DNA of 64,000 bases from Massospora cicadina (lineage: Eukaryota; Entomophthoromycota; Entomophthoromycetes; Entomophthorales; Entomophthoraceae): NCBI GenBank assembly GCA_022478985.1, contig JAKSZP010013320.1, forward strand, positions 1-64,000. Direction: 5' to 3'. The position numbers and the translations under genes are program-made. The notes under the pieces were generated by a model, which worked only from the letters and a program-made list of their open reading frames with translations, had not been told where the DNA came from and ran no database searches. Of the stretch, positions 1-64,000 are shown piece by piece. How positions within the stretch are numbered: the first letter of the stretch is position 1; each line of letters begins with the position of its first letter.

Positions 1-940
1 AAACCCAAGAAAGCTCAGCACCAGGCACGCTGGCCCTGTCAGCTTAGGAAAGGCTATTAAGATAACATTTGAACTTTGAGGAATGCAAAAAGTTAGATGT
101 GGTGACCCAGGAATAAGGGTATCCGCCGCTTATATCCAGTCAAGGCGGGGGAAGTGTTGAGTAATTGACTAGACCTAATCACCAGATATTTGATCATATC
201 AGATATCAGCGATTATGAATCAGGTGTATCCTAAGTATATTTGAACTTGGGATTTGCAGCCTAGAATTTCACCTAATAATATTTGACTATGATGACATGA
301 GCTCAAGGGCTTTGTTAGTTAGATCAGACTTAAAATTAAGTTTCAATTTAATGACTCGGGCATGTGGGCTTTGTTGGTCTATGTCATAATTAGTTTTTAA
401 TGTCAGTCGAGTTTTTGATCAAATTAATTACTAATTAAAGATATGAATCGCCTTGGTATGTGCTGCCAATTACATGTGAAAGTAAATTGGTTCAGCTATT
501 TTGAAGACATGTCCAAAACGTCATCTCGAGAATGATGACAGTGTTTACTCTGACCCTGAGGCTGAGCATGATGCCCTGAGTCAAAGCATTTGTAGACATT
601 CTTACAAACTTTTTATGTGGTCAGGTGCCACTGAAAATGAGACATCATGGGTAAGATGTGGTGAACATCAAACCCTATAATAACCCTTAAACTTGACACT
701 AATAATATACATTCAACTACTGGATGAGTTTATAATTTATCTTATAAACTTTTTGCGTTTAGCACTTCTTTTTGTATTAGTTGATTTTCACTCAGGATCA
801 GTAGGTTTAGGGTGGCGTGCCATTGTATAAGTGAAATGACAGGGTATACTATTGGAGTACTACCAAGAAGCTATATTATAGATTTTAATCACCATCCTAT
901 CTATTGTCCTCACACAATAGATGCGCGAAACTACATGCCA
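1..940. other. no recognised gene
   Basis: AT-rich sequence with stops in all frames. I see no LTR match to other parts of the window and no RT, protease or Gag motif. It lies directly upstream of the truncated G1 polymerase, so it may be decayed G1 sequence or unrelated repeat. Confidence 0.5.
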
Positions 941-949
941 CCCTTGAAG

Positions 950-2688
950 AAGGACCAGCCCTCTGAAGCAGACACCCAAATTCAAAATGAACATCTAGAT
1001 CTCCACATGCAAGTCTTTCAGCAGTTATGCAATTATCATTAAAACTAAAGCTGTCAAAATGCTCTTTTTTTCAGATTGAGATGACTTTTTTGGGCCATAA
1101 GTTCAGTAAAGCCGGAATATCCCCAATGGATGACAAGGTCTTGGTCATTGATAAGATGAGCCCTAATCTCTACAAGACGTACAAGATTTCTTGGGGATGG
1201 TGGGATACTATTGCAGATATACCATACTTAAAGAAACCTCTGAGCCTCTGGTGTCTCTACTGAAGAAAGGTATACCCTTCCAGTGGAAAGAAGAGCAACA
1301 GCAGGCCTTTAATCTGCTACACGTCTCTCTCTCCCACTTGCCAGTACTTATTCACCCAATTTATTATAAACCCTTTCTCATCTTTACCGATGCTAGCAAT
1401 ATTGTCATTGGAGCTATACTATCTCAACATGATGAAACCTTGGTGGAAATCCTATTGCATACTTTAACAAGACCTTATCCAAAGCTGAACGCAATTATAG
1501 TGTTATGGAATGCAGATGCTTGGCGCTCCTACTGGTTATTAAGAATTTCTGACCTTATTTATATGTGAAGCATTTCACCATCATTACTAATCATGGTTCC
1601 TTAAGATGGATACAGAAAATGAAGGACCCTGAGGGGAGATTAGCCTGATGGACAATAAAACTTCAAAACTATTACTTTTTTATTATCCACCGACCAGTGC
1701 CTATCCACCAAAATGTGGATTGCTATCTCAGCTTCCCATATAAAATTTAACTGACCCTGAAGATGACTCTACAACCTCTCAACCCAATTGCATTTATGGT
1801 AGGATTATCCCTGACCCTTCAAAAGGAACTAGCAAAGAAGTCGGCAAATCTACTTGTCAAGAATGGCCAAATGTGAAAACATATGGATAAAATGGGTGCT
1901 TTATGTACGACCTTCATCTCAAACCAATGTAATATTGGAGGGACATCGGCTAGTTGGCCACTTGGGAATTTGGAAAACCTACCAGTGTCTCATACCATAA
2001 TGTTATTGGGAAGGTATGCTTGAAACAATCCAGGATGTATTAGAGTCCTTCCTGGTATGTAAAAGCAAAGCTGGACCTAATCCCCAATCTCAACATCCAG
2101 TGGTCCCACCCTGGAATCATTCCATACTACTAGCATTTATGTTGTGGGGCCTCTCCCTTAAGCCTCTAATGGTCCTCAGTTCCTCCTTTTAGCCATGGAC
2201 CATTTACCTCAGTGGATCAAAGCAATATCACTACCCTCAGCTTTGGAAAAGGCTACAGTCAGATTTTTGTATAATCGGATTATCACCCAACATGGGTGCC
2301 CTAACATCATTCTTTTCAATAATGGCAAAATTTCCGATTGACGCTGGTGTAAAGATTTAGCTGAACTGATGGGAACTACCCTGGGATTCTCCACTACCTA
2401 CCATCCTGCAACCAATGGAATGGTAGAGTGGGCAAATGGTACTCTAACTGCAACCCTCCAGAAAATGGCTTTGACTGACTCGCTCCACTGGCCCCAATAT
2501 TTACCTAGTGCAATTCTGGCCTATAAGATTATCTATCATTAAATAAATAAGATGTCGCCCTTCCAATAATTTTATTTCAGAAACCTCTCATCTGCTTTCT
2601 AAAGTCCAGGCTATGATTGATCAAGCCTCCCCCAAGGCCCCTGAAGTCACTATATGAAGTATTGCAAATGAAATTATCTGACTTCAGG
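950..2688 (+). pseudogene. G1 Ty3/gypsy pol fragment: RT thumb, RNase H, integrase core
   Basis: This is the decayed polymerase of an LTR retrotransposon, truncated at its 5' side. Reading across frameshifts, it begins after the RT catalytic motif with an EHLDLHMQVFQQL segment (near 988-1030). It continues with LSKCSFF and FLGHKF (1045-1110), then a tether with KEEQQQAFNLL (1291-1320). RNase H follows with FTDASN (1382-1400) and an ITNHGSLRW remnant near 1580-1610. The integrase core spans about 2040-2540: AMDH holds the first catalytic Asp near 2195, FNNG replaces the expected DNG of the second, and NGMVEWANGTL (2415-2450) keeps the Glu. No protease, gag or LTR was found upstream. The reading resumes at 7916 after LINE L1, so L1 broke this element. 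Its integrase is closest to that of G8. Confidence 0.85.
2671..2688 (+). repeat. left target-site duplication of LINE L1
   Basis: The 18-bp string aaattatctgacttcagg is repeated exactly at 7916-7933, on the other side of LINE L1. It is G1 integrase sequence and defines the L1 insertion point. Confidence 0.93.
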
Positions 2689-2769
2689 AGCTTTTCTTTC
2701 TTGTAACAATCACTTTAGTTACTATGAATCAATTCAAACATCAAATTTGGATAATCACACACAGGAAAG

Positions 2770-3830
2770 ATGGACGACTTTAATAACAAAAATAATACAA
2801 CATGGGCGAGCATCGTGGCAAGTGGTGCGCTTAACGGTGCAACTAAGGGCAAGAAACGCCCTGGAGGAGGACCAGGAACCCAAGTTATAAAAAAATCGCA
2901 AACTCAGATACCATCTGGGTTATGGGATCTACTGTAAAGCACGCGCAATACATGTACATTCAATTCAACCAACCTTTGTCAAAGGTGGAACATGGGATCA
3001 GACTCTTCCTTGGGGATGAGTCACCGACCCTATGGGAGAAAACATGTGAGGCACAGCCCTCACTTTTCCCTCACGCGGTGTACGTAGCCACCAACAACAT
3101 GGGCCACAGCTGGATCAATATTGGTTTTGAAACAGCTGATGAAGCTGATGACGCAGCAAAAATCTGCGTGGAAATTGCCCTCCCTGAGGGCAAAAAAATT
3201 GTGCACACTGTGCGCACCAGATGGAACAAAGCAAAAACTTTGTTCATTTCCTTTGACTCGCTCCCCACCAACCTTCCTCATAAGGTAATCAAGGAGGAGC
3301 TCCGCAAAGGTCTCGTGGCCTACAGAGAAATCCAACAACTCTAATTACAGTGATTTTGCTTAATGCCCGACCTATTCACGGGCAAAGCTATCGCTGTAAT
3401 CAACCCCTTCCCAGAAGTGGAAGAGGATTTATCCAGAATTCCCCGCATAGCAGAATTTCACTTCGCAGATGGGGGCCAGTCAGCTGCATTCTGAGTTACA
3501 CCGGAACGCGCACCACCCATTTGCAACCACTGTGGCTCACAGGGCCATAAGGAACATGCATGCCCTGTGAAAGAGGGCTTAATGGAAAATGATTTTTGTG
3601 AAGAAGTTATGGACGAAAATAATGAAACCTTCGCCAAAATGACTGATGGCCACCACCCATTCCGCTGAGGTGAAGATGGACTATACTCCATCGTGAACCC
3701 AGTTACAAGTAAACAGCGTAAAGCAGCACAAAAAGCCCGCAAGAGAGCAGGGCTGAAGCAGCGGCACATGCGGAGTCCGCCATTAACCACAGACAAATTT
3801 GGGAGGATATTTTGGATATTCACTAAACCA
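2770..3830 (+). pseudogene. L1 ORF1 (LINE Gag-like RNA-binding protein), frameshifted
   Basis: The ATG at 2770 opens an ORF1 start (MDDFNNKNNTTWAS) that runs into a stop near 2937 after a frameshift. The main body is open from 2922 to 3344. It aligns by eye with L2 ORF1 on the minus strand at about 35830-36450; both have a hydrophobic LSKVEHGIRLFLGD / LSLVEYGVRVFLD segment and a following W..I.F block. After another frameshift the C-terminal part carries a zinc knuckle, C-X2-C-X4-H-X4-C (3522-3563), followed by a basic KQRKAAQKARKRAG tail (about 3712-3755). The family role is to bind the LINE RNA and chaperone it. Confidence 0.85.
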
Positions 3831-4198
3831 ACCAATTAGAACAATATGCCCAGGTCGAAAATTTCACAGTAACCATACTGAGCCACAAAGCATCATCGGT
3901 CATGCACATACTGAGGAACAATGCAACCGCAATTTAGGTGAAGATGCAGTGCACAATACAACAAAGTTGAACCTCAAAAATATAAAATCCAATCAACAAC
4001 CCGCATCAAATCAACTTGAGACCTGTGCAGGAAAAGTTGACGCAAAATGCAAAAAACTGCAATTCCCTTGAATCATTTGGTCAGATCAAGGGAACCAACA
4101 ATGGCAGTGAAAGAGTTGGAGTACAGATGTGGAGCATGGCCAAAATGAGCCGCGGTGGGATAGGGCCAGAGGGCCCTCCCAATTACTCCTGAGGCACC

Positions 4199-7100
4199 AT
4201 GGGCACCTCAGTGTCAATAGGGGTGCTAAACATCGTGGGAGCCAGGGCTCATATGTCCCAAGCCAAAAAGCTGGAATTCCTGTGAAAACCTCTTGTAGAT
4301 ATCTTGGCCATCCAATAAACCCACTGCCTACAAGGGGAAGAAGAATCCTGGTCAACCAGGGTCACACCATCACAATCAGTATGGACGTCTCACTGTGGGG
4401 TGATAGTCCAAAACAACAAAAAATTTAAAATTACAAATTCATCATCACACTTGCATGTTTGAGTCCTGGTAGCAACAATCACATGCCAAAATGAAATAAT
4501 TTTGATAGCATGTATCTATGCACCGTGCACTGCAACTGAGAGAAAACAATTTTTGAAAAAATTTCTGCTCTCACCCTCCCACCAGATATCATCATGTTAG
4601 GCAATTTCAACTGCTGGGATAACCCCAATACAGATCGATGGCTAATCCCAGGGGATACCCACCTGGACACATTGAATATCGCACAATGAAGGCATCTCTT
4701 GGCTTACAGGATGCTCTTCCCCCCAATTCACCAATCCTTCCCCACATGACAAGTCCCAACATATGTGAGGGGCTGCTCATATCGATGAGTTGTATTGACC
4801 ACATCCTCATCCCACAATCCCACCACTCAAGAATCTCCAAATTTACAACAAAAAAGATCAATTTTTCTGACCACCAATTAGTTATGGTGCAGTTAGCGCC
4901 AACCCAATCCCACACACAGGTGTCACCTTGGAGAAAGCTTCACCTAGAAAATATAAAATTGCCTAAGATATCTGACTGGGTTAAAACAAGGCTACAAACC
5001 CAGAATTCACAGCCCCATTCATTTCAGATCCCATTGGAACATGGGAAAATTTATAAAAAAGATTTAATCAACAAAACCTGACATATTGCATCATGCAAGT
5101 ATACCGCGGACACAGCCACAATCAAGCGTACCTTGGCAGAACTAGACCACCTGGAAATAAATACTCCAAGATCTGGCTATAGCCCTAATTGGGGATGCAA
5201 ATGGGCAGAAATTTCAGCCTGACTTAACAATCTCATCTTTGAACACCAACACAGAATTAAAGAATAAACAAAGGTATGTTCATAAAGGAAGGCAAAACCT
5301 GTTCAACATATTTTTCCACCAATTCCACTCCTTCAGAAACCAGCCCGTGTGCACACAGGTCTGCAAGACCAATGGCACCGTGGCAACTGACCCTGAGGAG
5401 GTCAAGGCGGAAGTACACTGCTATTACACCGAATTATATCGCGATATGCCAACAGATTCATAAAAAATTAAAGAATTTATACAAACTTCCAAGATACAAA
5501 GTACACCACCAAATTACAATATACTATCCCTTATTACACGGTAGGAGCTTTGGGAAACAATTCGCGGTGCACCACGTAGGAAATGCCCAGGGCCTGATGG
5601 GATACCCTACGAATTTACAAAAAATATTTTCAACAAATCACCCCCCTCCTATTGGCGTCAATGAACCAGAGTTTGTTGGAAACACGCCTATTACCAGGAG
5701 GCCATGAATACTACGTTATAACCTTGTATAAAAAGGGTGACAAGTTGGACCCGGCCAACTGGCGCCCAATTGCACTCTCCAACACGACATAAAATTTCTA
5801 ACAAAAATTTTAGCAGCTAGATTAGGTGCAATTGCATCTGACGTCCTATCACCCAACCAGTTTGGGTTTATACCAGGGCGTTCAATCTGGAACAACATAC
5901 ACCCTGTTGCAAACATTTGCCAATCTAAAGCAACTGGTGCCCTGGTCTTATTGGATCAGGAAAAGGCGTATGACCGTGTTAGCTGGCCATACCTAAAAGA
6001 ATGTCTAAATGCCTTCAATCTCCCACCAAGGTTCATAAAATGGGCGATGCTCCTAACAGAATCTGTAACCATGGCTGTATGCGGCCCTGGATTCCTAACA
6101 AACAAGATTAAACCACACAGAGGGCTCAAACAAGGGGATCCCCTCAGCCCACTGCTATACAATCTCAGCTTTGACCCACTCTCCGAGTAACTGACTCACG
6201 TCTCATGGTGATAACCGCACAAGGACAACCAACAGTTAAAATAATGGCCTTTGCAGATGACTGCATAGCAGGTATATTAAACAATGAAGATGCCCAACAG
6301 CTGGAACACACTCTAGAGGAATACTCCAAGGTGAGCAATGCATCGCTTAACAAAAGGAAGACAGAAATCATCCTCTTAGGCAAATACACAAACAATTGGG
6401 CCACAACATCAGAACCTCACACCAACACTCAAAGAAAAAACCCAATTATTTTACCCTTTGCAAAACCTCCCATCACCACTCCCGTTTGACACCTTGGAAT
6501 CTGGCTAGAATCAGGGGGATATGCTAATGAGACAATGGAAAGTAACCTGTTACAACGGGTATCCAAACGCGTAGCCTCCATCAAGGGGAGAACCACAGGA
6601 CTAACAGGACGAGTTACAGTTGCTAACTCGCTCATCCTCCCAATACTGTGGTACCAGGCCCATGCGATAGCCTTCTCACCTACCTTTATAACCTCAATTT
6701 GCGCGCTTATCTGGGGATTACTGTGGCCTTGCTCTCACCCTCCTATACGGATGAAAACACTATTTGGCCCACGCTCAAGCGGAGGCATGGGACTAATAGA
6801 TTTTGAGAGCCATGCCAATCACATCCTAGGTACCTGGATAAAGGAAATCCTTGCTCCAGACCTCCCGCAACAACATTGGTCCAGAGCAGCAAGGACTAAC
6901 TTTGCACAGGCGCTCAAATAACGAACCCACATAGTCCACCCAGACTACTTTCATACCTTGCCAAGCACCCTACTGCAACAGGTCCGCATGAACCTCCCCT
7001 CATTTCAAACATATCCTCCAAACTATCCGCCGCATGGGATGGACCATAGAGAACATGGGTACTATACAGGGAAGGGGACGACCCAGCCCCCAATTCAAAT

Positions 7101-7830
7101 TAAGAAACCCAGAAAACCACCCCCAGAGGGATATGCTCGCAATAACCCCAAGCATAGCTAGGATATAATACCTAGTTATGCTGGACATTCCCTATAATTT
7201 AACCACACAGAAAGCAGTGTGGAAAATGACACACCACCCACTCCTACAACCAAGGATAAGAGCAAACGCCTGGTGCTGTTTAAGAAGGACCTTTAGGATG
7301 GTGGACCGCTCCAACTCCCTCCACAAAACATGTGCAGTATGTGGAGGGGAGGGATCCCTACATCACCGCCAAGAAACATGCCATCCAACCAAAGCTATAT
7401 GGCAGGAAGTCGCACGCCTGCTCAAGATTCAAAACAAACAGGAATTCTCGATATCAAAAAGTATCTTCGCGCTCCAGATCGAGTCACCAATCCCTTCTAC
7501 TCTCTGCTCCCTAATAATACCCATTGCAATGTGGACAATACACACAATTGCATTAAAAGCGTTCAAGGGCACGGTCCAAACCATTCATGGGATTATTAAC
7601 AGATTCCATGTCCACTAACTAGAGCACTTCCAAGCCTGGCTCTATGGATATATGAGACCAAGACAAAAAGCGCTCATAGAGTCATGGTTCCCCCTCTGGT
7701 TCCTCCACACAGACCCTTTCCTTCACACCTGCTCCATAGCAGGGAAAACCCCCTCAGAGTAGTGCACCAACCCCCCATACCTGGCAGTCCCGCTGGCAAC
7801 AGGGGTAACTTGAGTACCCTGGGGTGCCCA
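4199..7830 (+). pseudogene. L1 ORF2: AP-endonuclease plus reverse transcriptase, multiply broken
   Basis: The ATG at 4199 (MGTSVSIGVLNIVGA) matches the start of ORF2 in L2 (35187, minus) and L3 (61940). An apurinic-type endonuclease spans about 4199-5080 with an IYAP motif near 4517-4530. The reverse transcriptase spans about 5570-6900. It contains CPGPDGIPYEF, KGDKLDPANWRPIALSN, FGFIPGRS, LLDQEKAYDRVSW (5945-5983), RGLKQGDPLSPLLYNL (6120-6167), the catalytic AFADD (6247-6261) and GMGLIDFESHA (6787-6820). A C-terminal cysteine motif (CAVCGGEGSLHHRQETC) lies near 7331-7382. At least four frameshifts and several in-frame stops are present. In the family, ORF2 nicks the target and primes reverse transcription on it. 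Confidence 0.9.
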
Positions 7831-7915
7831 ATTTCTATATTTGTTAGTTATTCTCTTAGTTTCACATATATTTGGTAATGTCCGTCCCCTGGTCGGCTTA
7901 CCTCAATTAAATAAA

Positions 7916-7933
7916 AAATTATCTGACTTCAGG
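7916..7933 (+). repeat. right target-site duplication of LINE L1
   Basis: Exact copy of 2671-2688. The A-rich tail of L1 abuts and partly merges with its first bases. Confidence 0.93.
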
Positions 7934-8140
7934 CCTTGATTTCCAAAAACTTGTCTGCTACAACCAATAGAGAAACTTCTCACTTTAATGATAAGCATGA
8001 CCCCTACACACCTTCCAACTGGGTGACCTAGTCCTTTTCTATTATCACCAACCTGGTGGTCGTGACACCATTTTGGGCACCACTTGGCAGGGCCTTACAG
8101 AGGCATATATAGATGGGGCAACGAACACTCAAATTTAGAG
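7916..8140 (+). pseudogene. G1 integrase C-terminal domain, downstream half
   Basis: This continues the G1 polymerase after LINE L1. The reading QLGDLVLFYYHQPGG (about 8018-8062) is the integrase C-terminal SH3-like/GPY-type segment. It closely resembles the G9 sequence YQLGDLTQFYYH at about 56703-56740 and the G3 sequence KDGDMVLFH near 13950. Two frameshifts separate it from the core domain upstream. Confidence 0.75.
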
Positions 8141-10224
8141 GTTGTTCAGGGTACCGTAGTAAATCAAGTACATAGTCAATTTTCCATCAATTTTACCCTC
8201 TTCTCCAAGATCTAGAGAGGTGTCTTGTCAGGATTCCTACCCAAATTGATATTCTGATGTGTCAGCTGATGGAAATAACCCTATCTGACCAAATGGCCTA
8301 TACTACTGTTGGGGATAATCCCTGACAAAATTTGATATCTTTCAAAGTTGTAGATCAACCCTGACTTAGAGGTCAACTAAAGCTCCCTCAGAGCTACCTT
8401 TCTCAGGGTTTAAATTTGATCCATGTGGCAAGCGCAGCCTATTTGACCAAGATAATTGGGCTGCCACAGAATCCCCAATTCGTTTAGTTTTTTATCTAAG
8501 CTTAACTGTTTGAATTCTTTCTAATACAACTCCCCAAATTCCCTTATATTATGACTACTAAGCTAATAAACTTGACTTTTTTTCTCCTTTTCTCAACTTT
8601 AGGATATAATTTGTACTTTATTTATAATTTCTTACCAGACCAAGAATCTGATATAAGACTTCTTGGCCAAAAGAAGCGCAAAGGTATTTATCCAACATCC
8701 TTGGGCTTTGGGTCACCTGGCCAATAATTATCAAGAGATCTGTGGTAATGCACCCGTTATCCTAACAGAACCTAATCTGGTAAGTAATCTTTTTGACTAT
8801 CCCTCAAAGTTATTTTCAGCTCAGCCATCAGATTCTTAATTTGTTGATCAACTGCTGAAAAAACTGTGATGTAAAGTCAAGCTGGCGCAAATTTTTAAAA
8901 GCTGGAGTCTAGTTGTCACATCAACACTTGCTGTTGTAAATCTGTTGGTTTGAGTGTACTTGACTAGATTGTCAATCACCACCTGCTGTCAGACTTGGAT
9001 GGCTCTCATGTTTCATGCACTTGACTGCAAATACTTGATAACACAATTACTATTGTTACCAATACTTTGCCAATATCCTGATAAAGGTGAAGGGTTCATA
9101 TGGAAGACGTTTAAAAAGGTCATCTTTGCTCCTCCTGAATTGTCATGTGGTAAAATAATCCACAGCTTCTATCAAGAGTATTGGTTAGTAAATTTTAAAA
9201 TTGTCTCATCAGATATATTGCTAATACTAGGTAAATTTCTTGGATATGCTCCAAAAGTGGTTCATATATTATCACGACGTTCTTGTTTAATAAAATTGTC
9301 AAAAGTAATATATTAGGGATCCACCAGCATAGCCACATATAATTAGATATTTAATTAGTGGTCTGTTTATGATCCTGCTTCCTTGTTTTTTCAGTGTCCA
9401 TATTATTTAAAATATTTGGCGTTATTAAATTCAGATTATCTTGATTAAACCCTTTGTAATGAGCACCAAGTGTAAAAACTGTGGGTTTTGTTTTCACTGG
9501 TGCACAGGTTTGCTTAACTGCTGACTATAAAAATTAAATATGAACTTGCTATTTGTATCTAGAAAAATAGCTTAGTTGACCTTTAACAATGTATAGATAT
9601 AGCATGAATTGGTGGAGAAAATTGTAATAAGTTACTTCAGCCTCACTCTGGCAATATAGAAAGGTTCAAGTGTCTTCACCCTCACTCTGGCGTCGATACT
9701 TAGACAAGAAGTACTCCTTACAACTTTACTCTGAAGAAAACAATAAATAGTTAATAGCATTAAAGTACTATCAGTTATAGGGTGCTTATTATTATTGACA
9801 TTATGGAATACTTATTGGTGAAAGTAATGAAGGGCTTTTGTTAAGGGTATAAATGGTGAACATGATGGTCTCAGCATGACTAGCTGGTTTAAAGGGATAC
9901 TGGTTCTGCTTCAAAATACTCCAGCTGATTTTAAATGGAATAGCATATGTAAATCACCATTTATATCAGCCTACATGTCAGCTACCAAACCTGACGCTTT
10001 CCCAAAAGAAACTGCCATTTCAAGCCATCTTACTCTTATTCACATTATTGGTAACAATCCCCAACAAAAATTAATTATAATTATCATTAAATATAATCCT
10101 CTGGAAATTACAATTAACTATTTAGTCAGTTATTATTGCCAAATAGATGACATAATTAATTGTCATCTCAAAGCTTAATTGATTAGTAAAATAAATATAT
10201 GAACCACTATTTAAATAAATTAAA
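8141..10224. other. no recognised gene; AT-rich interval
   Basis: No conserved transposon or host protein motif was found on either strand. The longest open stretch (8954-9316, +) is AT-rich, low in complexity and matches nothing I know. A short imperfect direct repeat containing cctcactctgg occurs at about 9640-9690. The interval may hold the decayed 3' region or LTR of G1, but no second LTR copy is present to prove it. Confidence 0.45.
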
Positions 10225-11221
10225 ACTTAGAAAAATCAAAGCTGGATAATGTGGTCATATAAAAATCCCACAACCCTAAACTGGAATATTCCACAGCATG
10301 TTTAGATTGCAGTTAGCCACTCCTGGACCTCAGTAATTCTCACCTGGTTTAAGGCATCAACCAGGTTCAGTTTGGAGAAGATCCTGGACTTTACAATGTC
10401 CTAAGATATTGATTGTTCAAGGTGGAGAGGGTATGGAACTGGCACTGTGATATTGTGATTGTGCCATAATCTATGCATGGGAGGAGGGAGCCATCTGTCT
10501 TCTGGGCAAAGACCAATGGGGAGGCAACAGAGGAGGACTTTTTCGAAATCCAACCCTTTGCCAATATATCATACAACCATTCATCCAGGGCTGCCTCTTC
10601 TTCTTCAGTATATAAATATAGGGGACAAATAGCCTCCACCAAGTCAACTGTCAAGTGGAAGCGCATGTCATATTTGGATTTTGGAGGAAGCTTAGTGGTT
10701 AATGAAGAATTAAATATATTTGCATATGAAAGGAGAATGGCTGGGTGGTCAGGGGGAAGGTCTGTGGCACATGGTGTAGAGGTCAGGATAGGTTTGCCCA
10801 GTAAGGCAGGAGCAGCCAGGGTATCAAGGAGCTTAAGCTCCCCTGTACCACTTATGCTATCAAAGAAGAGGGTTTTAAGAGTTAGACTGAAATGAATATT
10901 ATGTTGGCACCACCATCCTATCCCTATGATGACTGGGTATAAGAGCCCAGAAACCACTGAAAAGCGTTCAGTAAAGCAGTTATTCTGTACAGTGAACCTG
11001 AAAGGTCGTTTGAATGTTATACAGGCAATATGGTCTGATGATGCCCCCACAACAGGGGGGTCAGCAATTAAGTCAAGATTCAGAGAAGCAGCAAGATCCA
11101 GGCTAATAAAATTTCCTGCAGCACCCGTATCCAAAAGGGCAGGGGCAATGACAGGGTGTGGTAAAACAGTGAAGGTCACCTGGAAGCAGAAGTAAGCATG
11201 GTCGAGTTTATTGGCATTCAC
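10225..11221 (-). pseudogene. G2 Ty3/gypsy protease and N-terminal reverse transcriptase
   Basis: The stretch from 11221 to 10391 is open for 276 codons. The protease shows LLDTGAAGNFISL near residues 30-42 and YPVIIGIGWW near 94-103 (the second flap/core block). Only about 60 residues later the RT fingers begin: LPPKSKYDMRFHL, then KGWISKKSSSVASPLVF, then DGSLLPCIDYG. Beyond the stop at 10391 the reading continues in another frame with IFSKLNLVDALNQVRITE and WLTAI*TC, i.e. RT motif A and the next block, until about 10225, where homology stops. The palm, RNase H and integrase are missing. Unlike G3, G5 and G6, no dUTPase-like domain lies between protease and RT. G4 belongs to the same clade. 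Confidence 0.88.
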
Positions 11222-12186
11222 AACTGAGATACTGGAAGAAGTAGTGCTGGGGGCATATGCCGCCAGGAGACAAGGTCATCAGTGGAGAAGGAAGCTGTAG
11301 GGTAACGGTGAGCTAAATTCAGGTCACCCTGAGTCTGAGTACCATCTGCTCCCAGTCAACATGGGTCTCAAGCAGGAGAGGGGCCTCTTAGTCCATAGAA
11401 ACATATGCCACTTTGTATGATTGACCAAAGCCAGGGAGGGGAAGGTACCTCATGAGGGATAGCCCAGAAGGAGGACCTAGAGGCTGGAAGGTTACCAATG
11501 GTGGAGCACTGTGTAGGTGAGTGTGAGATCACTAGGACACCCTCCTCATGAGGGGCAAAGACTGCTGAACATCTGCCATTTTTGTCCCAGATGCTGACCG
11601 TAATGGGCCTCTGTGTGATACTTGCGCGTGCCTGTGGCTCTGGGTTTGCTGGTAGCTGCCTTATTATACCCAGGGCATGCAAACACATTGATGAGGACAA
11701 GGCATACATTGCAGATGGCGACTCAGGATTATCAAGCCATCTAGGATGTGAGCTAATTAAGGGAGGTGGAGGGAGGCCCAGAACGCAGCAACCATAACAT
11801 CACTGGGGAGGCCTAGGTCAGAAGTCAACTGGGTAAATGCTTCAAAATGGTCCAAGGGGTCTGCAGTAATGTCCTTCATAGCAAACAGTTGGTAAAGCCT
11901 TGTGGTGTGGGTCTCCTGGGGAAAAATGCAGCTAACATCAATGTGAACAGGGACACCGGGCTCCCAGCAGATGATGCTGATCAGAGGAGACTCCTTGCTA
12001 ACTTGCAAGCATACCTTCAAGGGCATCCAGGAGTGCCAGGGTACGCTGAGCCTCATACTGAGTTGCATTTGTAGACTTCTCATCTTCAAAACGCAGCTGG
12101 AACACATATAGAATATCAAGGACCAGCTCCACTGCCTCATCAGGTGGCCCTGGGATAGATCCCACCAGTGTCACATTGCATGACAT
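11222..12186 (-). pseudogene. G2 gag-like region
   Basis: Minus-strand sequence upstream of the G2 protease. It begins with MSCNVTLVGSIPGPPDE at 12186 and has an EAQRTLALLDALEG segment. After a frameshift comes DPLDHFEAFTQLTSDLGLP, then an open stretch from 11709 to 11368. No zinc knuckle is visible. Position and the resemblance of the ALLDALEG block to G4 (RSVALLDAIEG, about 43150) support gag. Several frameshifts are present. Confidence 0.6.
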
Positions 12187-13259
12187 AAAACAAGCTTAGC
12201 TTGTAGGGGTAGAATCAACAGTCTATGCAATAAGAACTTGACAACAGGTATGTAGTAGTGCACCAAAGTACCAGAAGATGAATATTGCCTTTGCAAGGGT
12301 CATTAGGGTAAGAGTAATTGTAAAGGCAACTGCATCGCCTAGGTTTAGGGCCAAGGTGAAAGCTGCAGAGGTTAATGGCTGGTTGATTAAGTAGCGAAAT
12401 GGCTAAGAAAAGTTAGACTGGGCTTTGGACTCAGGTTCTCAATGAACCACAACAGCACCCATAGTTCCAGGGGCACAGCCATTTGAATGTATCTGTTAAT
12501 TGAGGATCTAGATGAAAGGTGATGAAAATACACACTTAAGAACATAACAAATGCCCCACAAACATTCTGAAAGTAGTATCAAGAGCAACTTCAGGACTAA
12601 TTTGGGCAGCTTATTGTAAAAGAGGCTGGGAGTTCAATAAAATCTCAGTTATTAGCAGTTGTGAGCAAATGGCAGTGTTGACTGAGAGTGATGAAACTTT
12701 ATGAAGGAGGATAATTTGCATGGAGTGCAAGTCTTGTCACCCCCAAGTGGTAGTTTCTATCAACAATGCAGAAAGAGGTAATACACATGCCCAGAAAGTA
12801 AACTGTAGGCTGCCAGAAGGGGAGGGCAAATTAAGGGAGCCCACTGTAGGAGATTTTTTTTATAGGTAAAGAAAGAATAAAATTTTAAATGTTAGTTGGA
12901 TGATAATATTAGTTTTTCTAGAAGACTAAGTAATCAACCAGCACTGGCCCCACCAGCTGGAAAACACTTTTTGTACTTTGAGGCGGTGAAATTATATTTT
13001 CCCACACCCAAATTAGGATCAAATGCATTATGAAAAGACAGTGATAGTTGTTTCAGCTTCAGATTTAAATTTAAAATTGCTTTTTAGGAAAATTAAGACT
13101 AAGAGACATGATATTCCAATTCTAAGTTAAGTGGCCAAAAAATGAAATGGGTTAGGATAGAGGCCCAAGTATTTGAAAGCAATGAGGTTGAGCCCAAGAA
13201 GTAGCTAAGGCCACAAAAAGCAAGTATTTGCGCTGAGGATAGGCTTGGAGTTAGACCCC
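12187..13259. other. no recognised gene; possible G2 leader or LTR
   Basis: This lies just upstream (minus sense) of the G2 gag start and ends at the LTR of G3. I find no second copy in the window and no coding motif. It may be the 5' leader and LTR of G2, but that cannot be shown here. Confidence 0.4.
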
Positions 13260-13756
13260 TGTTATAAAATCATCATTATATAACGAGATACGCCATAGGA
13301 TTTTTGTAAAGGGTTTGACCCATTGAGCAATTGGGACCGATGATGTGAGGATAATCATCCTTAAAACAACAGAATAAACATTTAAAAAATATGAAACAAT
13401 TGCCCCACAACTCTCTTTTTATTTATTATAATTAATACAGCGGGTTCTCCCTGTTTTTTTACTCTGTTCTACTTAACAACTTTTTTCTGATCATCAAGTC
13501 TCACCTATATTGTAGCGCCTTTGGATGCTACTGCTTTTATGGCTTAGTAAAAAGAGTCGCCATATCTCATTGGTTCCATCAATTCTCTATTTGTTAATCT
13601 TCCAATCGCCTAATCCAATATGAATTCCCAACAACCCAAAATAACCTCATTTTGAGGCGCTCAAATTACCATTACTCATATCAAATCTTGGTAGATTCCA
13701 TCCGTTCCGCCATAACAACCTAGAGCTTATCATCCAGTCATATTGGAATCATGACA
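13260..13756 (-). repeat. G3 3' LTR
   Basis: On the plus strand it starts tgttataaaatc and ends gaatcatgaca. It is near identical to 17871-18366 over its full length, including the attgggaccgat, tttatttattataattaatac and catctcattggttcc blocks. Related LTRs flank G5, and a solo copy sits at 26024-26513. Confidence 0.93.
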
Positions 13757-13772
13757 TTACCACCTCCTTGAC
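13757..13772 (-). promoter_or_regulatory. G3 polypurine tract
   Basis: Read on the minus strand, a purine-rich run (aaggaggtggtaa) lies directly inside the 3' LTR. The equivalent run is found in G5 (19602-19615) and G6 (about 38731-38744). In LTR elements this primes plus-strand DNA synthesis. Confidence 0.7.
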
Positions 13773-13799
13773 TGGATGATAAAGCTCCTATTGCTTATA

Positions 13800-14200
13800 T
13801 GCATGGAGGAACTTCACATGCACTCAGTTGATGATCTGACTGCTAGCGGGGTCCTTGATAGTATATGCATCTATCCCTGTCTTCTCAATGACTTTGAATG
13901 GCCCAATCCAGATACTGGCCAGCTTGTGCTTCCGATTGAACCCATGTTGATCATGGAAAAGGACCATGTCTCCATCTTTGAAATGGGCTAGGCCACTTCG
14001 CCATATCTGATTGGCAGCCTGGCTTTTGATTTTCTTGGCTAAGCTGAACAAGTATGCTTCAGTTTGTAATTTAATCAGTTTATTAGTTAGGATGGTCAAA
14101 TAGCGTTGCAGATCCATTCCACCAGTGTCCTCTACACAGGCATATAGGAGAGTGGGCATAGCGGGGTGTCATCCATAAAGAAATTGGAATGGGTTTCAGA
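13800..14200 (-). pseudogene. G3 integrase C-terminal domain
   Basis: From about 14160 to 13824 the minus strand is open for 111 codons. It starts MPTLLYACVEDTGGMDLQRYL and includes KDGDMVLFHDQHG and KLASIWIGPFKVIEKTG, the GPY/F module at the end of integrase. The preceding catalytic core is absent; upstream sequence joins straight to RT. G6 (38340-38720) and G5 (20930-21320) have matching sequences. Confidence 0.85.
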
Positions 14201-14939
14201 GAAGGTTCAGGAGAAAACATTAATGTCGTTGAGGTATAAAAGGATGCACAACAGCTTTAGTTCCCCAAGAATAGTGTCCATCGCCCATTGTAATGTAGCC
14301 GGGGCATTAAACAGCCCTTGCGACATCTGGGTTGGTTGAAAAAAACCTTTGGACGTGATTACGGCGCATTTCTACTGTTCCTCCGCTGGCAACTTGATTT
14401 GCCAGTAGCCTGAGATCAGGTCCAATGCAGAAAAATAACAAGCTCCCCTAGCCAATCTAAGGCGTCATCAATCCGCAGTAAGGGATATGAGTCCTTTTTG
14501 GTGATGCTGTTGAGCTTTTGGTAGTCAGTTATATCACAGTTAGTTCTGACCCTTTTTTACAATAAGAACGGGAGAAGCCCATGGACTCTTTGGTGGCTTA
14601 AGCATCCCTTGCTCTAGTATTTTGTCCATCTCCTCAGTTACTACTTCTTCCACCACTCTTGGTTGTTAGATTGGCCTTGACCAGATGGGAGAATGATCTC
14701 CAGTGTACACCCTATGAACTACCCCCTGCGCGCATCCTAAATCATGGTCATTGATGGTGAAAATCTCTTTATATTTTTAAAATAAAGCGATTGCACTATC
14801 CTTCTGTGGTTCTGACAACCCCATTAATTCATCGCATGGTACAAAAGCCATTACATTGAGATGTGTTTCAAAAGGCAGATCAAATTCCTTCAGCGACCCA
14901 AACTCATGGACCAAAAGAACCTCCTTGTGGGAATCCAGT
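14200..14939 (-). pseudogene. G3 reverse transcriptase fragment
   Basis: Minus-strand RT read across frameshifts. It includes a CDITDYQKLNSITKKDSYPL-like fingers segment (about 14540-14480), a LDLISGYWQIKLPAEEQ block (about 14430-14370), KCAVI and a catalytic-site remnant equivalent to LNDINVFS near 14220. Immediately after this the sequence jumps to the last part of integrase, so thumb, connection, RNase H and integrase core are lost. The upstream side is cut by the insert at 14940-15698. Confidence 0.82.
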
Positions 14940-15698
14940 TGATTTGTGCTTGCTTGGTACTAGACGCCAGCTGAATTCCACAAAGATTTTATAAAAATTT
15001 TAATATATAAATAAAGTGCTAATAAAAATGGGTTTTTATGGTTTTTATTAAGCATGCAATAAAAGGAAAAACGATATCCCTTGACCTCCAATTATCTAGT
15101 ATTTAAAGTAAATTCGAAGGTTGAGGGGGAATTTGGGAATAGGTTCAGAATAGCCTGCATGAGTCTGAATTAGGAAATGTGCAGGAATAGCATATCATGA
15201 CTTGGGAACTTGCATCAAGGCAGCAGAGTTAAGGATTAGGAATTTTGATTAGCCCTAATGAACCCATGAGGTAACGTTTTTATAAACTTGAGTAAATCAC
15301 CGCCTGAGAAATTTCTTGCACCTTGGGGGACCCCTGCCAAGCCTATAAAAGAGGGGGTCCCCGTGCAGGTGCTTTGAAGGACTTCGTTGAGGTCAAGGGA
15401 GTGCCTTCTGATGATTACCCCAAGGTCCATGGTGCAGTCAGAGAGATCCAACTTTCAGATTTTACTAATGCCCATACAGGTTTTGAACTGGTGATCCCCC
15501 AATTAATGGGGTTCCACCAAAGATTGGCCAGGGACTTTTGGCCAATTTGATCGATTTTTACATTTTTTCTATAATTGTATGAACTCTTAACAGCATCAGA
15601 ATATCGCAAATGGCTGACATTTCCCTTTCTTGGCAGAACTCGACCTACAGCATTTTGATCTCTAGTCTGCAAAGGTAAATGTCCAACACTCCTCAACA
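14940..15698 (+). mobile_element. unclassified 759-bp insertion in G3 (solo LTR or non-autonomous element)
   Basis: Comparison with the same part of G5 (about 23600-23670) shows this stretch is extra. It begins TGATTTGTGC, ends CTCAACA, and is flanked by an imperfect 10-bp duplication (GGAATCCAGT at 14930-14939, GGAATTAAGT at 15699-15708). A TATA-like tataaaag lies near 15345 on the plus strand and is followed by a GC-richer stretch. TG...CA ends suggest an LTR, but a 10-bp duplication does not. No terminal inverted repeat was seen and no other copy is in the window. Confidence 0.6.
15340..15356 (+). promoter_or_regulatory. putative TATA box in the G3 insert
   Basis: The sequence cctataaaagagggg in an otherwise noncoding insert resembles an RNA polymerase II TATA element, as expected in an LTR. 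It is a motif match only. Confidence 0.4.
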
Positions 15699-16143
15699 GG
15701 AATTAAGTGCATATATGCCACTATTTGGTGGCGGATTTGCAGTGGTACCATTTGTAGGTTTGCAAGTAAGACTTTGATCACCCCCCGCCCAGGTAATATA
15801 ATGCCTTGGCCAAGTGGGGCTCAAACTGCAACTGCTAATATAGCCCAATAACCTCCCCATAGAGTCCATCTGGAACTTCTATCACCAAGTCAGTGTTTAC
15901 TATAACTTGATGCCCAGATGGAATAGATATAGGTCCAGTATCTCTGAGTGGCAGCCCATGATATTCATAAATCAGTTGTGGAAGGGCCCAGGTTTTGCCC
16001 TTTATATGATGGTAGCGCACAGGGATTACTTTATTGCTATAAGCTAGATTGATATTCCTCATATGCACCAGATCATTTGGCACTCCGCTAGAGGTGAAGA
16101 GAATTGGGATCTGCTGACCCAATATTTCAAAAGTCTTATCCAT
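15699..16143 (-). pseudogene. G3 dUTPase-like domain between protease and RT
   Basis: Minus-strand reading from about 16080 shows RNINLAYSNKVIPVRYHH, then GPISIPSGHQVIVNTDL and EVPDGLYGEVIG (about 15935-15850). After a stop near 15838 comes a block with GIILPGRGVIKVLLANLQ and a following HQIVAYM. The order of SIP-G, V-TDL-I-P-G-YG-V, G-I-V and KVLL-N matches the beta-barrel of trimeric dUTPases. The catalytic motif normally reading GVID-x2-Y is not intact. The domain directly follows the protease. G5 and G6 have the same domain in the same place, so it is an ancestral part of this clade. Retroviral dUTPases are established; for this clade the function is inference. Confidence 0.68.
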
Positions 16144-16450
16144 AATATCAATAACAGCTCAATAGTGTTGAAAGAAGGCAGTTCCAATTAGCAGATCATA
16201 ATTGCTATTTGGTAACACTATAGCTGGGGCTACCACAATAATAGAACCAAACTGCAACGGAAGTGCACTGTATGCTCCCTCAGAGATCGTGTTATCCAAT
16301 CCAGCAGTTCCATATACCACTCAGTGGTCTACGTCCTGTTTTAATGATAATTTGGCCACCAACTTTGTGGAGACTATATTGATGGGGGCACCGGTATCTA
16401 TGATGGCATGGACTTGGGTTTTAGCTACAACTAGGTCACAGTAAGTACGT
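16144..16450 (-). pseudogene. G3 aspartic protease
   Basis: Minus-strand reading gives IIDTGAPINIVSTKLVAKL (active-site DTG, about 16410-16350), VVYGTAG, and NYDLLIGTAFFQHY (about 16210-16165), the typical retrotransposon protease with DTG and the hydrophobic LIG core. A stop interrupts it near 16330. It matures Gag and Pol. G5 (39223-39600) and G6 (28680-28960) carry the same protease. Confidence 0.88.
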
Positions 16451-17854
16451 TTGGATTAAGATGCATCTTGACTGTATTTGATATGGACATTTATGGCGTC
16501 TCTGTTTCCAAGAAAACCCACAATCCCTTCACCAGTTATGGGGTATTGTTTGATAATAGTGTTGACTGAAAGAGCGATGCTTACCGCTTGCAAGAAAGGT
16601 GCATCAGAGGAGGTGTCTAACTTTTCAGGTGTAACTTGTTCAAACATCTAGCAAGCATATGGCTCGACCTGCAACTGAGACCCCTTTCTCGCCATAGCCA
16701 CAGACTGCACTCATGTCAAAATATTCACCCCCTCAACCAGCTGCTGATATAATACTGACTCATTGAGCAAAGGAGATTCCGCTGAATATTCTAAGGTGGG
16801 CTCAGGTGAGACGATTGGGTTTGATATAGTGGAGGTAGAGAGTCCCATCTCTACTCCGCTCTGATTTTTCCTTGGAAGTACTATTCTGACTGTACACAAG
16901 AGACCTGTTGATTGGGGCACCATCGGCCCATGTGCCCCTGTTGACCACATTTGAAACAGCTGACCCCATAGGGCCATGTCCCTGATTAATGCAAAACAAG
17001 CTGTGGTGAGAGTTGGGCTGGACGTGATAAGTGGAAACAGGGGTAGGGAAATAGTTGGGCTGGTGACAATAAACAGTTATGGGGCGGACGTTTAACTGCT
17101 GTGGGTAACTTGGTGGAATCTGAACTGGACAGACAAAGTTTCCCAAGCAGATGATTCAGCGATGGGAGCAGAAGGATTCCACTCGGTATTAGGCGGAGGG
17201 AAGTTGGCTGATATACGGCGCAAAAACTGAACAAGTTGAAGCAAAGGTACATCTTCATCCAACATTGGTGTCATAACGTTATATAGCTCACGGTATGGCT
17301 TCACAGCAGAAGTCATCACAATACACACATCAGATTTGGATAAAATCCTGGCCCTGATTAACACATGAGCCTCCACTGTAAATCGCTCAGTAAATGCGGT
17401 GAAAGTCTCATTCTACTGTAACCTGATAGTCAAAAACTCGGCCTTCCGCTGTGACATCTTTGCAGTTCTGCCAAACAGCTACAGCACCATTTTTTTAAAT
17501 TCCTGGTAGGTAATGGAACTGCCTGAAAAGTAACAGATGACTTAATCAGCACTTCCAACATCCAAGGTAGAAATTAACAGTTTTGCTTTATGTCACTCTG
17601 AGACTCCTTAAGTCACAATTTCAAATCGCTTAAAAAACCCATGGATGTTTCCTTCACGATCAAATGGAGCAGTTTATCACTGCAAACCTACTGGAGCAGC
17701 TCATCTTGTTTTCTAAGTACAGCGTCCAATGCAAGTTTCAGCTCTGCATTGGCAACTAGCCCCTCATGTTGTGTAGAATTTCTATCAAGATAATCAGGAT
17801 GCAACATAGCTGGCAATTGAGTCTTTATCATGTTATAATTAATCAATGGGCCCC
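16451..17854 (-). pseudogene. G3 gag with zinc knuckle
   Basis: The minus-strand gag lies between the primer-binding site and protease. A CCHC knuckle reading CFKCGQQGHMGRWCP lies near 16960-16917. Upstream are an open stretch from 17376 to 17092 (ESDVCIVMTSAVKPYRELYNVM is part of the capsid region) and one from 18020 to 17688 (part in the LTR) containing LDAVLRKQDELLQ. G5 has a matching capsid segment (SDMCITMTSTVKPYYELYN, near 40500) and G6 a related one near 27800. Frameshifts split it into at least four pieces. Confidence 0.8.
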
Positions 17855-17870
17855 CTGTAGTGAGCACCAC
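17855..17870 (-). promoter_or_regulatory. G3 primer-binding site
   Basis: On the minus strand gtggtgctcactacag directly follows the 5' LTR. The same 16 bases follow the 5' LTR of G5 (41035-41050) and G6 (25283-25298). The TGG near its start fits pairing with a tRNA CCA end. I could not assign the tRNA. Confidence 0.75.
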
Positions 17871-18366
17871 TGTTATAAAATCAGCAGTATATAAGAGATA
17901 CGCCATAGGATTTTTGTACAGGGTTTGACCCATTGAGCAATTGGGACCGATTATGTGAGGATAATCATCCTTAAAACAACAGAATAAACATTTAAAAAAT
18001 ATGAAACAATTGCCCCACAACTCTCTTTTTATTTATTATAATTAATACAGCGGGTTCTCCCTGTTCTTCTTACTCTGTACTACTTAACAACTTTTTTCTG
18101 ATCATCTTGTCTCGCCTATATTGTAGCGCCTTTGGATGCTACCGCTTCTATGGCTTAGTAATTTAATTCGCCATATCTCATTGGTTCCATAGATTTTTAT
18201 TCATTTATCCCCCATTCGCCTAATCCAAGACGATTTCCCAACAACCCAATATAACCTCATTTTGAGGTGCTTGAATTACAATTACTCATATCAAATATTG
18301 GCGGATTCCATCCGTTACGCCATAACAACCTAGGGCTTATCATCCAGTCATATCAGAATCATGACA
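17871..18366 (-). repeat. G3 5' LTR
   Basis: Partner of 13260-13756, with TG...CA ends on both copies. Differences by eye are mostly scattered substitutions plus one small block near 18160-18200. Confidence 0.93.
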
Positions 18367-18860
18367 CCCCCAACTGAAGCTAATCAAATCGAAAGGTTGC
18401 AGCTTGGGGTTGGTGGCAGTTGAGAGAGGAGAGGCTAGGAGTAGCTGTCAAGGTTTGGCAGTTATCTTTCCCTCACTTTGACAGCCAAAACTGCCTTAGG
18501 ATTATTTCAAAGAATGACGCTCTGGGAGGGCGAGGGCGGAGTTGGTGGCAGCTGACTACTTGGCTGGTGGCAACTTGGGGCTGGGTGGGCGTTGGGGTTT
18601 GGTGGCCTGGGCCCTATGTCCTGCATCTGAAGTTGAGAAATCTCTCAAAAAATGAAAAAAATTCTTCTTGAGGTAATTATGACTCAGGAGCAGGGCTGGG
18701 GTGGGGAATGTCAACCTTGCCCTTTTTGATGGAAGGTCGCAGACTCAGAGCTCATCTACAGTATGAGTGAGGTTCCCCTAAGACTGGAGTGGGAGAGCTG
18801 GAAGTTGTCAGTTCCCCTTTTTTGTGAAAAGGGAAAACCTCACAATCTAGCTACAGGGGC
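18367..18860. other. no recognised gene; G-rich interval
   Basis: The interval is richer in G than its surroundings (gttggtggcag and ggtggcaacttggggctggg). It lies between G3 and the left piece of G4 RT and could be decayed G4 polymerase, but I could not align it. An open stretch at 18420-18671 (+) has no recognisable motif. Confidence 0.4.
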
Positions 18861-19107
18861 GCATTCTAAAGACTTACAGTAAGACACTACACAAGTGAAC
18901 CAAAGATTTCTCAGAACATCACCAATCTTGCGCTAAAACGCGGTAAGCGCTTTTCTAGACCAAAGGGCAACATTTAGAACTGAAAAATCCACATTTTTGT
19001 ATAAATAACTATGAGCCACTCTTGGCCCTCTTCCTACCAGATTTGAATGAATGCATTCTTTAGGTTAAGCTTTATAAACACCCAGAAATTTTCAATTGCC
19101 TGTTTAA
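18861..19107 (-). pseudogene. G4 reverse transcriptase, downstream piece
   Basis: Minus-strand reading gives QAIENFWVFIKLNLKNAFIQI (RT motif A region, about 19100-19035), then EEGQEWLIVIYTK and LPFGL (motif B, near 18940). The upstream half of the same domain ends at 41621 with YRQLNNITLHDLYPLHLK. The two pieces join in register when G5 is left out. A TGTTT at 19101-19105 and another at 41625-41629 may be the remaining target duplication. Confidence 0.82.
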
Positions 19108-19601
19108 TGGTATTATTATAAAGTTGATGATATAGCAAAGATACGCCTAGAGGTTTTCACAGGGTTACGCCCAATGAGCAATAGGGCTGACGATATGAAG
19201 ATTATTGTCTCATATCAAAACAATAAATTTCTTAATAAATATGGAGCAATAGCCCTGATGAAACTTCTTTAGTTAATCTAATAGAATCAGAGGCTCTTTC
19301 CTAGGTAGCTCACTCTCTTCTTACTTACCACCTCCTCTCTTCCATCGCCTCATTTCGCTTATATCTCTGTGACTTAGATGATACATCCTTCTCAGCCTGA
19401 TAATTCATTTCACCATATCTCATTGGTTCCAGTAGAGTTTATCAATTATTATTTCACAATGCCAAAATTATACTCCAAGGTCAACTTTGCTCATCAACTT
19501 GGATACTTGATAATACTCATATAGGCCTAATCAAAATGGGTAACCAATGATCCACCAGTAATTATTTTGGCTTATCATACAGTCATATAAATTTCTTGAC
19601 A
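19108..19601 (-). repeat. G5 3' LTR
   Basis: Starts tggtattattataaag and ends tttcttgaca on the plus strand. It shares gatatagcaaagatac, gcccaatgagcaatagg, ataaatatggagcaa, cttaccacctcctctcttcc, catatctcatt and ctcatataggcctaa with 41051-41620. It is related to, but distinct from, the G3 LTR. Confidence 0.9.
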
Positions 19602-19615
19602 CTACCTCCCTTTGA
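19602..19615 (-). promoter_or_regulatory. G5 polypurine tract
   Basis: On the minus strand caaagggaggtag lies directly inside the 3' LTR, matching the G3 and G6 tracts in position and composition. Confidence 0.65.
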
Positions 19616-19627
19616 CTAGATGATAAG

Positions 19628-20916
19628 CCGTACAACATTTCTATAATCAACACAATGCAGCCCACCATGCGCCAACAAGCAAGAGCTTGTGACTTTATCT
19701 TTTTCTTTCAGTTATAGCTCTATATGGATCTGACTGGCCCAGGTCACATCCCAATCCCCTGGTTCCCTCTTTCTTCAGCCGATGAAGGAGAGGCAGAAGT
19801 GGATGCAGTGACCCTTCTGGCCCAGGAGGAGCTTCTTCCTAAATTCATTGGTCATCTGTCTGCCTTGTGTGCCCCCTTCAGAGACATAGTGTCCCAGTTG
19901 CACTAAGTAGGGGAGTGGAGCTGAGGACTTTTGTTTAACAAGGTGGCCAAGCTCCTGGTGGATGGCTTCAGCTGTCTAGTGCTTCCGCCACTCACCAAGC
20001 CTCATCCCACAGTACTATAAGTCAAACAAATGCTGTGCTTCATGTGGTAGTGATAGACAGCTGGTCAGGATTCTTTCTCCATGCTCCTACCCACTTCCAG
20101 TCCCTAGAGGTACACTTCTAAAACAACTGGTTAAATTGCATGCAATCTGGAGTTGCTGCAGCGCTTGCCGGCCTTGGCACCAATGACCTATCCTGACATC
20201 TCCCCATCTTGGTACTTCTTGGCAACATGATATTTTCTCATTCCAAAGGTGAGTTAGGGCCGTGGATGAGCAGCACTGGGCAGCCCTTGAGTGAGCCCAT
20301 CAAGCAGCATATACAGCAGCTGCTCCTTTCACGGTTGCCTATCCTAGTATGGAAGACTTCCTCGTGGATTGCCTGATGCTGGGCGTGGCTTTTCCCCTGA
20401 TCTGGAACTCAACTTCTTGTGCACCTGCCCTTGCAACTCCATCCCCTCTTCTTGGGTACATTCTGATCTCTCAAAAGTGTAGCGCATGTGGCTGCAGGCT
20501 TTGCCCCTAGTGAGCAAGAGCAAGTTAATTTTGATTTCAAGCAGCTGGCTGAGCTATCGCCACCTCACCTGTTACCCTGGGTCCCCAGTCCATCCTCCTC
20601 CTCCAGTTCCGCCACCCTGTCCTCCCCTCCATTAGCTGGCGCAATGGCCCTGGAGCGGACACCAACTCCCTCACCCTTGACATGGCAGCCTCCGCCTCCA
20701 CCACCGACCTGAGAAGGGTCCAGTGAACCCAAACCACTTCCAAAGTGACAAAGAAAGAAACGTGGGTCCAAATAATTAAAATGCAAGATTCACTGTAAGA
20801 AACCAAAAGAGAGTGGAAAGAAGAAGATAGCTTAGTAGAAGATTCAGATGCTGACACCAATAAAAATTTGGCTTATATACCCACATGATGATGATTTTAT
20901 TTTTTTATACTTAACT
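19628..20916. other. GC-richer insert of unknown origin inside G5
   Basis: In G3 the sequence aactggatgataaagc...gcatggaggaacttcacatgc is nearly continuous between the LTR and the integrase end. In G5 the same two halves are separated by about 1.3 kb. The extra DNA is clearly richer in C and G than the flanks, has CT-rich and proline/serine-coding stretches near 20560-20710, and Cys pairs such as KCCASCG near 20018 (+). Plus-strand readings show long partly open segments (19724-19906, 20488-20712) but no family I recognise. It ends near an AT-rich run at 20890-20930. It may be captured host DNA or another element. Confidence 0.55.
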
Positions 20917-22100
20917 ATATTGCTGTTTTTTATGCCTGTAGGAACTTCACATGCACTCAGTTAATAATCTGACCACCCGCTGGGTCCTTGATAGTATAGG
21001 CATCAACAACTGTTTTTTCTATTATCTCAAAAGGGCCAATCCGAATAAAAGCTAGCTTATGCTTCTTCCCAAACCCGTGCTAATTGTGGAATAGAACCAT
21101 ATGCCCATCCTTAAACTGAGATAGCTCACTACGACAGATCTGATTGGCAGCCTGGTTTTAATTTCTTGGCCAAGATGAATGAGTACGCTTCAGTTTATAA
21201 CTTAATCAACGTATTTGTTACAGTGGGTTAGGTAGCTGTGAGGATCCATTTCGCCTGTATCTTCCACGCAGGCATAGAGTAGCGTGGGTATAGCGGGGTG
21301 CTGTCCATATAGTAACAGAAAAGGGCTTTTCCCTGTTGCCAAATGGTAGCTAATATTGTAGACGAACATAGCAGTAAGTAAGAGGGTGCTCTAATTAGAG
21401 GGTCTATCCATTACTTGATTTCAGAGGATAGTCACCAGCATCCCGTTGACCCCTTTGACCATTCTGTTAGATTTGGGATGATACAGGATATTTAGAACTC
21501 CTCAAATGGCCATCATCTTGTTGAGCTTGGGTGGATGTGAGAGGTAATATTAGTTCCATTATCAGTAAGGATAAATCTGAGAGCAGCCATGGTGCTGAAT
21601 TATACACTCCATCACAAACTTAGCCACAGTAACCGCCCACAGATCTCATATTTCCTATGCTTCAACTCACCTGGTCAAGTGGTCGATTGCCACCAGAATT
21701 TACTTTGACCGAATAGCTCCCATTGGCAGAGGGCCAATGAAATCAATGGAAACTATATGCCAAGCAAAACGTGGTTTCACTAACTGGTACGAGATCTTCT
21801 GGCAGAATGGGTTTTCCACTTGGCACTTATGGCAGAAGGATATTTTTTCCAGCACGTCAAACTTATGCTTTCCCAATAATAGTGAGGGCGCAACAATTCC
21901 AACGTCTTCGCATGCCACCATGCCCAACTGCCCTATGTGCACTCATGATAATGTTAGGCTGTGCTGAGGGTTGCAGGAATTTTACTATCGAATTGCCAAT
22001 CCACTTGTACAACTCACCATTCCGGTGCAAAGTATTAGGTTGCATTTCATTTAACGTTGTGAAGACTTGCGGCGGCTCATCATCATACTTTCAGCTGAGC
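20917..22100 (-). pseudogene. G5 integrase
   Basis: Minus-strand integrase in pieces. The open segment 21942-21700 includes the zinc-binding CHKCQ and the core start SIDFIGPLP, with the first catalytic Asp. The second Asp region follows near 21540-21600. The C-terminal GPY-type module is near 21120-20930 and matches G3 and G6 (aacttcacatgcactcagtt is shared at 20940). It is broken by stops and frameshifts. Integrase inserts the cDNA into the host genome. Confidence 0.82.
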
Positions 22101-23490
22101 ATCTTGGTGTAAATAATATCACTTAGATCTCCCATAATTGCAATACTTGGTAGCCTTGACAAGCAATCAGCGTTCTAGTGTTTTGCTCCTGGTCATTGAA
22201 GGATCCCAAAGTCAAAAGCCTGAAGTTTATGGGCCCTACTGGCTAAACGTCTTCAGGCTCCTTGAGGTTCTGCAACAAGCGTAGCAAAGCATGATCCATT
22301 ATGACTTTGAACTTAAATCTGTGCAAATATACTCTAAATTGCTTATATGCATAGCTCACCGCTAAGATCTCCTACTCAGTTACAGTATAGTTACATTCAT
22401 GGAAATTCAGTCTCTGACTGCAGTATTCAACGGAGTGCTTTTCTCCCTCATCGTCCTTTTAAGATAAGACCGCCCCTACAGCGGAAAGGGATGCATCTGT
22501 CTGAAAAATGAGTTCTTTATTGAAATTGGGATAGCGTAACACTGGCGCACTTCTCAGCGCACTTTGGAGTTTATCAAAGGAGCACTGTCACAGTTCCATC
22601 CATTTGAATGCAGCATCCTTCTTTAGTAATTCAAACAGTGGACTTACTTTACAGCTAAAGTTAGGAATGAAGCGCTGGTAGTAGCCGATCAACCCAAAAA
22701 TATCTGAATCTCACGCTTACAGGTGGGCGTAACCATTTTTTGGATAGCCTTTACCTTGGCAGGTTGAGGTTTCAGCCCTGTCGCATCTACTACAAACCCA
22801 TGGTACTCCATCTAGTCCTCAAAAAAGTGTCATTTCTGGGGCTTGATCTTGATATTGGTTTCAGCCAACCGGCGGAATACCTCCTTCAAATGGTTGAGAT
22901 GCTCAGCAAAATATGCAAGAGAATACATTGATGTCATTATGATACACGAGGACACATGACAATTTCAGGTCACTGAGAATGGTATCCTTGGCCCATTGGA
23001 ACGTAGCTGGGGCATTACACAGCCCTTGTGGCATACAGGTCATTTGGGAAAGCCCCTTGGATGAGATAATGGCGCATTTCTCCTGTTCCGCTGCAGGCAA
23101 CTTGATTTGCCAGTAGCCTGATATCAGGTCCATTGCCAAGAAGTGATGGTCTCTGCCTAGTCGGTCAAGAGCATCATTGATCTATGGCAAGGGATAAAAG
23201 TCTTTTTTGGTGATTCTGTTAAGCTTCCAATAGTCTATTACTACCCAGTTGTTGTCATCTTTGTTTTTTAAAATAAGAACAGGCGAAGCCCGCAGACTTT
23301 TTGATGGTTTGAGCACTCCTTGCTCCAACAGCTTCATGATTTCCTCAGTTACTGCTTCCTCAGCTGCCCTCAATAAGCAAATTGGCCGCAACCTGATGAG
23401 GGGATTTATCCCCAGTGGCCAATCGATGGACCACCCCTTTAGCACACCCAAAATCATGGTCATCAACAGCATATATCTCCTTATATTTTT
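22101..23490 (-). pseudogene. G5 reverse transcriptase and RNase H
   Basis: Minus-strand RT. The segment 23472-23182 has EEAVTEEIMKLLEQGVLKPSKS and KNKDDNNWVVIDYWKLNRITKKD. Segment 23139-22903 has MAMDLISGYWQIKLPAAEQEKCAI, MPQGLCNAPATFQWA and YHNDINVFS at the catalytic site. Downstream come HLKEVFRRLAETNIKIKPQK, FLGLIGYYQRFIPNF (about 22700), LIFQTDASLSAVGAVLS (RNase H, about 22500) and CNYTVTE.EILAVSYAYKQFRVYLH (about 22390-22320). This is one of the better preserved pol regions here, though it has several stops. Confidence 0.9.
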
Positions 23491-23590
23491 TTGAGATAGA
23501 ATATCAACTGATCCCTCTGATTTTCTGTTGAACTGGCTAAAATTTTACGCGGAACCACCGTCATTATGCTAGGGTGTGAATTGGTTAGCA

Positions 23591-23961
23591 ACCCAAGTTC
23601 ATCCAGTGACCTGAACTAATGAACCTGAAGGATCTCCTCGAGTGGGGCCAGTGTAAATACGCCACTAATTGATGTCAGCGGATTTTCATCGTTTTGTTCT
23701 GAAGATTTTATTACCAAGACCTTGATCTCCCCATGCCCAGAAAGTATAATGCCTGGGGTCATGTGGGTCTAAAGCCACAATTGCTGATAGGTCCCAATGA
23801 CCTCCCCATATAGCCCATCAGGCACTTCCACCTCTAACTCAGTGTTTATATATACTTGGTGTCCAGAGGGGATAGATATAGAGCCAGCTGCTCTAACTGG
23901 TAGCCCTTAATATATATAAATTTGATGGGGAAGGGCCCAGGTCTTGCACTTTAATAAATGG
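23591..23961 (-). pseudogene. G5 dUTPase-like domain, downstream part
   Basis: Minus-strand reading from 23961 gives CKTWALPHQIYIY, GSISIPSGHQVYINTELEV, EVPDGLYGEVIGTYQQL and GIILSGHGEIKVLVI (about 23760-23710). This parallels the G3 and G6 domains almost block for block. The upstream part (DLVHMGHINLAYG) is at 39188-39260, beyond the G6 insertion. The catalytic GVID-x2-Y motif of active dUTPases is absent or altered. Confidence 0.7.
23957..23961 (+). repeat. AATGG target copy 1
   Basis: First of three AATGG copies (also 24838-24842 and 39183-39187) that bracket the solo LTR and G6 inside the G5 dUTPase-like domain. Confidence 0.75.
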
Positions 23962-24837
23962 TGTCAGACATTCTCTTTCTTGACTCAAGAAAAAGAATGT
24001 TGGAGCTATTAGTGCTCCTGAATCTGCTACCATGATTGTCCCATCTCCTGCCTAATCTTCAAATAATATTATGGATATCAACGATATGAGTACCCACAGC
24101 AAAAAGACCCTGGCAGATTCTCAGTGGAATCCTAACTATCAGAAAAATATGGTCTATAACAAAAAAAAGCTTAAAAAGGTAATAACTTATAATAGGATTA
24201 CTCCAACTTCTCAACCAATTTCGAGGTGTTCAATATTGCATGAATCTGAACCCTCCCAAGGTGAGAAGATTTTAATCGACAATGATAGGGTGCAAATTAA
24301 CCAATCATTACCACATGAGTATGACCACCATTGAGGTGAGTATATTTTACTTGATGATGATAGAGTGCAAATTAATCAATTATTACCATGTGAGTCTGAC
24401 CACCGTCAAGGTGAGAAGATTTTACTCAATGATGATAGGGTGCAAATTAACCAATCATTACCATGTGATTCTGACCACCGCCGAGGTGAGAAGATTTTAC
24501 TCGCTGATGATTGGATACAATTCAACAAATCGTTACCACATGGGTCAGTTTTGCCTCAAAAAATTTATCTTTGATCTGATAGGCTGAAAGACTATATTTC
24601 CTAATTTAGAAGACTCAGCTTTATTTAATTTTGCCTCAAATACCCATGGTCTTTAAAATCTGAACTAGTTTAAATAGGAAAAACTAGTATCAAGAAAAGG
24701 ACCTTCTTTGGTTTGGCCCTGCTTAACAATAAAAAACATAAAAAACTTTAACAAAGCGTTTTCTATTACTTTTATTAAAAAAAGTAAATTTCTGACTATA
24801 AACAAAATATTTGTGGCATCCGTTGGCAGATCTCACA
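23962..24837 (+). mobile_element. solo LTR of an otherwise absent element (876 bp)
   Basis: Starts TGTCAGACATTC, ends GATCTCACA (TG...CA) and is flanked on both sides by AATGG. Near its left end is a perfect-looking inverted repeat (arms 23968-23983 and 23985-24000, one mismatch). A 75-bp tandem repeat lies at about 24240-24548, and an A-rich stretch near 24725-24790 would fit a polyadenylation region. No coding motif is present. Orientation is uncertain; plus is a guess from the A-rich right end. Confidence 0.72.
24240..24548 (+). repeat. 75-bp tandem repeat inside the solo LTR
   Basis: The block gatgatagggtgcaaatt recurs at 24281, 24356, 24431 and, degenerated, 24506, a constant 75-bp step. 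Each unit also contains tgaccaccg..gaggtgagaagattttact. About 3.7 units are present, counting a partial one on the left. Because 75 is a multiple of three the units stay open in two frames, but I see no reason to call them coding. Confidence 0.88.
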
Positions 24838-24842
24838 AATGG
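24838..24842 (+). repeat. AATGG target copy 2
   Basis: Lies between the solo LTR and the G6 5' LTR, and so serves as flank for both insertions. Confidence 0.75.
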
Positions 24843-25282
24843 TATTGGGAAGTTGATATGACTGAACAATATGCTACCCATACCAGTGGATCAGAGGGGA
24901 ATCAAGATGAGTCTTAAGATTTATGGAAAAGGTGAATCGAGGGGAACTAACCAAGATTCGATATAAATGAGAGCTTCTAGAAAAGGGAAGGTGAATAAAA
25001 GACTACCAAGCTGAGGATGCATCCATCTTGGGGAACTGAGATATAAAGAGTCACATGGAGGATTGAGGAAATAAGGTCTTTCCCTATAATTAGGTGGTTG
25101 CAGATAAGTCTGCGATTAGTATCAAATAATAAAGATCAAAATAAGGGGTGATAGCTCCATATACAGTTTATTGAGTTTAATTAAAGTCAGCAATCTTCAT
25201 ATCATCCAATTTGGTTGCTCAGTGGCCAATACTCTGTGCAAACTGACTTGGCGGAATCAATCCTATATGCTGAGAAATAACA
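24843..25282 (+). repeat. G6 5' LTR
   Basis: Matches 38745-39182 throughout, e.g. gagagcttctagaaaaggga, gcagataagtctgcgat, atcttcatatcatccaattt and gacttggcggaatcaatcct. The first bases are worn (TATTGGG versus TTTCAGG in the other copy; other LTRs of the clade begin TGTCA). It ends aaataaca. Confidence 0.92.
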
Positions 25283-25298
25283 GTGGTGCTCACTACAG
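25283..25298 (+). promoter_or_regulatory. G6 primer-binding site
   Basis: gtggtgctcactacag directly follows the 5' LTR, identical to G3 and G5. Confidence 0.75.
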
Positions 25299-25479
25299 GT
25301 GACCACTGGTCAACTGTAGTACTTCAATGCTAGGATATGATGATGAGCCCCCATTAATTATGACAAACTTTGATTGATTCCACACACATTATGTTGATGA
25401 AGTATGGGAGGCAACTAATAATGAACCAGTATATTTACAGTAACTGAACTGGTTAATGATGAGGCTATGATCAATCTAC

Positions 25480-26018
25480 AATTAGGTAACGGCCCTGAGC
25501 TGATGGCCAAGCAACAAGAATGCTCCACAAATGTGACCCCTCAGCAGCTGCGGGATAATATGGAGTGGTTGTTGTGTGGATATCAATTATATGAGGATGA
25601 GACGGGGGAGTATGCCTTATGTTTGTTTTATAAAAAATAAGACCAAGAAAATCGCTACACTATGTACATGTCCTATCTGGACATGGCTACAACAAGATTG
25701 GCTCATCGACTTGGTACTAATAGAATTGAGGATTATCTTGTTGCCTATGTGCAACCGTTGATTCTCCAGCTACTGCGTCTGTTGGCTCACCACTATATAG
25801 ATATTGGAGATGTAATGGGATTCTCTCAAGCACAGCAAAATGATACCTACCTCTTGCTCGACCGCCTCAAATGCTCTTTTTTGGAAGTGCAGGGGGCACT
25901 GGTGCAGATAGACCATCGTGTTGGGGATGTCTGCCAATGATTAGACATCTTGGTACCACAGTTAAATCTAGAGTTACCTCAGGTAATAGGAGAACTAGTT
26001 TAATTGACATGGCCTAAC
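25480..26018 (+). pseudogene. G6 gag, N-terminal part
   Basis: The open stretch 25662-25940 reads MATTRLAHRLGTNRIEDYLV, VQPLILQLLRLLAHHY and LLDRLKCSFLEVQGALVQIDHRVGDV, a helical Gag-type sequence. It lies just after the leader and is cut by the solo LTR at 26024. The pattern (VQPLILQLLRL, then LLDRLK, then QIDHR) recalls the Gag N-terminus of G9 at 51520-51760 (IHPILHHQIQLL, LELYEA, HLDQIDTG). Confidence 0.65.
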
Positions 26019-26023
26019 AGTGG

Positions 26024-26513
26024 TGTTATAAAAATGGCGTTTTTGTTGAGTTACGCCATAATCAATATTACACAGGGTTTAACCCACTGAGTATAAGGAC
26101 CAATGATATGAGGATCGTTGCCCTTGAAACAACAGAAATAAACTTTATTAATAATATGGAGCACTTGCACCACCATACTTCTTTATTTATTATAATAAAT
26201 ACAGCTGATCCTCGCTGTTTCGCCACTCTGAACTGTTAACAACCCAACTCCCTCGATCATCTCATCCCACTTGTATGGTAGCGACATTGGATAGTACCAC
26301 TTTCATGGCTTAGTAATTCACTTCGCCATATCTCATTGGTTCCATCAATTTTATTTATTAATCATGATCGCACAATTTGGCTGGTTTCCCAACAACCCAA
26401 TATCGCCTCTTTTGAGGCGCTCAATTATTCATACTCATAACAACTCGGCAGAATCCATCCATTCCTCCATAATGAATTTGGACTTATCATCCAGTCATAT
26501 TGGAATCGCAACA
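26024..26513 (-). mobile_element. solo LTR of the G3 family inside G6 gag
   Basis: 490 bp, starting TGTTATAAAAATGG and ending GGAATCGCAACA, alignable with the G3 LTRs along its whole length (tttatttattataataaatacagc, catatctcattggttccatcaa, ttttgaggcgctcaa, cttatcatccagtcatattgg). Flanks are AGTGG (26019-26023) and GGTGG (26514-26518), a 4-of-5 duplication differing by one transition. No internal region is present, so it is a product of LTR-LTR recombination. Confidence 0.92.
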
Positions 26514-26518
26514 GGTGG

Positions 26519-28300
26519 AATGGATTCAGAATATAACAATGTTAGGAAGCAATACTGAGCACTTCATGACAGATCTAGCAGAATGGGTGTAAGCGCTCAA
26601 AGCCTAATTACTTAACTTAGGGAAAAAATAACACTGATGGAACAACAAGTGGCGGATCAAGTTAATTCTATCTCAGCTGAATAAACCCAACTTCGCATCA
26701 AATGGAGAAGTCAGCAAACAACAAATAACGCGCTGATCCTTTGGTCAAAGTCCCCTGAATATCTCTAGCTAGTCCATCAGGTTACCTAACTGGAAGTTGT
26801 TTTCCAGGCAAAGCACAGTTGAGCTTTTCCTCTTCCAATTGGTGAGACAATGGAGTATGCGGACATGCAAGGACAGCCTGATACCCTTTGATGAGTCAAC
26901 AAGGAATTGGCTCCAGAACAAGACACCCTCCTTAACCAAATAAATAATGCTAATTATCAAGCGGGTAACGTTAGCTGGCAGCATGCAAAAATACAGAATA
27001 TAATCAAAGAAGTTCTCTCATGACTACAAGCAGTGGAGCAACAACTGAACATTGAGCGGGAATTCTGTCAGGAATTGTAACGTCAACATGAGACACTGCA
27101 ATGGGAATTCCATGATGGATGGTGTAGATGCTATACAGTCAAAACGGAGCAGTTAATCAACAAACATTTTGCAGAGCATGCTGGAGCAGGGGCAGTGGAG
27201 CAGTTAGTGATGATTCAGGGGAAGATTGCTATGGATCAGCTAACAAATATCCCTCAGATGGTGTGATGACCCCCCACACAACACTACTTCTTCCAAGTCC
27301 ATTTTGATGATCTGAGTCCATCTAGCTGGCCATATGATAGTTCACTATGGGTGGTTTCCTTAATCACTCAGGAACCAACTCGCCTGCTTCTTGCAGCAGA
27401 AGCCTGGAGCAAGGCAAAACTGTTCATATTGAGAAACTACTTCCCTTTAGTCATGATGGAAATCTACATGGTTACTTCAAGCAATTTGAATTCGCCATGA
27501 AAGGAGCTTCTGATTGGCGGAAAGCAAAACTGTTGCTGTCCGCCTTCGATGTGAAAAGCGCTAGTCAAGTTACCTGCTACCTTCCAAACAGCTTAGTATC
27601 CTACAAAGAAGTTAAAATGCTTGTTCTTTGGCTGTTTGGGGGTGCAACCAAGGTGGCCCAATTGAAGGCTGACTTCCAACTATACAGTTTCACCAAAACG
27701 AGACCCTTTTAGAATTTGTGGAACGTTACTTGGCAAAAGCACATGTACTACTTGGAGCTAACATATTATCTGCCAAGGATGCTGGTATACCTATGATGGC
27801 AGCTGTCAAACTATATCAGGAGCTATATAATGTTATGTCTCACGTTTTGGACAGAAATGAAGGACTTATTCAAAATTTATAAACACCTTATGTCAACTCT
27901 CCACCACAATCAGTGCCCCTAATGTAGCCCAAAAAATCTCTGCTGTCTCCATACCAAACTCATCAGGATATGGACCGCAGCGACTGAACTATCAACTGCT
28001 GGAACGTATTCATCCCTCATACAAATTAGTGGACCCTTTTCAGCCTTTGTATGCCCTGCCAGTTCATCCATGGCCCTAGAATCATACTGTCAGTTTCTGA
28101 ATTGGCCCTTCCGCTGCAAGTTATATATGTGAACCTTTTTATGAATACCTGCTTCCAATGCGGACAAAAAGGGCATTATGCAGGTAACTGCCCTAACAAC
28201 CCAAAAGTGTATGCGATGCCAACTGAGAAAATTGAGCAGGGGAAAAGCTCAAGCAGAGTAGAGACGGGACGCCCCACCTCCGCTAAGTCCAATTAAATTG
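26519..28300 (+). pseudogene. G6 gag, C-terminal part with zinc knuckle
   Basis: The open segment 27347-27712 has IEKLLPFSHDGNLHGYFKQFEFAMKG-type capsid sequence (read in blocks: HDGNLHGYFKQFE, WRKAKLLLSAFDVKSASQVT). It is followed in another frame by ERYLAKAHVLLGANILSAKDAG and NVMSHVLDRNE near 27720-27860. A CCHC knuckle, CFQCGQKGHYAGNCP, lies at about 28152-28196. Stops and frameshifts occur at several points, including a stop shortly before 26550. Confidence 0.85.
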
Positions 28301-28639
28301 TCCCTAACGATTCCCATGCATCTCTTTGAGTAGGATTTGGAGCTTAATTGGATGATTTGATATACCAACAGCTTCCATCAGATATCCCCGCTTCCATTTC
28401 TTATAGTAGGATTTCTCCCCAAGCTTGGAGTTCTGCCAGGGTGAACAGAAACCATATGCGTGGCAGATCCTGGAACAGACCTGCACAAGCAACACGGATC
28501 CTTCAACAGATGTCACCTCTTTAGTAGGGGTTAACATGGCCATTCTGGTGAAAAAAATCGCTAGTGAGTATCCTCAGGTTGGCAAGGGCATTTCCTCCTT
28601 TTTGAGTAACACAAACCCTTTGACGTACATGTAATAAAC

Positions 28640-28995
28640 ACTGATGGTTCTTCTTACTTGGAATGCACTTACTGCAACATTTTTATTCAAAACATAAAAA
28701 TCCTTGCTATCATAGACATGGGAGCCCCTATGAACTTAGTCTCTACCAGCTTGGTGGATAAGCTTCTGTTGGAACCAAATGTGGACCATCAAGTAGTATA
28801 AGAGACCATTCGGATGTACAGCACTGTGTCATAAGGAGCATATAGTGCATTGCCTTTACAATTTGAGCCAGTTTGGGCTTCCGCTCCAGTGGTGATTCTG
28901 CCAAATAACAACTTTGACATGTTGATCGGTGCAGCATTTATGAGGAAATTTGGTGTTGTAATAAATATGGCAGATAAAAACTTAATATTTTAGGA
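28640..28995 (+). pseudogene. G6 aspartic protease
   Basis: Read across one stop and a frameshift: ILAIIDMGAPMNLVSTSLVDKL (DTG changed to DMG, about 28700-28760), a central GAYSALPLQFE, and NNNFDMLIGAAFMRKFG (about 28905-28955). This matches the G3 protease block for block. The active-site Thr is replaced by Met, so it is inactive. Confidence 0.85.
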
Positions 28996-29079
28996 CAACA
29001 GATCCCCATATATTTTACCTCTTATGGAATCCAAATGGATACGTTCTGCTATAGTCAAATCAATCTAGCGTACAGTGAC

Positions 29080-29480
29080 AGAGTGATTCCTGTTTATTAT
29101 TGACATATGAATATGGCGAACCAGTGCCCTCCACAACTAGATTTATGAGTACAAAGGGATTCCGCTTTGGGCAGTGAGTGCTTTGAGCCTAACATCTGGA
29201 CTCCAGAGTATAGTAGGGACTGAATCAAGATCAATTTCATTAAAGGGCTTTATGGGGAAATTATGGCGCCTCACCAGCACACCCAGATTGAACCACATGT
29301 GGCTCCAGAACTACTGCTCCCTGGGAATGGGGAGGTGAGAGTGCTGCTAGCATATTTACAGAAAAAAACCATAACGATCCAGTGGCACCAAGTAGTGGCT
29401 TATTTACATAAAGCTCGCATAGAGGAAATTCTCCATATTCATGATTTTGGCTCATGGGAGGTTCTTGGACTACCAACATG
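29080..29480 (+). pseudogene. G6 dUTPase-like domain
   Basis: Follows the protease directly. Blocks: YEYKGIPLWAVSALSLTSG (about 29138-29195), SLKGF(Y/M)GE (near 29240), then an open segment from 29263 with LLLPGNGEVRVLLAYLQKK, TITIQWHQVVAYLHKA and EEIL. The last blocks align well with the C-terminal strands of trimeric dUTPases (pattern KVLL-N, then F-I-G-IAQ). The motif that supplies the catalytic Asp (GVID) is replaced by a PGNGE-type sequence, as in G3 and G5, so activity is doubtful even in the ancestor. Confidence 0.7.
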
Positions 29481-29677
29481 CTCATCGTTCAGCACATTAA
29501 CTGTGGTTCCATGGGAAGCACTTACTAGATTATTGGCAGAACAGCAAGGTAAGGCTATGTTGTTATTTGAAAAGTATTGAGATATTTTTGCACATGATGA
29601 TCATGATTTGGGGTGCGCTCATGGGGTGGTACATTGGATAGATGCAGGGGATCACCCTCCTATTTGATCGCAAACTA
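29481..29677 (+). pseudogene. G6 linker before RT
   Basis: Plus-strand sequence between the dUTPase-like domain and the mariner insertion. It reads THSTLTVVPWEALTRLL-like and then a IFAHDDHDLG block, probably the stretch ahead of RT that in related elements contains F-D-G-x-T/C or similar. G1-type RT starts only after the mariner. Confidence 0.5.
29676..29677 (+). repeat. TA duplication, left of mariner
   Basis: TA at 29676-29677 and 30979-30980 bracket the mariner, the universal target duplication of this superfamily. Confidence 0.85.
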
Positions 29678-30978
29678 TGAGGGTAAGTCAAAAAGTAAAG
29701 GCAAAACTAAAAAAAGGAACTTTATATTGTGAAAACAAGATGACAAGTAGCATCATTTCTCTACATAATCTCCCTCAATTTCTATGCACTTGGTCCATCT
29801 CTCGACAAACTATGTAATTCCGTCCTGGAAGAAGATTTGTGGCATCATGCACAGCCACTCGCGCACCGCCTCCACAACCTCATCATCCAACAAAAATTTG
29901 GATTCACACAGGTGCTCCTTCATCGGACCAGAAAAGGTGGGGTTCACTTGGATCTAGGTCAGGACTGTACGGCGGATGCTCCAGCAGCTCAAAACCAAGA
30001 CCTTGAATGCACTGGATCGTTTTCTCGCAGTATGAGGACAGGCATTGTCCTGAAGCAAAAGCACACCTTTTGAAAGTTTTCCTCGCCTCTTTGTTTTGAT
30101 TTTAGGTATCAGAACTCGCAGTAGCTCACAGTAACTGTCACTAAACACTTTTTGACCTTTAGGAGTGTAATGAATTAGAAGTGGGCCTTTCATATCCCAA
30201 AACACTATCATCATCAACTTTCCTGCAGAAACTTGTCTTTTTTACTTTTTTGCTGTAGGCGAGGATGGATGTTTCCACACCATACTCTGCCGCTTACTCT
30301 GTGGTTTGAAGTGATGGACCCACGTCTCATCAACGGTTACTATACGACTGAGAAACTCTTCTCCTTCATCTTCTAAACACCTTAAATGTGATTTCGAAAT
30401 TTCCAAACGTTTCTGTTTGTGCTGGTCTGACAGTCAATGTGGTACCCAACGAGCACACACTTTGCGATAATTCAGTGATTTGTGGATGATTGCAATTGCT
30501 GAACCGTGGCTAATGTTCAATGCATGCTCAATATCATCAATTTTGACATGACAATCATCATGAATCATTCTCTCAACTGTCTCAATGTTCTTGTCCATCT
30601 TCAAAGTGGATGGCCTACCTGAATGCTCTTCATCGCAAATATATTTGACCATCTTTAAAGCGATTTATCCACTCATAAATTTTGCGTTCACTAAGACAGC
30701 TCTCACCATACTGCTGCTGCATTCTGCGAATAATCTCCGCAGGTTTAGTCCCTTCAGAGTGCAGAAAACGTACCACTCCCCTCATTTCTTCCTTGGTGCA
30801 AACGGACAATGGGGCACTCATAATAAAATGCCCTGAAATCACTGCAAATGGAGTTGAGCACTGAAACAAAACAGCTAAAGAACAAAAAACTTTGAGGTTG
30901 AAATTCATTGTTCAGTCAGTGCTGCCATCCATTGCAGCAGGGAAAATAAATTTGCCTTTATTTTTTGACTTACCCTCA
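29678..30978 (-). mobile_element. mariner DNA transposon (1301 bp)
   Basis: Terminal inverted repeats of 28 bp beginning TGAGGGTAAGTCAAAAA are found at 29678-29705 and, inverted, at 30951-30978, with one visible mismatch (G/A). TA lies on both sides. The size and single transposase gene are typical of mariner. It is inserted in G6 just upstream of RT. The TIRs are nearly intact, so this is a fairly recent arrival relative to its host elements. Confidence 0.95.
29760..30908 (-). pseudogene. mariner transposase (DD34D type), disrupted
   Basis: Minus-strand reading from 30908. The N-terminal helix-turn-helix part contains EEMRGVVRFLHSEGTKPAEI and RKIYEWINRFKDG. A frameshift near 30650 follows, then DEEHSGRPST (the linker typical of mariner), IDDIEHALNISHGSA and KVCARWVPH. 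The catalytic domain has VTVDETWVHHF (first Asp, about 30330), LLLQDNACPHTA (second Asp, about 30050) and HPPYSPDL in a shifted frame (third Asp, about 29960). The typical DD34D spacing fits. At least two frameshifts and two stops inactivate it. The motifs are of the animal mauritiana/irritans kind rather than the fungal Fot/pogo kind. Confidence 0.92.
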
Positions 30979-31439
30979 TACTAGATAATCAAAAGCAGTG
31001 GAAGAGGTTGTCTCCAATGAGGTGGATAAAATTATCATGCAAGGGATGCTAGAGCCATCAAACATTCCATGAAATCAACTGTGCTCATTTTAAAGAAAAA
31101 ATATGGCTCAAATCAAGTGGTTATTGACTACCGCAAACTCAATATCTTAAAAAAAGAATTCCTACCCTCTTCCAAAGATTGATGATGCATTAGATCGATT
31201 GGGTGGGTCAAAATATTTTTCCGCCATGAATCTGATCTTGGGGTACTGGCAGATCTATTTTCCATCAGCGAAACAGGAGAAATGTGCTATCATCACTTTG
31301 ATAGGTTTATTCCAGCCGACTTGCATGCCACAAGGGTTGTGCAACGCCCCTGCTACGTTCCAGCGTTCCATTGATACAATTTTAGGTTATTTAAAGCTGT
31401 CCTGCATCCTAGTTTACCTTAATGGCATCAATGTGTTTT
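30979..31439 (+). pseudogene. G6 reverse transcriptase, upstream part
   Basis: Plus-strand RT with AVEEVVSNEVDKI near 31000, then YGSNQVVIDYRKLNI (about 31100-31145). The open segment 31199-31441 holds SKYFSAMNLILGYWQIYFPSAKQEKC, MPQGLCNAPATFQRS and LSCILVYLNGINVF. The last block is the YxDD catalytic motif, degenerated to LNG here. The LINE L2 insertion follows within it. Confidence 0.9.
31421..31439 (+). repeat. left target-site duplication of LINE L2
   Basis: aatggcatcaatgtgtttt matches aatgacatcaatgtgttct at 36700-36718 in 17 of 19 positions; both differences are transitions. Confidence 0.88.
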
Positions 31440-31540
31440 GAATTTATTGCGAGGAAGGCCGACCATGGGACGAACAATTCCAAATTTGACCTAAAAGAAA
31501 CAAAACTTAGTAACAGGGAAGGCACCCCAGAGAAGCGATG

Positions 31541-34500
31541 CTATCTCTTGTTGCCAGCGGAAACGCCACTATGGGGAGGAGGAGGGAACGTGTGAAGGGG
31601 CCGTAGCCACAATTGAAAACGTGTGGAGGAAAGGGTCTGATTTGATGAACCAAACTGGGAACCAGGAGGAGACCAGCTGTCGGCGGCGCAGTGGGAGGTA
31701 TCCAAACATCCACGCCTGAAAGTGGTCCACCAAATGAGACCAGAATCTGTGGACAGCTTCTGGGAGGGTGGGGGTGGAGCCTGCGATGGCATCCAAGACA
31801 ATCGTGTGGATAGTCCACATGGCGATTGCAACCACCAGAGCTCGGAGGGAGGGTGGAAGGGGGAGGCCATTGATAAAGCAAACATATCTATTGACAGACT
31901 GAAGGGATGTGTTTGATCCTGGCCAAGCAGACGTAGAACTTCGCGCCATATCACTCTAGAGGTAGGACACTTCTCCATGTGGTGGAACAGCGTTCCATAC
32001 TGGCCACACATGACGCAGGATGAATGTAAAGCGTTAGAGCGCTCAGCTGTAGGTACACCCTCCTCAGGCAGCGCAACACATGGGAATGGATTTGAGGCTG
32101 CAACAGAGGATGGTGTGCATATTTTAAATAGTCTTCTGAGTCTCAATGGAGTAAGGGATGTCCATCATGTCCAGGTAGTCCACCCTGGATAGGAAATGGG
32201 GTCGTGTGGGGATCACGCCATATTGGATGAGTAGCCCCTGTACCTCTTGTGTGAACTGAGGAGAGGGGCGGCCTCTCTGAACTGTGTGTCCGCTAATACA
32301 AATTCTCCACTCAGCGCTCCGCATGGAGAGGAGGATTCGTTTGTAGTGGGTTTTAGTCCCGTGAGGACCTGTGTCCGATGGGTGTGAAGCCAGGTATTTC
32401 ATCATGGAGTTAGGGTTCGATGGATTGTTAAGGCTAAGGCGCGGTAGAAGTTGGAGCAGGCTGCGCGGGACCAGTGTTGGGAGGGGAGCGTAGGGGCGGT
32501 GACAGCCACAATCCAGGCGCCCAGGATCTTGGTAGCATGGGCTTTGAAGTCAAGCAGGCCCATGCCACCATGATGATGAGGGCCAAACATGACCTCTAGC
32601 CGTACTGGTGGTGGGCGGCCTGACCAAAGCCATCCTTGCAGAAGGGCATACAAGGATTTGAAAAAGCTTGGGGAGAAGGGGATGGCGTGGGCTCCAAACC
32701 AGACTTTAAAGAGGAGCATAGAGTTAGCTAAAACAACCCTGCCAGTAAGGGAAGTAGGGTGGGCTCTGTGGGAGGCGATGCGCTTCTTCACGTTGTCTAG
32801 AATATGACTTTCCATTACTGCTGATGCGTACCCGCCTGCCTCCACCCACACGCCCAGATGGCGGACAGGCCCTATGGTAGGGCGTGGCATGAAGGGGAGC
32901 ACCAGTGGGGTGGTGTGGGGTGAGCTGGGAGGGCGAGCATGTGTGCGAGCAGATGGGCCAGGCTGGGCACTGGTCACTGGGGCCGGGCAGGTTTGATACC
33001 AACCAAGGAGGATGATTTCAGTTTTGGAGGCGTTCAGTGCAGCATTACTTACCCGGGAATACTCCTGGATGAGAGCTTCAAGTGCACGTGCATCTTTATT
33101 ATTAGACACCCCAACCACACAGTCATCTGCAAACGCCATCATCTTGACTGGGGCTTGGCCTGGTACATGGACCCCAGTGAGTTGGGCATTCATGTTTCGA
33201 AGTAGTGGGTCAAGGATGAAGTTTTATAAGAGTGGGCTAAGGGGGTCCCCTTGTCGTAAGCCCCTTTGAGGGTGGACTACTTCCGTTAGGAAGCCAGGGC
33301 GATGTAATGCCATTGTTGCCGATTCTATGAGCAGCATTACCCAGTTGATGAAGCGAGGGGGTAAGCGGAATTGATGGAGGCAGGCCCTGAGGTATTCCCA
33401 GTTTACTCTATCATAAGCCTTCTGTTGGTCCAAGAATACATGTGCCCCAGAGGCTGTGGACTGGCATGCTTTAGCCACAGAGTGCACATTGTCCCAAATC
33501 GGCCTTCTGGGTATGAAACCGAATTGTTCTGGGGAGATGGTGGCAGATGCTACAATCCCTAAATGGTTAGCCATGATTTTAGTTAAAATTTTTGTATCCA
33601 TGTTAGTTAAAGAGATGGGGCGCCAGTTGGCTAAGTCTAGTTTGTCCCCTTTCAAGAAGAGTGTGACAGTGAAGGCCTCTTGTCTCCTGGTAGGAGGCGC
33701 GTTTCCAGATTGCTCTGGTTAAGTGAGGCAAGCAGCAGTGGGGATATATACTTGAAGTACTTTTTATAGAATTCATATGGAATGCCATCTGGGCCTGGGC
33801 ATTTATGATTTAGTGCACCGCGATTGGCTGTCCATAGTTCATTTGAAGTAATAAAATTCATTATTTCTGGGTATTGGAAAACGGTGCAGATGTGGGTTTG
33901 GTCAAAAAATTCCGCCACTTTGGCCGACTGAATTGGATTGGATCAGTATATCTTGGAGTAATACTTTTGTATTTTGATTTCCACTTCGTGGCGTATCCAT
34001 GACAGAATCGTCTGATCTTCACACCTGTGTGCAGGCCACGTTCTGGCATGAAGCAATTTTTTTTAAAAAATATGCGGTGCACTTGTTGCCCTCTGTAATG
34101 CGTTTAGCAGTGTACTGAACACTAACCTGATGTTTGTGTTGCCTTTCGAGTACGTTGAGGTGGGTGGCTGCTTCTGCCCACTTCTAGCCCCATGCAGGGC
34201 TGTAGCCTGTAGCTGGGATGTTGGACTCCAGGTGTGCCAACTCTGCCAGAGCGTGCAAAATGACAGCTGATTTGGCTTGTGAGTGTCTGGAGGAGAGGTG
34301 GCGAGAGTGGCTGATGGTATCCTCTTTGAAGGCTGACCATGTGGAGATGGGGTCCGCGCAAAACAGTGTAACAAACTCTTTTACCAAAGTTGCTGATTCC
34401 ACCTAAGTGGAAAATCCTGGTGATGCAAGTTCGGGAGGGTGGAGTTTGCACCAATGTGGGGCCTTAGCTACTGTGACAGGTAGGTGGTAGGTTATCGAGA

Positions 34501-35187
34501 CCAGCCAGTGGTTGGAGAATTCAATTTTTGTTGTTTGGAAGTGGGAAATGTGAGGTTGAAATTTCGCTGGCATGAGGATAAGGTCAATGCAGGTCATGGA
34601 CCTTAATTTGCCGTTGTGGACATGGGGGCGCATCATGTTTTTGAGCAGTGGGGCTTGGTGCGGCAGCGCATCCATTAACCCATGGCTGGCCTTTAGAACG
34701 CGAAGTTCTATGTGACCCTGGGGGCATGGGAGAAGGAAGGCCAACCGTCCGTGGGTGTGTTTAGCCAACAGTTCATGTCGCCAACTATGAAAGGGTCTGG
34801 GGGTAATGGGAGGGATTTGACTGACGAGAAAAATTCCTGACACTCTCATGCACAGGTTGGGGCATAGATGGTGATGATAGCATGTGCCTTGTCAGCCCAT
34901 GAGAAGGTGACAATGAGGACTCGGCCATTGAGGAAGGATTCTGATGATAAAAATTTGAAAAAATTGTTTTTCTGAACTAGCACCCCACAGTGCTCTGACC
35001 AAAAGGATAGGGATGGGAGGAGCATGGTTTTCCAAGCATCCTTGGAACCTCACAGACAGTGGGACTCCTGGATGGCCAGGATATCCACAGGTAAATTTTT
35101 TTTGTAAAAACTCAGTTTCCTAGCCCAGGATGGTGAGGCCTTGAGTCCGGCAATATTCAATGTCCCTAAAGGGAAGGTTTCCCCCAT
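31541..35187 (-). pseudogene. L2 ORF2: endonuclease, reverse transcriptase, CCHC domain
   Basis: The ATG at 35187 (MGETFPLGTLNIAGL) is the start shared with L1 and L3. The endonuclease includes ILAIQESHC, IYAPT and VGDMNCW (GDxN-type, about 34780) and ends near 34430. The RT spans about 33920-32400: KCPGPDGIPYEFYKKYF (33810-33760), KGDKLDLANWRPISLTN, FLDQQKAYDRVNW (about 33440-33400), RGLRQGDPLSPLL (33265-33225) and AFADD (33134-33120). Segment 33193-32402 is open for 263 codons. The C-terminal part (32146-31541) contains CVMCGQYGTLFHHMEKC. There are only a few frameshifts (near 34400-33900, 33220, 32400 and 32150). Confidence 0.93.
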
Positions 35188-35403
35188 CATACCTTAAGTG
35201 CGAGGGGGTGGGCACCCGGGCCCACTAGCCTCCTCTAGATCCCCACGGGCCTTCACGGCAGCATGGGTGTTTGTAGCAACACTATCAGTAGTTTTGTTAA
35301 TTTTAGCAGAAAGGTTCGCGTTGGCTTTTGCCTTCACTTTTGTTTCCCCGACGTCAAACGAATTTTTTGCAGTGCAGATGAGTTTGGTGCACCAACAATT
35401 GGG

Positions 35404-36620
35404 TCAAAAAAAATTTTCAGGTATGTTGGACCCCAAGTCAGTTTCAACCGGAGCTTGGTTGTAAAGATCAGGAGAATTTGAGTCACCCATCAGATCCTCA
35501 GATTGGGTGGCCCAATTGGCATGGGCTTCCCAATCTGATTGGTTAAGGGATTCCCTAGTTGCTTCCGCCGTGAAGGTTTTAATGTCCTCCTGGCGTTGGG
35601 AGTGTGAGATAGCGTGGTGACTTTGGCCACTTACTTGGCTGTGGCCCTGCAGGCCTGCTTGGCCTTCTTCCGCTCTTTCGGGGAAATAGGTTTTACCAGT
35701 AGGTAGCAGCCTTGTGCTCCCCATGAGAAAGCCTCTTTGGTGCTTGTAGTTGGTTTGTAGTTCGCCTCTCCGCTGGCCATGGCTGCTGAGGGGTGCTCTT
35801 GGAATGTGATGCCCTCCTTGGTGGGTCATACATGTGCCTTATGGCTGAACGCGTCACAGTGGGTGCAGATGGGGGGTGCGCTGTCCACGGTGACCCAGAA
35901 AGGGTGGGTGGTATGCCCTTCAATATTGATATATGTGGAGTGCGGGATCTGGGTTAGATCCTTTGCAATCTCCTCAGTTTGGGTCAGAACTGCGATGGCT
36001 TTGCCGGTGCACAGGTGTGGCATCAGCATAAAGCGTTGCATCTCAAAAGATTGTATTTCGACATATATGGTGAGACAATCTTTCAGGTGCTGCTCCAAAA
36101 TGGCACGTTTTACTGTAGTAGGCAAAAAGTTAAATGTGAGGAAAATTTGGTTGGATTTTGTCCATCTGGTGCATTTGGTTTCAACAACCTGTTGCCCTTT
36201 GGGGAGGTTGATCACTATGCGCACCACAGCAGCTTTGTCTGCTGCCTCTTTGTTTTCGAAACTGAGGTCCAGCCAACCACGTGACATGGAGTGAGGTGTG
36301 ACATACACCACGGTTGGGAAAAAGTGTGCACATCCCCACAAAATTTTTTCCATAAAGCTGTTTGTTGGATGTCCAGAAACACACGGACTCCATATTCCAC
36401 CAACGAGAGTGGTTGGGAGTGCAGCGTGTTGATGTACTGGTTGCATCGCACTTGCCAAGTGAGGATTTCTGTGGAAATAGTGTCTGCCAGTTTTTATCTT
36501 TTTTCTATTCCGCCAGTTTCTCCGGGGCGTTTTCAAATGTTTGAGGCCGCGGGCCTACCACCGGCTCCTCTTACCTTACTTGCCCAACTGCTCCCTGACA
36601 TGGGCGCAGACTAATCTCCT
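35404..36620 (-). pseudogene. L2 ORF1 (Gag-like, zinc knuckle)
   Basis: The minus-strand ATG near 36602 (MSGSSWASKVRG) is followed by a stop and frameshifts. A 236-codon open segment (36536-35826) carries LSFENKEAADKAA, TRWTKSNQIFLTFNFLP, ILEQHLKDCLTIY, and at its end the knuckle CTHCDAFSHKAHVC (about 35863-35822). A further frame (35829-35404) gives the C-terminal basic and Ser/Thr/Gln-rich tail with SQRQEDIKTFTAEATRES. L3 shares that tail. Confidence 0.88.
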
Positions 36621-36699
36621 CTGTGAGATTATTAAACTAGAATCAGACTTGAATTGAATAAGTTGCAAAAGTGATTGCAACGTGAGAGAAAAGTTTTTC

Positions 36700-36718
36700 A
36701 ATGACATCAATGTGTTCT
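36700..36718 (+). repeat. right target-site duplication of LINE L2
   Basis: Partner of 31421-31439. It resumes G6 RT with NDINVFSRIFTEHL. Confidence 0.88.
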
Positions 36719-37500
36719 CGCGGATATTTACAGAGCACCTCGCTCACTTGGAACAAGTGTTCCATCACCTCACTACCACTAATATCAAAATTAAGATTTA
36801 AAAGTATCATTTTTTAAAGAACAATTAGAATACCTCAGGTTTGTTGTGGATCAAATGGGCTTAAAATGCAGCTGTCTATGGTGGAAGCAATAAGCAAGAT
36901 GACTCGTCAAGGTAATAAAAGGGATATTCAAGTGTTTTAGGGATGGTTAGGTACTACCAATGGTTAGCTTCCAAATTTCAGGTGCATTGGGGCCCTGATT
37001 TTTGAGTTGTTAAAGAAAAATGCTTCTTTTGATTGGACAGAGCGATGTTAAATGCTTTTGACATGTTGCAAACTGTGTTAGCAAGAGCCCCCATTTTGCA
37101 ATATCTTAACTTTGACAAACAGTTCATAGTGCAAATGTACGCATCCCTCTCCGCTATAGGAACAGTATTATCCTAGAAAGATGATGACGGCGTGGAGCAC
37201 CCTGTCACATTCTGTAGTCAAAGCTTGAACTGTCACAAACAATACTACACCATGACTGATGGGAGCATTTAGCAGTGATCTACGCTTACAAACAGTTTCA
37301 GGTATATCCACATGGGGTAAGATTCCAAGTAGTGATGGATCATGCTTCCTTGCACTGACTACAGAATCTGCGTGAACCAGAAGGGCGGCTCACATGTTGG
37401 GCTCTGAAGCTCCAGATGTATGATTTTGAGATTATACACCATCCAGGAGCAAAACAAAAAAATGCAGATTGTCTTTCTCTGCTGCCAACAGTTGCTATCA
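36700..37500 (+). pseudogene. G6 reverse transcriptase thumb and RNase H
   Basis: Plus-strand reading: NDINVFSRIFTEHLAHLEQVF (36705-36760), TTTNIKIKI, then ALQTVLARAPILQYLNFDKQF (about 37070-37125). RNase H follows: SLSAIGTVLS, HPVTFCSQSLNCHKQYYTM (about 37200-37255), AVIYAYKQFQVYPHG, VVMDHASLH and IIHHPGAKQKNADCLS (about 37430-37480). Some stops interrupt it. Confidence 0.88.
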
Positions 37501-38735
37501 TGACAGATTTAGCTGACATAATGTACAAGAAGATGGTGGCGAACAAATACCAGGATGAGCCGCAGCAGGTGATCAAGGTATTAGATGGACTCAGGGAGGA
37601 TACTTTCCTATTTGGGGAAGAACTATATAAGTGGATTGGAGACTTGACGCTGAATTTCCCTAAACCTTTGGCTAGACCCGCAATTATTATGGATGCTCAT
37701 TAGCTATAGATCATGGAATATTGTGGAAAATGTTGGAGTTTTTGCGACCCCATTACTACTGATAGAGCATGCATTATGACATATTGGAAACGGTTAGTTG
37801 TTGACATCAGTTTAAAGTGGAAAAGCCTCTTCACAAGAAGACCACATACCAGCTGGTAAACCCTAGTTCTCCTGGCACACCATTTTCATTGATGTAGTGG
37901 GACCTCTGCTGACTAGCTCCAATCAATCCAGTAATATATAATCATCACCATCGATCATCTGACCCAATGGCGGAGGCCAGGGCTTTTACAATTTGGGCGT
38001 GGTCACCAAAACCAAGTTTATTATGGAGTGTGTTATACAGCAACATGGCTGCCCGCAGTTCATTCTTATGGACAACCAAACCAATTTCTCTTCACACATC
38101 CTACCAAAGTTGAATGAGTTGATGGCGATCCGCGGGGTTTTGACCACCCCCTATCATCTGGAATCAAATGGAATGGTGGAATGGGTCAACGGAACCCTAA
38201 TGAACATACTCCATAAATTGGTAAAGGATCAACCCTTTGAATGGAGTGCCCTTCTACCTATGGCTGTGTTTGTGTACAATATAGCTATCATTTGTCCACT
38301 GGTAAGAGCCCGTACCAAATGCTAAATGGTCGACATCTGGGTCTGCCCGCCTTGATTTATTCATATGTAGAGAACACTGGTGGTGTGGACCCTCAGCGAT
38401 ATTTATAGACTCTTATGGATACATTGATCAAGCTGCAAATGGAAGCCTATTCAACCAGTTAGCCAAGAAGATTTGTAATCAGTCAGTTGATCAGATGAGA
38501 TGGAGTAGACTTCCGCTGTTTGCTGTAGGGGACCATGTTTTATTCCATGAACAGCACGTAATTTGGGCAGAAAAACAAGCTCCTGAACGTCTTGTCCAGG
38601 CCGTTCAAGATAATTGAGAAGACTGGCATGGATGTCTAAACTATCAAGTAACCTGCCTGGGGTCAGATTATCAACCAAGTTCACATGAAGTTCCTCTGAG
38701 CATATATACAGCAAGAGCATATCGTCCAGTCAAAG
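37501..38735 (+). pseudogene. G6 integrase
   Basis: The N-terminal segment 37501-37703 has EELYKWIGDLTLNFPKPLARP and a decayed H2C2 zinc finger (SCCHQFKVEKP near 37800). In the core, TIDHLTQW marks the first Asp (about 37950). An open segment at 37993-38325 holds QQHGCPQFILMDNQTNF (second Asp) and YHLESNGMVEWVNGTL (catalytic Glu). The C-terminus reads MLNGRHLGLPALIYSYVENTGG and NKLLNVLSRPFKIIEKTGMD (GPY-type, GP changed to RP). Several stops are present. Confidence 0.88.
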
Positions 38736-38744
38736 GTGGGGTAA
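38728..38744 (+). promoter_or_regulatory. G6 polypurine tract
   Basis: caaaggtggggtaat directly precedes the 3' LTR and parallels the G3 and G5 tracts. Confidence 0.65.
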
Positions 38745-39182
38745 TTTCAGGAAGTTGATATGACTGGATGATATGCTACCCATACCAAAAGATTGGAGAT
38801 AGAATTGAGATGTGTGTCAAGATTTACAGAAAGGCGAATTGAGGGGAATTACACCAAGATTTAATATTTTGAGAGCTTCTAGAAAAGGGAAAATGAATAA
38901 AAGACTACCAAGCCGAGGATGCATCTGGCTTGGGGAACCAAGATATAAATAGTCACATGGAGGATTTAGGAAAGAAGGTCTTTCCCTGTGATTAAGTGTT
39001 TGCAGATAAGTCTGCGATTTTTATTAAATAATAAAGTTTGAAATAAGGGCGATAGCTCCATATACAGTTAAGGAGTTTTATTGAAGTCAGCGATCTTCAT
39101 ATCATCCAATTTGGTTGCTAAGTGTCTAATACTCTGTGCAAAATGACTTGGCGGAATCAATCCTATACGCCAAAAAATAACA
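38745..39182 (+). repeat. G6 3' LTR
   Basis: Partner of 24843-25282. Begins TTTCAGGAAG and ends aaataaca, followed by AATGG. Confidence 0.92.
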
Positions 39183-39187
39183 AATGG
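39183..39187 (+). repeat. AATGG target copy 3
   Basis: Right-hand flank of G6. G5 sequence resumes here in the register expected from G3. Confidence 0.75.
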
Positions 39188-39610
39188 TAATGAACTCAGA
39201 TCACTAATCACCATATGCAAGGTTAATGTGACCCATGTGCACCAGATCCTTTGGCAATACACTGGAAGTGAAGTAGATTGGTATCCTCTGCCCTCAGAAT
39301 TTCAAAGTTCTCCGCTGTCATATCAACAACAGTCCTGAAGTGGCGCATGAAAGATGTTCCAATTAACAGTTCATAGTACTTGTTTGGTAGCACTATGGCT
39401 GGGGCTACAATGACAACGACCCAAACTGCAAAGGGTAGCTCGCTGTAAGCAACTTCTAAGACCGTGCTTTCCGCACCTGCAGTCCCATACACCATATGAT
39501 GTTCCACGTCAGGCTTTAATGCCAATTTCGCCACCAACTTTGTGGACACTAGGTTGATTAGTCGCCCAGATCAATTATAGCGCAAACTCAGGTTTTTGCT
39601 ACAACAATGT
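39188..39610 (-). pseudogene. G5 protease and start of dUTPase-like domain
   Basis: The minus-strand open segment 39549-39223 gives STKLVAKLALKPDVEHHMVYG, SELPFAVW and NKYYELLIGTSFMRHF. It matches the G3 protease. The DTG active site lies just upstream, near 39590, in a damaged frame. At 39260-39188 DLVHMGHINLAYG starts the dUTPase-like domain, which continues at 23961. Confidence 0.85.
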
Positions 39611-41034
39611 CACAGTAAGTACACTCAGAGTAAGATGCATTATGATTGTTTAAAACTTGAACACGTAATAATTCTCGTTTTTCAAGGAAGCTCATAATAT
39701 CCTCCACAAATTTAAGGTATTCTTTAACAATAACGTCCACAGGGAGGGCAGCGTTTACCCTTTTAAGTGAAGTGCATCAGAAAATTGATCCGGTTCATCT
39801 GTAGAAAGTTGGTCAAACATTTGACAAGCATAAGGCTTTGGTTGCTCATGGGGCCTGCTTCTGCCATGACCTTGAATTGTGCTTGTATTAGCAAATGCAC
39901 CCCTCCAACTGGCTTCTGATATAAGAAGACGTCATCTTACTGAGAAACTTCCACTGCATGTACAGGGATAGATTCAAGTGGGACTTTTTGAGTCAGAATA
40001 GCGGAGATAGATAGTCCCTTCTCTACTCCGCTCTGCCTTTTCCATGATAGCACTGATCCTGCTGTATGTGATGGACTAGACAGGTGGGGCAACCCTGTGC
40101 CAGGTGCCTCAGCTGACCACATTCATAACAATTGAGCCCATAGGGCCTGCGTATGTGATTGTTGAAAGATGGACCACGCCAAAAGGTATACTGAAACCGA
40201 TTGGCATAAACAGATCCAACCTGATAGGTGAACTGCTGATGGCAACTCGGTTGAGGGTGAGGCAAGTAGTGATAATAAGGTCAGGGATTACTAAGCGAAC
40301 TCTGAGCAAGGTGGGGTATCTCTCCAAATAAGAAAGTTTGGCAACGGATGTGGTATGTTTCTGCTCTGTATTGAGCGGAGAAAAGGTAGTGGATAGATGG
40401 CGCAAGATGCAAACAATTTTAACCAAGGGCACATAGTCCTCTAAATACAGAGCCATAAAATTGTACAGCTCATAGTATGGCTTCACTGTGGAGGTCATTG
40501 TAATGCACATGTCCGATTTGATAAAGTCCATGCCCCAATTAACATTTGGGCTTCTGCCATAGATCAATCAGAAAACATGATAAGGGTTCACTATGCTGAA
40601 ATCTAATGGTCAAGAAGTCTGACTTCCGCTGTGACATCTTTGCAGTACCCTGAACAACCACAGCACCTTATTCTTCACTTCTTGGTATGTAAAGGAACTG
40701 TTTGGAAATTAATAAGCGACTTGTTCTGCACTTCCAACATCCAAGGTGGATATTAATGATTTCACTTTCTGCCTATTTGAAGCTTCTTCTGTTGCAAACT
40801 CAAAACGCTTGAAGAACCCATGATTATTCCCATCACAATCAAATGGAGGCAGCTTATCACTAGAAATTTCTTAATGAAGCTCATCTTGCCTCTTGAGCAC
40901 AGCGTCCAAGGCAAGTTTGAGTTCCGCATATCCACTGGGTGCAGCTTGGCATGAAAATCCTTTGTTAAAGCAAGCCTGACGTGCCATGGCCAATGACTGA
41001 ATTTTTTATTTATTATAATTGATCAATGGGTTCC
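39611..41034 (-). pseudogene. G5 gag with zinc knuckle
   Basis: Segment 40265-40023 includes the knuckle CYECGQLRHLAQGCP (about 40135-40090; a Gly-to-Arg change sits before the His). Segment 40567-40109 contains SDMCITMTSTVKPYYELYNFM, the same capsid block as in G3. The N-terminal part lies near 40920-40860 (AVLKRQDELH-like). Stops and frameshifts occur throughout. Confidence 0.8.
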
Positions 41035-41050
41035 CTGTAGTGAGCACCAC
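41035..41050 (-). promoter_or_regulatory. G5 primer-binding site
   Basis: Minus-strand gtggtgctcactacag follows the 5' LTR and is identical to that of G3 and G6. Confidence 0.75.
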
Positions 41051-41620
41051 TGGTACACAAAAGCGGCGGTATAGCAAAGATACACCGAGGGTTTGCACAT
41101 GTTTATGCCCAATGAGCAATAGGACTGATGATATGAAGATCTTTGTCCTCAAATCAACACAATAAACTTTCTAATAAATATGGAGCAAGTTGTCCCAATG
41201 ACACTTCTTTATCCAATCTAATACCCTCAGCGGATCCTTCATAGTCCGCTCATTCTCTTCTTACTAACCACCTCCTCTCTTCCATCGCCTCCTCCCACTT
41301 ATATCTCAGTGAATTATATGATACCAATTTCTCAGCTTATAAATTTATTCCACCATATCTCATTAGTTCTGGCAAATTTCATCAAGTATTAATTTTATGA
41401 TTGCCTAATGTGAGGCAATTACCAATCATTTTTCGTGCATCAACATTTCCTAACTTCCTAATCACTATATCTTTGGCGAATTACTCCTATACTCCAAGGC
41501 CAACTTTTCTCATCAACTAAATTACTTGATAATTCTCATATAGGCCTAACTGCAATGGTTAACCAATGTTATACCACTAACTATGTTGGCTTATCATCCA
41601 ATCATATAGATTTCTTGATA
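41051..41620 (-). repeat. G5 5' LTR
   Basis: Partner of 19108-19601. Starts tggtacacaaaagc and ends tttcttgata (GACA worn to GATA). It carries about 75-80 bp more than the other copy near 41400-41480, including a small inverted repeat (attgcctaatgtgaggcaat). The G3 LTRs also have sequence here, so the left copy probably suffered a deletion. Confidence 0.88.
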
Positions 41621-42330
41621 GGTTTGTTTGAGATGAAGGGGATAAAGATCATGCAATGTGATGTTATTTAATTGTCTATAGTTTATGAAAGACGCAGTGT
41701 TTCATTGGCCTTCTGAGCAAAACAAAAGAGGAAGCAATGAGGGAGGATTTCCAGGATATTCACCTCTTAAAGAATATCCTCTAATTAAGCCTCTAGAGCC
41801 TTGTCCTCCTTTTCATTATAGGGATATAAGTGCAATTGATATTAATCAAATCCACTATCAGATGAAAAACCAATTCATAAACAGAATAGGACAGTAGGAG
41901 GTTGGCTTTTTCCAGATCAAAAATATCCTTATATGCCACTAAATTAGGGGAAAGTTAGAAGGAAGATCCCGAGGACAAAGAATGAAAGTGATAGAACTTA
42001 TCTTAAGTCAAAATGCTAATGAGTCAATGAGTGAAAGTTACCCCAAAACTGGATCTTCTTAAAGGATAAAAATTAGAATTTAAATCATTATTAACCTTTT
42101 GCTGAAGTCACCAGCCCACGCCCATGATAACTGGGAACAGAAAACATGGTACCACGTAAGACAATCACAATAGCAGAACTTTTGAACATAAAAGGGCACA
42201 GGTCGCATTACTTTATAACAGATCAAATTTGGGGTAGGACGCACCCAACACAGAGGAATTCATTTATGGTATGATAAAATTCCTGCTCTATCTTTAAACT
42301 CATCTAGTTACCCGACGCTACAGTATCCAA
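41621..42330 (-). pseudogene. G4 protease and RT fingers
   Basis: Minus-strand reading from about 42330: LLDTVASGN (protease active site with DTG altered, about 42320-42290), PVIMGVGW (about 42130-42105), then YELVFHLIVDLI (about 41880-41840), ISWKSSLIASSFVLL (about 41770-41720) and YRQLNNITLHDLYPLHLK ending at 41621. Blocks and spacing match G2. RT continues at 19107 on the far side of G5. Confidence 0.82.
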
Positions 42331-43410
42331 GAGAGTGTCAATTGACACCTTATGGAACTCAACTATTTTCAAGTGGCAAAAAATAGGAATAATCATGTTT
42401 ATTTGCAACAGCACGGGACATGACTGACTGAGATGTGGTAATCACAGAGGAATTAGGGGGACAAGAATCTGAAAGCTGAAACAGTTTTTTGGCTGGGAGG
42501 ATCTCTCAATTGCAACTTAATGCAACTTAGAAAATTATGGGCACCAAAGGATTCAAAGGTTCCTGCTTTCCATAGAATCTGGATCAACAGAAGGAATTAG
42601 GGTATCAGAATCAACTGAAATGAGAGTAGAGGGCAAGAATCAACATCTGCTAATGACAGAAAACTCATTTCTGGAACTTGGCTGAAACTTAAACTCTGAA
42701 TGAAAGAAGATGACCAGGGCACTTTGTTATTCAGAGTTCCACCCAGCACGGCTTCATTGGGAGACAATTTTTTGGTACACCTCCTACCCCTACCAGTGCA
42801 CTTCAAAGTGTGGTTCCAATGGAGGTGGCCACTGCAGTCATCTGTTCCAAGGAAACCAACTAAGACTCATAAGAGAATAATTTGTGGAAACGGGATTTAG
42901 AGTCAAATGAAATACTGCTTCAGGACCTCAAAAGGAAGGCCCAAACCAGGAGTCTGACCAAGAAAAGCTTCACTAAATGAGGACAGATCTTAGGATTCTG
43001 TGCCTAAAGTGTAAAATTTATAAGGTGAGCTGATCATTATCTGGCGCATGAATCACTTAAGACACCTAAGATTTAAGAGGATTAAAACTCTAATTAGGTT
43101 GGTTGAAAGCAGAATTTTATGCACCCAATGGTGAGCATCTCCTTCTATGGCATCCAAGAGAGCTACACTTCGTTAGGCATCCATAAGGAAGGAGAAAGTT
43201 ACAGTATCTGCGGAGAATCGAACCTGCAAATTCAAAAAGAGTCCAAAACTAGATCTACTTTTGATGAAGATAAGAATGCACCCACTTCAATTTACAGGGT
43301 AGACTGGAGTAAAATCATGAGAGAAGGGGTATTATATCAGGAACAACTCCAACACCACTGCGTGGGAACATCTAACAAATCCTTCAACTGTCCATACAAA
43401 AAACACTAAA
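42331..43410 (-). pseudogene. G4 gag-like region, heavily decayed
   Basis: Lies upstream (minus sense) of the G4 protease. A segment RSVALLDAIEGDAHHW near 43170-43120 resembles RTLALLDALEGMLAS in G2 gag. Other parts are too mutated to align. No zinc knuckle is seen. Confidence 0.5.
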
Positions 43411-44520
43411 ATAAACCAATTGTAGGTTTATTTAATAATGTATAAACACCGCGTTACCTACTTCAAAGAGAAAAGTGGAGATAACAGAAAGTCAGGGTCA
43501 GTCTACTATGTCATGGCACTGGCTTATTAAAACTAAGGCTATTCTTCCAGTCTGGGTGAGTGGAACCCAAACTCAATCTAGAATATCAGTGGTATAGCAG
43601 CCCACAGGACTTCATATATATCTGGGTGGGGAAGAACTGAGAGATAGCAAATAAAAATTATTGTTACCAGGACACTACAAGTAACCATATAGTAGTAGAA
43701 GTGGCTGCTGCAGATCCCAAGGAGGCAAAGTATTCAGGCACCGCATGATGAATGAGGGAATCACTAGTAGCAGGAGAGATAGAACTCGTGGAGGTGCCAC
43801 AAAACTTAGCTAACTGAGTGGGAAGAACCTCAAAAAGCAGGTCAAGATTATGACACCGCAAGGCACCCAAGGTGGGATACAAGTTCAAGTGGGCCCATAG
43901 CGATACCCCACTATATCAGGGAAGGCAACATCATAATTACAATTTGGACTATGCCCCAGTCATCGAATAGACTGGGAAACATGGTAATTTGATGAGTATT
44001 GTAACTAAGTATTAACTAAGATAATTTCTAAGTTAGTATTTTTTGTGGGTTTTTGTTTATTGCGAAACAAAGTGAAGGAATAGGCTAACAAAAAAAGCCG
44101 TTGGGGCCTGCTGTATTAAGAGCCATATGCCTAGGGAAAAGGGGATGTGTGCACAAACCTAGTTAGGCACTATCACGCTTGATTCCTGAAGATTGACACA
44201 CTAATGCACTTACAACACTAATCTGGATTTGACCTAACTGACTGAGTTAGCATCATATTTTTCCAAGAAGGTTTGATATCGTGATTCCGCTTAGAGAGCC
44301 AATGACAATTTATCTCACGTCCGATGGGTTTCGCCCAATGCCAGGACAGATAAGGGCCTTACCATTTTAATTCAAATGGGTTCAACATGCCAAATCCTAT
44401 TGATGGTGGGCTTGCCTTCACTGGAGGTAGGGGTTAAGTTAGATGGGTGATTTAAAATCTTAGAGCAGATTAAATAAGTTTTTTTATTCAATATCAACTT
44501 ACTACTATTACTAACCTAAA
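43411..44520. other. no recognised gene; possible G4 leader or LTR
   Basis: No coding motif stands out. A minus-strand open stretch at 43888-43664 has Ser/Thr/Ala-rich composition without known similarity. No second copy of this sequence is in the window. Confidence 0.4.
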
Positions 44521-44529
44521 CTAGAGGAA

Positions 44530-45210
44530 GATGCCTTCTAGTAGGGTGGGAGGCTGCGCAATTCCTTATAGCAAGGGCTCTGGCCACCACTACCTCCTGA
44601 CACACACCAATAATCTTCTTCACCAACTCCTTGGTGGTGAGTAGAGGGGGTAATGGGACAGCCTTCAGGGGGTAGGCCGTCAAACACCTCACTTATACCT
44701 TATGAGCTAGTTTGCTCTGGGTGATGAGAGGCGAGGAAGCCTTCTTTACCCCCTTCTTGGTCCTATAAGGATGATCTTCCCAGTTAAGGTGCAGGGGTGC
44801 TCCATCAGGATTTAAAGTAAAAACCTTGACTGAGGCAATTGAATATAGGGCCATGTTGGTATATCACTTGATAGGAGACAAACCAAAGTACATCAGGTTT
44901 ATGAAATTTCCATCCAGGTAGTTGGTTGTAGAATAGTACAAAATCCACCAATTAATACTCAGACATGAGGGTTTCTTGCCATTGATTTGTTTATTTCTTT
45001 TCTGGAAGTATTTTCTAAGGACTTGGTTACCAAAGCCTGCAGTCAACTCTTCAGTCCTTGCTTGCATAACATATTTGGCAAACTTACTATAGAGGGGTTC
45101 TGTTCCACACAGATTAGACACCAGGCGGCCTTCTGATGGCTCATGAACATCTTCACTTAGTAGAATTCTTCTTTGATGCTTTCTGATGTCGCATTAATGG
45201 CTTATTGGAT
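44530..45210 (-). pseudogene. unrecognised decayed coding region
   Basis: The minus strand reads as one fairly continuous protein of about 200 residues with only two stops. It runs from LSEDVHEPSEGRLVSNLCG near 45180, through FAKYVMQARTEELTAGFGNQ and LRKYFQKRNKQINGKK, then MALYSIASVKVFTLNPDG and HLNWEDHPYRTKKGVKKASS, to LLTTKELVKKIIGVCQEV near 44610. Lys-rich patches suggest nucleic-acid binding. It lies downstream of G7 integrase in the same orientation but matches no retroelement domain I know. It could be gag of another element, an env-like third gene, or a host gene relic. Confidence 0.4.
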
Positions 45211-46470
45211 CAGTTCATTGCCCTGATAGCAGTATTTTTGTTGGCAATTTTAATTATATCCTTAGTACATAGGCCTAGCATAATACTTGACAGAAACCTT
45301 GACCAACCTCTTTCTAGGCATTCTCAACAGCCAAGGTGTCTTTATAAATTTAGTGTCTTCTTTAGATCCCAGATTAGTTACTTGCGATTGCTTCACTTAA
45401 ACCCAATAAGTGGAGAACAAAGATAAACTTAAGATACTGTGGTTAATGTTTTTATTAGAATAAAATTGAAGTATTTTTGTAATTCTTGTATTAAATCAAG
45501 ATATAGCTTAGGTGTAATTGAAAATAATTAAGAATGGGGTTGGCAATATTGTAGGGGCTTCACCAACCCTTGTGAGTTTCTTCTTACTTTCTGCCTTAGT
45601 GGCGACATACATCTCATTCAATGCTCAAATCTGCAAGCTCTATTTTGGAGTTGACATCACTGCACCAGGATGTTTGGTAGCCCCTTGTTCAAAACCTGCC
45701 TCTGGATCTAGGGCGGCAATAACTCTTCCATTTATTGCTTCATTACCCAGTTCAGTAATATGCTTCTCAGGTCAAGATTCATATGATAGCACTGCTCCAA
45801 TGCGCCTCACTTCAAGATTTTATTTGACTCTAAATAATGGTTGGCTGCTTTTTCAAGTAGTATTTGGATGGAAGATTTGATCACTTCCATTGAAGCATCT
45901 GCTTCAGACATTTCTCGATCATTATATGCTTGTAAATTATTTTGGACACCAAAGATATAAAGGGGGTCGATTTTCATAGTCTGGTGGCTGAATCGTCATC
46001 ATCTTCATACCGAAAGTTCTTTAATAGGTGGGCATCAAACTATTACATATGACGTCATCCTGATCTGATAGTAAGTTTCTTAGGCTTTAACCATCTATAA
46101 AAAGGGGTTCATTTCCTTTATACACGTTTTGAACTTGCATATCTAAATCAGATGTGTTGGTATACTGGTGGGGTTCCTTTACAGAGGGTGAGGAATCATT
46201 CTCCAGTATATTTATGATATCTTCCATGACACTTCCCCTCCCAAGAAAAGACCAGTGAAGGACCTAAGGGGCCGTGCATGTACTTTGTTAAACTTATTAT
46301 GGTCTCATTTTCTCTTATTGAATAATTAGCTCCTCACTTGGTCAGGATTTTTGCAGGGACAGTAAAAACGGCTTGTAACTTCTCAGGCTAATTTCCTCAT
46401 ACATGGTAGAATAGAATCTTTTCTCCAAACTGAACTCTGGTAAGTTAGTCCATCTCTGATTATCACATTG
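45211..46470. other. no recognised gene
   Basis: AT-rich sequence between the unrecognised coding relic and G7 integrase. Minus-strand readings have isolated short open stretches (a PMYxGYN / ATSESIKEEFY segment near 45250-45170 may extend the neighbouring relic). Nothing firm. Confidence 0.4.
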
Positions 46471-46479
46471 ACTCTTACA

Positions 46480-47790
46480 GATTGTAGTTTTATTGTTCTT
46501 AATTGCCTCTAACTAATCTCAAACAATTACTTGGCCAACTCCTGCTAGTAATTACCAGGTGGTAGGTTCTTTCGATCTGTGGTAATGAATGGTGCCAGCA
46601 AGGTAGGAAACGCTGCTTCTCACTTATACAGGATATAAACGAAGACATGCCAATCACCCAATGATGGCTAACACAGTATGCTTGTAGCGCAAATGGAGGC
46701 AATTGGTCCCCTTTGAATTTTAATTCAGGGACATCTTTATGTATTCCTAATAAGACTATTCTCACGCATTCTACGCTTCCATTGGTAGAGTGATTATTTG
46801 AAGGGTCAATTTTTTGTTTATTCTAACTAGATCCTTGAAGATAGCTCATTAAATCGGAGCTAGAGTTCTTGATGTTATCTAATAGCAGAATTTGAGGGCA
46901 TCTGTGCCTTACTATCTCTTAGTTATACAAGAATCTAGTGATTGATCCTGCGGTGTACATCTTGACTGCTGATGCTTCAACCCATTTGGTGAACTAATTG
47001 ATAGTCATAATCATATCTTGGATCCACTTGAGGCGGTAGGCAATGGTCTTATCACATCAATGATCACGTTGTGAAATATGGCTATTGGTGGAATTGGCTG
47101 AAACTCAAAGTCCTTCCTTAAGATCTGGAGTTCGTTCTAGTACATAAATTTCAGGGATTGATGTACTTTGTCTGCCATTGACTCCCAATAAAACTAATCT
47201 CTTAGGGTTACCAATGACTTCTGGAATTCTCTATGACTAAAATGCTTGTATGTTTCTATCGTTAGTTCTATTTGATTACTAAGTCAGATGTATGGGTATC
47301 AATTGTCCTTGATCATCATATACGGTTACCATCTTTAAGTCAGGTTTCTTTGAATTATCTTTCTAGGACATTCTTTAATTTGTCATTCTCATCTTGCCAT
47401 TCCTTTCTGGTAGTTTGATCAGGTCATACAAGAAATAGATCTCATGTGCTTGGAGGTGAAAAACCAATGATTGTGACAGTCTGTCAGCGTTGAGATGCTT
47501 GCTGACTTCTCTATCTATGATCACAAAGTAATATCCTAGAGCTGTACTGCCCATTTATCAAGGCATCTATCTGGATTCTTCATGTTTACAGCAAGAGAAG
47601 TTATGCATGATCTGTCAAAATCTTGAAATGTACTGCATATAAGTAGGCTTGAAAGTGCTTCACTGCTCTTATCACTGCCAGGTACTCTTTTTTGTCACAG
47701 TTGTTGAAATTTTAGACCAAACTGAAAATTCTATCACCTCTGATGGTGAGATTAAAATTGATTATAAGGATTGATTGATACCCCTATTGA
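46480..47790 (-). pseudogene. G7 Ty3/gypsy RNase H and integrase
   Basis: Minus-strand reading: NNCDKKEYLAVIRAVKHFQ and AYLYAVHFKILTDHA (RNase H, 47710-47610), then CLDKWAVQLQD (about 47570). Integrase follows: IDVIRPLPTASSGS (about 47080-47040), KWVEASAVKMYTAGSITRF (about 46990-46930) and CPQILLLDNIKN (second Asp, about 46890). An open stretch 46765-46499 corresponds to the later core (RIVLLGIHKDVPELKFKGDQLPP-like). RT, protease, gag and LTRs were not found. It is a different lineage from the other elements. Confidence 0.82.
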
Positions 47791-48360
47791 GGATCATCCC
47801 CAATCTAAGAAATTGATTACTCCTGATGTCAGAGTCCAAATTCAATCCAAAAAATAGAAATTTACTGTTATAAACAAATAACAAGATGCTGCAGAAACCA
47901 AAAATAGCAAGTCATTATAGATATTGACTTAAAAGCGGATGGCAATTTTCTTAGGGTTGATACCTGATTTCCCTAAAAAAAAATTTTGACACTTAATCTG
48001 GGCTACATTCTTTTCACAATATTTTTGGTTGCTATTATCATAGCAAACTTCAATGATACTAACAATCAAGGAGCTTTTAGTCTTAATTGTTAGCTAGTTT
48101 AAACGACATAAAATCCTTTTTTGGGTGGCTTTTGTCGCCCTGAACTCCTCCCATATGGTTGGATTTTATCCCCCACGTTCTGACGAAAGACTGGCGCTCC
48201 CTGCCAGGTCGCCCCAGGTCCCCAGTAAACTTTTCAATTGTGGTGAGCATTAATGACTCAGTATCAAGTACTCTATCTTACCATGACGCCACCCGCCTCA
48301 GTGAGTAGACAGTTTACACACATGTAGGAGAACCTTCATTGAATTATAGCCTTTTATTAC
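47791..48360. other. no recognised gene; contains a GC- and CpG-richer patch
   Basis: Within AT-rich sequence, about 48120-48240 is much richer in G and C and keeps several CpG. It lies between G7 RNase H (minus) and G8 gag (plus) and could be an LTR or leader of either. No duplicate is in the window. Confidence 0.4.
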
Positions 48361-50523
48361 TAATTTCTATGAAGGTAGACTCACTACCTTTTCCATGGAG
48401 CATTACCAACTACAAACCTTGGGCTTCATACAAAGCCCTCAAACTCCACCTCACTGTGGCCTTTGTCCTGAGGGGACTAGTAAAAGATGATACCTTGTTA
48501 TACTGACCCCTATGATGGGCTTTATTGCTAGTCTAATGCTCAATGGTGAATAGGTTGGGAAGGAAGTTCATAGTTCTACTTGCGCCATTTATTCATCCCA
48601 TTCTTTATCATCTGTTAAAAATAGACGGGTTCCATTACCAGTAATTACTTTGGCATCTACAACTATCAAAAACCCAGCACTCACAGTTCCTCCAACTTTA
48701 TCACTCTGTCTGCCTCTTTAGCAGTGAAAACTGAAGCGCCATTTTGACGATTTGAGACTTATCAAAGAAATGTTTTTGTTAAAACGTCTTGATAAAGGGA
48801 TAATGTGATTTGTTTGGTACTATCTAATAATTTCAGTGATTTGGAAAACATTGTACACAACCAGATCGTGGTTAGTGCCACAGGAGTTAACTCATATCAA
48901 CAACTTGGGAGCCTCCATGGATGATTGCCTCTGTTACTTTAAGGAGAACATAGAATACTCAGGATACCTAAGACAACGTTTGTTTCTATGGACTGCAAGG
49001 AATGCTGAGTGAGGTTGGTCCTCCTGGAAGCCCTGGACAACCTGAGCCCCTGGACCACCTCAAACACCTAGAGCACCTGGTGGCCTCAGAATGCCAAGCC
49101 AACATGGGCCTCCTAAGCTTGTACTGGTTTAGAGATCCCTGAGGACAGGCTTAACCCGTTAATCTAGAAAATACAACACCTTGATGTCCAATTAGGAAGC
49201 GTAGCTCAAGGAGTGGAACTTACTTGGGATGTGGTGCCTCTCCATGCTGAAGTTTCAATAGGCGCCCACCATAGTCAACTCAAAACCTTATCTGCCCTAC
49301 CATCCTCAATAAGGGGTTCAAACAGCAATTGATCAACACAGAACAGTACCAACTCGAGTTTTGAGACACAACTGCTAGTTAAGAAACAGTTTCCCAGCTC
49401 TTTACCACCAAAACAGTACTTTGTGTCAACCATGAACGAGTTGATTTGGTAAATATGCTGTAAATGATTTTTGTAGTCAAGTGGATGCCATCCATCTCTA
49501 TGAGTATCCCTGGATAATATTCCTCATTAGCTGAAAGCGCAGCTCTGGTGCCTGTTCACTCTATCCATCCAAAAACCCCTCCAGGTTACTCCTTCAAGCT
49601 CTCCTTCAAGGAAATTATTTCCTGGGGGAAAGAAGTGTTTTCTCCTTTTTTACTTCAATAAAATTGCAGTGGAGGATTATACAACTACCTAGGGCTCAAG
49701 CACTTAACCAACTTCCTCAGCTGAGTAGCTCAGGATATAATAGTGCCCCATTTAATGACCTGTAACACTTGGTACAACGCAAAGGCTCCTATGCTCTAAG
49801 AATTTGGGTGTGATTTAACTCTCGCCAACCAAAAACAGACTTTTATGGGGATCCACCTTAAATGAGGGGAATCCATCTTTAATTTCGCTCACAGGATTAT
49901 CACAGCACCCAAACCTTATTTGCAGGAAATTAACTCACCTTGGATGACGCTATTACTGCTGCCTTATATGCATTAAAAAACCATATGCAAAATCAAGCTC
50001 TACCTCAAGGCAGTAAGCTAAACCTAACGTCCCTCCTGCTCAGAAAGGAAGTCCTTAAGGGGATCCCATTCAAACTGTTTAAACCTGCTGGGCATCCTCA
50101 TCCTAACCACAAGCCTCAGCCCCTACTTTTAGTTTTAGTGCCTCCAAAATCCCCTGTCCCAACCTATACTGCAGATATTGCAAGATTATCAACCATACTG
50201 TTGATAACCGCTGCTGACTCCTCCAGAACAACGCAGCAAAAAATCAGTTAGCATAAGGCAAGAGGCTCCCTTTAATGACAAAACCTAAAGTGCTATAAAC
50301 CTCAGTTATATGCCTAGTACTTCCAGTTTATTTCATTTTAGCTGCCATACTGAAGTCAACATACTCATTTATTGAAGGTAATATAAACATATAGTCTTCT
50401 TATTGTTATATTGACCAATTACCAAAACAAATATTTACTGCCAGCTCCGCTAATGAGAGCCAAGTCTTAAATAACAAAACCTTTAAGAATAATGAAAATC
50501 CTAAGAATGGCTGTTGGAAATAA
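48361..50523 (+). pseudogene. G8 gag
   Basis: Plus-strand Gag region, strongly decayed. A collagen-like stretch GPPGSPGQP continues after a frameshift as APGPPQTPRAPGG (about 49015-49090). A capsid-like part with ITAALYALKNHMQNQALPQG is open at 49940-50251. A CCHC remnant follows (YC...HTVDN.C near 50170-50215). Both features have counterparts in G9. The protease and polymerase continue at 57540, so this gag belongs to an element split by G9. Confidence 0.6.
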
Positions 50524-51128
50524 AGGGAATTGCGCTGATATGGGAATTATTTAAACGTGTTCTTATTTGCAACATGACCAGTGGAGCTCTACTGATTTAT
50601 GAAATTAAACAATAAGGATATTGAGCTCTTGAAAGAGAGTTCAAAATCTCAAACCTTTCCTGAATCCGCTGATTTACATGACAAAGGCGCTGATTTACCT
50701 GGAAAAAATCTTCTATTTCAGATGTTACCAGAAACTGCCGCTGCAACCAATAAGGACTGAGTACGCTGAAAGCCTTTGCATTATGCCTCACAATTCAAGA
50801 AATCTCCATACCCGACTCAATCCCAATTCTCTCAAAATATCTATCCTAAGCAATCTTTAATTTTGCAAGGCCATATAAACAACCCCTGCTCTCTGATCAA
50901 AAAAGATACCTTCAGCTTTCCTAGTTTTATGCCCAGATATTTTTGTTAATATTCATTCAAAGATCCTGCCTGTTTATTGCGAACAGAGATTGCCTCATCT
51001 GTGTATTATCATTGAGAGACTTCCTTAGGGACGAACAACCCTAAGAGATCCCTGCTGGACATACAGTCAATTAATAATTAAGTAGTCTTTGTAGATCCTA
51101 CCCTTTAAAAAAACAACAAAACCAGAAA
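50524..51128 (+). repeat. G9 5' LTR
   Basis: Aligns with 56924-57533; similarity by eye is moderate, indicating great age. It is followed by tggtgctttctaccagg, which could be a primer-binding site related to the one in G3, G5 and G6. Exact ends are uncertain by several bases. Confidence 0.8.
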
Positions 51129-51129
51129 C

Positions 51130-51147
51130 TGGTGCTTTCTACCAGGT
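51130..51147 (+). promoter_or_regulatory. possible G9 primer-binding site
   Basis: tggtgctttctaccagg starts with TGG right after the LTR and resembles tggtgctcactacagg of G3, G5 and G6. Confidence 0.45.
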
Positions 51148-51299
51148 CCTTCTGAGACTACCTGGTGAAGAATTTCTCCCAGATGAACAACTTTGGTTTC
51201 AATATCTCTACCAATATGGAGGAGAACCAGAGTTTGACCTGATGGGTCATTACCATTAATCAAGAAACGCCCTTACCTCATAACCAAAAGCTTGAATTC

Positions 51300-53240
51300 A
51301 ATGCGACCATGACTCTTACTATTTTAGCTCTGGATGATTATCTTTACCAAATTCAGGCCATCAATGTCACTGGCACTTTTAGAATTACTGGCCAGAACTA
51401 ATACCCCTGGTGAGAGAATCAGCTGTAGCTGCTCCACACGAATTTCTAGCAGCCTGACTCATCTATATTTTTCACCTGATCTCCTTAGCAATGAAATAGG
51501 TGTTTCCTGGACGGAAACCTATTTACAGTTGTTTATTCATCCCATTTTACACCATCAAATACAGTTACTCAAGCTACATCACCTGGAGTTTCAACGGCAA
51601 CTCAGACTGTCTCATCAAATTCACGCCCAGCTTCTTGAATTGTATGAAGCCGCATCAAGTTTTGGTCAAGAGAATTGTGAGGCTATTTTTAAACAACCTT
51701 TTGGATATCAACAAATTTTACGTCACTTGGACCAGATTGACACTGGATTATACAAAATCTGCAAGGTGAGCTCTCTCAGAAAATGATCCATGCAGCTACT
51801 GACATAGACCAGCGAGTGGAACGTTCTTTCTCTAATTTCATTGACTGCATCTCCAAGAATCTCCAAGCCACTGATTCTAACACCACCTTAGCTGCTCAGA
51901 TTTAGCAATTAGCTAACTGTACTGCTCTGCCGCCAATCCAAGAAGGTATTAAAAGGACCCCTGGCGAAACTTGACCTAGTGGAAGGAAAGGAGAACAAGG
52001 ACCTCTTGGGCCTGAAGATCCCCGTAGTCCTCCTAGGTCTTATCCACCTGTTGGCCTTTGTTTGATGAAAGCCACAAAGCCCAGATTTTTTTAGTACTAG
52101 ATGGTACCACAAATCCCAGATTAAGACTATTGAGTTACAACTATTACTGTTGGTCCGAGGAACATAGATGACTATTGAGGGGGATCATCTTGATGTGCAT
52201 ATATCCATTGTCTCCTTGTACAGTTATTATGCAAAAATAACATGACATGTTCCAACCTGATTGACTCCCAGGTGTAAATGAACTGTCAACTTGATTATAT
52301 GAACGCTAAGCTCCAAACTATTAAGGCTAAACAAGATACTCTCTCTTCTCAATCGGCTCCAATATTCCAGGATAAAAAAAGCTCTGTTAATCCCTAGACA
52401 CCAAGGCTCCACTTACGCATATCAATGACTGTTACAACGCTCTCCAGGTATATATGGATAAATTCTGCTGCTAAATAGACAAAGCTATTCCTCATACTGA
52501 CATATGTACCACAGAACCCACTTTTTCTGAGCAACCTTCCCCAGATGTCCATGTCCTCTATGAACATGTTGAATACTTTAAACCCAGATTTAAGGAGAAG
52601 TACATTTCCAGGATTAAAACCATTCAGTCATAACTCATTGTGTATGAAGGTACCATTGAATCATATTCTGATTGTAGAGATTTCAGCACATTCAAACTTG
52701 TTTGGATGGTAAAGCTCAGAAAATTACGATGCCATACTTTAAGACATGTAACACTTGGGCAGATATAAAGGATGCACCTAATAAAGAATTCAGAAGTAAC
52801 CTCTCCCAATATAACCAAAAACAGGCTTCTAAGTTAATCTGTACAAGTCATGGGGAAATCAACCTCAAATTTGCAAAATGTTTTTTCATGTTGCCCAGGC
52901 CCTTGCATCCTGTAATTGAGTTAACCTAGATGAAGCCATCGCCGCCTTACTCTCTGCATATCAACACAGTACCAATCTTATGCTCTATTTCAGAATGCCA
53001 AGTAGTTGTATAAATCTACTCTTAATATCAAGGAATCTATAATGGAGTTGCCAGAGCCATAAGTGCGTCAATCATCTACTAAAGGGAGCTGACCCCACAT
53101 TCATGAAGTCAGATGATTACAGAGAACTAAACCCCATCGATATTATGGCTCTTATTGTGGAACTTTTGGCCATAAAGAAAGCTCCTGTTGAAAGAAACAG
53201 GCTGATGAGGCAGGAAAATCAGAGTCAACTTAGAGCGTGA
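51300..53240 (+). pseudogene. G9 gag with collagen-like stretch and zinc knuckle
   Basis: The open segment 51334-51786 contains LFIHPILHHQIQLLKL, RLSHQIHAQLLELYEAASSF and ILRHLDQIDTGLYKI, a helical Gag N-terminus. At about 51950-52060 a Gly-X-Y run is visible (GRKGEQGPLGPEDPRSPPR); several Gly positions have become Asp, Ser or Arg, changes explained by G-to-A. A capsid-like core follows (FKPRFKEKY.SRIKT, FSTFK near 52580-52700, then ADIKDAPNKEFRSNLSQYNQ near 52755). A CCHC remnant YCGTFGHKESSC lies near 53150-53190. Multiple stops and frameshifts. Confidence 0.72.
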
Positions 53241-53259
53241 GGCACCCTCTGATAACAAT

Positions 53260-54330
53260 GCCATGCCACAATCTCAATCTACTGCTGCTCTGCGAACTGA
53301 ATATTATGTTCTATCCAAACCTGACGAGTTGTAAGTTCCAGAATTGCTTGTTTCAAATATAGGTTTAACTTCTAATTCTGCCCTTATGGGACCTTTTCCT
53401 CCAGAAAATTCAATTTATACAATCCTTTATTTTGGTACTGAGGTCACTTGAGTAGAATTAGTCATCCATACAGTGAAAATTTTGGCCTTAGTTGATACAT
53501 ATCTCCAGTTAAAGTTATATCTTTCTGACTAGTAAAATAGATAAAAATCTCTCCAGATCAGAACCACTCTTTAGATTAAAGAACTTCAGGACTTCATCTG
53601 ATTAACTCTCTGGGTGCCTACTCATCCCTGCTGCTTTGGTTTGTATCTCTTGTATTGACGGCCCTGGCAATTGTGCTAGAGAACAATGAATATGACCTTC
53701 TCATAGGAACCCAATTACTGGTATAATTTAATACCTAAATAAGTCATAAGAACTTATTTTATAATTTAATGTTGTTTAATCCCCTAGTCATAAAGGATAT
53801 CCCTATGTAAAATGAAAAGATAAAGTTAGAATAGTTTACTAGAACACCCAAACTGCATCAAATGACTAAAATACCAAGTAGTTGGACAAAAGGCTAAGTT
53901 AACCCCTTCCAGTGTGGAAGCTTTGGAAGTGATGCCTGTGTATACATCTATTAACGTAACCAGACCTCCAAAAAACAGATTCTAGTGGACAATGGGCTCC
54001 AAATTCCATTCCACCAGACTATCTACTGGAGATTCATAGAGATCCGAAACTCACTATTCAGGAACCTCTCACCTGCCTGGGGGTACTGGATCCAGATTAC
54101 CAAAGCCTTTAACTATCTTAATGGTTAACTTTACTGATTAACTGATGCAGATAACTTGAAACTGACCTGATGCATATTTTAGAACTTTACCCTATGATCA
54201 ATTTGAGTCCGTCAATGAGTGTGGAACATTGATAGATTTAGGAATTGATGAAATTACTACATTAGCCCAAGTTGAGTAGAGATAGGTGAAACCCTCTCTT
54301 CCAAGCAACAGCAACAGGTGGATTCTTTGA
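53260..54330 (+). pseudogene. G9 protease region
   Basis: Plus-strand reading has VELVIHTVKILALVDT (about 53450-53495), equivalent to the DTG segment, and NMTFS/NEYDLLIGTQLLV (about 53690-53720), the second conserved block (YDLLIGTQ). Further downstream the sequence is mostly unalignable until RT. Confidence 0.65.
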
Positions 54331-55120
54331 TCAAGGAGTAGGCAGATATTGGTTCATTTGGGCCAAAATTTTGGAATGATGAAGGGGATGGAGCACGGGG
54401 TGCTTAAGGCGACGCCCCTCTGATCTGATCTCAACATTATCAATAGTCTAAGGTCAAAGAAGCTCAGGTTAAAAAAGAACTAAAGAAACTCCTGGATGAT
54501 GGATTGTTAAACCTGTCATAAAGTCTTTGGGCCTTGCCATTGCTGCTTGTGGTAAAAAAGGATATATGGCATTGGGTGGTTATGGATTACCACCAGCTAA
54601 ATGCCATCACTCAAAAGAACAGCTACCCGCTACCTCAAATCAATGAATTGTTACAATTCTTAGCGAAATCTCATTTTTTTCTTGGCAATGGATATTGCTA
54701 TCAGGTATTAACATACTAAAATTGCACTGGGTGATAGGGAAAAGGCGCCCTTATAGAGAGAAAAGGTAATTCGAGCCCACACACATGCCTCATGGGCTAT
54801 GCAATGCTCCAGCCACGTTTCAGAGGGCGATGGACTGCCCACAGGGGGTTGAAGATGTTGTATGTACTGGTTTAGCTAGATAATGGGAAAGTATTCTCCA
54901 TACTTTTAATCAACATCTAGCACGTCTAAAAGAGGTGTTCAAAAATCTTCGCTCTGCTTCACTGAATTTGAAGACTGCCAACTGGCAGTTTTTTTGGACC
55001 AAAATGGAATTCTTCAGGCATAAAATTACCCAAAAGGGAATTTCGCCACTACCCAACAAAGTGATCACTATCAAAAAGATTAACTGACTGAGCATTAACA
55101 TGATATACAGATCTTCTTGG
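54331..55120 (+). pseudogene. G9 reverse transcriptase
   Basis: Begins with KVKEAQVKKELKKLLDDGLL (about 54450-54510). The open piece 54534-54719 reads LLLVVKKDIWHWVVMDYHQL, NAITQKNSYPLPQINELLQF and LAKSHFFLGNGYCYQ (RT fingers and motif A). It is followed by a CNAPATF-like block (about 54800-54830), a YxDD remnant reading LDNGKVFS (about 54870-54900), HQHLARLKEVFKNL and FFRHKITQKGISPLPNKV (about 55010-55060). Confidence 0.85.
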
Positions 55121-55740
55121 AAGGTCAGTTATTACCAACATATTATTCCTCATTTCACTGAACTTTCTGAACCGCTAACCTATTTGCTTCTTAAGAAGTC
55201 CCGTTATGATGGGAAGAAACCCATCAGAAGGCCTTCGATGTTCTAAGGAAGGCTCTTTCCACCGCTCCTGTATTGTTGCACCCTAAGTTTGACAAACCTT
55301 TAGCCTTTTTACTCATACTGGGGATGTGGCTGTGGGAGCCATTCTGGATCAAATTGAAGTAAATCAAGTCAACTACCCTATAACATACTTCGTAAGACTT
55401 TAAAATTTAGGCAGAAATAAACTATAGTGTAACTGAATGTGAGTGTATGGCAGTCCTTCTAGCCATCAAACATTTTCGTCCCTTCCTGTATGGGAAACAT
55501 TTTACTGTAGTGATGTACCACACTTCCCTTCAGTGGCTTCAAAAAATAAAAGATCCTGACGGTGATTAGCCCATTGGGCATTTAAACTTTAGAGTTATGG
55601 TTTTCAATTGTCCACCATGCCAGAATGGTGCATCAAAACGCCAACGGATTCATGGACACCCATACTGACACTCTATGCTTCATAAAGGGATTATGTTTAC
55701 AAACTCATTGCGAAACTTAAGGAAAGAAGTTGAGAACCCC
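55121..55740 (+). pseudogene. G9 RNase H
   Basis: EETHQKAFDVLRKALSTAPV and LLHPKFDKPLAF (about 55220-55310), then NYSVTECECMAVLLAIKHFR and PFLYGKHFTVVMYHTSLQWL (about 55420-55540). These are the standard tether and RNase H blocks. A few stops. Confidence 0.85.
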
Positions 55741-56800
55741 ATTGATACAGAAGCGACTGAAAAAATGGCTGAGCAGGCTTATATTGAAAAATGAACTTTT
55801 GTATAAACAAGTTGCACATCTTGGCTGCCATATGCCTGACCATCTGTCAGAACAATGTCCACCCTAGAGGCTCATATGACTGTGGGCCATGGCGCGGTGT
55901 GGAAGACCTATCAATGCCTGAAGAAACGTTGTTACTGGGATGGGATGGTTGCGACTATCTGAGATGTCATCAATACCTGCTTTATGTGCGCTAACCTGAA
56001 GCCTCCAAGTCTGATATATCAACACCAGGCCATGAGTCATATGACACCGTTTTTCCATGGTTAGTACTGATGTCATTGGTCCCTTGCCTATGGCGATGTA
56101 TGGCCATCACTACATCATCTTAGCGGTTGACCACTTTATAAAATGGGTGGAGGCCATCTCCATTCCATTGCCCACCATTAAGGCAACCATATTCTTCTTA
56201 CTTAAACAGGGCTTCACTCGCCATGGTAGTTCCAAGGTGCTGCTTTATGATAATGGTAATGTTAACTTCATTCCTTAAGTAGTCTCCAATCTCAATTTGC
56301 TGATGGGCATCTATCACTCTTTTATGTGACCCTGCCATACTTTACATTGGGAATGTATAACTGGCGAATGGTACGCAGGTTGCCATTCTCTGTAAGATAG
56401 CTCAATCAAATCCTTCACAACGTAGAGAATATCTGACAGTGGCTTTAAAAATGTACTGTGTCAGTTACCAACGAATTATCCAGATTTCTCTTTTTTGAGC
56501 CCTTTACAAATGAAAACCATTTCTTCCCTAAAACATACAGCCCATATTAGAAACCTCTACGCCTGATACTACCAATTCTGCAACGCAAAGGATGGAAGAT
56601 GAATTTTTCAGGCTACAAGCTTTAACTGCTAAGTCTATGGGAACTATAACTATATGAGAGGCTGAAAGAAGAAATGACAAAAAACAGAGTTTTGCTAAAT
56701 TATCAATTAGGAGACCTCACCCAGTTCTATTATCATTGACCTGGAGGACAGATCCACAAACTTGCCACTTTATGGTCAGGCCCTTACTGAATGAGATATT
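55741..56800 (+). pseudogene. G9 integrase
   Basis: H2C2 zinc finger with MTVGHGAVWKTYQCLKKRCYW and CFMC (about 55880-55995). Segment 56057-56278 reads TDVIGPLPMAMYG, AVDHFIKWVEA (first Asp) and VLLYDNGN (second Asp). The Glu region is damaged (about 56340). The C-terminal module YQLGDLTQFYYH and KLATLWSGPY (about 56700-56790) is the GPY signature. Confidence 0.87.
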
Positions 56801-56923
56801 AACAAGGATAAGAATAATCAAATGCCTCTGTCAAATTGGAATCTTTTGAATTGAGTTCATGCCATATTTCTCTGTATTTATGTCTCTCCTTGGCATGATT
56901 TCAAGGGACATTTTAAAGAACTA

Positions 56924-57533
56924 TGAGAATTGCGCTAATATGGGCGAGATTTGAATGCGTTCTGATTTTCAACATGACCAGTGGAGTTAAACCAATTTAA
57001 GAGATATCAAAACCAATAAGGGTAATGAGCTCCTGAAAGAGAATTTAAAATCATAAACCTTTCCTAAATCCGCCGATTTACCTGACAAAGGTGCTGATTT
57101 ACTTGGAAAAGATATTGCCTTTCAGAGGTTACTGGAAACTGCTCTACAATCCAGAAGGACAAAGTACACTGAAAGCCTTTGCATTCTGCCATGCTGATTA
57201 GAGGATCTCCATACTTAACTTGATCCCTATTCTCTTGCAAGGTCTATATTAAGTGATTCAAATCTTGCATGGCCCTATAAATATCCCCTGCTCTCTGATC
57301 AAATAAGATACCTTCAAATTTGCCGGTTTTTATCACTAGAGGTTTTTGCCTATATTTATACAGAGATCCTGCTTTTTTAAAGCGAACTGAGATTGCCTCA
57401 ATTACTATTTACCATTAAGAGACTGCCTTAGGGACAAACAGCCCTAAAGAGATCCCCATTGAAGCTACAGTTGACTAATAATCGAGTAGCCTTTGAAGGT
57501 CCTGAACTTCAAAGAAAAAACAAAACTTGAAGC
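56924..57533 (+). repeat. G9 3' LTR
   Basis: Starts tgagaattgcgct and is homologous to 50524-51128. A purine-rich caagggacattttaaagaa lies just before it. Confidence 0.8.
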
Positions 57534-57539
57534 TGGCCT

Positions 57540-58450
57540 AGACAAAAATTCCACTAGCTTAACTGTAAGTATCTACTGGCTATCTCCTAGCTGTTAATTA
57601 CCAGTTTGGATCTCGGATGCTCAAGTGGAAGTAGTATTTCATAAAGCTAAAGTTCTGGATATAATTGATACCAGACCTTTGTTAACATTATATCCTCCCA
57701 ACTTATATTATATAAAATCAAAACAGTTTATGACTCAACCCATGAGGCTTATTATGGAAAACTGAGAGCTCAGCCCATTAAAGCAATTGGAGCATATCTT
57801 CCTTACCTCCAATAATTAAAGAACTTTTGATTACTGCATATGCTTTCGCCTTACAAGGCAATAATTATAAATTACTCATTAAAGTCTAACCAGTGCCAGG
57901 ATCCGACTGTATAATTTAGTATAAGGAACATACCTTTATCTTATGAGATATTGGATACACTAGTATTCAAAACTGACCAAACTTAGGGGCCCCAAAGACG
58001 TACCTGCCACAGTTTATCCCACCCCTTACTTACAGATAGAGTATCAAATCATGGGACGTATAAACAAAGTTGCCTCCAAAGGTAGTGGATGCCAAGGATT
58101 ATATACCTCTCTATGCCCCATTCCTATAGTATACCACCTGTTTCTCAAGTAGTGGTAGACCCCTGAGTCAAAATCCACATTATCATAAATCAAGCTTAGT
58201 TTTATGTATATCCTAATAATTCTATCAAGGAAGCCTTGACATGCCCTGGTATCCTGAACCTGTCTACAAAAAATCCATATCCGTTCTGTTGGTAAAATTA
58301 ATTGATCAGGCTCTTCAAGTCCCTTTGCATGCCTTCATTGTTTATGTAAACTCAGACCTGTCAAACATATTGCAGTTGTAAGTAGTTTTGGCACTACATA
58401 AGGTTTAGAGATTGATCTTCCAATGACCAATTTTTCTAGTTGAGTGTAAT
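57540..58450 (+). pseudogene. G8 protease region
   Basis: VEVVFHKAKVLDIIDTRPLLTL and YPPNLY near 57625-57700 form the protease active-site block (DTG reads DTR), equivalent to the G9 VELVIHTVKILALVDT block. A later stretch with QALQVPLHAFIVYVNSDLSN (about 58305-58370) is not assigned. Confidence 0.6.
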
Positions 58451-58559
58451 TGGGGATACCCACACCCTCAGTCAACGCCAAGATGTATAATCTTTATTTG
58501 AAAAATATAAAGTTATCTTTTCCAAAGTCTTGACAATTAATGGAAAATGTCTGGAGTAG

Positions 58560-59290
58560 TTCGCTAGGTGAAAACTGAGAATCATCCCCCATTTTTAAAG
58601 CTTAAGCTTATCTAAAGTCTAAAGTAGAAGAGGATATTATGGCTTCTGAGTTAAAACAACTACTAGAAGCTGGGCTACAGATGCCTTCTAAAAACTCTTG
58701 GGCTTACTCTCTGCTATTGATCAGCAAGAAAATGGAGCACACTGAGTTGTCATGGATTATTGGTGAATGATTCCATTACCCAAACAAATAGTTACCCTCT
58801 ACCTCATATATACGTTTTATGTTTAATGTCAAAAATAAAGTTACTCTTGGAAAATGAAACTCACTAGCATTTACTGAAAAATTGATTTATCCCCCAAGGA
58901 TTCTGAAAATAGCCCTTATCTCAAGTAAAGAGCTGTTTAAATATACCAAGATGCCGCAGGGCTATGCAACGCCACTGCTACTTTTATAAAAAACCAATTG
59001 ATGGATTAATAGGGGATTTAAAATGGTCCTGTGTGATAGTCTATCTCAATGACATAACCATCTTCTTAAAAAATGTCACCTCAAACCTAGCTCACCTTAT
59101 GGATGTCTTACACCAATTACAACAAATTTCTTTAAAACAAAAACCCTCCAGATGTTCCTTCTTTTAAATAGATTTTAATTTACAAGGATATAAGTAAATC
59201 AAGAAGGAGTATCCACCAATAGATGACAAAGTAACGGTCATCTCCAAAGTGTCAACGCCTAAATTCCTTTAAGATATGCAAATTTTTCTT
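58560..59290 (+). pseudogene. G8 reverse transcriptase
   Basis: KVEEDIMASELKQLLEAGL and SKNSWAYSLLLISKK (about 58620-58730) are the RT fingers. MPQGYATPL (about 58950) is motif B. Segment 58964-59167 reads GDLKWSCVIVYLNDITIFLK (YxDD as YLND), NLAHLMDVLHQLQQISLKQ and KPSRCSFF. The preceding motif A block is poorly kept. Confidence 0.85.
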
Positions 59291-59900
59291 GGAATGGTTA
59301 GATATTATCTCCAATTTATTCCTCATTTTTTATATACATCCAAACATTAGTTTACTTGTGAAAAAAGAGACTTTCTTTCCGGTGAGAAAAGAGCAGCAAC
59401 AGTCCTTCAATATATTATTTGTAGCTCATACCTATCCCATGTTCTTATACACCTTATCTTTAACAAAACGTTTTTACTATTTCTCAATGATAGTGATATT
59501 GGTATAGGAGCTATAATGTCCCAGAACAATGAAAAGTTAATGAAACATCCCATTTATTATTAAAAATACTTTTTTTCTAAAGCTGAGTGCAACTATGATG
59601 TAACTTATGAGAGTGTCTGCCTTCATTTGGCTATCAAGTTCTTATGACTCTATTTATAAAAGGCCAATTCACTATAATTACTGATCATGCCTCATTGCTA
59701 TAACACAGCAGATGAAAAATCCTGACAGGCGCATGGACAAATGGGCTCTAAAACTCCAAAGGTATGATTTTTTAAATGTTCATCATTCAGTACTGACTCA
59801 TTAAAACGCATATTAAGTTTCCAGGTTGCCTATCCTAACTCTAACTGAACCTGAGGAAGATTTACTTTATTTTCTCCTGAGCCAACCTCATCTATGGAAG
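59291..59900 (+). pseudogene. G8 RNase H
   Basis: FLGMVRYYLQFI-like tether near 59288, KEQQQSFNILF (about 59390-59425), a FHYDSDIGIGAIMSQN-like block near 59485-59525, SKAECNYDVTYE.VCLHLAIK (about 59577-59640) and QFTIITDHASL (about 59665-59700). Frameshifts at each joint. Confidence 0.78.
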
Positions 59901-60680
59901 GATAAGTCCCTTACAAACTAAAAGGAGTTGGAGAAAAAGGTCAGCAAACATTTAAATCTGGGATGATACCCTCTTTAAACTAATATCAGCACAATGGTTA
60001 CCCTATGTATGACCTCAGCACAATCATATGTTATTTTAGAAAGACATCTGCAAGTTGGCCACGGAATAATTGGAAAACCTTTTAATGGCTCAAAACCCAT
60101 TGCTACATGAAAAGGATGCTCCCCCTATTTATAATGTACTGGAGACTTATCTGATATGCAAAAGTCGCTTCTACCATATTCCTCAACCCCAATACCCAGT
60201 AGTTCCTCCCTGTGAACCCTTTCATATAAATAGTATAGATGTTGTAGGCCATCTACCTCGAGCAATTATTAGCCATTGATTATCCATACTGTCCATCAAT
60301 CATATAACAAAGTGGATTGAAGCCATATCTATTTCCTCAGTTTTTGCTATCTACCATTTCTTTTCTATATAAGTGGATCATCACTCAACATTGGTGTCCT
60401 AACGTAATCTTCTCCAATAGAGGACAAAAATTTAGGTCTTCAATAGTGCAAGAATTAGCTAAGTTATTGTGGTCCATTTATGTTCTCTCCACACCTTACC
60501 ATCCTTCAACCTATGGATTAGTAGAGCGAGTACAATCCACAATAACCCAACTCTTCAAAAATGGCCTTGACTGAACCTTTACATTGGATACAGTACCTAC
60601 CTAGTGAAATTCTAGCCTACAATTTAGTAATCATATATTATATAAGATGTCAACTGTCAGAGTTAGCGCTAGGGGCATAT
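59901..60680 (+). pseudogene. G8 integrase
   Basis: Zinc-finger part with GHGIIGK near 60060 and TYLICKSRF. IDVVGHLPRAI near 60235 is the core start. ITQHWCPNVIFSNRGQKF (about 60385-60430) has the second Asp changed to Asn. YHPSTYGLVERVQSTI (about 60498-60545) keeps the Glu. Next come KMALTEPLHW and YLPSEILAYN (about 60560-60625), as in G1 (KMALTDSLHW, YLPSAILAYK). G1 and G8 are close relatives. Confidence 0.85.
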
Positions 60681-61280
60681 TTCAAGAACATATGTTATGA
60701 CTAAAAATACAAAATACTGTTTGAAGATAGTAAATTTGCCCAAAACTCCACAAAAGAAAATGTATCTTCAGCAATAAGGTTTTTATCTTAGAAATAAAGA
60801 GAGCACCCTGTAGTATCAAATACTGCTAGAGGCTCATGGGCTTGTTCAAGTAATTTTCCAGATAAGCTGATACAGCTTTTTCCAGAAAAAGATTCACTTT
60901 CTCTTGACAACCCTCCTTGAATATGCTTTCTTTACCAAAGATCTTATTGGTGCTTTCCATGGTTACTAAGCAGCCCTTAAGGATGGTAGACTAAATTTGG
61001 TATCAAAGTTGTAGTTATAATTCACAAAAATAGGCTCAAGGCTTTTTCATATAAAAGGCGCAATATGCTGAATATAATCAAGTAACATTAGGTGGCCATA
61101 ATAAATAAAGAACCCATTTATTGATGATTTTATGCTGGCATTGGCCATGTAGAATAGTATGTTAAAATAGATAAGAGGTAATGAAGTAATTGAGGTCATG
61201 GCATTAATGGCTGATAATTAAAGGGCTTAGAGATGCGCCAGTGGGAATTTATTTTTTTGATAAATAATAAACTGGTATGC
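60681..61280. other. no recognised gene
   Basis: AT-rich interval between G8 integrase and LINE L3. It may contain the G8 3' region, but no LTR partner was found near 48 kb. Confidence 0.4.
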
Positions 61281-61282
61281 TC

Positions 61283-61800
61283 CATAAGGCGCACGCATGC
61301 CCCATCAAGGAGGGCGTCACATTCCAAGTGCACCCCTCAGTGGCCATGGCCAGCGGAGAGGCGCACTACAAACCAACTGCAAGCACCAAGGAGGCTTTCC
61401 CATGGGGAGCACAAGGCTGCTACCTATTGGTAAAGCCCATCTCCCCGCAGGAGCGGAAGAAGGCCAAGCAGGCCCATAGGGCCGCGGCCAAGGAAGTGGC
61501 CAAGGCCACCACCGCCATCCTACACTCACAACGCCAGGAGGACATGGAGACCTTCACAGTGGAAGCGACTCAGGAATCCATCAACCAATCAGATTGGGAA
61601 GCCCATGCTGAGCGGGCCACTTAATCTGAGGATCCGATGGGAGATTTGATCTCACCCAATTGCTGCACCCAAGCTCCGATCAAAACTGACTTGGGACCTA
61701 TCCCAACTGAAAAAAAATTTTTGACCCACTCAATGGTGCACCAAACTCATCTGCACCGCAAAAAATTCATCCGACGTCAGGAAAACAAAAAGTGAAGGCC
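61283..61800 (+). pseudogene. L3 ORF1, C-terminal end
   Basis: Opens with HKAHACPIKEG, the last half of the CCHC knuckle. The segment 61277-61624 continues with TKEAFPWGAQGCYLLVKPIS, ERKKAKQAHRAAAKEVAKA (basic) and HSQRQEDMETFTVEATQES, as in L2. After a stop at 61622 the tail is in other frames. Confidence 0.87.
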
Positions 61801-61939
61801 AAAGCCAACGCGACTCTTTCTGCAAAAATTAACAAAAAACCTGATAGCGTTGCTGCTAACACCTGCACTGCTGTGAAAGCCCGTGGGGACCTTGAAGAGG
61901 CTGGTGGGCCTGGGGCCCACCCCTTGCACCTAAGGTGCG

Positions 61940-64000
61940 ATGGGGGAAACCTTCACTCTAGGGACGTTGAATATTGCCAGACTCAAGGCCTCCCCATCCC
62001 GGGCTAGGAAACTGAGTTTTTTACAGCACAATTTACCCATGGATATCCTGGCCATCCAGGAGTCCCACTGTTCATGAGGTTCCGAGGAAGCTTGGAAAAC
62101 AATGCTCCTCCCATCCCTATCCTTTTGGTCAAAGCACTGTGGGGTGCTAATTCAGAAAAATAATTTTTTCAAATTCACATCCTCAGAAACATTCCTAAAT
62201 GGCTGAGTGCTCATCGTCACCTTCTCATGGGCTGACGTTGTGCACGCAATTATCAACATCTATGCCCCAAACAGTGCTCACAAGCGTCAGGAATTTTTCT
62301 CATCAGTCAAATCCCTCCCGCTACCCCCTGATTATTTCCTAGTTGGCAACATGAACTGTTGGCTAACCTCACCAACGGACTGGTGGCCTCCCTCACCCCA
62401 CGCCCCACAGGGTCATGTAGAACTACGCATTCTAAAAGCCACCCTTGGGTTAATGGATGCGCTGCCATGACATGCCCCACTGCTCAAAAACATGACGCAT
62501 CCCCACATCTACAATGGCCAATTAAGGTCCATGACCCACATCGACCTTATTCTAATGCTGGCGAAATTCCAACCCCACATCTCTCACTTCAAAACAACGA
62601 AAATGGAATTCTCTGACCACCAATTGGTCTTGATAACCTACCACTTACCCATCACAGTTGCAAAGGCCCCACATTGGTGCAAAATCCGACCCCCCAAGCT
62701 CACGTCACCAGGATTTTCCACGTGGGTGGAAGAGGCAACTTTGGCAAAGTTGTTTGTTGCACCGTTTTGCGCAGACCCCATTTCCACATGGGCAACTTTC
62801 AAAGAGGATACCATCTGCCACTATCACCGTCTCTCCTCCAGACGCTCATGAGCCACATCAGCGGTTATCTCGCGCGCTCTGGCGGAATTGGCCCACTTGG
62901 AGTCCAACATTCCAGCCACAGGATACAGCCCTGCATGGGGCCGGAAGTGGGTGGAGGCAGCCACCCACCTAAATGCACTCGAAAGGCAACACAAACATCA
63001 GGTTTGTGTCCAATACAGGGCCACATGTATCACTAAAGGCGACAAGTGCACCGCATACTTCTTTATAAAAATTTTTGCACCACGCCAGAGTGTGGCCTGC
63101 ACACAGGTGTGAAGATTGGATAATTCCATTGTGGACACACCAGCGAAGAGGTAATTGAAACGCAAAATATTACTCCGAGTTATACTGAGCTGAACCAATT
63201 CAGCTGGCTGAAATGGTGCAATTTCTCGACTGAGCTCATATCTGCACCATTTTCTGATACCCAGAAATAATGAATTTAATTACTCTGAATGAATTATGGA
63301 CTACCATCCGTGGTGTACCAAACCAAAAATGCCCAGGCCCAGATGGCATTCCATATGAGTTCTACAAAAAATATTTCAAATATATATCTCCATTGCTGCA
63401 AGCCTCACTTAACCAAAGCCTGTTGGAAACGCGCCTCCTACCAGGAGGACATGAGGCCTTTACTGTCACACTCTTTAGAAAGGGGATAAGCTTGACTTAG
63501 CAAATTGGCGCCCCATTTCTCTAACAAACACAGACACCAAAATTTTAACAAAAATCATGGCTAACCGTTTAGGGACTGTAGCATCTGCCACCATCTCCCC
63601 AGAACAATTCGGTTTTATCACCAGAAGGTTGATTTAGGATAACGTGCACTCTGTGGCTAATGCATGTCAGTCCACAGTTTCTGGGGCACTGGTATTCTTG
63701 GACCAATAAAAGCCTATGATAGAGTAAACTGGGAATACCTAAGGGCCTGCCTCCATCAATTCCGCCTACCCCCCCGCTTCATAAACTGGGTAATGCTGCT
63801 CACGGAATCTTTGACAATGGCAGTGTGTGGCTCAGGCTTCCTAACGGAAGTAGTCCGCCCTCAAAGGGGCTTGCGACAAGGGGACCCCCTCAGCCCACTC
63901 TAATACAACTTCAGCCTTGACCCACTACTGCGAAATGTGAATGCCCAACTCACTGGGGTCCATGTGCCAGGCCAAACCCCAGTCAAGATGATGGCATTTG
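61940..64000 (+). pseudogene. L3 ORF2: endonuclease and start of RT
   Basis: ATG at 61940 (MGETFTLGTLNIARL) as in L1 and L2. Endonuclease blocks: MDILAIQESHC (about 62040-62072), KHCGVLIQKNNFF, ADVVHAIINIYAPNS (about 62233-62275), VGNMNCW (about 62343-62363; the Asp of the GDxN motif is Asn), RSMTHIDLIL and EFSDHQLV (about 62605-62630). RT: CPGPDGIPYEFYKKYFKY (about 63330-63380), ANWRPISLTN, EQFGF, then segment 63664-63903 with AYDRVNWEYL and RGLRQGDPLSPL. It is truncated by the window edge at 64000, inside KMMAF. Confidence 0.92.

What the first reader, a model, noticed from the sequence alone, without database searches (positions are those of the whole stretch)
15699..16143. dUTPase-like domain between protease and reverse transcriptase in a clade of Ty3/gypsy elements
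G3 (15699-16143), G5 (39188-39260 plus 23591-23961) and G6 (29080-29480) all carry, directly after the protease, a roughly 130-residue domain. Its block order (SIPSGHQV, NTDL, EVPDGLYGEVIG, GI-LPG, IKVLL-LQ, HQVVAYL) follows the beta-barrel of trimeric dUTPases. Retroviral dUTPases sit upstream of protease (betaretroviruses) or between RNase H and integrase (non-primate lentiviruses), so this protease-dUTPase-RT order is unusual. The catalytic GVID-x2-Y motif is replaced by a PG-G-E/V type sequence in all three. That suggests the ancestor used the fold for something other than dUTP hydrolysis, such as Pol assembly or binding. G2 and G4 lack the domain.
Basis: partly seen in the sequence, partly recalled or inferred. 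Interest (0 to 1): 0.78.

Follow-up and report, generated by a model that had tools for sequence, protein, structure and literature searches.

The report
Dead dUTPase fold inside retrotransposon polyprotein
An abundant jumping-gene family in this probably fungal genome carries, between its protein-cutting and DNA-copying enzymes, a domain that kept the shape of a DNA-precursor-cleaning enzyme but lost its active site, and other elements of the same type seem to carry a more worn version of the same fold.

The parts
16129..16413 (-). G3 protease (active-site DTGA at 16387-16404)
   Evidence: tblastn with L049 ORF residues 1-95; motif scan
15689..16035 (-). G3 dUTPase-like domain (frame changes near 15.8 kb)
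   Evidence: two tblastn matches in two frames, reference 1-211 and 201-243
14552..14938 (-). G3 post-dUTPase tail and start of reverse transcriptase, after a ~750-base interruption
   Evidence: tblastn reference 238-366, E 6e-49
39178..39570 (-). G5 protease and linker (upstream half)
   Evidence: tblastn reference 7-137
23511..23963 (-). G5 dUTPase-like domain and tail (downstream half)
   Evidence: tblastn reference 134-284, E 2.5e-63; PF00692 15.3 bits, below cut-off
23224..23412 (-). G5 start of reverse transcriptase
   Evidence: tblastn reference 317-379
23962..39182 (.). stretch that splits G5, TG...CA ends, AATGG on both sides (nesting inside it not resolved)
28700..28984 (+). G6 protease (active site DMGA at 28708-28726)
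   Evidence: tblastn reference 1-188; motif scan
29077..29436 (+). G6 dUTPase-like domain (limits approximate)
   Evidence: tblastn reference 95-331 at 28981-29691, E 7e-57
30983..31137 (+). G6 reverse transcriptase start, after an interruption
   Evidence: tblastn reference 328-379, two frames

Best explanation
The domain is a catalytically dead dUTPase-fold module built into the Pol polyprotein of an abundant Ty3/gypsy lineage, between protease and reverse transcriptase. It descends from a trimeric-type dUTPase. The active-site residues were lost before the family amplified, and the fold was kept by purifying selection because it does a job in Pol that is not dUTP hydrolysis. The most likely job is structural: to hold or oligomerise the Pol/RT product, as the trimer-forming fold does elsewhere, or to set the spacing between PR and RT. 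Shown here: homology, fold (predicted), position, loss of catalytic residues across copies, past purifying selection. Inferred: no dUTPase activity (about 0.9), a structural or assembly role (about 0.5), trimerisation in particular (about 0.35).
Against: No activity or oligomer was tested. The AF2 model of this clade is of low confidence (mean pLDDT 53, pTM 0.55). The loci that score highest against PF00692 keep motif III D..Y in 18 of 20 (chosen by that score, so biased towards it), so some members might still bind nucleotide. dN/dS says only that the domain was constrained while the elements were active. The 29 loci were chosen by likeness of this very domain, which lowers its values; in the RT-chosen set dUT is 0.37 against 0.25 in PR, for G6 0.41, and near-fixed differences between two subgroups are 12.0 silent to 6.0 changing in dUT against 11.5 to 2.5 in PR, so the domain is less constrained than PR.
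Confidence: 0.8

Rival explanations
1. A working dUTPase: the enzyme is active in intact members and the window copies are merely decayed.
For: dUTPase fold and homology; another set of loci keeps the motif III Asp and Tyr in 18 of 20.
Against: No Asp at motif I or III in 32 and 12 copies; the places of motifs II and IV carry other residues and motif V is not seen. Among the 150 scored PF00692 matches (of 10,109 candidates) all but the canonical L001 (147.5 bits) and two adjacent fragments on one contig (L002, L003; 53-57 bits) score 43.3 bits or less.
Confidence: 0.05
2. Non-catalytic binder: the pocket was reshaped (fixed ILPGH-type loop) to bind a nucleotide, nucleic acid or host protein, instead of giving structure.
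For: The replaced loop is conserved: G in 31 of 32 and H in 30 of 32 copies, and it recurs in E. muscae and metagenome relatives. Enzymatically inactive dUTPases of DNA viruses can have regulatory functions (passage of PMC4531489).
Against: No partner or ligand evidence; the generic spacers do not share this loop.
Confidence: 0.3
3. An ordinary RT N-terminal extension or spacer that resembles dUTPase by chance.
For: Single window copies score low (G5 E 0.018, G3 and G6 no Pfam match).
Against: Profile and fold results.
Confidence: 0.02

Closest known systems
dUTPase-bearing fungal Ty3/gypsy elements (PosPlaTy3-5 of Postia; Phanerochaete; Tuber), PMC2864245
   Same: Ty3/gypsy, fungal host, dUTPase domain between PR and RT in PosPlaTy3-5 (passages read).
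   Different: The passages read do not speak of lost catalytic residues; here the motifs are lost, and the host group is probably another one (inferred).
Bdelloid rotifer Juno, Vesta and TelKA elements, PMC5408684
   Same: dUTPase domain between PR and RT in all three (passages read).
   Different: Catalytic state not given in the passages read; different host and lineage.
Planarian giant gypsy-like element, PMC6431247, and the metavirus proxy of the PNMA ancestor, PMC11011659
   Same: dUTPase or dUTPase-like domain in Ty3/gypsy Pol (passages read); PR-RT position stated for the planarian element.
   Different: No statement on activity in the passages read.
Bovine immunodeficiency virus dUTPase-related protein, PMC4261571
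   Same: Retroelement dUTPase relative without detectable activity yet needed for replication (abstract).
   Different: Only 74 residues, placed between RT and IN (PMC4531489).
Herpesvirus dUTPase-related proteins (Pfam Herpes_ORF11; ORF10 of structure 7byf)
   Different: Free-standing viral proteins; their biology is recalled, not looked up here.

Membership tests
Trimeric dUTPase family (PF00692) | Sequence homology above the curated Pfam cut-off (22 bits) | tested here: met
   L049 26.6 bits or 24.8 in the longer frame, L023 35.8, L028 35.9; L032 of the window clade 20.8, just below; window copies themselves below or no match
Trimeric dUTPase family (PF00692) | dUTPase beta-barrel fold | tested here: met
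Trimeric dUTPase family (PF00692) | Motif I Asp (AGxDL) | tested here: not met
   Pro in 29 of 32 copies, Asp in 0
Trimeric dUTPase family (PF00692) | Motif II (RSG) | tested here: not met
   GPYQQ-type sequence at that place
Trimeric dUTPase family (PF00692) | Motif III catalytic Asp and Tyr (GVIDxxYxG) | tested here: not met
   Leu in 31 of 32, Tyr in 1, Asp in 0; the other loci keep D..Y in 18 of 20
Trimeric dUTPase family (PF00692) | Motif IV (RIAQ) | tested here: not met
   mostly HQ[IV][IV]AYL
Trimeric dUTPase family (PF00692) | Motif V glycine-rich arm (GFGSTG) | tested here: not met
   none between domain and RT in the L049 frame, read directly
Trimeric dUTPase family (PF00692) | Homotrimer and dUTP hydrolysis | not testable with these tools
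   needs protein
Ty3/gypsy elements with dUTPase domain between PR and RT | PR, dUTPase-like domain and RT in that order in one Pol frame | tested here: met
   L049 381-aa open frame; the RT start was recognised by eye and by P0003 matches in the window
Ty3/gypsy elements with dUTPase domain between PR and RT | RNase H and integrase after RT | not tested
   a relative of the other clade (L028) shows integrase-like ORF text by eye; not scanned
Generic Ty3/gypsy PR-RT spacers as dUTPase homologues | Profile match to dUTPases standing out of the whole PDB, and predicted fold | tested here: met
   direct profile match to the window clade is weaker (hhalign prob 16-75) and random halves range from 10 to 95

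The most novel reading that the evidence does not exclude
A degenerate, non-catalytic dUTPase fold is a general and overlooked module of Ty3/gypsy Pol, sitting between protease and RT in a large part of the group. The 'rare' dUTPase-bearing elements in print are then only its least worn members, and retroviral dUTPases may descend from this ancestral module instead of from repeated captures of host genes.
Probability: 0.45. Interest if true: 0.78.

Novelty: new variant of a known kind. Interest (0 to 1): 0.6.

Why it matters
It turns an unexplained spacer of Ty3/gypsy Pol into a recognisable fold, and shows a dUTPase fold kept by selection after its chemistry was lost, in a family with 150 scored copies (and tens of thousands of unscored first-look candidates) in one genome. 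It makes a question testable: whether retroviral dUTPases were captured several times or inherited from a Ty3/gypsy ancestor.

Tried and rejected
Considered and rejected: chance resemblance; decay artefact of three old copies (open and RT-chosen copies lack the same residues); active enzyme. Single-copy searches alone were too weak (G3 and G6 no match) and would have misled. The third protein search, with the spacer of P0035, returned only itself, so the generic spacers could not be traced to named species. The search for related loci with the canonical dUTPase found no relative in viral contigs. No RT tree was built: the RT piece shared with L049 is about 60 residues. Trimerisation was not modelled. 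Papers: passages found by search terms in PMC2864245, PMC5408684, PMC1142308, PMC2774666, PMC11105155, PMC4531489 (12 of 26 places), PMC11011659 and PMC6431247; abstract and passages of PMC4261571; part 1 of 3 of the text of PMC9584336. 'Not found in print' for the generic spacers and for the lost active site rests on searches of an open-access library, of which I saw listings and the passages named; Novikova and Blinov 2008 and Riccioni 2008 were not read. dUTPase motif numbering and the catalytic roles of the residues are partly recalled, partly from PMC4531489.

Full report
What is there. On an open relative from the same genome, L049 (381 aa, one frame), Pfam finds protease PF13975 at 3-83 and dUTPase PF00692 at 153-253, and the frame then runs into an RT start that I recognised by eye. 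Mapping the window on it gives G3 at 16413-15689 and 14938-14552 (minus), G5 at 39570-39178 then 23963-23224 (minus) and G6 at 28700-29691 and 30983-31137 (plus); a metagenome Pol protein (P0003) matches the RT parts of G3, G5 and G6 as well. All three have frameshifts or stops. If the host is as inferred below, the assembly is nanopore-based, so single frame changes need not all be real.

Active site. Over 32 copies (29 loci and the three window copies) the motif III Asp is Leu in 31 and Tyr in 1; the motif I Asp is Pro in 29 and otherwise Leu, Ser or a stop. The places of motifs II and IV carry other, mostly conserved residues, and I saw no motif V. These loci were chosen for likeness to the domain. 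I therefore took 12 copies at steps down the 150 rows of an RT-only search (two of the 12 are also in the list): 12 of 12 carry the domain and 0 of 12 have either Asp. Relatives in Entomophthora muscae and in metagenomes have the same changed loop. The 20 loci L009-L028, which rank highest in the PF00692 search after the canonical genes, keep motif III D..Y in 18, D..H in one and N..Y in one; at motif I, where I could read it, they have Pro, Ser or Thr, not Asp. In that search all but the canonical L001 (147.5 bits) and two adjacent fragments (L002, L003) score 43.3 bits or less.

Selection. Pairwise dN/dS in the domain is 0.21 against 0.24 in PR and 0.23 in RT (29 loci); in the RT-chosen set 0.37 against 0.25 in PR (12 loci); in the other clade 0.35 against 0.34 in PR (20 loci). 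The first set is biased by its choice. G6 against the 29 loci gives 0.41 in the domain, and near-fixed differences between two subgroups (9 and 16 loci) are 12.0 silent to 6.0 changing in the domain against 11.5 to 2.5 in PR. So the domain was under purifying selection while the elements were active, although the chemistry was gone, but probably somewhat less so than PR.

Host. The open frame of L023 finds one protein, from Massospora cicadina (56% over 18% of the query); L049 finds Entomophthora muscae proteins. G000 has 1.470 Gb in 16,968 contigs; the published M. cicadina assembly has 1.489 Gb in 19,694, 92% transposable elements, 73% of these Ty3. M. cicadina or a near relative is the likely host; this is inference. 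The E. muscae genome paper lists PF00692 among enriched retroviral domains, in one sentence.

Novelty. PR-dUTPase-RT order is known in fungi, rotifers and planarians. New as far as my searches of an open-access library show: the documented loss of the active site with the fold kept under selection, and the evidence that PR-RT spacers of other Ty3/gypsy Pol proteins are worn dUTPase folds. That this is general and ancestral is my boldest reading and is not shown.

Noticed in passing
L001:1378-1950 (minus), G000:C9994: A canonical 191-aa dUTPase (146.7 bits) on a 19.5-kb contig beside a 295-aa ORF of unknown nature; fragments that look like a second canonical dUTPase at C6901:2001-2377 (L002, L003).
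   Followed up: partly
window 33130-35844 and 61282-64000: Two stretches, 84% identical over 2.7 kb in opposite orientation, of an element with an RVT_1 reverse transcriptase match.
   Followed up: no
L009-L028: dUTPase-bearing gypsy loci of other clades in the same genome that keep the motif III Asp and Tyr in 18 of 20 but not the motif I Asp.
   Followed up: partly
P0042: A Pol protein from a JGI source with what look like intact dUTPase motifs IV and V directly before RT, that is, an apparently active-type relative (read by eye).
   Followed up: no
window 24848-25282 and 38750-39182: 85% identical 435-base repeats inside the stretch that splits G5; the first lies 886 bases inside its left end, so more than one insertion event is likely.
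   Followed up: no
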